A DNA stretch of 39,607 nt from the NCBI GenBank assembly GCA_003173915.1, contig PPGL01000014.1, forward strand, positions 1-39,607. The letters run 5' to 3'. This DNA comes from Candidatus Levyibacteriota bacterium (GTDB lineage Bacteria > Patescibacteria > Microgenomatia > Levybacterales > UBA12049). A model generated the notes under the pieces. That model had not been told where the DNA came from, did not search any database, and saw only the letters and a program-made list of their open reading frames with translations. Below, piece by piece: positions 1-39,607 of the stretch (positions are counted from its first letter, which is position 1; the number at the start of each line of letters is the position of its first letter). Position numbers and translations under genes: made by a program.

Positions 1-49
1 CTGAAGATGATTTTGAAACATGCGTTGTATGTTTTGAGGTATTTTTCAT
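1..49 (-). CDS. Possible 5' end of a gene running off the left edge
   Basis: An ATG at 49-47 on the minus strand opens a frame that stays open to the window edge (16 codons, Ser/Thr/His/Lys-rich). A promoter-like pair lies just upstream at 67-97. It follows the P-loop gene that ends at 112, in the same direction. The fragment is too short to identify, and an open frame of this length can arise by chance. Confidence 0.3.
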   Translation of the reverse strand, partial: MKNTSKHTTHVSKSSS

Positions 50-66
50 AATAATTGATATAGTTT

Positions 67-97
67 AGTATACGCAGAAAGTAATTAACCTTGTCAA
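67..97 (-). promoter_or_regulatory. Putative promoter reading off the left edge
   Basis: On the minus strand a perfect TTGACA lies at 97-92 and TATACT at 72-67. The spacer is 19 bp, longer than the optimal 17. Transcription would start near 60, about 11 nt before the ATG at 49. I see no other features in 50-111. Confidence 0.35.
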
Positions 98-111
98 TAT
101 CTGGAGTTTGT

Positions 112-1068
112 TTATCTCCTTGCCACGGATCGGAATTTTCTTTCATTGGCACAAAGAAGTACATGTTCTCTTGGTAGTTTTAAATAGCTTTCATAGAACC
201 AATTAAGAAGTCCTGCGGTAACAGATTCTCTATAGAAATTGTAATTATCTGCAACAACTGTTGGAAAACCAAGAAATTTTGCAAAAGCAAAATTGTCTTG
301 TGCAAGCATTGCATATAAATCATTTTCTGCGGCAAACATACCCAAATAACTTCCTCCTTCTCCCCGTCGTCGTCTCATTCCTGTATCTACAGCAAATCTT
401 TTCATTAATGGATCAAGCATATTATCTGTTGCCACTCCAATTGCATATGTGTCAACAAGGTCACGAAACTCTCCTTCTGGACCAAAAAGATTGAGGAAAG
501 CACTTGTCCCTCTATTCATTCCCAGAAGTTCTCCATTACCCTGAATGTCATACCCACCTGTTGCAGGAGCCTCAATGATAAGACAATCAATAGTTGGGTC
601 AGAAATTTTTGACCTGATCATTTCTTCAAAGCGTTGTGTTCCATCTTTATAATCTTGTTTTGTAAAAGATCCAGATTTTCTATCCTTTACAGCTTCTCTC
701 AATGCCATCTCTGCAGTAATAACCGCAATTCTTTCCTCTGGCATGCGCGTTTGGAGTTCTCGCAAAGCATATTTGCGGGTTGTTGATTTTCCTGCACCTA
801 GCGGACCATTAATAATAAGTACTTGTTTTCGGAGAGAAGCATTTTCCGAAATTGTGTCAAGCATTCTTGGAATAGTTAAAAATTGTGAAGTGTGTAATTC
901 GCTATTTGCGTATGGATGTAAATTATTAAATGGTCTTGGTTGTTGTCTTTTTTTTGCAAATCGCATTGCATAAGAGAAACTGTCAGGAGTTATTATTTTG
1001 TCCCTTATTTTCTGAAAAAATGCATCAATTTGTTGTTGCCTATCCCTTGTTGCATGGGATTCTGTCAT
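112..1068 (-). CDS. P-loop NTPase/kinase-like protein of unknown function
   Basis: A 318-residue protein with a clear Walker A motif, GPLGAGKST, at residues 88-96, after a strand-like KQVLII segment. A Walker-B-like strand, DCLIIEAPATGG, follows at about 161-172. No signal peptide or membrane segment is visible, so it should be cytoplasmic. The C-terminal half is not recognisable. Its ATG (1068-1066) overlaps the stop of the upstream histidine kinase as ATGA, which implies translational coupling and a shared role. A second kinase/P-loop pair lies just upstream, and that P-loop protein shares the IxxEAP element. ATP or GTP binding is well supported. Whether it phosphorylates a small molecule, a nucleic acid or a protein cannot be read from sequence. 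Confidence 0.75.
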   Translation of the reverse strand: MTESHATRDRQQQIDAFFQKIRDKIITPDSFSYAMRFAKKRQQPRPFNNLHPYANSELHTSQFLTIPRMLDTISENASLRKQVLIINGPLGAGKSTTRKYALRELQTRMPEERIAVITAEMALREAVKDRKSGSFTKQDYKDGTQRFEEMIRSKISDPTIDCLIIEAPATGGYDIQGNGELLGMNRGTSAFLNLFGPEGEFRDLVDTYAIGVATDNMLDPLMKRFAVDTGMRRRRGEGGSYLGMFAAENDLYAMLAQDNFAFAKFLGFPTVVADNYNFYRESVTAGLLNWFYESYLKLPREHVLLCANERKFRSVARR

Positions 1069-2225
1069 ACTTTTAACCTAGGAAGTGATACAGATATTGT
1101 CGTTCCAAATCCACTCTGAGAAAAAACCGAAATTTTTCCACGAGTTTTCTCAATAATTTCTTTTACTAAAAATAGCCCAAGTCCCATTCCTTCTTTATTA
1201 TTTTTCCTACCCTTATAAAATCCTTTAAAAATATTAGGCATATCTTCTTTACTAATCACTTCTCCGCCGTTATGCACCACAACTACCAATAAGCCATTTT
1301 CTTGTTTGAGAGATACCGTAACTGTAGATTTATATGGTGAAAATTTGCCAGCATTATTAAGAATATTGATAAATGCTTGGAGTAATTTATAATAATCCCC
1401 TTTTACCATATCATTATTTTCCCCTAAGGCATCAACAATTTTGAGTTTGTGTTTTGGAAAAGCAGCAGAAAAAGTAACTGCTGCTTTTTTTATAACAGCT
1501 TTTATAGAAACTCTGTCAACTACAAATTGTAATTTTCCTTTTTTTATCGAACTGACCTGCAAGAGCTCTATGGTAAGCTTGTTAAGCGAGGTAATTTGCG
1601 AATATAATTCATTAACCCATTCAAGATCTGGCATAATTCCTTTGGATATTTTTGATAAAAGAAGTTGTCCATAAACGGTTATTGTTGTTAAGGGAGTACG
1701 GAGTTCGTGAGAAGCAACTGCAATAAACATATCTCTTGCTCGGATTGATTCTTCTGCACGTTTATATTGATCTGCTTTGTAAATTGCCAGACTTGCCATA
1801 GAACCAAAAAGCTTTAAAAGTAAACGGTCTTGTTTGGAAAGATTTTTGGGCGAACGTGAAAGAATGTTGAGTACCCCTATGTTTTTTTGCTTGTATGAGA
1901 GCGGAATAAAAATAATGCTTTTAATTCCTAAAGGATACATATGTGGATGAATATCCTTTTCGCTTTTTACCGGTACTGTAAAGGGTTCTCTAGTTTTAAA
2001 CGCTTTAATTGTTCTTCCATTTTTACTCACTTGAATATTTTCAAGTCCAGGACAGGATGAATAAACTCTTTTCAACTCTCCATTAAATCTAATAAGTATA
2101 GTCCCATAATCTGATTGTAGAAGACGTAGGGCTTCTGCGACAATAATTTGATATGTTTTGTATGGAGACAATTGATTTAAAAATTCTAGTGAGCCTTCAT
2201 AAGTATCCTGTAATTTTAAATTCAT
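1065..2225 (-). CDS. Soluble GAF-domain sensor histidine kinase
   Basis: 386 residues: a GAF-like sensor (about 20-150), a HisKA dimerisation domain with the H-box SHELRTPLT (phospho-accepting His173) and a C-terminal HATPase_c domain. The N-box reads NILNNAGKF (about 287-295) and the G2 box GMGLGLF (346-352). The G1 box is relaxed: HNGGEVI (318-324) replaces the classical DNGxGI, a variant seen in other active kinases. No transmembrane segment is visible, so it should sense a cytoplasmic signal. No response regulator is adjacent. It is a clear paralog of the kinase at 3296-4426; compare RDMFIAVASHELRTPLTTIT with RDLFIAMAAHELRTPLTSIT. A TATAAT lies 10 nt before the ATG, so it may be transcribed separately from the gene upstream. 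Confidence 0.92.
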   Translation of the reverse strand: MNLKLQDTYEGSLEFLNQLSPYKTYQIIVAEALRLLQSDYGTILIRFNGELKRVYSSCPGLENIQVSKNGRTIKAFKTREPFTVPVKSEKDIHPHMYPLGIKSIIFIPLSYKQKNIGVLNILSRSPKNLSKQDRLLLKLFGSMASLAIYKADQYKRAEESIRARDMFIAVASHELRTPLTTITVYGQLLLSKISKGIMPDLEWVNELYSQITSLNKLTIELLQVSSIKKGKLQFVVDRVSIKAVIKKAAVTFSAAFPKHKLKIVDALGENNDMVKGDYYKLLQAFINILNNAGKFSPYKSTVTVSLKQENGLLVVVVHNGGEVISKEDMPNIFKGFYKGRKNNKEGMGLGLFLVKEIIEKTRGKISVFSQSGFGTTISVSLPRLKV

Positions 2226-2235
2226 ATGTAAGGCG

Positions 2236-2244
2236 ATTATAGCA
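2236..2244 (-). promoter_or_regulatory. Extended -10 promoter for the downstream histidine kinase
   Basis: The minus strand reads TGCTATAAT (2244-2236), an extended -10 with a perfect TATAAT and no good -35. Its end is 10 nt from the ATG at 2225, so the leader would be about 3 nt. It lies in the 76-bp gap between the first P-loop gene and the second kinase. Confidence 0.5.
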
Positions 2245-2301
2245 TGTTTTCCATAGCCTAGCGTAGCAAGCAGATTGTCCTTATTGTTTTTTTAAAGAAT
2301 T

Positions 2302-3303
2302 TTACGAAAATTTATTTAGCGATTTCATTAATGATCCGTAATAGTGAACTGGTGTATCCTGCGGAACTATATCATTTGTGCATACTGCAATATCATGTTC
2401 TTTTATACCTAACGACTGGAGTAGCGCTGGTGCACTGTCTTGAAGAAATTGCAACATGATGCCTGTCGAAACAAAAGATTCCGCATCAGTAACTATCATG
2501 TCATACACGGGTTTAACAGCAAAACCGAGTCCTTTTAAATACTGATACAAATCAAAGAGATCTTCTCGTAAATCTGGATAAAAATTTGATCGCAGAGCAT
2601 GCTGCCCTGCACCAGGGATAGTTCCTGTATCACCATGAATTACTGTATTGTTGGCTTGTAATACTTCTTCTCTATCTCTTCTATCATATTCTGTGCGGAT
2701 TAACCGTGTATGCTGAGCAAGCTCCTGACTTGGAATCGGCCACATGAATTTTACGTTATACGTAAGTCCAGCAAATTCACCTCTATGCTGTGCAAGATCT
2801 GCAAGAAGTTCTTTACTCCCTCTGCCTGCTATAAAGGGAGCTTCTAAAATAATATTCTGTCCACTTTCAAGTGATTTACGTACTTCTTCTCCTAATCTTC
2901 TACTTGAAATGCGATGGTCAGCTTGTGTTTGATTACCTGGACCATGTCCTTTTTCAACTTCTCCTTCTTGCTCAACAACTCTTTGTACACTTTCATAGGG
3001 AATATAGGCAAGCATGTCGCGAAGAGGTTTTTCAGGTGTTGCCAAATGAGAAAGTGAACTTGCTGCTCGTGCAAGCTCTTCACCAGCAAGGGTTGTTTTA
3101 CCAGATGTTGGAATTCCCATATTAACAACGATAAATGGGATATCATAATGACGATATTGATACACCAGGTAATTAAGAAACATAATTCCAACTGACATTT
3201 CTCTCTTTGGCTGATATCCACAAATATCTGCTTTTAATCTTTTAAGTAAAGGTGTTTGTGGGAAAAATTGCGGGAATTCGGGCCCAGATCGTATTTCATT
3301 CAT
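2302..3303 (-). CDS. P-loop NTPase/kinase-like protein of unknown function (second copy type)
   Basis: I take the ATG at 3303-3301 as the start (333 residues). It overlaps the upstream kinase stop by 8 bp. An in-frame TTG at 3345 would only read back through the conserved kinase C-terminus. Walker A is GIPTSGKTT at about 63-71, after the strand FIVVNM. A strand IILEAPFIAG (about 151-160) resembles the LIIEAPATGG strand of the P-loop protein at 112-1068, which suggests distant paralogy, although the remaining sequence differs. No signal peptide or membrane segment is visible. The fold could be kinase-like (zeta-toxin or AAA_33-like). Function is unknown, and the repeated coupling to a histidine kinase is the main clue. 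Confidence 0.72.
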   Translation of the reverse strand: MNEIRSGPEFPQFFPQTPLLKRLKADICGYQPKREMSVGIMFLNYLVYQYRHYDIPFIVVNMGIPTSGKTTLAGEELARAASSLSHLATPEKPLRDMLAYIPYESVQRVVEQEGEVEKGHGPGNQTQADHRISSRRLGEEVRKSLESGQNIILEAPFIAGRGSKELLADLAQHRGEFAGLTYNVKFMWPIPSQELAQHTRLIRTEYDRRDREEVLQANNTVIHGDTGTIPGAGQHALRSNFYPDLREDLFDLYQYLKGLGFAVKPVYDMIVTDAESFVSTGIMLQFLQDSAPALLQSLGIKEHDIAVCTNDIVPQDTPVHYYGSLMKSLNKFS

Positions 3304-4426
3304 GGATATAGGGAAGGCAGACAGAAACAGTTGTTCCTTTTCCAATAAAAGAATTCACTGCAATATTTCCATGATGAATTTCAACAATTTTTTTTACCAA
3401 AAATAGCCCAAGTCCTAGTCCTGCATAATCTTTGTCTCCTTTGTAGTATTTTGTGAACATTTTTTTTATATCTTTTTTTTCTATTCCTTTTCCTTCATCC
3501 CGTATAGAAATACAAGCAGTTTTCTCTTTTTTAGCAAGCGAAATGGAAATTTTTGATCCTTTTTGTGAAAATTTGCCGGCATTATTGATAAGATTTATCA
3601 ACATTTGTGTTAACTTATCAAAATCTCCATAGATAGAATCGTTTTTATTCAACGTATCCGTAACAAGAAACTTGTGAGTTGGAAACAATGTTTTTGCTGA
3701 TGCTACGGCCCGATCAATAACCTCTCTCAGATGAATAGGTTTCATAGTAAAAGAAAACTCATCTTCACTTATGTGATTCGTTTGTAGCAACTCATTGACT
3801 AATATATTAAAGCGGGTAATTTCATTAACGAGTAATGTCGCCATTTCTATTGGGATAATTTTTTGAGATAACTTATTTTTTAATACTTGTGCATACACGG
3901 TAATTGATGTCAGTGGTGTTCGCAGTTCGTGGGCTGCCATTGCAATAAATAAGTCTCTAACTTCTACTGCTTTTTTTAGTTCTTTAGAAAGCTGTGCATT
4001 AATAATCGCCGAACTTGCAACTATTCCAAAAAGTTGCAGCATATCTAATTCCTTTTTTGTAAGTTTTTTTTTCTTTTTAGATAACATCGTCAAGACGCCA
4101 ATTGGTTTTTCCTTATGAATAAGTGGAATTAAAATGATTGACGCAATTCCCAAATCTCTTATTTGTTGTTGCGATTGTTCTGCATCTGCAATTATTGGAC
4201 GCTCACTACTAAATGCTTTTTCTGTTAGTCCATTTTTCCTTGGAAAAACTACATGAAGAAGATCGCTATTTGCGTAGACTCGAACAAATTTATTATGATG
4301 TCTTAGAAGGATTGACCCATACTCTGCATTAATTCTGGAAAGAGCTTCGGTAACAAATGATTTATAGATATCTTCTAAATTGTCGGAAAAAATTATTTTA
4401 CTGCTTGAAGTAAGTAGACTACTCAT
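3296..4426 (-). CDS. Soluble GAF-domain sensor histidine kinase
   Basis: 376 residues: GAF-like sensor (about 15-145), HisKA with H-box AHELRTPLT (His166), and HATPase_c with N-box NLINNAGKF (about 278-286), an intact G1 box DEGKGI (310-315) and G2 box GLGLGLF (336-342). No membrane segment is seen and no response regulator is nearby. It is paralogous over its full length to the kinase at 1065-2225 but keeps a more canonical ATP site. The ATG at 4426 is preceded by AAAGGGA, a usable SD, and by a TATAAT at 4464-4459. The P-loop gene follows with an 8-bp overlap, so this is the first gene of a kinase/P-loop operon. It lies 73 bp downstream of the inositol-phosphate synthase, on the same strand. 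Confidence 0.92.
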   Translation of the reverse strand: MSSLLTSSSKIIFSDNLEDIYKSFVTEALSRINAEYGSILLRHHNKFVRVYANSDLLHVVFPRKNGLTEKAFSSERPIIADAEQSQQQIRDLGIASIILIPLIHKEKPIGVLTMLSKKKKKLTKKELDMLQLFGIVASSAIINAQLSKELKKAVEVRDLFIAMAAHELRTPLTSITVYAQVLKNKLSQKIIPIEMATLLVNEITRFNILVNELLQTNHISEDEFSFTMKPIHLREVIDRAVASAKTLFPTHKFLVTDTLNKNDSIYGDFDKLTQMLINLINNAGKFSQKGSKISISLAKKEKTACISIRDEGKGIEKKDIKKMFTKYYKGDKDYAGLGLGLFLVKKIVEIHHGNIAVNSFIGKGTTVSVCLPYIHE

Positions 4427-4458
4427 GATTTCCCTTTACAAGAAACGTACCAACCTAC

Positions 4459-4464
4459 ATTATA
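4459..4464 (-). promoter_or_regulatory. -10 element of the histidine kinase/P-loop operon
   Basis: A perfect TATAAT on the minus strand, with a predicted start near 4452 and a leader of about 26 nt carrying AAAGGGA before the ATG at 4426. No convincing -35 is present, so the assignment rests on the -10 and its position. Confidence 0.4.
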
Positions 4465-4499
4465 TTAGAGATTAGTGTGGAATGCGAGCGAAGCAAGTA

Positions 4500-5609
4500 T
4501 TATTTTTCGTTTCGGATAAATTGCTCTACATTCTGTCGAGCCTCACTATCAGTAAATTGTTTTGGAGGAGATTTCATTAAATAACTTGATGGCCCAATAA
4601 GTGGCCCTCCAACTCCACGATCGAGTGCTAGTTTTGCCAAGCGGATTGCATCAATAACTACTCCTGCAGAATTAGGAGAATCCTCAACAGACAAACGTAC
4701 TTCAATATTCATCGGCACATCTCCAAAATGACGAGACTCAATCCGTATAAATGCCAGCTTATTGTCATGGAGCCATGCTACATAATCACTAGGACCAATG
4801 TATACATCTTCATCTTGTATTGCGTCTCCATGAAGTTGGAGTTGTGAAGTAACAGAGCGAGTTTTCGAAATTTTCTTTGATGTGAGTCGTGTCCTTTCAA
4901 GCATATTTTGAAAATCTGTATTTCCTCCAACATTAAGCTGATATGTTTTATCTATCGGCATGCCACGATCCAAAAATAAATTCGCAAGTGTTCGATGCAC
5001 AATCGTTGCCCCAACTTGGGATTTAATATCGTCTCCAATAATTGGAACACCAGCATCGGTAAATTTTTTCGCCCATTCAGGATTAGATGCAATAAAAACA
5101 GGAATGCAGTTAATCATTGCAATTTTTGTTTGAAGACAAATATTTGCCCAATATTCTGTTGCTTTTTGACTACCAACTGGTAAGTAACTAACTAATACTT
5201 CTGCTCCTGATTCTTTCAAGATTTTTACTGGATCTACCGAACCAGCACCACTCGGTTTTACAACTTCTTTTACGTATTCTCCAATTCCATCCATAACTGG
5301 GACGTTTTCTACAATAACTCCTGTTTTTTCTACCTTTGCAAAAACTGTTGTGTTGTTAGGAAACGCATAGATTGCTTCGGAAATATCTTTTCCAACTTTT
5401 GTCTCATTTACATCAAATGCTGCTACAACGTCGATGTCAGAAATTTTATACCCTCCCAAAACTGTATGCATAAGCCCAACAACTTTTGTATCTTTTGTTG
5501 CATCCTTATAGTAGGTTAATCCCTGAACAAGAGATGAGGCGCAATTGCCAATTCCAACAATTGCAATCTTAATGCGTTTTGGATTTGATATAGAGGTATT
5601 TTTATCCAT
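4500..5609 (-). CDS. ino1: Inositol-3-phosphate synthase, actinobacterial/archaeal type
   Basis: 369 residues, normal for the short prokaryotic class. It converts D-glucose-6-phosphate to 1D-myo-inositol-3-phosphate in an NAD-dependent oxidation/aldol/reduction cycle in the cytoplasm. The N-terminus KIAIVGIGNCASSLVQG (about 14-30) is the characteristic Rossmann signature. VLVSYLPVGSQKATEYW, the GDDIKSQVGATI segment and LNVGGNTDF in the middle match the catalytic core, and the end (GGPLIGPSSYLMKSPP) is also typical. It is divergent from a LysR-type regulator with a 72-bp shared region. The neighbouring diacylglycerol kinase, CarS-like and CDP-alcohol transferase genes suggest the product becomes a lipid headgroup. 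The enzyme identity is firm; the downstream use is inferred. Confidence 0.95.
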   Translation of the reverse strand: MDKNTSISNPKRIKIAIVGIGNCASSLVQGLTYYKDATKDTKVVGLMHTVLGGYKISDIDVVAAFDVNETKVGKDISEAIYAFPNNTTVFAKVEKTGVIVENVPVMDGIGEYVKEVVKPSGAGSVDPVKILKESGAEVLVSYLPVGSQKATEYWANICLQTKIAMINCIPVFIASNPEWAKKFTDAGVPIIGDDIKSQVGATIVHRTLANLFLDRGMPIDKTYQLNVGGNTDFQNMLERTRLTSKKISKTRSVTSQLQLHGDAIQDEDVYIGPSDYVAWLHDNKLAFIRIESRHFGDVPMNIEVRLSVEDSPNSAGVVIDAIRLAKLALDRGVGGPLIGPSSYLMKSPPKQFTDSEARQNVEQFIRNEK

Positions 5610-5681
5610 CTTTTCATTAAGGATATCATGAGATATAATAAAAGTAAAATTAATGATTTTTATTTTCTATAAATAATTTTT
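5610..5681. promoter_or_regulatory. Divergent ino1/LysR control region
   Basis: 72 bp of AT-rich DNA. It contains a dyad, ATATC-ATGA-GATAT, at 5623-5636, a plausible LysR-family binding site. On the plus strand there is TATAAT at 5634-5639 and a second -10-like TATAAA at 5668-5673, which ends 8 nt before the LysR ATG. LysR-type regulators commonly control a divergent gene from such a region; that this one controls ino1 is inference. Confidence 0.45.
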
Positions 5682-6539
5682 ATGATAAATGAGTTAAAAA
5701 GATTTATTGTTTGCGTAGATGTTCTTTCTTTTACAAAAGCAGCAGAGAAGTTACACATTACACAACCTGCACTTTCTTTATCTATTCAACGACTTGAAAA
5801 GCAAATAAAAGCAAAACTATTCCAATCAAATCTTCGTCATTTGGTACTTACAAGTGAAGGGAAAATAGTTTATGACATAGGGAAAAAAATAGTTGCTTCT
5901 TGGGAAAGGTTAAATGATGCAACGTCAAGACAAAATTTAATTGGGAAAAAACAGATTACCCTTGGGGCGTTTGATAATGCTGCACTAAAACTTGCTCCTT
6001 TTTTTAACTTGTTTTCAGAAAATAATTCTCTATATCTTGACCTTATTATCGATGATTCAAATTCCTTGAGAAAGCAACTTTTTTTTGGCCTTTTGGATGT
6101 TTGTATTTGCGTTGAGAGTAAACAAAATATACTATCCCAAGAAATTGCAACTCGAATGTATAGCTATGAAGAACCCTTATTCCCCTTCGCAACAGCAAAA
6201 TGGAAACATACATCGCTTCGTAATACCTCATTTATTTTACATCGACAAGGGTCGACAACGCGTGAATATATTGATGAATTTTTTTTAAAAAAACGTATTT
6301 CTCCTCACATTGTTGCAGAGTCAACAAGTACAAGCTTTATGAAAGAACTTGCTCTTCTTGGGCATGGCGTTGTATTTCTTCCTGAGAATATCGTTACAGA
6401 AGAAGTAAAAAATAAAAAACTTTTTGTTGTTAGTCCATCACTTTCAATAAAACGAACTGTTGGTGTATATGTTGCAAAAAGCAGTGATGTAATTTCTCAA
6501 AAGAATTTTTTTCTACAAATGAAGCAATTTCTTAAATAG
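5682..6539 (+). CDS. LysR-family transcriptional regulator
   Basis: 285 residues, normal for the family. The N-terminal winged helix-turn-helix is clear (FTKAAEKLHITQPALSLSI, about 17-35, then RLEKQIKAKLF). A LysR substrate-binding domain follows from about residue 90 and probably binds a small-molecule co-inducer. It reads away from ino1 across a 72-bp region containing a dyad, so ino1 control and autoregulation are the simplest model. The ATG at 5682 has no SD. Its 3' end overlaps the convergent CarS-like gene by 8 bp. The effector cannot be predicted; given the context, an inositol or lipid intermediate is possible. LysR regulators are uncommon in very small genomes, which makes this gene a useful lineage clue. 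Confidence 0.93.
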   Translation: MINELKRFIVCVDVLSFTKAAEKLHITQPALSLSIQRLEKQIKAKLFQSNLRHLVLTSEGKIVYDIGKKIVASWERLNDATSRQNLIGKKQITLGAFDNAALKLAPFFNLFSENNSLYLDLIIDDSNSLRKQLFFGLLDVCICVESKQNILSQEIATRMYSYEEPLFPFATAKWKHTSLRNTSFILHRQGSTTREYIDEFFLKKRISPHIVAESTSTSFMKELALLGHGVVFLPENIVTEEVKNKKLFVVSPSLSIKRTVGVYVAKSSDVISQKNFFLQMKQFLK

Positions 6540-7089
6540 GAGTAGCCTTCAAACTCAAAAGATATCCTAAGTATGAAAATAGAAAATGCATACCAATCCA
6601 TTCGATGGCAATCAAAAAATAAAAAGACCCAGGGAATGGAAGATACATAAAGGAAAAAATTATTCCACCGAGCACATAATCTATCTGATCAAACCCAAGC
6701 CAACTTTTTCCCTCTGGAATACCTATTTGGCGCTTAAAATAACTTTTCACCATATCTCCAAAAAGGGCTCCAAAAGAAAGTAGCAGTCCGAGAATAATAG
6801 GATTTGCATAAAAATATTCGGAAGGAACAAAATAAAATACTTGCGGGAAGGAGTAAACAAGTATCATTTGCAAAATAGCAACAATAGTCCCTGAAATAAG
6901 ACCGACAATAAGTCCTCTCCACGTTTTGTGATCACCAAGTATTCTCTGTCCGCGAACTTTTTTATTGCAATCAATAGGATATGCTAAGTTGGAAAGAACA
7001 GGAAGTTTTGCTGCAAGAATCGGAGTTACATTTGCAGCACCTGCAGGAAGAAAAAACCATAGTCCAAATAGTATCCATTCCATAGTCAT
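6532..7089 (-). CDS. carS: CarS-like CDP-lipid synthase (CDP-archaeol synthase family)
   Basis: 185 residues, an integral membrane protein with about 4-5 hydrophobic segments. Family signatures are GDHKTWRG (52-59), GDMVKSYFKR (111-120) and FDQIDYVLG (133-141). These are the Asp/Lys-rich loops of the CarS/CdsA fold, which transfer CMP from CTP to a phosphatidic-acid-like lipid. Archaeal CarS acts on digeranylgeranylglyceryl phosphate. In a bacterium with a diacylglycerol kinase upstream, the likely substrate is diacyl phosphatidic acid, giving CDP-diacylglycerol. The start overlaps the diacylglycerol kinase stop as ATGA; an alternative ATG lies two codons in. The family call is strong and the substrate is inferred. 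Confidence 0.85.
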   Translation of the reverse strand: MTMEWILFGLWFFLPAGAANVTPILAAKLPVLSNLAYPIDCNKKVRGQRILGDHKTWRGLIVGLISGTIVAILQMILVYSFPQVFYFVPSEYFYANPIILGLLLSFGALFGDMVKSYFKRQIGIPEGKSWLGFDQIDYVLGGIIFSFMYLPFPGSFYFLIAIEWIGMHFLFSYLGYLLSLKATPI

Positions 7090-8000
7090 ACAATAAATGA
7101 TTGATACTCCCGAGGGGTAGTATCTAACGAACTATGCAGAAATGTCAATGCCTTAGGCAAAATTTCAATTCGCACTCCTTCTTGCCTGACAAAGGGATCT
7201 CCATCAATCTGGACAAATGGATCCCCGTCAATTTGAATACTTTTTGCCTTAAAAAATACTTTTCCACCAGCTGAGTAGAGTGGGTGTTTGAATCCCTTAA
7301 AACGAAGATTTGTTAGGTAGGCAAATTTTGTAGAAAAAAGTGTGCAATCAAGCAGTCCATCATTAAGCCTGGCATCTGGCGCGACAACAAAATTTTGTCC
7401 AATAACAGGACAGTTGGCAACAACCAGAGACGATGCAATAACTTTAAAGGTAAACACGCCATCAACAGTAATGGTTAACATTTTTTTTGGATGCGTTACG
7501 ATACTTTTTACTGCCGAGAGAACATACGATCGAAATCCAATATATCTATCATTCATTCTCCCGTGAACAATGCTTGCATCAAACCCAACAGAAATATTAA
7601 ATAGCCCAATTGGTCTATCTGCAAAATTTGTTTGTAAAATATCTATTGAAACCACATCTTTGGGATTTTGTAAAAGAACAAGTGCTTTCTGAATTGTTTC
7701 AACTCCAAGACAATACGAAAGTGCATTTCCAAAACCACAAGGAATAATAGCGATAATTGGACGATTTTTTTTGGGAATTTGGAGAATAGATTCGCAAACA
7801 GAATTAATTGTTCCATCTCCACCAATCACTGCAAGAATATCTGGTTTTTTTTGCAAAATAAGTTTTTTTATACTACCTATTTTTGTAATATCATATGGAT
7901 TACCAAATTGTTTTGAACGATTCGTTGCTCTTTCCCAGTGCACTAAGCTTCTTCCTTCGTTTGCTTTTGGATTAATAAGAAACAGAGTGTTTTTTTTCAT
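7086..8000 (-). CDS. Diacylglycerol/lipid kinase (DgkB/YegS family)
   Basis: 304 residues. The N-terminal DAGK catalytic domain has the nucleotide motif GGDGT at 60-64 and GFGNAL at 89-94, followed by the C-terminal beta-sandwich domain. It phosphorylates diacylglycerol or a related lipid alcohol at the inner face of the membrane, giving phosphatidic acid. It overlaps the PHP gene upstream (ATGA, 7997-8000) and the CarS-like gene downstream (ATGA, 7086-7089), so its product could feed the next enzyme directly. The C-terminal domain has a tandem 8-residue duplication, QIDGDPFV twice (256-271), in the strand that normally carries one IDG(E/D)P element. The kinase call is firm; the exact lipid is not. 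Confidence 0.92.
   Translation of the reverse strand: MKKNTLFLINPKANEGRSLVHWERATNRSKQFGNPYDITKIGSIKKLILQKKPDILAVIGGDGTINSVCESILQIPKKNRPIIAIIPCGFGNALSYCLGVETIQKALVLLQNPKDVVSIDILQTNFADRPIGLFNISVGFDASIVHGRMNDRYIGFRSYVLSAVKSIVTHPKKMLTITVDGVFTFKVIASSLVVANCPVIGQNFVVAPDARLNDGLLDCTLFSTKFAYLTNLRFKGFKHPLYSAGGKVFFKAKSIQIDGDPFVQIDGDPFVRQEGVRIEILPKALTFLHSSLDTTPREYQSFIV
7188..7235 (-). repeat. In-frame 24-bp tandem duplication inside the diacylglycerol kinase gene
   Basis: Two adjacent 24-nt units each encode QIDGDPFV. The amino acids are identical but several third-codon positions differ, so the duplication is not very recent and has been kept under selection. Confidence 0.8.
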
Positions 8001-8650
8001 ACGTTTATTTTTTTTCGCAGTTTATTTACAAATGGACAGAGATACGAAATAAACGGAGCATACGAACAAACCCGTTTCCCAGACAGCAAAAGATTTTTGA
8101 GTGTTTTGGGTGTGGGTTTTTCGCTTACCATTGTATACGCGCTTCCCACTCCCAAAGAACAATGGGCATCACTACTTGATGCGTATGGAATATTTAATAA
8201 AACTTTTGAACTTACAGATTCTTTTTTTCTTCCAAAAGAACGAGCGTTAAATAGTTCAACGATATCAATGTCTTTTGCATTTGCTAAAAATGTAGAACGA
8301 GAGAGAGAATGACGGGAATGTTCAAATGGATGAGGAATATATACAAGACCACCTTGGCGATGAATTTGCTTTGCAGTTTCTTCAAAGGATAAACCTGAAA
8401 CAACAGGTTGTCGTAAAAAAAGCCCAATTACTTCCCCTGCATTTGAATCAATTTCTTCTCCTACAATAATTCTGTCTCCTAATTTTTTTTGTAAAAAAAG
8501 AGCAAAATCAATGGTATTGTGATCTGTAATTGCAACTACATCGAGAGTAGTTTTAAGAAGCTTGGTATATCCACGCTCGGAAATGCCACCGTCATATGAT
8601 AAGATTGAGTGGGTATGTAAATCAAGCTTAATGGAGTGTTGAAGCATCAT
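7997..8650 (-). CDS. PHP-domain metal-dependent phosphoesterase
   Basis: 217 residues from the ATG at 8650 (another ATG at 8647; a TTG at 8665 is less likely). The PHP motifs are present: DLHTHS near the N-terminus (His12, His14), AITDHN, YIPHPFEHSRHS and SSSDAHC. These supply the His/Asp ligands of a multi-metal phosphoesterase site. The family includes histidinol and nucleoside phosphatases and TrpH-like enzymes. It is the first gene of the trio with diacylglycerol kinase and CarS-like synthase, each overlapping the next by 4 bp. A role in removing phosphate from an inositol phosphate or phosphatidylinositol phosphate is an attractive inference but not shown by sequence. Its start codon interlocks with that of the divergent phosphatidyltransferase. 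Confidence 0.85.
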   Translation of the reverse strand: MMLQHSIKLDLHTHSILSYDGGISERGYTKLLKTTLDVVAITDHNTIDFALFLQKKLGDRIIVGEEIDSNAGEVIGLFLRQPVVSGLSFEETAKQIHRQGGLVYIPHPFEHSRHSLSRSTFLANAKDIDIVELFNARSFGRKKESVSSKVLLNIPYASSSDAHCSLGVGSAYTMVSEKPTPKTLKNLLLSGKRVCSYAPFISYLCPFVNKLRKKINV

Positions 8651-9236
8651 GGTAGCAAAAAACAAATTACTAATTCAGCAGGTATTTTTAAGGATTATAC
8701 CATACTTTTCTTGGATTCATCCGAATATCATTACATTATTTTCGCTATTCTTTTCCGCTGCATTTTTTATTTTTCTTGTGTCGCACAATTACTTTTTTGC
8801 ATTTCTTGCACTTCTTGGCAGTACCACAGATGCTCTTGATGGAGCAGTAGCAAGATATTTTCATAAAACATCTCAATTTGGAGCCCTTCTTGACAGCACA
8901 ACTGACCGAATATCAGATGCAGTTATTATTTCCGCATTCTCATTTGCTGGATTTGTTGGATGGCAACTAACACTTCCTCTTATTATTCTCAGTTTTCTTA
9001 TTAGTTATATTCGTGCACGAGGAGAATATCTTTTTCAGATGTCTCTTGAGGGAATTGGTATTATGGAGCGTACAGAAAGGATTATCGGGATAGCAGTTGC
9101 AACAATTGCATTATTTTTTTATACACCATCAACCTACACTTTTTCTTTTGAAACATGGATTTTTTTACTACTTTTAGTATTATCAGTAATAACTGTTATG
9201 CAACGCTTATTATTTTTGTGGAAAAGAGACAAGTAA
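8649..9236 (+). CDS. CDP-alcohol phosphatidyltransferase, probably phosphatidylinositol-phosphate synthase
   Basis: 195 residues with several membrane helices. The complete family motif D-x2-DG-x2-AR-x8-G-x3-D-x3-D is present at residues 61-86 (D61, D64, G65, A68, R69, G78, D82, D86). These residues bind the metal ions and the CDP-lipid. The enzyme displaces CMP from CDP-diacylglycerol with an alcohol. The family also makes phosphatidylglycerophosphate and phosphatidylserine, so the motif alone does not give the substrate. Ino1 and a CDP-lipid synthase within 5 kb make inositol-3-phosphate the best candidate, as for actinobacterial PgsA1 and archaeal archaetidylinositol-phosphate synthase. 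A GGAG at 8633-8636 lies 12 nt upstream, rather far for an SD. Confidence 0.88.
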   Translation: MVAKNKLLIQQVFLRIIPYFSWIHPNIITLFSLFFSAAFFIFLVSHNYFFAFLALLGSTTDALDGAVARYFHKTSQFGALLDSTTDRISDAVIISAFSFAGFVGWQLTLPLIILSFLISYIRARGEYLFQMSLEGIGIMERTERIIGIAVATIALFFYTPSTYTFSFETWIFLLLLVLSVITVMQRLLFLWKRDK

Positions 9237-9241
9237 CACAA

Positions 9242-10048
9242 TTACTGATCTTGTAAATCTTGCAAAACATCTAGTACTCCATCATCAAAGTATGTTCCAG
9301 TTGGCGGACAAAGTACGGGAAATCCATATGCCTTAGGAAGCGGTTGCTTGCCAACATATACAAAGGTCGCTTTCCCACCATCAAGTGCAATTCTTTCGGC
9401 AATTGTTGCGTCAGATGGACTATCTCCAAAAGCAACATATGAATCTGGATGAATTTGACGTTTCTTTAAAAATTCAAGTAATTTTTCCGAAGCAATCCGT
9501 TTATCAATAAACTTATGTTGGATATCCATTGATATTTCCGACTTATCCATATGTACGTCTGGAAATTCTGGAACAATATTTTCCAAAACCCATGCTTCAA
9601 GTTTTTGTAAAATATCTTTTTCTACAGAAACTTTTTCTTTATCTTCTCCTCCAACAATTTCAACAGATACCATTGTTTTTTTATCGGGGTCAAAAAAAAC
9701 TCCATCCATTCCGTTAATTGCTTGCTTAATGATTTCTTGAATTTCTTGAGGAACATGAAATCGAGTATCAATCTGTACATCAGGAACACTATTTGAAAAT
9801 GTCATCGTGACAGCCCCTTTTTCGCAAGAAACAAATAAATTATCGAGCAAATGATTTCCTTGCAAATCTTTTGAAAGAAGTGGAATAATATGTTGTTGTA
9901 CCCAAGCGCTCGATCTACCTGTTGCAATAGCCACATGCCACTCTTTATTCAATTCTTCTGCCATAAAATGAAGAATTTTCGAGTTAGGGTTTTTTGTATC
10001 AGGGTTTGTCAAAACACCATCAATATCAAAAATATAGAGTGTTTCCAT
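9242..10048 (-). CDS. HAD-superfamily (type IIB-like) phosphatase
   Basis: 268 residues. HAD motif I is DIDGVLT at 8-14 (nucleophile Asp8, acid/base Asp10), motif II is around AIATGRS, and motif IV is FGDSPSD (about 208-214). The cap insertion is of the C2/IIB size, as in sucrose- and trehalose-phosphate phosphatases and phosphomannomutase-like enzymes. It is cytoplasmic and acts on a phosphorylated small molecule. It starts 6 bp after the lon stop and is likely co-transcribed with it. It ends 5 bp from the convergent phosphatidyltransferase. A sugar-phosphate or inositol-phosphate substrate is possible, but the sequence does not decide. Confidence 0.85.
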   Translation of the reverse strand: METLYIFDIDGVLTNPDTKNPNSKILHFMAEELNKEWHVAIATGRSSAWVQQHIIPLLSKDLQGNHLLDNLFVSCEKGAVTMTFSNSVPDVQIDTRFHVPQEIQEIIKQAINGMDGVFFDPDKKTMVSVEIVGGEDKEKVSVEKDILQKLEAWVLENIVPEFPDVHMDKSEISMDIQHKFIDKRIASEKLLEFLKKRQIHPDSYVAFGDSPSDATIAERIALDGGKATFVYVGKQPLPKAYGFPVLCPPTGTYFDDGVLDVLQDLQDQ

Positions 10049-10054
10049 GTAGAA

Positions 10055-12454
10055 TTATCCAACTGTCTGCGGGCGTGATGCAGGCATAGGCTCTTGAGCA
10101 TGATGAGGTGGAATATTTTCTGCTCTTTTTACTTTTAACTTTTCAGAAAGAGCAACAGGAAGCACTTCATCCATATGAGTAACAAAAACAAAGTGTAAAT
10201 CATCAAGAACTTCCTTTGGCACATCTTCCAAGTCTTTTTTATTCTCCTTTGGCAAAATAACTGTTTTAATTCCTGCTCTATGCGCGGCAATTACTTTTTC
10301 TTTCACTCCACCAATTTCTAGTGCTCGCCCACGAAGTGTCACTTCTCCTGTCATTGCAACAGTTCGTTTGACTGGTATTTTTGTTAGTGCAGAGACAATT
10401 GCTGTTGTGATTGCAAGTCCTGCAGAAGGTCCATCTTTTGGTACAGCGCCTTCCGGAACATGCACATGAATATCTGTTTTTTGAAATACTTTGTCAGAAA
10501 TTCCCAAATATGGTGCTCGTGAACGAATGTATGACAAAGCAGCTTGTGCAGATTCTTTCATAACATCTCCGAGCTGTCCGGTTAAAATAAGTGATCCTTT
10601 CCCAGACATCAGTGCAACTTCAATAAAAAGAATATCTCCACCAGCTTCGGTCCACGCAAGTCCTGTTGACATACCGATTTCATCTTTTTTCTCAATTAAC
10701 GTTGCGCTAAATTGAATTGGCCCCAGAAGTTTGGCTGCCATTTTGTCATCGACCGCTACTTTTTCTTCCTTTCCTTCAGCAATGAGTTTGGCTACTTTTC
10801 GATAAATTGTTGCAAGTTTTCGCTCAAGATTACGTACGCCTGCTTCTCTTGTGTAATGGGAGATAATAAACTTTAACGCTTCATCGCTAACACTAATTTG
10901 ATCTTCTTTTAAGCCATTAGCTTCGCGCTGTTTTTTGAAAAGGAAGTTTTTGGCAATATGAAACTTTTCATCTTGTGTATACCCTGCAAAATGAATAATT
11001 TCCAATCTATCCCGAAGCGCTGGTGGAATTGTATCAAGAACATTTGCTGTGGTGATAAACATAACATTGGAAAGATCAAAGGGAACTTCCAAATAATGAT
11101 CTGAGAATGAATTGTTTTGTTCGGGGTCAAGCGCTTCAAGAAGTGCACTGGATGGATCGCCTCTAAAATCTGCACCAACTTTGTCGATTTCATCAAGCAT
11201 AAACACTGGATTTCGGGTCCCAGCATCTTTTATTCCTTGAATAATACGTCCTGGAAGAGCACCCACGTAAGTCCTTCTATGACCTCGAATTTCTGCTTCA
11301 TCTCGAATTCCTCCCAAGGAAACTCTGACAAATTTTCGTCCTAATGCTTTTGCAATTGATTTTCCAATAGAAGTTTTTCCAACTCCTGGAGGTCCTGCAA
11401 AACAAAGAATTGGACCTCGCATTTTTCCTGCTAATTTTCTGACAGCAAGATATTCAACAATACGTTCTTTTGCTTTTTTAATTCCGTAATGTTCTTCGTC
11501 TAGAATTTTTTCCGCAATTTTAATATCGACTGTATCTTTACTTTCTTCACTCCATGGAAGAGCAACAAGCCACTCAACATAATTTCTTACATATCCTGCT
11601 TCTGGATTAAATTGATTCATTTGAGAAAGTTTTTTAATTTCTTTTTTCACTTTTTCTTCAACATCTTCGGGCATGCCAGCTTTTTTCATTTTGTCCAAAA
11701 GCTCTTTTACTTCTCCTACTTCATCTTCGTCTCCTTCTTCTCCCATTTTTCCAAGTTCGTTTTTAATTGTTTTTAGTCTTTCTCGAAGCATTGCTTCACG
11801 AGCTCCTTTTTCAAAACGTTCTTGTGTTTTGGATGCAATTTTTCTTTCCAAATCTAACACTTTGATTTCCCTTGCCAAATATTCTGCAACTTTTTCAAGT
11901 CGTTGTTTGACGTTGGTCATTTCAAGAAGTGCTTGTCTTTCTTGCGGCTTTAAATCAAGTACTGAAGCAATAAGATCTGCAAGCTCTGAAGGAGTATTGT
12001 CAGACATAATATTCATGAAAACTAAAAAGTCAGCAGATTTTCCAAGGTTCATTGCCTTTCGAAATTCACCGGTTAAGTGATTGCATAGTGCTTTTACTTC
12101 TGCACTATCCTCTAAAACATCTGGCAATTCCACAACATGAGCGAGTAAGTATGACTGATGATCTTCATAGGAAGTGATTTTTACTCTATTTAATCCACGT
12201 ACTTGCGCATTAATTTCTCCATTTGTTCGGATCATGCGTTCAATGCGAGAAAGTGTTCCTACTTCGTACAAATCATCTATTGAAGGGTCATTGAGTCTAG
12301 GATTTTTTTGCAGTACAAAACAGACAATTCTTTCTCCTTGAAAAGAAGATTCCAGTGCAGCCAAACTCTTTGGTCTTCCAAATGTTAGGACTGAATCTGT
12401 ATTTGGGAAAATGATGCCATCTCGAATTGGAATTATTGGTACAACTTTATCCAT
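10055..12454 (-). CDS. lon: ATP-dependent Lon protease
   Basis: 799 residues, full length. The order is an N-terminal LAN substrate domain (1 to about 200), a helical coiled region with many Lys/Glu, an AAA+ module with Walker A GPPGVGKT (354-361) and Walker B FMLDEIDK, and a C-terminal protease domain. The catalytic dyad is intact: Ser677 in KDGPSAGLAI and Lys720 in GGVKEK, spaced 43 residues as in E. coli Lon. It degrades misfolded and regulatory proteins in the cytoplasm. The upstream region holds a strong promoter and a CIRCE-like inverted repeat, so heat or stress induction through HrcA is plausible. The HAD phosphatase follows 6 bp after the stop. Confidence 0.98.
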   Translation of the reverse strand: MDKVVPIIPIRDGIIFPNTDSVLTFGRPKSLAALESSFQGERIVCFVLQKNPRLNDPSIDDLYEVGTLSRIERMIRTNGEINAQVRGLNRVKITSYEDHQSYLLAHVVELPDVLEDSAEVKALCNHLTGEFRKAMNLGKSADFLVFMNIMSDNTPSELADLIASVLDLKPQERQALLEMTNVKQRLEKVAEYLAREIKVLDLERKIASKTQERFEKGAREAMLRERLKTIKNELGKMGEEGDEDEVGEVKELLDKMKKAGMPEDVEEKVKKEIKKLSQMNQFNPEAGYVRNYVEWLVALPWSEESKDTVDIKIAEKILDEEHYGIKKAKERIVEYLAVRKLAGKMRGPILCFAGPPGVGKTSIGKSIAKALGRKFVRVSLGGIRDEAEIRGHRRTYVGALPGRIIQGIKDAGTRNPVFMLDEIDKVGADFRGDPSSALLEALDPEQNNSFSDHYLEVPFDLSNVMFITTANVLDTIPPALRDRLEIIHFAGYTQDEKFHIAKNFLFKKQREANGLKEDQISVSDEALKFIISHYTREAGVRNLERKLATIYRKVAKLIAEGKEEKVAVDDKMAAKLLGPIQFSATLIEKKDEIGMSTGLAWTEAGGDILFIEVALMSGKGSLILTGQLGDVMKESAQAALSYIRSRAPYLGISDKVFQKTDIHVHVPEGAVPKDGPSAGLAITTAIVSALTKIPVKRTVAMTGEVTLRGRALEIGGVKEKVIAAHRAGIKTVILPKENKKDLEDVPKEVLDDLHFVFVTHMDEVLPVALSEKLKVKRAENIPPHHAQEPMPASRPQTVG

Positions 12455-12494
12455 AATGTTTTACTAAACCTTTTGTGGTGTGCTGTTTAATCTA

Positions 12495-12529
12495 TTAGCA
12501 CTCTAGCATACCTTTCTGCTAATTGTCAA
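12495..12529 (-). promoter_or_regulatory. lon promoter with CIRCE-like inverted repeat
   Basis: On the minus strand a perfect -35 TTGACA (12529-12524), an 18-bp spacer and TAGAGT as -10 (12505-12500). Overlapping it is an inverted repeat with arms TTAGCA (12522-12517) and GAGTGCTAA (12503-12495). The second arm is a perfect half of the HrcA site CIRCE (TTAGCACTC-N9-GAGTGCTAA). The first arm matches 6 of 9, and the spacing is one base longer than canonical. The leader would be about 38 nt. Confidence 0.55.
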
Positions 12530-12552
12530 GGGATTAAAATAATTTTCTCATG

Positions 12553-12582
12553 TTGACAGGCAACGCGTGCGGCTCCTACAAT
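12553..12582 (+). promoter_or_regulatory. Promoter of the Mg-sensor/NRAMP operon
   Basis: TTGACA at 12553-12558, an 18-bp spacer and TACAAT at 12577-12582. Only 9 nt separate the -10 from the ATG at 12592, so the transcript would start within about 3 nt of the start codon. There is no SD, which fits a leaderless message. Confidence 0.65.
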
Positions 12583-12591
12583 TAAACCACT

Positions 12592-13773
12592 ATGTTTTAT
12601 CTAAGTCAACTCCTAGGAAAAACCCTGTATTATCAAGACAAACCATTTGGTCGGCTCGTTGATATGGCTATTTTTACCAGTCGCCCACAACCTCCAATAT
12701 CCAAAATTGAAATTGAACAAGGAAAGAAAAAAATTACTCTCTCTCCACAGGTAGTCCGACTCGAAAATGGAAAATGGATTTTAGAAAATCCTAATACGCC
12801 GTTTCTTCCCTATGATCATCAAGATTTTTATCTTGCGGAAGATTTACTCGACAAACAAGTTATTGATACAGATGGCAAACGTCTAGTACGAGTTAATGAT
12901 GTTGTTTTAGAACAGAACGGTGAATTAAAAGTGACAGCAATTGACATCGGATTCCCTGGAATTTTACGAAGACTTGGAATTCCTATGTCTACACAATCTA
13001 AATGGATTCCCTGGCAATTTATTGAAGCATTTGACTATCAAACAGGCAATATTAAGATAAAACTTTCCCAAACCAAACTCAACGCACTCCATCCATCCGA
13101 ACTTGCAGACATTTTGGAAGATGTTGGAACCAAAGAACGTCTGGGACTTGTTGCTGCCCTTGATGCAAAGAAAGCAGCTCGCGCAATTGAAGAAACAAAC
13201 GATCAAACCCAAATGTCTATTCTAGAAGAAGTTTCTGTTCCGCATTTTAAGGATGTTTTAAACACGATGCGTTTATCCGAACTTGCTGATGTTTTAGACA
13301 GAATTAACCCAATGAAAACTCGCGAAATTCAAGCAGCTCTTGGAGAAGAACGCGCACAAAAAGTAAGAAAATTATTTTCGTATTCCGATAATGTTGCAGG
13401 TGGACTTATGCGAACATCTTTTCTTTTTATGCAAGGAACAAAAACAGTAAAAGAAGCTCTAAAAGTATTTGCCGAAAGAGCATACAAACCAGAAACAATC
13501 CTTATTGTTAATGAACAAGATAAGCTTATTGGAACAATTCAAACAAAAAATTTTCTTAATACAGACTCATTAGCATCATTACAAGATATTGTTGAAGACA
13601 AGCAATTTGTTTATTCCAATGCTGCTTTTGACGACGTTTTCCGACTGTTTAGTGAATATAATCTGCGAGCAGTTCCAGTTGTTGATAAAGAAAAAAAACC
13701 TATTGGCATGATTGTCATTGATGACCTCTTAAAATCACTTGATGAAAAGAGGGAAAAAGATGAAGAAATTTAA
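12592..13773 (+). CDS. PRC-barrel/MgtE-N/CBS-pair protein, putative Mg2+ sensor subunit
   Basis: 393 residues without membrane segments. The N-terminal part carries PRC-barrel-like repeats (LLGKTLYYQDKPFGRLVD, then LLDKQVIDTDGKRLVRVND, about 1-150). The middle is an MgtE intracellular N-domain (LHPSELADILEDV, about 165-255) and the C-terminus is a CBS pair (about 275-385). In MgtE channels the N and CBS domains bind Mg2+ and gate the pore. Here they are detached from any MgtE pore and fused to PRC domains. The gene overlaps an NRAMP-related transporter by 14 bp, so it probably senses the ion and regulates that transporter. The domain calls are good; the function is inferred. Confidence 0.85.
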   Translation: MFYLSQLLGKTLYYQDKPFGRLVDMAIFTSRPQPPISKIEIEQGKKKITLSPQVVRLENGKWILENPNTPFLPYDHQDFYLAEDLLDKQVIDTDGKRLVRVNDVVLEQNGELKVTAIDIGFPGILRRLGIPMSTQSKWIPWQFIEAFDYQTGNIKIKLSQTKLNALHPSELADILEDVGTKERLGLVAALDAKKAARAIEETNDQTQMSILEEVSVPHFKDVLNTMRLSELADVLDRINPMKTREIQAALGEERAQKVRKLFSYSDNVAGGLMRTSFLFMQGTKTVKEALKVFAERAYKPETILIVNEQDKLIGTIQTKNFLNTDSLASLQDIVEDKQFVYSNAAFDDVFRLFSEYNLRAVPVVDKEKKPIGMIVIDDLLKSLDEKREKDEEI

Positions 13774-14998
13774 CATATTTTTTCTGCGATTGTTACCTAT
13801 CCTTGCTATCATTGGCCCTGGGATTATCTCTGGATCAGTTGACAACGACGCAGGAGGCATCACGACATATTCGATTGCAGGAGCAAATTTTGGGTTTGCA
13901 CTACTGTGGGTGCTTTTTCTTACCACATTTGCACTTGCTATCACACAAGAAATTGGTGCAAGAATGGGACTTGTCACAGGAAAGGGCCTTGCCTCACTTA
14001 TCCGGGAAAAATTTGGCATTCGATGGACAACATTTATCATGCTTGTATTATTTTTGGCAAATATTGGCACAATTGCTGCAGAATTTGCGGGTATTGCAGC
14101 ATCACTTGAAATTTTTCATATTCAACGCATCACTTCTGTAGTCATCGTCGGTTTGGGAATATTTTTCCTTGTTACTCGGGGAAATTTTAAGAAACTTGAG
14201 CAAATTTTTCTTGTCGCATCGGGCTTTTATATAGTATATATAGTATCAGCATTTCTTGCCAAACCAGATTGGGCTGCTTCACTCAGAAGTCTTGTTACGC
14301 CAACAATTCAACCAACTAAAGCGTATTTTTTAGCACTTATTGCAACAATTGGAACAACGATTACCCCGTGGGGGCAATTTTTTATTCAGGATTACGTCGT
14401 TGATAAAAAACTCACAAAAGACGATTTGCAAGTAGAACGCGGAGATGTTTTTTTTGGATCGTTTATTACAAATTTTATTTCATTTTTTATTATTCTCGCA
14501 TGTGCAGCAACTATTTTTGCACACGGCAAATCAATTGTTGATGCAAAGGATGCTGCAATTGCATTACAACCATTGGCTGGTAATTTAGCCGCCGCGTTAT
14601 TTGCATTTGGACTTCTTAATGCTTCTATTTTTGGCGCTGCATTGGTTCCAGTCTCAACAGCATATGTTATTACAGAGGCTTTTGGATTTGAATCAGGACT
14701 AAATTTTAGTTTTGCTGAAGCACCACAGTTTTATGGACTTTTTGCATCTCTTCTTATAATTGGAGGACTTTTAGTGATTTTTCCATTTGTTCCGCTTATC
14801 AACATTCTTTTTGTGACACAAGCTATCAATGCAGTGTTACTTTTACCAATTCTAGTGTTTGTGTTTATCCTTTCAAATGATAAAAAACTCCTGAATGGTA
14901 ATTCAAATAATACATTTATGAATGCTGTCGTTGCGATTACTTTTGGTGCTATTGCGATAAGTACAATTGCTTACTTTTTTTCTCTATTCTTTTCTTAA
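13760..14998 (+). CDS. NRAMP-related divalent-metal transporter, likely Mg2+ (NRMT-like)
   Basis: I chose the ATG at 13760 (412 residues) because GAGGG lies 6 nt upstream (13749-13753). About 11 membrane helices of the LeuT/NRAMP fold are visible. The first helix reads IIGPGIISGSVDNDAGG, where canonical Mn/Fe transporters have DPGN. The helix-6 position has TPW (202-204) where canonical family members have MPH, including the metal-coordinating Met. Loss of both motifs is the hallmark of NRAMP-related Mg2+ transporters rather than MntH. The overlapping upstream gene has MgtE-N and CBS domains, which supports Mg2+. The family is sure; the ion is a well-supported inference. Confidence 0.88.
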   Translation: MKKFNIFFLRLLPILAIIGPGIISGSVDNDAGGITTYSIAGANFGFALLWVLFLTTFALAITQEIGARMGLVTGKGLASLIREKFGIRWTTFIMLVLFLANIGTIAAEFAGIAASLEIFHIQRITSVVIVGLGIFFLVTRGNFKKLEQIFLVASGFYIVYIVSAFLAKPDWAASLRSLVTPTIQPTKAYFLALIATIGTTITPWGQFFIQDYVVDKKLTKDDLQVERGDVFFGSFITNFISFFIILACAATIFAHGKSIVDAKDAAIALQPLAGNLAAALFAFGLLNASIFGAALVPVSTAYVITEAFGFESGLNFSFAEAPQFYGLFASLLIIGGLLVIFPFVPLINILFVTQAINAVLLLPILVFVFILSNDKKLLNGNSNNTFMNAVVAITFGAIAISTIAYFFSLFFS

Positions 14999-15114
14999 GT
15001 TTTGCACTTAATTGAACAAGAACTTATTGGAGATTGTAAAGACTTTACGTATTTCTAAAATAATTCATTATTCTCTTACACTACTTTTATGCATATACCT
15101 ACCTCTTCATTTAT

Positions 15115-15120
15115 TCTAAT
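15115..15120 (+). promoter_or_regulatory. -10-like element before the double glycosyltransferase gene
   Basis: TCTAAT (5 of 6 to TATAAT) ends 6 nt before the ATG at 15127. No good -35 is present. The rest of the gap 14999-15114 is AT-rich with one short palindrome (GTAAAGACTTTAC, 15036-15048) and no gene. Confidence 0.3.
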
Positions 15121-15126
15121 TTCCCT

Positions 15127-17403
15127 ATGCAATTTTTACAGCAAACACCATATGAATTCTTCGCTGAAGAAGACATGAAATATTTAAAAAGAGTATCTAT
15201 TGTTGTTCCTACAAAGGATGAAGAAGGAAGCATTCAACAATTAATAGAACGGGTAGATGCTGCTCTTACAAAAAATAAATTACTCTATGAAATTATAGTA
15301 GTTGATGATTTCTCTACAGATAACACAAGAAGAATTGTGCAATGGCTCAAAGGCATGTATCCCATTCGTCTTTATAAAAAAATTGGAAAACCAGGAAAAG
15401 CACAATCTCTACTCGAAGGATTTACGTATGCATCATATCCAATACTTTGTATGATAGATGCTGACCTACAATATCCACCGGAAGCAATTCCGCTTATGGT
15501 AAGACACGTGCAAAAAGGAACAGATATTGTTGTTGCAAATAGACATGCAACAAATTTAACATTTATAAGAAAATTTACTCATGATTCTTTTTTGCATGTG
15601 TTTGGAAAATACCTGTATGGTTTTTCGTGTGATGTGCAATCTGGACTTAAGGTTTTTAGAAAAGAAATCGTTGAAAGAATTTCAATTAACCCAAGCCCGT
15701 GGACATTTGATTTAGAATTTTTAAGCAAAGCTCGTGACGGCGGATATTCTATTGGAAGTATCCCGATTCCTTTTTATAAAAGGGTCTCTGGTCGGTCAAA
15801 AGTACATATTTTCAAAACGTCAATAGAAATTGCTATGTCCGCAATAAAACAACGAGTAGCAAAATCACGTCCAATACCATTTCATCCTCATTCTGTAAAA
15901 CAAAAAGGGAAAGGATTTCACTTTAAGGGAAAAGAATTTGTTACTCTTACAGACTTACCGCTTATGGAAACTGCTTTTTACCGCTTATCGAGTAAGCAAA
16001 GAAGTATTCTTATTGTGTCGGGAATTTTTGCTTTCTTAGCATGCATCAGTAACCCTCATCTTTTTCTCACAACCCTCATTGCCATTATCACAATATTGTA
16101 TTTTAGTGATTTATTATTTCAGTTATTTTTAATTATAAAAAGTTTTTCGTCTGATGCAGAAATTGTAATATCTGATAAGGAAATTGAACAACCCTCTACC
16201 TGGCCAACATATACTATTTTGTGTCCATTATATAAAGAAAGTGCAGTATTGCCCCAATTTATATCCGCAATCTCTAATCTAAATTATCCAAAAGATAAAT
16301 TACAAGCGATAATTTTGCTCGAAGAAGACGACAAAGAAACAATTAGGAAAGTAAAAAAATATTTTCTTCCCTCTTTTATTCAAGTTATCATTGCGCCAAA
16401 TTCTAATCCAAAAACCAAACCTAAAGCACTTAATTTTGGACTACAATTTGCAAAAGGAGAATATTTAGTTGTGTATGATGCAGAAGATATTCCTGACCCA
16501 GATCAGTTGAAAAAAGTCGTTATTGGATTTAACAAAGTATCTGATAAAACAGTCTGTATTCAAGCAAAACTTAATTTTTATAATCCACATCAAAATTTTC
16601 TCACACGAATTTTTACTGCAGAATACTCCTTATGGTTTGACCTGATTCTCACAGGACTACAAGCAATCAAAGCACCAATTCCTCTTGGAGGAACATCTAA
16701 CCATTTTAAAACAAAAAATATTCAACTCCTAAAAGGATGGGATGCATTTAATGTTACTGAAGATTGTGATTTGGGAATACGACTTGCCAAAGAGGGATAT
16801 AATACAGCAATTATTAATTCCACAACACTTGAAGAAGCAAATAGCGAACTTGGAAATTGGTTTCGCCAGAGAGGACGCTGGATTAAAGGATACATGCAAA
16901 CATATCTTGTACATATGAGAAATATCTTTTCTTTTCTTAACTTGCCAAAAAAATATCATGCAGCAATTTTCCAAATTATTGTCGGAGGAAGAATTTTTTC
17001 ACTTCTTATCAATCCATTTTTATGGATTACCACAATCGCATATTTTGCAGACCGAGCACAATTTGCAAAACCCATTGAATCTTTTTTCCCTACTCCAATT
17101 TTGTATATAGGTACTTTGTCATTTATCTTTGGTAACTTTTTGTATCTTTACTATTACATGATTGGTGCAGCAAAAAGACAACAATACTCCATTATCAAAT
17201 ATGCTCTTTTTACTCCTTTTTATTGGCTTCTGATGAGTATTACTGCATGGTTAGCACTATACAAAATTGTTATGCAACCTCATTATTGGGCAAAAACCAA
17301 ACACGGTCTTCACTTAAAAAAGGATAAAAAAATCTCTATTTCTTTTCCTAAAGGTGCAATTGATAAACATATATTTGTGTTTCCTAAAATTTCTTTTTCC
17401 TGA
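15127..17403 (+). CDS. Fused double GT2 glycosyltransferase (polyprenyl-phosphate glycosyltransferase-like plus processive synthase-like)
   Basis: 758 residues with two family-2 glycosyltransferase domains. Domain 1 (about 22-245) resembles dolichol-phosphate mannose synthases: VVPTKDEEGS, VVDDFSTDNT and DADLQYPP (111-118). Two membrane helices follow (about 293-338). Domain 2 (about 360-600) is of the BcsA/hyaluronan-synthase type: CPLYKES, DAED (451-454), TEDCD (544-548) and QRGRW (581-585), then about four C-terminal helices. It would act at the inner membrane face, making a lipid-linked sugar and a polysaccharide or glycolipid. The start could also be the ATG at 15175, since residues 1-16 are not conserved-looking. 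The next gene, a GT-C enzyme, overlaps by 1 bp and probably uses the lipid-linked sugar. Confidence 0.9.
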   Translation: MQFLQQTPYEFFAEEDMKYLKRVSIVVPTKDEEGSIQQLIERVDAALTKNKLLYEIIVVDDFSTDNTRRIVQWLKGMYPIRLYKKIGKPGKAQSLLEGFTYASYPILCMIDADLQYPPEAIPLMVRHVQKGTDIVVANRHATNLTFIRKFTHDSFLHVFGKYLYGFSCDVQSGLKVFRKEIVERISINPSPWTFDLEFLSKARDGGYSIGSIPIPFYKRVSGRSKVHIFKTSIEIAMSAIKQRVAKSRPIPFHPHSVKQKGKGFHFKGKEFVTLTDLPLMETAFYRLSSKQRSILIVSGIFAFLACISNPHLFLTTLIAIITILYFSDLLFQLFLIIKSFSSDAEIVISDKEIEQPSTWPTYTILCPLYKESAVLPQFISAISNLNYPKDKLQAIILLEEDDKETIRKVKKYFLPSFIQVIIAPNSNPKTKPKALNFGLQFAKGEYLVVYDAEDIPDPDQLKKVVIGFNKVSDKTVCIQAKLNFYNPHQNFLTRIFTAEYSLWFDLILTGLQAIKAPIPLGGTSNHFKTKNIQLLKGWDAFNVTEDCDLGIRLAKEGYNTAIINSTTLEEANSELGNWFRQRGRWIKGYMQTYLVHMRNIFSFLNLPKKYHAAIFQIIVGGRIFSLLINPFLWITTIAYFADRAQFAKPIESFFPTPILYIGTLSFIFGNFLYLYYYMIGAAKRQQYSIIKYALFTPFYWLLMSITAWLALYKIVMQPHYWAKTKHGLHLKKDKKISISFPKGAIDKHIFVFPKISFS

Positions 17404-18959
17404 TGAAGATAAAAGCATTTTGTTTCCAACATGACACATGGATTATTGCACTAATAACTTTTTTTGCAAGTGTTTGGAGCGGTGTGTATTTTTATAGTTC
17501 TAATAGTTTGCTTCTTTATGGAGACGCTGAGTCTCATTTAAATATTGCAAAAAGAGTTATTGATAGTCTTACTCCTGGGTTTGCTCAACTTGGAGGAATT
17601 TGGTTACCACTTCCGCATATTTTACTCCTCCCTTTTGTTGCAATTACTCCTTTTTGGCATTCTGGTATTGCGGGAAGCATTGTAGGAGGATTATCTTTTA
17701 TTGTTGCAACAGTGTATCTATACAAAATTGGGTCTCTTCTTTTGCAAAAAAAAATACCGGCACTCATAGCATGCATAGTTTTTATTTGTAATCCTAATAT
17801 TCTCTATATGCAATCTACAGCACTTGGGGAACTACCTCTTATCGCATTTTTTCTTATGTCTGTATATTATTTCTTAAAGTATATAAAACATCCAGAATCC
17901 CTTCCTTCACTCATTTTTTCAGCACTATTTGCACTCTGTGCTTCTTTATGTCGGTATGATGGATGGTTTCTTGTCATTTTTGAAATTATCGGACTTAGTA
18001 TTTTCTTTATTTTTTATAAAAGAAAATGGAGCGAAGGTGAAGGGATGATTGTTGTATTTTCGACATTAGCATTTTTTGGAATTTTCTTGTGGTTTTTGTG
18101 GGATGGTGTGATTTTGCATGATCCACTATATTTTACAAATAGTCCATTTTCGGCAAAATCACAACAAGAAGGATGGCTTGCTCGAGGAGAACTCATCACG
18201 TATAAAAACATCTGGTTATCAGTAGTCTATTATGCAGATACTATTGCGCGAAATACTGGAATTTTCTTAACAGCATGCATGCTTGTCGGACTTGTATTAT
18301 TTTTATTTGATAGAAAACAACCTCTTCGTTTGTTTACAATTCTCTTATTGGGATTTCCTTTTGTTTTTTATGTTTCAACATTATACCTTGGGCAATCTAT
18401 TATCCTTTTACCAGATCTTACCCCAACAACATTTATGTGGCATTTATTTAATGTCCGTTATGGTGTTATTATGCTACCATTTGTTGCTATCTTGATAGGA
18501 TTTCTATTATCTAAGTCAAACAAATTTTTGCGCATTTTGCTTATTGCAATTATTGTTATTCAAACAATTTCTTTTGCAACCGGAACCGAACCAACAATTA
18601 CACTTGAGGATGGAAGATCTGGTTTGTCAGCAATGAAACAACCTGATGCACAACAATGGATGGCAAGACATTATGATAAAGGAACAGTATTGCTGGATGA
18701 TTTTGCTCGTACAATTAGCATTATTAAAAGCAATATTCCTATACAAAATGTTATTTATGTCGGAAATCATCCATATTGGGAAAACGCATTAAAAAAACCA
18801 CAAAATTATGTAACATGGGTTGTTGTGCAAAAAGACGACGCTGTCTGGAAAGAAATTTATGCGCAACCTTCCAAACGAGATAACTTGTATAAATATTATC
18901 AAAAAGTTTATACATCTCCAGACATTCTTATTTTTAAAAGAAATACATTACCAAGTTAG
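17403..18959 (+). CDS. GT-C-type membrane glycosyltransferase (GT39/ArnT-like)
   Basis: 518 residues with 11-13 hydrophobic segments and a soluble C-terminal tail. The first extracellular loop has GDAESHLNIAKRV (Asp41, Glu43), the acidic pair expected of GT-C enzymes that use polyprenyl-phosphate sugars, and WLPLPHILLLP follows. Such enzymes add a sugar to an acceptor on the outer membrane face. The start codon overlaps the upstream stop (TGATG, 17401-17405), so the two are coupled. The donor is likely made by domain 1 of the upstream protein, and the acceptor could be a surface protein such as those encoded downstream. That link is inferred from position only. Confidence 0.82.
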   Translation: MKIKAFCFQHDTWIIALITFFASVWSGVYFYSSNSLLLYGDAESHLNIAKRVIDSLTPGFAQLGGIWLPLPHILLLPFVAITPFWHSGIAGSIVGGLSFIVATVYLYKIGSLLLQKKIPALIACIVFICNPNILYMQSTALGELPLIAFFLMSVYYFLKYIKHPESLPSLIFSALFALCASLCRYDGWFLVIFEIIGLSIFFIFYKRKWSEGEGMIVVFSTLAFFGIFLWFLWDGVILHDPLYFTNSPFSAKSQQEGWLARGELITYKNIWLSVVYYADTIARNTGIFLTACMLVGLVLFLFDRKQPLRLFTILLLGFPFVFYVSTLYLGQSIILLPDLTPTTFMWHLFNVRYGVIMLPFVAILIGFLLSKSNKFLRILLIAIIVIQTISFATGTEPTITLEDGRSGLSAMKQPDAQQWMARHYDKGTVLLDDFARTISIIKSNIPIQNVIYVGNHPYWENALKKPQNYVTWVVVQKDDAVWKEIYAQPSKRDNLYKYYQKVYTSPDILIFKRNTLPS

Positions 18960-19027
18960 TTTATTACCATTTTCCGACAGATTTTTTGCTTTGTTTTTAG
19001 TAAAACTTCTTACGTTACATACAACCA

Positions 19028-19600
19028 ATGAGGAAAACTAATAAAAAATTGTATTTGAAAGGAATTACAAAAATACATGTTATATTTCTGACTACATTTT
19101 TTTTAATTTCCTTTCTGTTAGGAAGACTCAGTAACGCAGTTTTATTTCCAACCACAACAAATGCACAACAAGTCTCTCCACAAATACTTGCACATAAAGA
19201 TATTAATAAGTCATTTTCTTTTCCAGTTGAAGACCAAAATAATAATGTGATAACGCAGCTGACATATATATTGCAATCTGCAGATCTTATGAATCAAATA
19301 GTTGTAAAAGGACAGCTTGCCACAGCAATAAAAGGTAAAACATTTCTTGTCATTAATCTACGACTTGATAACTCGTCTGATAAATCAGTTATTGTTAATA
19401 CCCGCGATTATATACGTCTAACAACAAATAAAAGTAACGAACTTCTTGCACCTGAAGTATATAACGATCCTGTTGAAATACAACCAGCATCGACTAAGTT
19501 AACACGAGTTGGAATTCCTATTAATACATCAGATAAAAATCTTGTCTTGCATATCGGTGAAATTTCTGGAGAGAAAACTGATATTCCTCTTTCTTTTTAA
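19028..19600 (+). CDS. Exported DUF4352-like protein
   Basis: 190 residues. An N-terminal hydrophobic segment (about 17-40, VIFLTTFFLISFLLG) acts as signal or anchor. The rest looks like an extracytoplasmic Ig-like beta-sandwich (KGKTFLVINLRLDNSSDKS, then RDYIRLTT), the pattern of DUF4352/telokin-like lipoprotein domains. No lipobox Cys is present, so it is probably tethered by the helix. It lies between the glycosyltransferases and the repeat surface proteins, on the same strand. The gap 18960-19027 is T-rich and shows no clear promoter. Function unknown; a role at the cell surface is likely. Confidence 0.7.
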   Translation: MRKTNKKLYLKGITKIHVIFLTTFFLISFLLGRLSNAVLFPTTTNAQQVSPQILAHKDINKSFSFPVEDQNNNVITQLTYILQSADLMNQIVVKGQLATAIKGKTFLVINLRLDNSSDKSVIVNTRDYIRLTTNKSNELLAPEVYNDPVEIQPASTKLTRVGIPINTSDKNLVLHIGEISGEKTDIPLSF

Positions 19601-19691
19601 TGTAAAGAATACATGAAATTGCTTTCCCTATTACTTAAGTATTACTAGTTTTTTATTTTCTCTTAAATACTCCTTTGTTACAGTCTGCCCC

Positions 19692-19738
19692 TGACCGTCA
19701 ATGAGACGGACACCATGAAAGGAGGTGAAAGAGAATGA
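19692..19738 (+). promoter_or_regulatory. Structured leader with full-length Shine-Dalgarno and 7-codon upstream ORF
   Basis: A hairpin CCGTC-AATGA-GACGG (19695-19709), with an extra TG/CA pair outside one mismatch, precedes TGAAAGGAGGTGA (19716-19728). Twelve bases of this could pair with the usual 16S rRNA 3' end. An ATG at 19715 opens MKGGERE and stops at TGA 19736-19738, overlapping the real ATG at 19735 as ATGA. The rest of 19601-19734 is AT-rich without a clear promoter. Confidence 0.6.
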
Positions 19739-20982
19739 TTAGACAAATTGCAACAGCGATAACAACTGGATCATTACTATTTAGTTCTGTCGCTGCACCT
19801 TTTGCATTTGCAGATACGCAAATTTCTGGAAATGGAGCATTTTCAACATCCAATGCAACGGTTAATAACACAAGTACTCAAACAGTAAATCAAAATAATA
19901 ATGCAAATATTAATAATAATATTACCTCAAATGAAAATACGGGTAATAACTCTGCTAATTTTAATACCGGTGGAAGTACAGGAATTAGCACTGGTGGAGC
20001 ATCATCAAGTGTTACTGTTGATACCAAAGCAAACATGAACCAAGCGAGTATTGGATGCACTTCATGCAACACAACTGGAAACACAGGACTTACGTCGATA
20101 AGCGGTAATGGATACGGCTCAAACAATGCAGCAACTATTAATAACAATAATACGACAACATTGTCTCAAAATAATGAGGCAAACGTAAATAATGATATTA
20201 GGAATAATGCTAATACAGGTAACAATACCGCAAACGGAAATACTGGTGGAATAAACAATTTTGGAAACACATCAATTTCTACCGGAAATGCCGACTCAAC
20301 AACAGACGTAGGAACCGCGGTGAATGCAAATCTTGCATCGATTGGTAACAATGGTTTCAACACCAACGGAACAGGCGACGTAGCAATTGAGGGGAATGGT
20401 GCATTCAGTAGAAATACAGCATCTCTTTTCAATAATAATTCGGCTGTCGTAAATCAAAATAATAATGCAGATATTCAAAATAATATCTCAAATAATAATA
20501 CGACAGGAAATAATTCTGCTGATTTTAATACTGGCACCAATACCCAGATTACTACTGGCTTTGCACAAGACCAAACAACGGTTCGCAATTTAGCCAATTT
20601 TAATGCTGCAAGTCTTGACGACAATAGTGCAACATTATTTGGCACAAATGCAGATATTTTCGGCAACGGATACGGAAGTAATAATGCATTTAACGGATTT
20701 GATAATAATACTACGTCCGTTTTGGGAAATAATAACGGTAATCTTAATAACAATATTCATCCGGAATTTCAAACAGGAAATAACCAGGCAAATGGAAATA
20801 CATCTGGATTTTTTGCCGGAGGAAATAATGGAGTATTTACCGGAGGCGGATCTTCTGACACAACGGTAAGTAATGCAACCGGTGTCAATGAATTTGGACA
20901 AGGGTTAACACTTCCTAACGGAACAAATCTTAATTTTACGTGGGACTGGAATTCTCTTCTTGGGAATCTCTGGACAATCTAA
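19735..20982 (+). CDS. Secreted Asn/Gly/Thr-rich repeat surface protein
   Basis: 415 residues. A signal peptide (1 to about 26, ending AAPFAFA before DTQ) is followed by four repeats of about 90-96 residues. Each has a GNG(AF/YG)S opening, an Asn-rich strand (QNNNANINNNI) and a TGNNxAxxNTGG...TG(N/G)A closing block, suggesting a beta-solenoid. Repeats 1 and 3 (GNGAFS) resemble each other, as do 2 and 4 (GNGYGSNNA), so the array is ABAB. The only Cys pair is GCTSC in repeat 1. The C-terminus is Trp-rich (FTWDWNSLLGNLWTI) with no membrane anchor, so it may be shed or bound through the anchored paralog downstream. The strong SD predicts high expression. Function unknown; candidate roles are adhesion or an S-layer. 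Confidence 0.8.
   Translation: MIRQIATAITTGSLLFSSVAAPFAFADTQISGNGAFSTSNATVNNTSTQTVNQNNNANINNNITSNENTGNNSANFNTGGSTGISTGGASSSVTVDTKANMNQASIGCTSCNTTGNTGLTSISGNGYGSNNAATINNNNTTTLSQNNEANVNNDIRNNANTGNNTANGNTGGINNFGNTSISTGNADSTTDVGTAVNANLASIGNNGFNTNGTGDVAIEGNGAFSRNTASLFNNNSAVVNQNNNADIQNNISNNNTTGNNSADFNTGTNTQITTGFAQDQTTVRNLANFNAASLDDNSATLFGTNADIFGNGYGSNNAFNGFDNNTTSVLGNNNGNLNNNIHPEFQTGNNQANGNTSGFFAGGNNGVFTGGGSSDTTVSNATGVNEFGQGLTLPNGTNLNFTWDWNSLLGNLWTI
19822..20925 (+). repeat. Four coding tandem repeats, ABAB arrangement
   Basis: Repeat starts (codon for Ile before the GNG motif) lie at 19822, 20098, 20386 and 20656, with spacings of 276, 288 and 270 bp. Units 1 and 3 share GNGAFS; units 2 and 4 share GNGYGSNNA. 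The last unit degenerates before the C-terminus. Confidence 0.75.
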
Positions 20983-20990
20983 CCCTTTGT

Positions 20991-21032
20991 TGAGAGACAA
21001 GGGAGCTAGGCTAGCTTAGCTCCCTCCTCTCA
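20991..21032 (+). terminator. Strong two-part hairpin between the two repeat-protein genes
   Basis: GGGAGCTA (21001-21008) pairs with TAGCTCCC (21017-21024) around an 8-nt loop. An outer TGAGAG (20991-20996) pairs with CTCTCA (21027-21032). There is no T-run after it, so it is not a classical terminator. It could attenuate transcription, mark an RNA processing site or stabilise the upstream message. It fills most of the 71-bp gap. Confidence 0.55.
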
Positions 21033-21053
21033 GAAAGATGAAAAGTAAAACAT

Positions 21054-23090
21054 ATGAAACAACTGATAAAAAAAATAACAACGTATGTACTAATTATTAC
21101 TCTTTCTTTTGGACTGGTTGCATCACCTGTGCTTGCCGATACAACGACAGCATCACCAACACCAACTCCAACAGCTGACTCGTCAAATAATACAGAAGTA
21201 GCACCAACTGCTCCTCCATCACCAACTCCTCCACAAAATCCAAATCAAACTCCAACGCCAACTCCTACTCAAACGACCTCACAAAATGCAACGACTCCAA
21301 CTCCAACAGGAACAACAGATCCAACAAACGATCCATCAAATACTGCTAATGGAGCAGCATCTTCTAATTCGTCATCAGAGACAGGAAGCACAAGTAACCA
21401 AACAAATCAAAATAACACACAAAATACAGCTAATGGGCTAAATCAAAGTTCGGTCACTGGAAGTAATACTGCTTCTGCAAATGTTGGAAATACTGCAGTA
21501 AAAACATCGGATGCAAATGCTTCTGGAACAATTGTTAATACAGGAAATACTAATGTGCAAGGAGCAGCGGTCGCAGAATTTGATATTAATAATACACAAA
21601 ATGGGGATTTAGTACTTGGCGATTTTGCATCTCATTGTATTATTGGATGTACAAGTGGAGGCATTGCAGCAAACACGGGAAATGGAGCAAATTCGTCAAA
21701 TAGTGCTGCACTTAACCAAAATAATCAAAATTCTACGTTTCAACATAATGACGCCTCTGTTGGCAATTCACTTGTTCTTTCTGCAGATTCTGGAAATAAT
21801 ACGTCAAGTTTAAATACTGGTGGGAATACATCGCTAAGTACAGGAAATGCAAATGTCGATGGAAATGTTCTTTCTTTTCTTAATAACAATATCGCAGGAC
21901 AAGTTTTGGTAAATGTTGTAAATATTTTTGGAGATTTAAATGGAAATATTATTCTTCCTGCAGATGAAAGTTGTGATAGTTGCTCACAAGGAAGTATCTC
22001 TTCTACAAATACAGGAAATGGAGCAAGTTCGTCAAATACTGCAAATACTTTAAATAATACAAACCAAACAACCGGCCAGGCAAATTTTGCAAACATTGCA
22101 AATAATTTAGACTTATCCGCAACAACAGGCAATAATAGTACAACAGGCAACACAGGTGGCGATTCATCAAGTACAACAGGGAAAGCAAATGCAACATCTA
22201 AAGTAATTAATGTTGCAAATAATAATGTTGACGGAAATGGAGTTTGGTGGTTGGTACTTGTTAATAATGCAGGACACTGGGTTGGCAAACTTCTCGGATT
22301 TCCAGATGGAACAACAGTTGCGGGTTCGCCGGGAACACAGATAACAACAAATGGCAGCGGCGATGTTACTGCGTCAAATTCCGGAAATGGCGCAAACTCA
22401 TCAAATACTGCAAATGTGTCACAAAACAATAACTCCTCAACAACACAAACCAACAATGCAAACCTTTCTAATTTATTAAAACTCTCAGCAAATACAGGAA
22501 ATAATCATGCTGACTACAACACTGGTGGAAATTCAACAATACAAACAGGCAATGCAAATGTGATAGCAAACCTGATAAATTTTGTAAATAATAATATTAA
22601 AGGTAAGGGAAAACTTATTGTTACTGTAGTAAATGTCTTTGGCAGTTGGCTTGGAAATTTAGTAACACCAGGACAAGCAAATGCAGGTGGAAAGAACGGA
22701 TCAGCGCACAGTACAAATTCGCCAACTTCACAGCAAACAGCAAGCAATGCTACTTCTGATGCTACAACGCAAGCAATCCAAACAAATAATGCTCCCCAAC
22801 TGTTGCAACCAATCCAGCAATTTTTACAATCTGGCAGAACTAATGTAAACACTCCAATAAATCCGAACAATCCCCCTTCCTTTTCTGCAAATGATTCAAG
22901 TACTCCTCCACAACAGTCCATCCCTCAACCTCAATTTTTCTCACAAGGAAATGAAGGTCAAACAGCAGTGCTTGCAGCAACAGACGAGAGAGGCAATCAA
23001 AAAGAAGTCACTATTAACTTAGCATATCTTTTACTACTAACTCCTTTCGGAGCAGCATTTATTATTTTGAAGAAAAGAAGAATCATCTAA
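21054..23090 (+). CDS. Membrane-anchored repeat surface protein with Pro/Thr-rich stalk
   Basis: 678 residues. A signal peptide (to about residue 29, ASPVLA before DTT), a Pro/Thr/Ser-rich stalk (about 30-95), then repeats of about 112-123 residues starting with TGNGANSSN and containing TGNN...NTGG...TGNAN. A more hydrophobic segment (LVNVVNIFGDLNGN; LIVTVVNVFGSWLGN) closes each unit. Three units are clear and one before them is degenerate. Cys pairs occur in inter-repeat loops (HCIIGC, CDSC). A Gln/Pro/Ser-rich spacer precedes a C-terminal helix (LAYLLLLTPFGAAFIIL) ending KKRRII, so it is anchored in the membrane with the repeats outside. It shares the Asn/Thr/Gly motif with the protein just upstream and is a likely partner. 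Function unknown. Confidence 0.8.
   Translation: MKQLIKKITTYVLIITLSFGLVASPVLADTTTASPTPTPTADSSNNTEVAPTAPPSPTPPQNPNQTPTPTPTQTTSQNATTPTPTGTTDPTNDPSNTANGAASSNSSSETGSTSNQTNQNNTQNTANGLNQSSVTGSNTASANVGNTAVKTSDANASGTIVNTGNTNVQGAAVAEFDINNTQNGDLVLGDFASHCIIGCTSGGIAANTGNGANSSNSAALNQNNQNSTFQHNDASVGNSLVLSADSGNNTSSLNTGGNTSLSTGNANVDGNVLSFLNNNIAGQVLVNVVNIFGDLNGNIILPADESCDSCSQGSISSTNTGNGASSSNTANTLNNTNQTTGQANFANIANNLDLSATTGNNSTTGNTGGDSSSTTGKANATSKVINVANNNVDGNGVWWLVLVNNAGHWVGKLLGFPDGTTVAGSPGTQITTNGSGDVTASNSGNGANSSNTANVSQNNNSSTTQTNNANLSNLLKLSANTGNNHADYNTGGNSTIQTGNANVIANLINFVNNNIKGKGKLIVTVVNVFGSWLGNLVTPGQANAGGKNGSAHSTNSPTSQQTASNATSDATTQAIQTNNAPQLLQPIQQFLQSGRTNVNTPINPNNPPSFSANDSSTPPQQSIPQPQFFSQGNEGQTAVLAATDERGNQKEVTINLAYLLLLTPFGAAFIILKKRRII
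21675..22680 (+). repeat. Coding repeats of about 112-123 residues
   Basis: The (T/S)GNGA opening motif recurs with codons starting at 21675, 22011 and 22380, i.e. 336 and 369 bp apart. Each unit ends with a hydrophobic VVN(I/V)FG-type or equivalent segment. Confidence 0.7.
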
Positions 23091-23383
23091 ACTATTTTTT
23101 CTGACCAGAAAAACGAACACCCATCTTTTCCAACAACTCCTTCATGAAGTGTATTCCCAGATATTATAAGTTTGTCACCAGCGATACAATGATAGGTTTT
23201 TCCCTCTGTTATAACCTCCATTGAACCTGTCAAAAATGCAAGTACTTTTGTTTCCGGATGTTTGTGAAGATGATAGACAAATCCCGCTGTGTCAGTAATA
23301 ACAATTGGATGAAATCCTTCTTCTTCAATAGCTTGTTTTATTTGTTCTTGTGATAGTCCTTTATACATCTGAGGGAAATACAT
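23087..23383 (-). CDS. Small cupin-domain protein
   Basis: 98 residues. After a short helix (YKGLSQEQIKQAIEEEG) comes a single cupin barrel. The likely metal ligands are His38, His40 or His42, Glu44 and His80 (YHLHKHPE and NTLHEG). Such small cupins bind a metal and act as enzymes or sensors; the substrate cannot be predicted. Its stop overlaps the convergent surface-protein stop by 4 bp. A TATACT lies 6 nt before the ATG, so it is probably transcribed alone from a leaderless start. The gap 23396-23474 is AT-rich and holds no gene. Confidence 0.82.
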   Translation of the reverse strand: MYFPQMYKGLSQEQIKQAIEEEGFHPIVITDTAGFVYHLHKHPETKVLAFLTGSMEVITEGKTYHCIAGDKLIISGNTLHEGVVGKDGCSFFWSEKIV

Positions 23384-23389
23384 AAGGAC

Positions 23390-23395
23390 AGTATA
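23390..23395 (-). promoter_or_regulatory. -10 element of the cupin gene
   Basis: TATACT on the minus strand, with exactly 6 nt between it and the ATG at 23383. A TTTACT (4 of 6 to -35) lies 17 bp further upstream at 23418-23413. No SD is present, so a leaderless transcript is predicted. Confidence 0.5.
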
Positions 23396-23474
23396 AAGTA
23401 TGAATGATGAACAGTAAAGTTAATTTATTACCTAAAAGTAAAAATTAATTATTCTATTATTTTTTATTCATTCG

Positions 23475-24173
23475 TTAGAGGGATTTCCAGCCTTCCATTG
23501 CGTAGTAGTCACCACTTTGTTCTACACAAATATATGGCGTATCAGCTCGCATATTTGCAGCGTGTTGGGGAGAATTTGCCCATAAATTTACGACATCTTT
23601 GTAGTCTCCAGTTTCTGCAATATTTTCTGTAATCAATGAGTAATTTGGATATGGCATGGTATGAGCATTAAGCCTATTAGTAAATCCGTCATGAGAAAAG
23701 TCAGTAGTAATTTCTTGAGCACGTATTGTAGCAAAATTACAGGTAAGATCATTTGTACTTACAGATCCAAGTCCATTACTGTGTCTGTAATCATTAATTG
23801 CTTGCATGATAAATGCTTGCATGGTACTGGTTGGCTGAGAATTCACTGGTTGTGTTGTCGGAATTGGAGTAGATGGTATTTGTGTTGGTGTGACAGAAGA
23901 TGACGGAACTATAGCTTGGATAGCATGTGATGAAGTTGGTGTTGGAGTTATATGTATTGTATATTCAAGTGTTTTTGCAGAAATTTTTCCGTTATGTGTT
24001 GGCAATTTTGATGGGATAAATTTTGCGTTTTCTATTTTTGCAGGAGTATTTGTCACATAAGGCAATAAATATGCAAACGGTGTATGGGAAATATTTTTAT
24101 CTTGCGGGATTGCAAATGAAATAAGTCCGAGTGTTGAAAGAATAATTCCTAAGGCAAGTTTGGGAAATAACAT
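23475..24173 (-). CDS. Secreted CAP/SCP-domain protein
   Basis: Start taken at the ATG 24173 (232 residues); a TTG at 24185 would add four residues. A signal peptide or N-terminal anchor (FPKLALGIILSTLGLISFA) is followed by a Pro/Ser/Thr-rich linker (about 70-115). The C-terminus is a CAP domain of the YkwD type: INDYRHSNGL, SHDGF, ENIAETGDY, WANSPQHAANM. The His, Glu and His of the CAP cavity are present. Bacterial CAP proteins are extracellular, and most have unknown functions in cell-envelope biology or host contact. The Nudix gene ends about 70 bp upstream on the same strand. Confidence 0.85.
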   Translation of the reverse strand: MLFPKLALGIILSTLGLISFAIPQDKNISHTPFAYLLPYVTNTPAKIENAKFIPSKLPTHNGKISAKTLEYTIHITPTPTSSHAIQAIVPSSSVTPTQIPSTPIPTTQPVNSQPTSTMQAFIMQAINDYRHSNGLGSVSTNDLTCNFATIRAQEITTDFSHDGFTNRLNAHTMPYPNYSLITENIAETGDYKDVVNLWANSPQHAANMRADTPYICVEQSGDYYAMEGWKSL

Positions 24174-24245
24174 AAAGTGGGACAAGGATACGAAAGAAAA
24201 AGGAAAGAGTCAAGTAAGAAATTTGTAAGACAGCCCCGTGAATGT

Positions 24246-24653
24246 TTATAAAAAACTTCTAACGAAATCTTTGTATCGCTTTGGCATTGAAGAAGAAAGA
24301 ATTTGGTCCTTACGCATCCATTGAAATTGTTGATGTTCGTTACTTAACACAATTGTTTCAGACTCACAATCTGCTTGGTACAACACAAGAATTGTCCAGC
24401 ATCCATCGTGCAGGGGAAAAGAAGTTACAGAAAGTAATGTAACAGATTTTACTATTAGTCCTGTCTCTTCCTGCACCTCCCTTTTTATCCCAGCAATCGG
24501 ATCTTCCAATTTTTCAAGAGCCCCACCTGGAAAATCCCAACCATTAGGACGACTCATATCAGTACTTGGTCGCTGAAGGAGTAAAACTTCCTTTTTATTA
24601 TTAAGAATAATAATTTTTTGAGAAATAACTGCTTTATCTTTATGAAAATCCAT
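24246..24653 (-). CDS. Nudix hydrolase
   Basis: 135 residues with a perfect Nudix box G-x5-E-x7-REU-x-EE-x-GU at residues 44-66 (Gly44, Glu50, Arg58, Glu59, Glu62, Glu63, Gly65, Leu66). The family cleaves nucleoside diphosphates linked to another group, using Mg2+. The substrate is unknown; MutT-like clean-up of oxidised nucleotides is one option, given mutS and mutL about 3 kb away. It starts 5 bp after the nuclease gene stop, so the two are probably co-transcribed. Confidence 0.9.
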   Translation of the reverse strand: MDFHKDKAVISQKIIILNNKKEVLLLQRPSTDMSRPNGWDFPGGALEKLEDPIAGIKREVQEETGLIVKSVTLLSVTSFPLHDGCWTILVLYQADCESETIVLSNEHQQFQWMRKDQILSSSMPKRYKDFVRSFL

Positions 24654-24658
24654 AGCGC

Positions 24659-25504
24659 TTAATCAACAACATAAATATCTTGATAACCACTTGTTCGAAT
24701 AAATTCTGCTTTTCCTTCAATAATTCGTTCCAAAGGTCTGCATGCAAAACAACCACCACTTCGTAAACATTTGAACGCCCCCTCAAGTCGAGCTTTTTTT
24801 ATTTGCTTTGCCACTTGCACAACTGCTTTTTCGGCAGTATCTAAATCCGGCATGAGCATTTCCGAAAGAGTATTATCTGTTTCCAAATACCAGTAGCTGA
24901 TTTTTTTAATATTCCGTTTTTGAAGATTTTTAACGAGCAAACTATAAATTGGAAGTTGTAAAGAATTCGGATCTTCATCATGTTTGCCTGTTTTAAAATC
25001 AATAATATGCACACTATCGTCATCTGGCAGATATTCAATCCAATCAACTTTTCCGCACAAAAGAATGTTTTCTTCTTTAGAAATGAAAAATCGTGGAGGC
25101 AAACCATCCTCAGGTTCGGGAAGCGTAACAGTTTTGCGAAGAAGCGGGCCAGGATTGTCAGTAACACGCTGTATCATAAGGGCTCCTCTATTTTTATATT
25201 CCATTTCTTCTGCAGAATTTTTAAATCCTCCAGCTTTACCTGCAAATTTCACCCACGATGAATTAAAAATTGTTAGGAGTGATTTCTCAAATCTTTTATC
25301 CGCAGGTACTTTCTCTTTAAGAAGTACCTCAAATACTTCATGGACGGCATTTCCCAAAGCAAGCGCCGGATTAATGATATTTATTTTATTCCCAGTCTTT
25401 GGATCTTTATATTCATATTGTAAATAATATGCGCGAGGACATTTTAAAAAGAGAGCAATTTTTGAATGAGATACCCAAAGAGGATATACTTTTGGCTGAT
25501 TCAT
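24659..25504 (-). CDS. RecB/Cas4-type PD-(D/E)XK nuclease with four-Cys cluster
   Basis: I use the ATG at 25504 (281 residues). An ATG at 25519 is possible, and a TTG at 25546 lies inside a hairpin. Nuclease motifs: His55 (GNAVHEVFE), Asp154 (GKVDWI), Asp169 and Lys171 (DFKTGK), then Gln183 and Tyr187 (QLPIYSLL), as in PF12705 nucleases. Cys22 (KCPRAY) and Cys246, Cys252, Cys255 (CLRSGGCFAC) are placed like the Fe-S cluster ligands of Cas4 and AddB. It should act on DNA ends or single strands. No cas genes and no helicase partner are nearby. The Nudix gene follows after 5 bp, so a DNA repair role is more likely than CRISPR adaptation. Confidence 0.85.
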   Translation of the reverse strand: MNQPKVYPLWVSHSKIALFLKCPRAYYLQYEYKDPKTGNKINIINPALALGNAVHEVFEVLLKEKVPADKRFEKSLLTIFNSSWVKFAGKAGGFKNSAEEMEYKNRGALMIQRVTDNPGPLLRKTVTLPEPEDGLPPRFFISKEENILLCGKVDWIEYLPDDDSVHIIDFKTGKHDEDPNSLQLPIYSLLVKNLQKRNIKKISYWYLETDNTLSEMLMPDLDTAEKAVVQVAKQIKKARLEGAFKCLRSGGCFACRPLERIIEGKAEFIRTSGYQDIYVVD

Positions 25505-25523
25505 AAACGTACCAACCATTGTA

Positions 25524-25548
25524 GAAAAGCTTGCTAATAATAGCAAGC
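25524..25548 (-). terminator. Hairpin, probable terminator of the ABC transporter operon
   Basis: On the minus strand GCTTGCTA-TTAT-TAGCAAGC (25548-25529) forms an 8-bp stem, followed by TTTTCT. It lies downstream of the ABC permease and just before the nuclease gene. The T-tract is short, so termination may be partial. The rest of the gap to 25630 is AT-rich and empty. Confidence 0.5.
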
Positions 25549-25630
25549 GAGCAAAATTTTTCGGGAAAAAGTTTATTTAGAATTTGTAGTATTTGCTTAT
25601 TTATAGTATTTACTGAACGCAGTCTAAGGG

Positions 25631-26728
25631 TTATTCCCACTTAAATGTTCGTGCGGCAAGAAGATACATAATTGCTCCCCAAAGAAGAAGTCCTAAAAGA
25701 TATGGATATGTTTCGAAAAACGATCCACCTTCTGTCGTAATTTTCCGAATTGCCATATTAAAATAGGAAAGAGGTAAATTATTGGCAATTGGTTGTACCC
25801 ATGCCGGGAAATTATCTGTTGAGAAAAATGTTCCAGAAAGTAAAAATTGTGGAAGCGTTATTAAATTAACAAGTGGTCCTGCCGAATTCTCATCGTTTGC
25901 AAGACCGGCAAGAAAATACCCAAATCCAAGAAATGCAACCAAACCAAATGCTGAAAGAATAAGTAGTTCAATAAATGTAATCCATCCATGAGGCAAATAA
26001 AATTTAAAGACGAGAACTCCGATTCCTAAAATAAGAATTGTTTGAATAAGCGCAACAATAAGACGACTTGTCCCCTGCGCAAGTAAAATTGTCAGAGGTT
26101 GTGTCGGTGTTGCAAACATTCTTTTTAACACTAGTGCTTTTTTTAGATAAATCAAACCAAAAACAGTTCCAAAAATTGCTGTGGAAAGTAATGAAAATCC
26201 AATTTGTCCAGGCAGTGCAAAGTCAATATATCGAAGTTGTTGTCCAGAAATAGATGTTTTTGTAAGTGTTATTGGTGGACTTGTAACTCCTGATAATTGC
26301 AAATTTGCTTTATCGACAAATGCAGTAACAAACGTTGTTGCTGCAACTGCATCAGCTGGTACTGCAGATGATGTGACAAGTGTCAATGTATGTGGTGGAA
26401 CTTTAGAATTATTCGCATATAAAATTCCTGCAATTTTCCCTTGCTGTAATTTTTTATTTAATACTTCTTGGCTTTCGCGATCTATTGTCACAACTTTTTG
26501 ATTTTTAACAGCAACAATAACAGGACTGTTTTGATTTGATTCTGTTGGAATACCAATAGTGATTTTTTGTGTAGCGTTTCCAATTAGTCCAAAAATACTA
26601 ATAAAAACAATTGGGAAAATAAATCCGAAAGCAAATGTTGCTGGATTTCTTGTTTGGGCCCGAAGCGCATACCACGCAAGTGCCATATATGCACGAAGTT
26701 GTCTTGGTTTTTTAAATTCTTTATGCAT
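25631..26728 (-). CDS. ABC-2 type transporter permease
   Basis: Start taken at the ATG 26728 (365 residues), which overlaps the ATPase stop by 8 bp and has a good SD (AAGGAG, about 9 nt upstream). One helix (about 30-50), a long extracytoplasmic domain (about 55-180), then a five-helix block ending near the C-terminus is the ABC2_membrane_3 layout of DrrB/YhhJ-like exporters. It forms the membrane half of an exporter with the ATPase encoded upstream. The substrate is unknown; drugs, lipids or lantibiotic-like peptides are usual for the family. Confidence 0.9.
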   Translation of the reverse strand: MHKEFKKPRQLRAYMALAWYALRAQTRNPATFAFGFIFPIVFISIFGLIGNATQKITIGIPTESNQNSPVIVAVKNQKVVTIDRESQEVLNKKLQQGKIAGILYANNSKVPPHTLTLVTSSAVPADAVAATTFVTAFVDKANLQLSGVTSPPITLTKTSISGQQLRYIDFALPGQIGFSLLSTAIFGTVFGLIYLKKALVLKRMFATPTQPLTILLAQGTSRLIVALIQTILILGIGVLVFKFYLPHGWITFIELLILSAFGLVAFLGFGYFLAGLANDENSAGPLVNLITLPQFLLSGTFFSTDNFPAWVQPIANNLPLSYFNMAIRKITTEGGSFFETYPYLLGLLLWGAIMYLLAARTFKWE

Positions 26729-27491
26729 CACGAAGACTCCTTCCTGTGAGGTGTAAAAATACATCTTCTAAATTTGCAGGTTCGGGTTTTATTTCTTTGG
26801 TAAAACCAGATGCGAGAAGTTGCCTAATGAGTTCTTTAGGACTTCCTATTGTTAAAATTTTCCCATGATCCATAATTGCAACCCTATTACACAGTTGTTC
26901 TGCTTCTTCCAGGTAATGTGTTGTCAGTACGATTGTTGTTCCTTCTTCTTTATTGATTTCCTTAATTGCTTCCCATAAATTAATACGCGCTTGCGGATCG
27001 AGTCCAGTTGTTGGTTCGTCAAGAAAAATAAGTTTTGGATCGTTAACAAGAGTTGAGGCTAAGGAAAATCGTTGCTTTTGTCCACCTGACAATTTATTTA
27101 CAAAACTTTTTGCTTTGTCAGAAAGTTGCACTTTTTCTAACATTTCCATTGGATTAATATCTGTATCATACATTGCTGCAAACATTTTTAAGAGTTCAAC
27201 CAAATTTAATTCTGGATAAAATCCTGCTGACTGGAGCTGTACACCAATTCTTCTTTTTACCTCCCAGGGATCTTGATGCGTCATAATGCCATCAATTGTT
27301 ACCAAACCATCGGTTTGAGACTGAAGTGTTTCCATAATTTCTAGTGTTGTTGTTTTGCCTGCGCCATTTGGTCCTAAAATTCCAAAAATTTCTCCTTCAT
27401 AGACATCAAATGAAACACCATCAACTGCTGTAAATGTTCCAAATTGCTTTCTTAAGTCTTTCACAGAAATTATGGCCTTTTTATTCTTCAT
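26721..27491 (-). CDS. ABC transporter ATP-binding protein (DrrA-like)
   Basis: 256 residues. Walker A is GPNGAGKTT (about 39-47), the signature LSGGQKQR, Walker B LIFLDEPTTGLD, and the H-loop His in LTTHYLEEAEQ. The length and C-terminus fit daunorubicin-resistance-type exporters. It powers the permease encoded next, whose start overlaps by 8 bp. A TACAAT lies exactly 6 nt before the ATG, so the message is probably leaderless. It is divergent from mutS. Confidence 0.95.
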   Translation of the reverse strand: MKNKKAIISVKDLRKQFGTFTAVDGVSFDVYEGEIFGILGPNGAGKTTTLEIMETLQSQTDGLVTIDGIMTHQDPWEVKRRIGVQLQSAGFYPELNLVELLKMFAAMYDTDINPMEMLEKVQLSDKAKSFVNKLSGGQKQRFSLASTLVNDPKLIFLDEPTTGLDPQARINLWEAIKEINKEEGTTIVLTTHYLEEAEQLCNRVAIMDHGKILTIGSPKELIRQLLASGFTKEIKPEPANLEDVFLHLTGRSLRDA

Positions 27492-27576
27492 ATTTATATT
27501 GTAACACTAAAAATAGAAAATTCGTAGCATTTCTCATCCATTGTCTTTACCGAAAAGACTAGTTATTATATATAGT
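27492..27576. promoter_or_regulatory. Divergent promoters for the ABC transporter and mutS
   Basis: Toward the ABC genes (minus) TACAAT at 27503-27498 ends 6 nt before the ATG. Toward mutS (plus) TTGTCT at 27541-27546, a 17-bp spacer and TATTAT at 27564-27569 end 7 nt before the ATG at 27577. Between the two mutS boxes sits an inverted repeat, GTCTTT-ACCGA-AAAGAC (27543-27559), a possible operator. Neither gene has an SD. Confidence 0.5.
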
Positions 27577-30270
27577 ATGCAAGAATCTTTTTCTACCCCA
27601 ATGATGAAACAATATCAAAAGATTCGAGCAAAATACCCCGAATGCTTATTGTTTTATAGAATGGGTGACTTCTACGAACTCTTCATGGACGATGCATTAA
27701 TTGGTGCGCAAACTCTTAATATTACACTAACCCATAAACGTGGTGGAAAAGATGGCAATATTCCAATGGCAGGCATCCCATACCACGCGGTAGATAGTTA
27801 TCTAAATAAATTGGTAAAAGCAGGATATAAAGTTGCAATTTGCGAACAGCTTAGTCCACCAAATAAACGCGGACTTGTTGAGCGAGACGTGATACGAATT
27901 GTAACTCCAGGAACTCTTCTTGATGAAAAAGCACTTGAGAAAAAAACAAACAATTATATCGTAGCACTCAATATCACCTCAGATACGATTGCCCTGAGTG
28001 TTGCCGACCTCTCAACGGGATATTTTGCAACGACGCAAGCAAATAGTGAAATGATGCATCAATTTATTCAAGACGAATTCTCTCGACTTTCTCCTTCCGA
28101 ATGTATTCTTCCTGCAACGCTTTACAATGATCCGGCGTTTTTAAAAATTCTTAAACAACAAAATCTTAATATTTACTGCTTTCATCAGTGGGAAGAGTTT
28201 ACACAAGATTCAGAAAAATTTTTACAAAAACACTTTGGAGTTAAGACACTTGCTGCGTTTGGTGTTGATGGCAAAACTACTGCAATAGATACGTCTGCCG
28301 CTCTTTTAGGATACTTGCAAACAACACAAAAAACAACAGTTGGGCATATTCGAAAACTAACAGCATATGACCAAGAGCAAACAATGCTTCTTGATAAGTC
28401 TACAATGATTAATCTCGAACTTTTTTCAACAATTCGAGATCATGATACACAAGGATCATTACTTGCCGTTTTAGACGAAACAATAACAGCAATGGGAGGT
28501 CGCTTACTCAAGATGTGGTTAAAAAAACCTCTGATTAATAAAGAAGCTATTCTCTACCGACACGAAGGGGTAGAAGAATTATTGAATAACCATGACGCAA
28601 GAAAAGAAATAAGAGAAATTTTGCAACAAGTGACAGATATTGAGCGCATTCTATCTCGACTTTCTGTAAATATTGGCAATGCAAGAGATCTTAATAATTT
28701 AAAAAATTCCTTACAAACAATTCTTTCTATAAAGGCTTTAGTAAAAAAACAGAATGCAAAAATATTTTCTGATATTTGTAACAATATTTCTCCAAAGATA
28801 CAAATTATTATTGAAACAATTACGAAGTGTATTGTTGATGAACCTCCTCTCGACGTTAAGAATGGAGGCATAATTAAAAAAGGTGTAAACGTACAACTTG
28901 ATAAACTTCATAACACTATTAATAGAAGCAAGGATTGGATTAAGGATTTAGAAAAAGAAGAAAGAGAAAAAACAGGAATTAATTCTCTGAAAGTAAAATT
29001 TAATCAGGTATTTGGATTTTACATTGAAGTAAGTAAATCAAATCTTCATCTTGTCCCAAAAGATTATTTTCGCAAACAAACCCTTGTAAATGGCGAACGA
29101 TTTATTACGCCAGAGTTAAAGCATCACGAAGAAATAATTTTGACCGCTGAGGAAAAAGTAAACGAACTTGAATATCAACTTTTTTTAGAAGTATTACAAA
29201 AAGTTTTAGAAGACATTAAATATATGCAAGACGCATCAGAAGCAGTTGCAATACTTGATTGCATTAGTACGTTTTCTCATATTAGTAATAAATATTCATA
29301 CTGTCGTCCAACACTTTTATATTCTGGAGAGATACGCATAACGCAAGGAAGACATCCTGTTGTTGAAAGACTTTTGGAAACAGATCAACAATTTGTGCCA
29401 AATGACGTACGTCTTGATAATAGTAGTCAATCACTTTTGCTTATCACCGGACCAAACATGGCAGGCAAATCAGTATTTATTCGACAAGTTGCGTTAATTG
29501 CATTAATGAACCAAATTGGATGTTTTGTCCCTGCCAAACATGCAAATATAAGCTTGATGGATAGAATTTTTGTTAGATCTGGAGCATCAGATGTTATAAC
29601 CTCTGGCCTTTCTACTTTTATGGTAGAAATGGTTGAAACCGCACATATTTTACACAATGCAACAAGTAATAGTCTTATTGTTATGGACGAAATTGGTAGA
29701 GGAACAAGCACATATGATGGTATTTCTATTGCATGGGCAGTTGCAACATTTCTTGTTACAAAATATAAAACAGCTCCAAAAACTCTTTTTGCAACACATT
29801 ATCACGAACTGCAGGCACTTGAAAACGAATATTCTATAATTAAAAATTTCCATATGGCGGTTGCAGACGATAAAGGAGAACCAATTTTTTTGCACACGCT
29901 TCTTCCCGGAGGCGCTTCTCATAGTTTCGGCGTAGCAGTAGCAAAACTGGCAGGCATACCACAAGAAGTTATAGATAGGGCAAAAGAACAACTCGAATCT
30001 TTAGAAAAAAGAGATCTAAAACAGACAAGTATGCCTATTATCTTGAAGTCGGAGAATGAAGGATCCCCTCAGGATCAAGATAAACAATATCTATCAGAAA
30101 ATAAACGCCCACAACAATCTATAGCAATTCATCTTATCCAAAAAGAATTTGAAAATCTTGACATTGCAAATACGACACCACTTGAAGCATTAAATAAACT
30201 TGCAGAGCTTAAAGAACAATTGAACCTTCTTAAATTAGAGTCAAAAAAAGCATTTGCAGAAACGGACTAA
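27577..30270 (+). CDS. mutS: DNA mismatch repair protein MutS
   Basis: 897 residues from the ATG at 27577; the TTG at 27541 lies inside the promoter. The N-terminal mismatch-binding domain has the Phe-x-Glu element (GDFYELF), followed by connector, lever and clamp domains. The ATPase domain has Walker A GPNMAGKS (about 625-632) and DEIGRGTS (704-711), then [10 protein letters not shown]. It recognises mismatches and recruits MutL. A low-complexity linker rich in Gln, Asp and Lys (about 828-855) precedes the C-terminal helical tail. mutL follows 48 bp after the stop on the same strand. Length and motifs fit MutS1 rather than MutS2. Confidence 0.98.
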
Positions 30271-30318
30271 TCTTTCTTGCACTCTCCTCCTAGCTATCGT
30301 ATTATTAACCAACTAATT

Positions 30319-31986
30319 ATGGGAAAAATTTTACAGCTTCCTCCCCATCTTGTAGCAAGAATTGCTGCAGGAGAGGTTATTGAACGCCCCTCTTTTGCTG
30401 TCAAAGAACTCATTGAAAACGCTATCGATGCAGGAGCAGACGAAATTTCTGTTGTTATAGAAAACGCTGGTCTTAAAAAAATTCAAGTCGCAGATACTGG
30501 TGAAGGTATGGATAGTATAGATTTACAAGAAAGCATTAAACCCCATACAACAAGTAAAATTATTAATGAAAATCTTATTGGTATCAAAACGCTTGGATTT
30601 CGTGGAGAAGCGTTAGCAAGTCTTGCTGCCGTAAGCACACTTACGATAAAAAGTCGCCAAGCAGCCAATCTAACCGGTACAGAAGTAGTAGCTAAGGATG
30701 GGAGAATTCTTCATGTATTACCAACTGGATGTCCCGTTGGGACAATAGTTATTGCAGAAAATCTTTTTTCTCATATCCCGGCAAGAAAAAAATTCTTAAA
30801 AACTCCACAAACCGAATTTCGACATATTTCCGATGTTGTTATGCGTTTTGCTATATCATTTCCTACAATACAGTTTACGTTAGTACACAATAATAAAACT
30901 GTATTTTCTTTCCCTAAAAGTGAGAAGATTGAACACAGAATAAAACATCTTGTTGGAGAAGATATTTTTTCATTATGTATTCCCATACAGACAGTTGATT
31001 CACACATTTCTCTAAACGGGTTTGTTGTTAAGCCTCAAATGCATGCTTTTTCTCATTCCAAACAATTTTTATTTATTAATAACAGACAAGTTTCAGACAA
31101 ACTTATTAGTCTTGCTGTAAAAGAAAGTTATGGCACAATGCTGGAACCAACAACGTATCCAATTTTTGTATTATTTATCACTCTTCCACCCGAGATGGTT
31201 GATGTGAATGTTCACCCAAGAAAAGAGCAAATACAATTTTTTAATAACACACTAGTTTTTTCATTTGTAAAAACTGCCATAACCCAAACACTTCAAGAAA
31301 ACAATATAACATTTCAAAATCTTTCATGGAAAAGAAGCGGCGTTGGGACAACAAATTCGTATGCTGCAAAATTACTTAAAGAAACAGTTCTGAATAAAGA
31401 AGGTTTATTCTTGACAAATAACAAAAAGCTTTTGCAAATTTTTAATCTCTATATTATTTCTCAGAATGAACAAGGTTTGCTCATTTTTGATCAGCATGCT
31501 GCTCACGAAAGAAGTTTATTTGAAAAATTATTAAAAGAATTTAAAAAACAAAGAAAAACGCAAGCAATGTATGCATTAAAAAATAAACTTGTACTTAACT
31601 TTTCAAATTCTGACCAAATAATCATTTCTGAACATAAAAAATTGTTTAAGAAAATTGGCTTTACATTTTCTGGAAAAACGAATAATATTCTTACTCATGT
31701 TCCGCTGCTACTGAAAGATAGAAATCCTCAGGAGATAATAAAAAATATCATTCATTATCTAGAACAAGATATTCCCATTCCTTCTATAGATACTATTAGT
31801 ATAGATATGTTGGCATTTCTAGCGTGTCGGTCAGCAGTAAAGGCTGGAGATACATTGGAAGAAAAACAGATGAGAAAAATTATAGAAAGTCTAGAAAAAA
31901 CTCCTAATAATGCAACCTGTCCTCATGGAAGACCAACAAGAGTTTTTTATTCTCTTGAAGAAATAAACAAAAATTTTAAGCGATAA
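30319..31986 (+). CDS. mutL: DNA mismatch repair endonuclease MutL
   Basis: 555 residues from the ATG at 30319, which fits the usual MutL start; a TTG at 30277 is less likely. The GHKL ATPase has IAAGEVIERP, KELIENAIDAGA, DTGEGM, KPHTTSKI and GFRGEAL. The C-terminal domain keeps the endonuclease motif DQHA-x2-E-x4-E at 391-402, plus ACRSAVKAG and CPHGRP, the metal-binding elements lost in E. coli MutL. It therefore should nick the strand itself, as expected in a lineage without MutH. It works with MutS encoded just upstream. Confidence 0.98.
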   Translation: MGKILQLPPHLVARIAAGEVIERPSFAVKELIENAIDAGADEISVVIENAGLKKIQVADTGEGMDSIDLQESIKPHTTSKIINENLIGIKTLGFRGEALASLAAVSTLTIKSRQAANLTGTEVVAKDGRILHVLPTGCPVGTIVIAENLFSHIPARKKFLKTPQTEFRHISDVVMRFAISFPTIQFTLVHNNKTVFSFPKSEKIEHRIKHLVGEDIFSLCIPIQTVDSHISLNGFVVKPQMHAFSHSKQFLFINNRQVSDKLISLAVKESYGTMLEPTTYPIFVLFITLPPEMVDVNVHPRKEQIQFFNNTLVFSFVKTAITQTLQENNITFQNLSWKRSGVGTTNSYAAKLLKETVLNKEGLFLTNNKKLLQIFNLYIISQNEQGLLIFDQHAAHERSLFEKLLKEFKKQRKTQAMYALKNKLVLNFSNSDQIIISEHKKLFKKIGFTFSGKTNNILTHVPLLLKDRNPQEIIKNIIHYLEQDIPIPSIDTISIDMLAFLACRSAVKAGDTLEEKQMRKIIESLEKTPNNATCPHGRPTRVFYSLEEINKNFKR

Positions 31987-31996
31987 TTTCCTCTAC

Positions 31997-32030
31997 TTGT
32001 CAGAAAAACTGACAATACAAGCCATCTTGT
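31997..32030 (+). terminator. Two consecutive hairpins after mutL
   Basis: TTGTCAG-AAAAA-CTGACAA (31997-32015) is a perfect 7-bp stem. A second small stem, ACAAG-CCAT-CTTGT (32017-32030), is followed by CTTTTATCTT, a T-rich tail. Together they may terminate mutS-mutL transcription just before the marR promoter. The stems are modest, so this is tentative. Confidence 0.45.
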
Positions 32031-32038
32031 CTTTTATC

Positions 32039-32090
32039 TTGACAAATATTTGGATGCGCTTTATAATTAAATTATCAAATAATTAGATTA
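32039..32090 (+). promoter_or_regulatory. Perfect consensus promoter with overlapping palindrome (MarR operator candidate)
   Basis: TTGACA at 32039-32044, a 17-bp spacer and TATAAT at 32062-32067 are a perfect sigma-70-type promoter. Overlapping the -10 and the start point is an inverted repeat with 12-nt arms, TAATTAAATTAT (32064-32075) and ATAATTAGATTA (32079-32090). It matches at 10 of 12 positions around CAA. The size and position fit repression by the MarR protein encoded next. Confidence 0.7.
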
Positions 32091-32101
32091 TATAAGTAAT
32101 T

Positions 32102-32539
32102 ATGTCGCAACCACTAGACACAAAAATCATTGAACTCATGTTTGAATTTTCTCGTCATATAAAAGGCCCTATGACAGTTAAATCCCAATTTGCCAACCTA
32201 AGCATGTTACAAATGCAGGCACTTTTTTTTGTTGCAACCAACCCAAACAGTACAATGAGTGAAATAGCAAAACACTTTGCGATAGAACTCCCTTCTGCAA
32301 CAAGTTTGATAAATAAGCTGTATAAAATAAAACTTATTGAGAGAAAAAGAGAAAAAGAAGATAGAAGAAAAATCTATATTGTTTTAACCAAAAATGGAGT
32401 ACAATTACTTAAGGAAGCAAAAAAAATTCGAAAGCAAAACATTGAAAAAATACTCTCATATCTATCTCAGGAAGAAAAAGAGCAAATGCAAAAGTTGTTA
32501 GAAAAGATTTGCCTTTCCTTAGGAGAAAAACATGAATAA
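32102..32539 (+). CDS. MarR-family transcriptional regulator
   Basis: 145 residues, typical for the family. The winged helix-turn-helix is clear (MSEIAKHFAIELPSATSLI, about 58-76), followed by the Arg/Lys-rich wing (ERKREKEDRRKIYIVLT) and terminal dimerisation helices. It probably represses its own operon by binding the palindrome over the promoter, released by a toxic ligand, as for EmrR/MarR. The next gene starts inside its stop (8-bp overlap), so the pump genes are in one operon. No SD is visible; the predicted leader is about 27 nt. Confidence 0.93.
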   Translation: MSQPLDTKIIELMFEFSRHIKGPMTVKSQFANLSMLQMQALFFVATNPNSTMSEIAKHFAIELPSATSLINKLYKIKLIERKREKEDRRKIYIVLTKNGVQLLKEAKKIRKQNIEKILSYLSQEEKEQMQKLLEKICLSLGEKHE

Positions 32540-33551
32540 ACGAGTTGGCATTATTACAATAATAGCTATTTTGATTTTTGCATATGGCGCTGCAACGCTT
32601 TTCCTTTTTAATCCAAAAGAAGCTATCCAAACGCAACCAGCATCAGCAAAGGAAATTTCTCCAGAAATTACAGCAGATGGAACCATTACCTCTTCAAATA
32701 TTGCAACACTTCATTTCCAAACACCAGGAAAAGTAACTGGACTGTATGCAAAAGAAGGAGACAAGGTATATGCGGGCCAATCCATCGCACAACTTGATAC
32801 CTATATCTTGCAACAACAATTAACTGCAGCGTTAAATAGCTATAGATCAACTAGAGATTCTTTCGATCAATTGCATGTAAACAATCAAGACAATGCAGTA
32901 AATGATACTCTGAAGAGAATTTTTGATGAAAATCAAGCAACACTCGACAACACAACAACCAGTGTTGCAGTAGCAAATTATGCATTACAACTTGCAACAC
33001 TGACAACACCAATTTCTGGAATCGTAACTCATGAAGATATTACTACGGCAAATGTAAATATTGTTCCAACAACAACATTTGTAGTTGCAGACCCACAGGC
33101 ACTTGTATTTCAGGCAAATGTTCCACAATACCAAATTGATTTTGTTCATGTTGGATCAAAAGCTGTTGTACGAATAGACGGAATGCAAAACCAAACATTC
33201 CCTGGAACTATCACCAAAATATATCCACAAAAAGAAACACTTGCAAATGGGCAACAGGTATATAAGGTAGATATAACCTCTGACAACCTTTTAGGAAAAG
33301 CAACATTTGACCAAACAGGCACAGCTACAATAACAAGTGATGCAACAAGTGGAGTTTTCCTTATTCCAGCATGGGCAATTGTCAATCATCAGTATGTATG
33401 GATTTCCCAAAATGGCAAACCAGTCTTAACACAAGTTACTGTTGGCAGTTTGCACGGAAATGATTACGAAGTAAAAAGTGGATTACAAGAAAACGATGCG
33501 GTTATTCTAAATCCACAATCTATTGCGTCACAAAAATACATATTACTATGA
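32532..33551 (+). CDS. Membrane-fusion (HlyD/RND-type) efflux subunit 1
   Basis: 339 residues. One N-terminal helix (about 6-26) is followed by a biotinyl/lipoyl-like hairpin domain (GKVTGLYAKEGDKVYAGQSIAQLD, about 67-90, split by the coiled hairpin) and beta-barrel and membrane-proximal domains. The structure is that of periplasmic adaptor proteins. It overlaps marR by 8 bp and is overlapped by a second adaptor gene (ATGA). A direct partner is the DHA2 pump two genes on. In cells without an outer membrane an adaptor would extend the pump through the cell wall rather than reach a TolC channel. Confidence 0.87.
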   Translation: MNKRVGIITIIAILIFAYGAATLFLFNPKEAIQTQPASAKEISPEITADGTITSSNIATLHFQTPGKVTGLYAKEGDKVYAGQSIAQLDTYILQQQLTAALNSYRSTRDSFDQLHVNNQDNAVNDTLKRIFDENQATLDNTTTSVAVANYALQLATLTTPISGIVTHEDITTANVNIVPTTTFVVADPQALVFQANVPQYQIDFVHVGSKAVVRIDGMQNQTFPGTITKIYPQKETLANGQQVYKVDITSDNLLGKATFDQTGTATITSDATSGVFLIPAWAIVNHQYVWISQNGKPVLTQVTVGSLHGNDYEVKSGLQENDAVILNPQSIASQKYILL

Positions 33552-34189
33552 AAAATAGAATAAAAAATCTTGTTAATAATAAAGCATTAATGCGAGCACT
33601 TATTGCACTTTTTTCAGCAATTGTTATTGTTGGAGGAGGCTTATATATTGGAAAAACATTCGGTCGTGTTTTTATAGACGATTCTCTTGTTGAAGCTCCA
33701 ATTGTTACCATTTCACCTGCAGCTCCAGATAAACTTATGGAAATGGATGTCTATGAAGGACAAAAGGTAACTAAAGGAGACGTCTTGGGCATCGCCGGTA
33801 CCAATACATATCGCGCAGATACAGATGGACTTATTATTATGGCAAATCAACAAATTGGTAGTCTTGTGGGCGCACAAAATCCTTTGGCAGAAATGATAAA
33901 TACAGCAGATATGCGTATTGCAGGAACAATCGACGAAAATAAAGGCCTTAACCTTATTCATCCAGGACAAGTTGCATCATTTACTGTTGATGCTTTACCA
34001 GGCAGAACATTCTGGGGATATGTCGATGAAGTTAGTCCGTCTGCCAAACAAACACAACTTTCCTTCTCTATATCAAGTGAACGACCAACTCAACAATTTG
34101 TTGTATACGTAAAATATAATGCAGACAAATATCCAGAAATTAAAAATGGCATGTCTGCAAAAATGACAGTGTATACGAATACAAATTAG
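33548..34189 (+). CDS. Membrane-fusion (EmrA/HlyD-like) efflux subunit 2, short
   Basis: 213 residues. One N-terminal helix (about 15-37), a lipoyl half-motif (MEMDVYEGQKVTKGDVLGIAG), then a barrel domain with the HlyD_3-type pattern (DENKGLNLIHPGQVASFTVD, GYVDEVSP). It lacks the long coiled hairpin of EmrA and is much shorter than usual. It may build a mixed adaptor ring with the preceding protein. It overlaps the upstream stop by 4 bp, and the pump gene follows after 54 bp. Confidence 0.82.
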   Translation: MKNRIKNLVNNKALMRALIALFSAIVIVGGGLYIGKTFGRVFIDDSLVEAPIVTISPAAPDKLMEMDVYEGQKVTKGDVLGIAGTNTYRADTDGLIIMANQQIGSLVGAQNPLAEMINTADMRIAGTIDENKGLNLIHPGQVASFTVDALPGRTFWGYVDEVSPSAKQTQLSFSISSERPTQQFVVYVKYNADKYPEIKNGMSAKMTVYTNTN

Positions 34190-34243
34190 AGTAGAACATT
34201 GAACTGTTTTGTTCTTTTGAAACAGCAGGGAAATAACATATGT

Positions 34244-35773
34244 ATGGCAAAACAAGAAAAAATTTCTCCTCCTCCACAACCTAAAAAAGGTTTTGAAAGA
34301 CATCAGTGGCTTATTTTGGCAACCCTTATGATTGCATCGTTTCTTGGACGCCTTGATGGAACCATTGTTAACTTAGCACTTCCCAAAATTATTCAAGACT
34401 TTGGCATTACCGTATCTCAAGCAAGTTGGATTTCAACAGCATATATTATTGCTAATGCAATTTTTGTCCCTGTCTTTGGCAAATTAGGAGACTTAATTGG
34501 CAGAAAACCACTGTATATTTTTGGGATTGTTGGATTTACAGTTACATCGATGTTTGCCGGACTTTCATTTAATTTACCATCCATGATTGTTTTTCGAATT
34601 CTTCAGGCAATTACTGTTTCTATTGACTATCCGATTGCTCTTTCTATTATCGCGTTTACATTTGAAGATAGAAAACAGCGAGCAGCAGCAATGGGAATGT
34701 GGTCAGCAATTTTTGCGGCAGCAATTGTGTTTGGACCACTTATTGGTGGACCATTAGTAGATAATTTTTCTTGGCGATCTGTTTTTTACATTAATGTACC
34801 TCTTGGTGCTATAGGAACAATTATGGCGATGAGATACATCGTTGAACCGGTTAAGCAAATTAAAGGTTTGAAAAATTTTGATATTTTCGGATCGCTTTAT
34901 TTGGGAATTATGCTTGGAGTTTTGGTTCTTGTACTGGATCAGGGACAAAGTTGGGGTTGGGCAAGTGCAAAAAGCATTATTTCTTATGTTGTAACAATTT
35001 TTTCATTTGTCGCATTTATGATTGTCGAACTCCGCGCGAAAGAACCAGTTGTTGATTTAAAGTTTTTTAGAATTCCAACGTTTACTGCCTCTATTATTAC
35101 CTCATTTTTATCTTTTATGGGAATGATTGGTGGAATTTTTCTTATTCCACTATTTGCGCAAACATATTTGGGATATAGCGTTACCAAAACAGGACTTCTT
35201 TTTATCCCATTAGCGTTTGGTATTATGATTGCAGCACAAATTGGTTCGCGGCTTTCTTTTCAATTTCCAGCAAAATACGTTGTTTCCGGCGGTATGCTTT
35301 GGGCAACTTTTATTTATTTCTCATTTTCAGGAATAGATATTAAATGGGGAGTTTGGGATATTTCTTGGAGACTCTTTTTTATGGCGCTAGGTCTTGGTCT
35401 TGGTTTTGCTCCCCTTACTCAAGCAGCAACGGCAAGTGTTCCACTTGAAGAAGTAGGTATTGCATCATCTGTACTTGCCTTAGCAAGAAATATTGCAGGA
35501 GCTTTTGGGACTGCAATTTTTGCAACTGTACTTTCAGATAGTATTACGTCAAGTCTTGTTGCAATAGAAAAATATTCTACAATAAATACAACTAACCCTG
35601 CTCTTTTACAACAAATTGCCGCACTCATGCCAATTAAAGCAAATATTGTTTCGTATGCTACTGTTTTCAAATCTGCAAGCATTTTTATGTTTATTGGAGC
35701 AATTGCCGCACTATTTGTAAAAGACTTGAGAAAAACAGGCCAACCTGCACACCACGAACCAATGGAGTTATAA
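34244..35773 (+). CDS. DHA2-family (EmrB/QacA-like) multidrug efflux pump
   Basis: 509 residues from the ATG at 34244; a TTG at 34199 is less likely. Fourteen membrane helices are expected. The helix-1 DHA2 motif is LGRLDGTIVNLALP, the MFS loop 2-3 motif A is GKLGDLIGRKPLY, and motif C lies around GPLIGGPLVDNFSWR. It exports drugs by proton antiport and is the likely partner of the two adaptor proteins in an EmrAB-type complex. A GGGA at about 12 nt is a weak SD. The gap 35774-35898 after it is T-rich and shows no gene or clear terminator. Confidence 0.93.
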   Translation: MAKQEKISPPPQPKKGFERHQWLILATLMIASFLGRLDGTIVNLALPKIIQDFGITVSQASWISTAYIIANAIFVPVFGKLGDLIGRKPLYIFGIVGFTVTSMFAGLSFNLPSMIVFRILQAITVSIDYPIALSIIAFTFEDRKQRAAAMGMWSAIFAAAIVFGPLIGGPLVDNFSWRSVFYINVPLGAIGTIMAMRYIVEPVKQIKGLKNFDIFGSLYLGIMLGVLVLVLDQGQSWGWASAKSIISYVVTIFSFVAFMIVELRAKEPVVDLKFFRIPTFTASIITSFLSFMGMIGGIFLIPLFAQTYLGYSVTKTGLLFIPLAFGIMIAAQIGSRLSFQFPAKYVVSGGMLWATFIYFSFSGIDIKWGVWDISWRLFFMALGLGLGFAPLTQAATASVPLEEVGIASSVLALARNIAGAFGTAIFATVLSDSITSSLVAIEKYSTINTTNPALLQQIAALMPIKANIVSYATVFKSASIFMFIGAIAALFVKDLRKTGQPAHHEPMEL

Positions 35774-35898
35774 ATTCCATTTTTATTTGCCATTTTTAAC
35801 TTTCTCTTTATCAGTCTGAAACATAAAGCAATAATATTTTTAAAAACCCTTCATCCTGGTAAGTAAAACGAACACATCCAGAATTTAAAAAAAGATCC

Positions 35899-35928
35899 TG
35901 GACAAGCCAGAATGACAATGAGTACAAT
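35899..35928 (+). promoter_or_regulatory. rnhB promoter
   Basis: TGGACA (35899-35904, 5 of 6), an 18-bp spacer and TACAAT (35923-35928, 5 of 6). Six nt separate the -10 from the ATG at 35935 and no SD is present, so a leaderless transcript is predicted. Confidence 0.6.
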
Positions 35929-35934
35929 ACCTCT

Positions 35935-36567
35935 ATGATAATTCCAGATACTTCTCTCGAACAACAACTTTGGTCTCAAGGATTTATTCATGTCGCAGGA
36001 GTCGATGAAGCTGGTAAAGGTCCGCTTGCTGGGCCAGTAACTGCAGGAGCAGTTGTAATACATAAAACCGAACAAATTGTTGAAGGAGTACGAGACAGTA
36101 AATTAATGACCAAACTGCAACGGGAAAAGGCCTTTGAAGCAATTTGTGAGCATGCTTCTGCATTTGGAATTGGAATTGTTGAACCCGCGGAAATTGATTT
36201 GATAGGAATAGATTTTGCAGTAAAAAAAGCAATGCTGATGGCTTTACAAGAAATTGAACATAAAATTAATGCAAAACTTGATTATGTGATTGTTGATGGA
36301 TCAAAAACAAAAAAATTGGATACATATAATGCTCAGAGAATTTTAAAAGGAGGATTATATCATTACTCTATTTCGGCAGGGTCAATTCTTGCAAAAGTAA
36401 CAAGAGATAGAATTATGAAGAAAATGGACCAACAGTATCCGCAATATAATTTTGCAGAACATGTAGGATATGGAACGAAAAAACACTTGCGAGCAATTCA
36501 AACATATGGCCCTTGCCCTATCCATCGAAAATCTTTTGAGCCAATAAAATCTTTTGTTACAAATTAG
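35935..36567 (+). CDS. rnhB: Ribonuclease HII
   Basis: 210 residues. The catalytic motifs are complete: AGVDEAGKGPLAGPV (Asp24, Glu25), IVDGSK (Asp121) and AKVTRDR (Asp158), then the C-terminal YGTKKH and GPCPIHRKSF signature. It cleaves the RNA strand of RNA/DNA hybrids and single ribonucleotides in DNA. It stands alone with its own promoter and is convergent with the MFS gene, 5 bp apart. Confidence 0.97.
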   Translation: MIIPDTSLEQQLWSQGFIHVAGVDEAGKGPLAGPVTAGAVVIHKTEQIVEGVRDSKLMTKLQREKAFEAICEHASAFGIGIVEPAEIDLIGIDFAVKKAMLMALQEIEHKINAKLDYVIVDGSKTKKLDTYNAQRILKGGLYHYSISAGSILAKVTRDRIMKKMDQQYPQYNFAEHVGYGTKKHLRAIQTYGPCPIHRKSFEPIKSFVTN

Positions 36568-36572
36568 AACTA

Positions 36573-37856
36573 TCAAGCTCTTGGAACTTCTCGTGTTTGA
36601 GTTTGTTCGTTTGCTACTTCTATACCAACTGGAATGTTTTCTTGTATTGTTTTCTTAAGAGTAAACATACCAATTCCTGCAGCAATAAATGCGGCAAAAC
36701 CTCCAACTCCCAGTCCAAATCGAGGACCAAAATTCTCCCCAATCCATCCGATAATGGGTCCTCCAATAGGTGTTGATCCTAAAAAGGCAACTGTCCATAA
36801 AGACATAACTCTTCCGCGCATTTCCGGCAAACTTTCCAGCTGCAGCGTTACATTACCGATAGAGTTAAAATTAATTGATGCACCTCCAACAAACACCATT
36901 GCAACAATTGCAAGTGGAAGAGTTGGAGAAAAAGCAACCAGCATCATAGAAATACCAAAAAATACAGAAGCGAGAATAAGTTTTTGCGGAGAATTGTGTT
37001 TACGATTGGCTGTAAAAAGTCCACCAATTACAGCTCCAATTCCCATAGCTGCGGTAAGAGCAGCATATCCTGCTGCAAGATTATGAAATGTAAACTGAGC
37101 AACAAGAGGCAAAATAACTGGAAATTCATATGTTAGGGTTCCAACTATTGCCATCATAACAAGAGTATTTCGGAGAATTGGATTAGAAGCAACATAGGCA
37201 AATCCTTCTTTTAATTGTCCACTTTTTTGAGTAGCAATTGGTGCCGGGTCTAATTTTTTAGTATTCATAAGAAAAAGAACAACGACAACTGCAAGATAGG
37301 ACACACTATTAAGAAAAAAACATACTGTCAAACCAACTGTTGCTGCCAAAATTCCAGCTAAAGAAGGACCAATAACGCGAGTTAAATTTATTTCCCATGC
37401 ATTGAGACTAACAGCATTTGATAATTGCTCCTTCCCTACCATCTCTGGAACAAATGTTTGACGGGTAGGATTATCAATCATATTTACAAGACCCAAACAA
37501 AATGCCAATACCCCAACCATCCATAATTTTATAAGATGGATTCCGACAAGAATACCAAGAATAAGAGCTAAAATTCCCGAACTTATTTGAGTGAAAAAAA
37601 GAATTTTTCGTTTGGAAAATCTATCTGCTATTACTCCTCCAATTGGACCAAAAAATAAAATAGGCAAAAATTGTAGTGCTGTAATAAACCCAAGCATCGT
37701 TCCAGAATTAGTAAGTTTTAAAACAAGAAGTCCCTGTGCGATGGATTGCATCCACGTGCCAGATAAAGAAATCGCCTGACCAATAAAATACAGTCGATAA
37801 TTTCTAACATCAAGTGATGAAAACGTGTTTTTACCAAACCTTTTAAATCTTTCCAT
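36573..37856 (-). CDS. MFS exporter (EntS/MFS_3-like)
   Basis: Start taken at the ATG 37856 (427 residues); a TTG at 37904 would add 16 residues of no clear pattern. About 12 helices. The N-terminus SLDVRNYRLYFIGQAISLSG and GGVIADRFSKRKIL (motif A) are typical of the MFS_3 group, which contains the enterobactin exporter EntS and many macrolide efflux proteins. The substrate is unknown. It has its own promoter and is convergent with rnhB. Confidence 0.9.
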   Translation of the reverse strand: MERFKRFGKNTFSSLDVRNYRLYFIGQAISLSGTWMQSIAQGLLVLKLTNSGTMLGFITALQFLPILFFGPIGGVIADRFSKRKILFFTQISSGILALILGILVGIHLIKLWMVGVLAFCLGLVNMIDNPTRQTFVPEMVGKEQLSNAVSLNAWEINLTRVIGPSLAGILAATVGLTVCFFLNSVSYLAVVVVLFLMNTKKLDPAPIATQKSGQLKEGFAYVASNPILRNTLVMMAIVGTLTYEFPVILPLVAQFTFHNLAAGYAALTAAMGIGAVIGGLFTANRKHNSPQKLILASVFFGISMMLVAFSPTLPLAIVAMVFVGGASINFNSIGNVTLQLESLPEMRGRVMSLWTVAFLGSTPIGGPIIGWIGENFGPRFGLGVGGFAAFIAAGIGMFTLKKTIQENIPVGIEVANEQTQTREVPRA

Positions 37857-37927
37857 AACGATACTACTTGAGAAGGTATTACGGGTAAAAGAAGTACCCT
37901 GCAAACATGAAAGTAATAACTATTTAT

Positions 37928-37956
37928 ATTGTAAATCAGTAAGATAATAAGATCAA
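37928..37956 (-). promoter_or_regulatory. Promoter of the MFS exporter gene
   Basis: On the minus strand TTGATC (37956-37951), a 17-bp spacer and TACAAT (37933-37928). The transcript would have a leader of about 65 nt to the ATG at 37856. The -35 overlaps an AT-rich palindrome. Confidence 0.5.
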
Positions 37957-38044
37957 GTATTTTAAAAATACTTTACCCTCGATTAAAATTCCCTCCGCGC
38001 TAAAGTATTATACTTTCCAGATGCATGTTTTTATGAAAAACATG
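37955..38044. repeat. Cluster of three short perfect palindromes
   Basis: AAGTATTTT-A-AAAATACTT (37955-37973), AAAGTAT-T-ATACTTT (38002-38016) and CATGTTTTT-ATG-AAAAACATG (38024-38044) lie in the 229-bp gap between the MFS start and the stop of the secreted-protein gene. The first two share the core AAGTAT/ATACTT and could be binding sites for one regulator. The third could act as a weak bidirectional terminator. No gene is seen here. Confidence 0.5.
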
Positions 38045-38085
38045 AGAAAATATGTACTACTTTAACTTCCCACCACTAACAACCG

Positions 38086-38400
38086 TTACCACCAGTTGTT
38101 ACCAAAGGAAACATGATTTAGAGACACCGTTGGACTAATACGAGTGCATATTATTCTGAAGTTTTGATTCCACCATTGATTTTGTCCCCAAAATCCCTGA
38201 TTGAAACCATTAGTAAACCACCAATTATTGTTATCTCCAATATTTCGGCAAACAATTACACTGTTATTAAACCTTTGGTTAGAAAAGTTTCTCCAATTGT
38301 TTCCTTGATTGTTAAAATTTGCAAATGCTGCTGAAGCTCCAAATAGCGAAAATGCTGCAACAGACATTGCTACAGAGAAGAAAGTTTTTTTAATATTCAT
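38086..38400 (-). CDS. Small secreted Asn/Trp-rich protein
   Basis: 104 residues from the ATG at 38400; reading further upstream only translates the SD. A signal peptide (1 to about 27, ending ASAAFA before NFNN) precedes a mature part of about 77 residues made mostly of Asn, Trp, Phe, Gly and Gln (NNNWWF, GFWGQNQWW), with two Cys (VCRNIG and IICTRI) that may form a disulfide. The SD, TGAAAGGAGGTGA at 38417-38405, is as strong as that of the repeat surface protein at 19735, so high expression is likely. I do not recognise a family. An exported envelope or matrix protein is the best guess. Confidence 0.7.
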   Translation of the reverse strand: MNIKKTFFSVAMSVAAFSLFGASAAFANFNNQGNNWRNFSNQRFNNSVIVCRNIGDNNNWWFTNGFNQGFWGQNQWWNQNFRIICTRISPTVSLNHVSFGNNWW

Positions 38401-38404
38401 CAAC

Positions 38405-38417
38405 TCACCTCCTTTCA
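38405..38417 (-). promoter_or_regulatory. Full-length Shine-Dalgarno of the secreted Asn/Trp-rich protein
   Basis: The minus strand reads TGAAAGGAGGTGA. It is identical over 13 bases to the SD before the gene at 19735 and fixes the start at 38400, with 7 nt from GGAGG to the ATG. A -10-like TACTATAAA lies about 15 nt upstream, without a good -35. Confidence 0.8.
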
Positions 38418-38509
38418 ATAAGTCTTTTATAGTAGCTATTTGAGTCAAAATACTGGAAAAAATACAAGGAGAAAGATGTAAGAAAAAATCTTAAAACTAA
38501 CTTTACTCA

Positions 38510-38869
38510 TTATGTAAAGTTATTAACTTTTATTTTACTTTTAGCCATTTCTATTCGTTTGAAATACATCGAAATCTCCCAACGGTCAAATAAGGTGTGA
38601 AATAAACTAGGCTCTGGTAATTTATGTTTCCTCCATCCAGCAATAGATTTTTTGCCAGTTGTAATCATACCCTGTGAATTATCAAGTCTATCTAATGAAT
38701 ACTGTTCTGCTTCACGCTCATGGAACTTTTGAAGTTGAATCTCTATTATTGCAAAAAATACCGCAAGAAAAATTCCCAACAGTAATGAGAAGTAACATTC
38801 TGTGGCAACCGCAAGAATGAGTATTCCGATCACAAGAAAGAATAACTGCTGTACTGCTTCCTTTGGCAA
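38510..38869 (-). CDS. Small membrane protein of unknown function
   Basis: 119 residues if the TTG at 38869 is used; no ATG is available before residue 68, so the start is uncertain. Two adjacent hydrophobic segments (LFFLVIGILILAVA and FSLLLGIFLAVFFAII, about 9-42) are followed by a charged cytoplasmic tail (QKFHEREAEQYSLDRLD, then RWEISMYFKRIEMAKSK). It is alone between two genes of the same strand. I do not recognise a family. The coding call rests on the coherent membrane-plus-tail pattern. Confidence 0.5.
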   Translation of the reverse strand: MPKEAVQQLFFLVIGILILAVATECYFSLLLGIFLAVFFAIIEIQLQKFHEREAEQYSLDRLDNSQGMITTGKKSIAGWRKHKLPEPSLFHTLFDRWEISMYFKRIEMAKSKIKVNNFT

Positions 38870-38986
38870 AGAGTCAACCTACAAACCAGTAATAAGCTTT
38901 GTCTATTAAATCTTACCTGAAGTTTATATAAATGATACTGAAGCAAACCATAATGCGAAAGCATCTACTATTCTTCCGCTATAATT

Positions 38987-39607
38987 TTAGGGTGTAATTT
39001 GTATAACTACTTTTCCTTTTGGATGAACCGTTTCTTGATACGTAAACGCCTCCTGTGCTTTTTCAATAGAAAAAATTTTGTCTATATATACTTTTATTTT
39101 TCCAGCGTCAACAAGTTCTGTTAGTTGACGAAGATGAGAAGCATCTGTTTTTGTCATCTGGGAAACAGTGCTAACTCCATACTTTTGTGCAAGATCCTGA
39201 TTAGGCTGCCCAAGCATTGATACAAGTATGCCGCCCTTTTTAAGGACAAGAAAAGATGCCTCTGTTGTTTTTCCACCTACTGTATCAAAAACAGCATCGT
39301 AGTCTTTGAGAATTTCCTCAAATTTTTGTGTTTTGTAATCAATAACTTCATCTGCTCCAAGTTTTTTTGCAAAATCCATGTCTTCTGTTTTGACTGTTGT
39401 TGCAGTGTATGCACCAAGAGACTTTGCAAGTTGTACTGCAATATGTCCAATTCCTCCTGCACCTCCATGAATAAGAATTTTTTGTCCACTTGAAAGATGC
39501 ATTTCGTCTTCAAGTGCTTGTAAAGCACTTACTCCAACAAGCGGCAGAGCACCTGCTTCTTCAAAATTTATTGTCTTTGGCTTAAGTGCAACACTTGTGA
39601 TATTTGC
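38987..39607 (-). CDS. Zinc-type alcohol dehydrogenase/quinone oxidoreductase (partial, 5' end outside the window)
   Basis: 207 codons are visible. The frame is open from the window edge, and the residues before the internal Met (KPKTINFEEAGALPLVG) are typical family sequence, so that Met at 39502 is not the start. The NADPH-binding Rossmann motif is GGAGGIGHIAVQLAK, then ADEVIDYK, DAVFDTVGG and VLKKGGILVSMLG. The family reduces quinones or activated enones with NADPH in the cytoplasm. About one third of the protein, the N-terminal GroES-like domain, is missing beyond the edge. No zinc ligands are visible in the part present. The gap 38870-38986 is empty. Confidence 0.9.
   Translation of the reverse strand, partial: ANITSVALKPKTINFEEAGALPLVGVSALQALEDEMHLSSGQKILIHGGAGGIGHIAVQLAKSLGAYTATTVKTEDMDFAKKLGADEVIDYKTQKFEEILKDYDAVFDTVGGKTTEASFLVLKKGGILVSMLGQPNQDLAQKYGVSTVSQMTKTDASHLRQLTELVDAGKIKVYIDKIFSIEKAQEAFTYQETVHPKGKVVIQITP

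Follow-up and report, generated by a model that had tools for sequence, protein, structure and literature searches.

The pathway for phosphatidylinositol (PI) in Actinobacteria uses CdsA besides Ino1 and PgsA1. It is a two-step route through phosphatidylinositol phosphate (PIP), as described in the excerpts available of two studies (PMC6506517, PMC4634129). In bacteria, the phosphatase converting PIP to PI was termed unidentified in 2015, 2019 and 2022 (PMC4634129, PMC6506517, PMC9385802, each in excerpt); for Bacteroides it was identified as a PgpA-like protein (PMC9246714, in excerpt). Genes BT_1522-1526 of Bacteroides thetaiotaomicron cluster an inositol-phosphate synthase, a PIP synthase and this phosphatase, BT_1525, according to the same excerpt. 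The archaeal route to archaetidylinositol employs CarS and an archaetidylinositol-phosphate synthase. CarS and CdsA have been credited with maintaining the lipid divide (PMC9385802), and genomes of the CPR were reported to be without complete lipid pathways (PMC7242380), in the parts of these texts at hand.

The locus studied here has features of all three systems. As in Actinobacteria, Ino1 fits TIGR03450 best, phosphate-binding residues are shared between the PIP synthases and a two-step route through PIP is proposed from the sequence; the locus differs in its CarS-like enzyme, in the lipid kinase and PHP-family genes of the cluster, and in the clade of its CDP-alcohol phosphotransferase (CDP-AP). 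With B. thetaiotaomicron the locus shares the clustering, whereas its phosphatase candidate is a PHP protein instead of a PgpA-like one, the BT_1523-type model gave only 40 bits on its transferase, and it has a CarS-like gene, while no CarS is named for the Bacteroides cluster in the excerpt consulted (PMC9246714). Both families of the archaeal route are present, and the transferase falls in a group with two Thermococcales proteins (support 88/88), but the CarS lies in a bacterial clade and little of the archaeal backbone pathway was detected in the phylum sample.

Gene arrangement

The window, the whole analysed stretch of 39,607 nucleotides, contains at positions 4500-9236 a group of genes that probably enables a tiny and presumably host-dependent bacterium to make PI (Table 1). 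All named genes in this region and the adjoining HAD-IIB gene are complete open reading frames with computed profile support. The first-pass annotation, which had placed Ino1, kinase, CarS-like enzyme, CDP-AP, PHP and HAD proteins in one region, was thereby confirmed; the LysR gene between ino1 and carS was absent from its account. The strand order implies several transcription units, not a single operon, and the stop and start codons of the carS, kinase and PHP genes overlap by 4 bases. The grouping looks to be more than chance, because sub-sets of it recur in other Patescibacteria. For comparison 192 genomes were searched, sampled evenly in a single draw across the phylum of genome G001, which was the chosen centre; their completeness was not given.

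Table 1 Genes of the putative PI locus and the adjoining hydrolase gene
Gene product	Positions	Strand	Profile matches and remarks
Ino1, myo-inositol-phosphate synthase	4500-5609	-	PF01658 118 bits, cut-off 27
LysR-type regulator	5682-6539	+	PF00126 and PF03466
CarS-like CTP transferase	6532-7089	-	PF01864 108 bits, cut-off 22
DAGK/YegS-type lipid kinase	7086-8000	-	PF00781 58 bits, PF19279 52.7 bits
PHP-family phosphoesterase, listed ORF (TTG start)	7997-8665	-	PHP_C 21.4 bits, cut-off 21.3
PHP-family phosphoesterase, likely extent	7997-8650	-	likely ATG start at 8650-8648
CDP-alcohol phosphotransferase (CDP-AP)	8649-9236	+	PF01066 61 bits
HAD-IIB hydrolase	9242-10048	-	PF08282 43.4 bits; beyond 4500-9236, cited in the first-pass annotation

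CDP-alcohol phosphotransferase

The transferase carries the complete signature DxxDGxxAR...GxxxDxxxD (D61, D64, G65, A68, R69, G78, D82, D86), and its top PDB match is a solved PIP synthase, the CDP-diacylglycerol--inositol 3-phosphatidyltransferase 6h53. In the Mt enzyme R94, Y133, R137, R155 and R195 were tied to the binding of inositol phosphate (PMC6506517, PMC4634129, in excerpt). Pairwise alignment to 6h53 and a multiple alignment place R87, Y120, R124, R144 and R186 of the window protein at these positions, hence every pocket residue is kept in the computed comparison; E. coli PgsA carries K, A, W, Q and Y there and the pocket is missing. R144 and R186 occurred together in none of 24 lower-scoring Patescibacteria CDP-APs, eight of which were gapped at R144; a lower-scoring match occurred in 64 genomes, of which 24 are represented here, and E. 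coli PgsA itself reached 44 bits with the search model, A1. The profile scores amounted to 154.9 bits for the archaetidylinositol-phosphate synthase model NF040950 (cut-off 180), 94.2 bits for the PIP synthase model NF045883 (cut-off 170) and 37 bits for the pgsA model. Since the curated cut-offs, operational thresholds of named equivalogs, were not reached, neither NCBIfam name was assigned to the protein. In a tree of 62 rows it was found among PIP and archaetidylinositol-phosphate synthases and E. coli PgsA in another group; support for this split was only 73/91, and of the 24 CDP-APs of other Patescibacteria that lack the pocket, 12 fell on the window's side. Pocket residues, profiles and tree support a predicted enzyme of the PIP/archaetidylinositol-phosphate synthase type. 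The proposal of the first-pass annotation, a CDP-AP with full catalytic motif joining an inositol phosphate, thus appears sound; its tree check revealed no grouping with glycerol-phosphate enzymes, and a reading as PgsA was rejected on the pocket residues together with the tree.

Six of the 192 genomes (G001 and five others) had a CDP-AP that model A1 scored at 84 bits or more, the next match being at 63 bits, and in all six the computed distance to a carS gene was 23-703 bases, taken between profile matches and not gene ends. A PHP gene lay in between in four of them, a YqeG/PGP_phosphatase-like HAD gene stood beside the synthase in place of PHP in the ino1-carS-CDP-AP cassette of G034, and neither was found in the neighbourhood in G001. 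Two further genomes, G002 and G003, had the transferase away from carS and no PHP gene was seen next to it. The cassette transferases of G034, G084, G193 and G140 form a clade of their own, with R144 and R186 kept, K at R124 and without R141 and E143. Conservation of R141, E143 and R144 in the loci L001-L080, the best 80 of 548, is by construction, because the search pattern included these residues; of the 192 genomes, only the centre G001 was selected through this pattern.

CarS-like enzyme

CDP-archaeol synthase 5guf was the only PDB match of the CarS-like protein at E <= 0.001. The active-site block GDMVKSYFKRQ...FDQID aligns to archaeal and bacterial CarS (GDxxxSxxKR...DQxD) and the protein is a member of PF01864; with PRK04032 it scored 130.7, below the cut-off of 148, and it stands outside the archaeal CDP-archaeol synthases. 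The CarS tree separated 12 archaeal from 41 other rows (100/98) with the window protein on the bacterial side, and a recent transfer from archaea was rejected on this tree. A 17-row clade (98/94) takes in the CarS of all 8 genomes with a PIP synthase that the tree holds and of none of its 24 other Patescibacteria genomes (Fisher p 1.7e-6 for 6 versus 24 genomes, relatedness ignored); the tree covers 30 of the 33 genomes with CarS, as G085, G010 and G016 gave no locus.

These 33 of 192 Patescibacteria genomes with a PF01864 gene, and the bacterial clade, contradict at the sequence level the earlier view that CarS-like enzymes are mainly archaeal. A control search with PF01864 also matched 3 bacterial control genomes, so weak matches need not be CarS. 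A clear CdsA (at least 73 bits) was present in 6 of 192 genomes, none among the 33 with CarS; about 1 shared genome would be expected, so this lack of overlap is not significant. With more members than CdsA in the sample of a bacterial phylum, a CarS clade would offer a test of the origin of CarS/CdsA specificity. The archaeal CarS that has been characterised favours its archaeal substrate and failed to rescue a cdsA mutant of E. coli (PMC9385802, in excerpt); acceptance of phosphatidic acid by the window enzyme is therefore not given.

Inositol-phosphate synthase, regulator and lipid kinase

Ino1 matched TIGR03450 over its full length (1-355/355) with 502 bits, below the cut-off of 638, and the PF01658 domain together with this match identifies the family. 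Its identity to Saccharibacteria genes was 63% in G003 and 48% in G002. The 192 genomes yielded three strong and one marginal match (25% identity), and Ino1 was absent from the searches of G001, G056, G193 and G140, genomes of unstated completeness that carry the transferase. A divergent LysR gene next to ino1 was also present in G002 and G003, i.e., in two of five ino1 relatives with flanks read; in G084, among the other three, the locus is at a contig end. The LysR-type protein probably regulates ino1, judging from this arrangement.

The lipid kinase has a GGDGT motif with DAGK_cat and YegS_C domains and belongs to the DAGK/YegS family; its score with TIGR00147 was 83.9 bits (cut-off 118.65). 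In G003 a DAGK_cat gene (30.8 bits) adjoins ino1-lysR, and in three of the six transferase genomes (G001, G084, G140) a DAGK match was not found.

PHP-family phosphoesterase

The PHP protein scored 48 bits with NF038032 (cut-off 80) and did not match the Pfam PHP domain PF02811, for which its four cassette relatives gave 28.7, 28.0 and 24.6 bits and no match (cut-off 26.4). The stretches HTH, TDH, GEE/GQE, PHP and SDAH are kept across the five sequences. H17, H19, D48, H49, E71, H112, D166 and H168 are invariant in all five and are presumably the metal ligands. The structural model displays a PHP fold at pLDDT 88.8 with PHP phosphoesterases as closest PDB matches. The His/Asp/Glu set and these predicted fold matches place the protein in the PHP phosphoesterase superfamily. 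High scores of the cassette proteins with model A2 are by construction, as its input sequences were the window PHP and those of the four cassettes; the window PHP alone as query matched 28 of 30 loci from the A2 search, four of them at 159-174 bits and the next at 97.

New here is the recurrence of this PHP subfamily: it was found in 4 of 192 genomes, always between carS and a PIP-type synthase, which makes it the best candidate for the PIP phosphatase. The first-pass annotation had offered either PHP or HAD for this step; the former gained from its recurrence, and HAD-IIB is less favoured, as it was never the best match of any ORF in the relatives' neighbourhoods compared. A PHP-family enzyme for the step from PIP to PI is not recorded in the excerpts of the literature examined, and none was among the matches listed in a search on PHP or other PIP phosphatases. 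As a recurring cassette partner, PHP is a second concrete candidate for this phosphatase. Between carS and CDP-AP of other Patescibacteria lies also a gene of about 141 amino acids; it was rejected as phosphatase, since five translations inspected by eye look like ribosomal protein L11, which we take it to be.

Proposed pathway and alternatives

We consider it likely that the locus is a bacterial PI module and that it belongs to a member of the CPR (Patescibacteria), probably on the Microgenomates/Levybacteria side. Ino1 would convert glucose-6-phosphate to inositol-3-phosphate, a supply that may be under LysR control, and the YegS/DAGK-like kinase would form phosphatidic acid from diacylglycerol. 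The bacterial CarS-like enzyme, replacing CdsA, would form CDP-diacylglycerol from phosphatidic acid and CTP, and CDP-AP would transfer it to inositol-3-phosphate, yielding PIP, from which the PHP phosphoesterase would take off the 3-phosphate to leave PI. We infer that the lipid is acyl rather than archaeal, which substrates the kinase, CarS and PHP protein use, and that LysR exerts the control. More tentative is the specific claim that a branch of the Patescibacteria makes PI with a bacterial CarS acting on fatty-acid phosphatidic acid and a PHP phosphatase completing the route.

PIP or PI may also be made with HAD-IIB or an unlinked enzyme as phosphatase, the PHP protein then serving, e.g., phosphate removal from nucleotides or RNA. 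RNase AM and the PHP domains of DNA polymerases are among the structures nearest in fold to the PHP model, the HAD-IIB gene adjoins the transferase gene, and PHP is missing from the G001 cassette and from the transferase neighbourhoods of G002 and G003. The constant position of the subfamily speaks against this, as do the PGP_phosphatase-like HAD beside the transferase of G034 instead of PHP and a basic C-terminal tail in all five PHP sequences (over the 15 final residues the net charge averaged 4.6, versus 2.1 for a set of 24 other PHPs; p 0.008, a post hoc comparison). We regard this division of roles as rather unlikely. PHP as PIP phosphatase remains the preferred reading.

An archaeal-type ether lipid, with CarS forming CDP-archaeol and the transferase archaetidylinositol phosphate, is improbable. 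The CarS family, the top transferase model and the grouping with Thermococcales would suit it, and the route is not foreign to the phylum: one Parcubacteria genome was reported with GGGP and DGGGP synthase homologues (PMC7852524, in excerpt). The bacterial position of the CarS and the DAGK-type kinase within the set argue against it, and an acyl lipid is favoured because the GGGPS/PcrB family was matched just 10 times across the 192 genomes, each time weakly, with two matches over the cut-off (25.7 bits; 30.3 with neighbours); the match in the cassette genome G056 was under it at 23 bits. Still less probable is a soluble or other inositol product of Ino1 and transferase, e.g., a di-inositol-phosphate compatible solute: the bifunctional di-inositol-phosphate synthase model matched weakly (37 bits, cut-off 580) and Archaeoglobus proteins are among the PDB matches of the transferase, but an inositol-phosphate cytidylyltransferase was not detected among the 9 window proteins scanned, and the location of the transferase near carS in six of eight genomes with both located points to a lipid donor.

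Lipid genes in Patescibacteria

A glycosyltransferase partner, as for glycosylated PI, was rejected: none occurred among 25 scanned neighbour proteins of the relatives, 6 of them without a Pfam match (30 proteins were given, five being the HAD and PHPs, and the glycosyltransferase-like genes of the window at 15127-18959 were left out). A search for MutS in relatives, run without a positive control, matched in none of 9 genomes. Literature searches on PI in Patescibacteria and on Saccharibacteria and host lipids had nothing relevant among the matches listed. For the biology of the CPR, the PI module argues that some lineages tailor lipid headgroups, even with a backbone taken from others. Acyltransferases were scarce among the sampled genomes, in line with our guess that diacylglycerol is taken from a host: PlsY was found in 9 and a PlsC-like protein in 33 of 192 genomes, and PlsY, PlsC-like protein and clear CdsA were all present in two, G076 and G152.

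Results and discussion

The sequence evidence obtained here, namely the gene families, the residues of the inositol-phosphate pocket, the order of the genes and the trees, supports well the proposal of the first-pass annotation that the window (39.6 kb, G+C 35 %) holds a near-complete phosphatidylinositol (PI) pathway; from this evidence we infer the enzyme substrates and the order of pathway steps. Linked by 4-base end-to-start overlaps, the genes for CarS, DAGK and a PHP-family phosphoesterase (PHP) look like a single transcription unit. Both in the window and in genome G056, the divergent genes for PHP and the CDP-alcohol phosphotransferase (CDP-AP) share a head-to-head overlap of their ATG start codons, so that the promoter of either gene would fall within the other. 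The closest CarS relative (P0002, 65 % identity) is encoded on a 6,359-base contig, and a Lon relative with 93 % identity, among 120 matches listed, also on a 6,359-base contig; the equal size of the two contigs, the sole basis here, suggests a conserved CarS-to-Lon order in a sister organism. The best of the listed Lon matches that carried a name were labelled 'Patescibacteria group' (83 % identity) and Levybacteria (78 %), and one at 77 % was labelled Actinobacteria; this places the source in the Patescibacteria, probably close to Microgenomates/Levybacteria.

Features of the window and of loci in relatives
Feature	Position	Strand	Remark
PI gene cluster	4500-9236		order as in the next six rows
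Ino1		-	
LysR		+	
CarS-like		-	
DAGK/YegS-like		-	
PHP		-	
CDP-AP	8649-9236	+	
HAD-IIB		-	after CDP-AP
Lon		-	after HAD-IIB
PHP/CDP-AP start codon overlap	8648-8651		window
PHP/CDP-AP start codon overlap	9571-9574		G056, locus L153
PIG-L (GlcNAc-PI de-N-acetylase family)	7778-8506		G140, locus L155; adjoins carS
Bacteriorhodopsin-like gene	10681-11415		G034, locus L147; flanks cassette
Two-gene unit, apparently repeated	112-4426		window
Sensor histidine kinase-like	1065-2225, 3296-4426		by eye
P-loop protein, paired with the kinase-like gene	112-1068, 2302-3345		weak cobW and AAA_33 matches
Two adjoining large proteins	19735-23090		by eye; secreted-looking, Asn/Thr/Gly repeat-rich
MutS- and MutL-like genes	27541-31986		by eye

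The transferase is a predicted inositol-phosphate enzyme. It scored 155 bits against the NCBIfam model of archaetidylinositol-phosphate synthase, 94 against phosphatidylinositol phosphate (PIP) synthase and 37 against pgsA, each below the respective cut-off, and its top PDB match was the PIP synthase 6h53. Two studies describe R155 and R195 as phosphate-binding pair, the retention of R94 in inositol-phosphate users, and experiments on Y133 and R137 in PIP synthase and a relative (PMC6506517, PMC4634129); residue numbers in the 6h53 alignment match those of the papers (D68, D71, D89, D93). In a 62-row alignment the five counterparts (R144, R186, R87, Y120 and R124) were complete in the window CDP-AP and its clade, with the exception of G001 (K for R124). 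The corresponding residues of E. coli PgsA are Q, Y, K, A and W, respectively. R144 and R186 occurred together in none of the 24 lower-scoring Patescibacteria CDP-APs of this alignment, the R144 column being gapped in eight. In the tree, the window protein fell into a clade of 11 rows (branch supports 95/94), all those of known origin being Patescibacteria, with two Thermococcales proteins as neighbours (88/88). E. coli PgsA grouped apart with 12 of the 24 lower-scoring CDP-APs (weak split, 73/91); the remaining 12 were on the window's side in separate branches.

Recurrence was studied in 192 genomes drawn evenly from the phylum, with G001, which was known beforehand, as the centre of the draw. 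The CDP-AP profile model A1 had matches in 70 genomes, but reached at least 84 bits in only six (next best 63). In all six, carS was located 23-703 bases from the CDP-AP gene. PHP occupied this interval in four (G056, G084, G193, G140; 44-46 % identity to the window PHP), G034 had ino1, carS and CDP-AP consecutively with a HAD gene of YqeG / PGP_phosphatase type on the far side, and G001 the carS and CDP-AP pair alone. In the Saccharibacteria G002 and G003, ino1 lies beside a divergent LysR gene, in G003 with a DAGK_cat gene next; no CarS was detected within the CDP-AP flanks of these two genomes, both of which have carS elsewhere. Thus, two parts, ino1-lysR-DAGK and carS-PHP-CDP-AP, come together in the window. 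Ino1 is rare (4 of 192 genomes, one marginal).

The conserved PHP partner is a point beyond the first-pass annotation, and we consider PHP a somewhat favoured candidate for the PIP phosphatase. Used alone as query, the window PHP found four relatives at 159-174 bits (next 97), precisely the PHP genes of the cassettes, where neighbouring profile matches were spaced by -2 to 41 bases. Model A2, built from these five proteins, matched in 39 of 192 genomes, four more of which also had CarS, each time on separate contigs (G016, G098, G180, G010). All five PHPs share an identical putative metal-binding residue set and, in a post hoc comparison, a basic C-terminal tail. The AlphaFold model (pLDDT 88.8) matched PHP phosphoesterases, with uncharacterised TM0559 on top (E 7.5e-11); RNase AM was also high, so the fold does not settle the substrate. 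The strongest contextual argument is a single case: the sole ino1-carS-CDP-AP cassette devoid of PHP has the PGP_phosphatase-like HAD beside CDP-AP.

The emphasis of the first-pass annotation on an archaeal-type CarS was misplaced, as the protein belongs to a bacterial lineage present in one sixth of the phylum sample (PF01864, 33 of 192 genomes). Twelve archaeal rows split from 41 others in the CarS tree (100/98). The window CarS fell into a 17-row clade (98/94) with Ktedonobacter protein P0079, several unnamed proteins and the CarS of all eight genomes that have a PIP-type synthase (G001, G002, G003, G034, G056, G084, G140 and G193). None of the 24 further Patescibacteria genomes represented in the tree fell into this clade. 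PF01148 matched in 39 genomes: in 31 at CarS itself (three with a second weak match), in six at a clear CdsA (73-139 bits) and in two weakly (25.5 and 31.4 bits). CarS and clear CdsA co-occurred in none of the 192 genomes, which is no proof of replacement, since only about one overlap was expected by chance (33 and 6 of 192). In 12 of the 33 CarS genomes, a lower-scoring CDP-AP was encoded no more than 2.5 kb from carS, and the pocket was absent in all seven of these CDP-APs that were aligned; a wider role of bacterial CarS in CDP-lipid synthesis thus seems likely. At five loci of other Patescibacteria (L093, L098, L099, L101, L105), CarS is followed by ribosomal protein L11 (by eye) and a pocket-less CDP-AP.

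Phosphatidic acid is the likely CarS substrate, since PcrB/GGGPS had only 10 weak matches in the 192 genomes. Against it, characterised archaeal CarS does not substitute for CdsA in E. coli (PMC9385802), and GGGP and DGGGP synthase homologues are reported from one Parcubacteria genome (PMC7852524). Acyltransferases were scarce: PlsY occurred in 9 and PlsC-like proteins in 33 of 192 genomes. DAGK_cat was present in 90, and the six cassette genomes had no PlsY match, weak PlsC-like matches in two (G140 36 bits, G193 28 bits) and DAGK_cat in three (G034, G056, G193). A survey of 675 CPR genomes found a complete lipid pathway in none, a near-complete one in some Nealsonbacteria, and proposed lipid uptake from others (PMC7242380). 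With this scarcity and the survey, a route beginning at diacylglycerol fits, with lipids of a host or other cells as putative source.

The MutS-like protein of the window had no match in nine of nine related genomes in a search that had no positive control. One in-frame TAA per matched frame was noticed in ino1 of G046 (L083) and in CDP-AP of G016 (L116) and G035 (L106).
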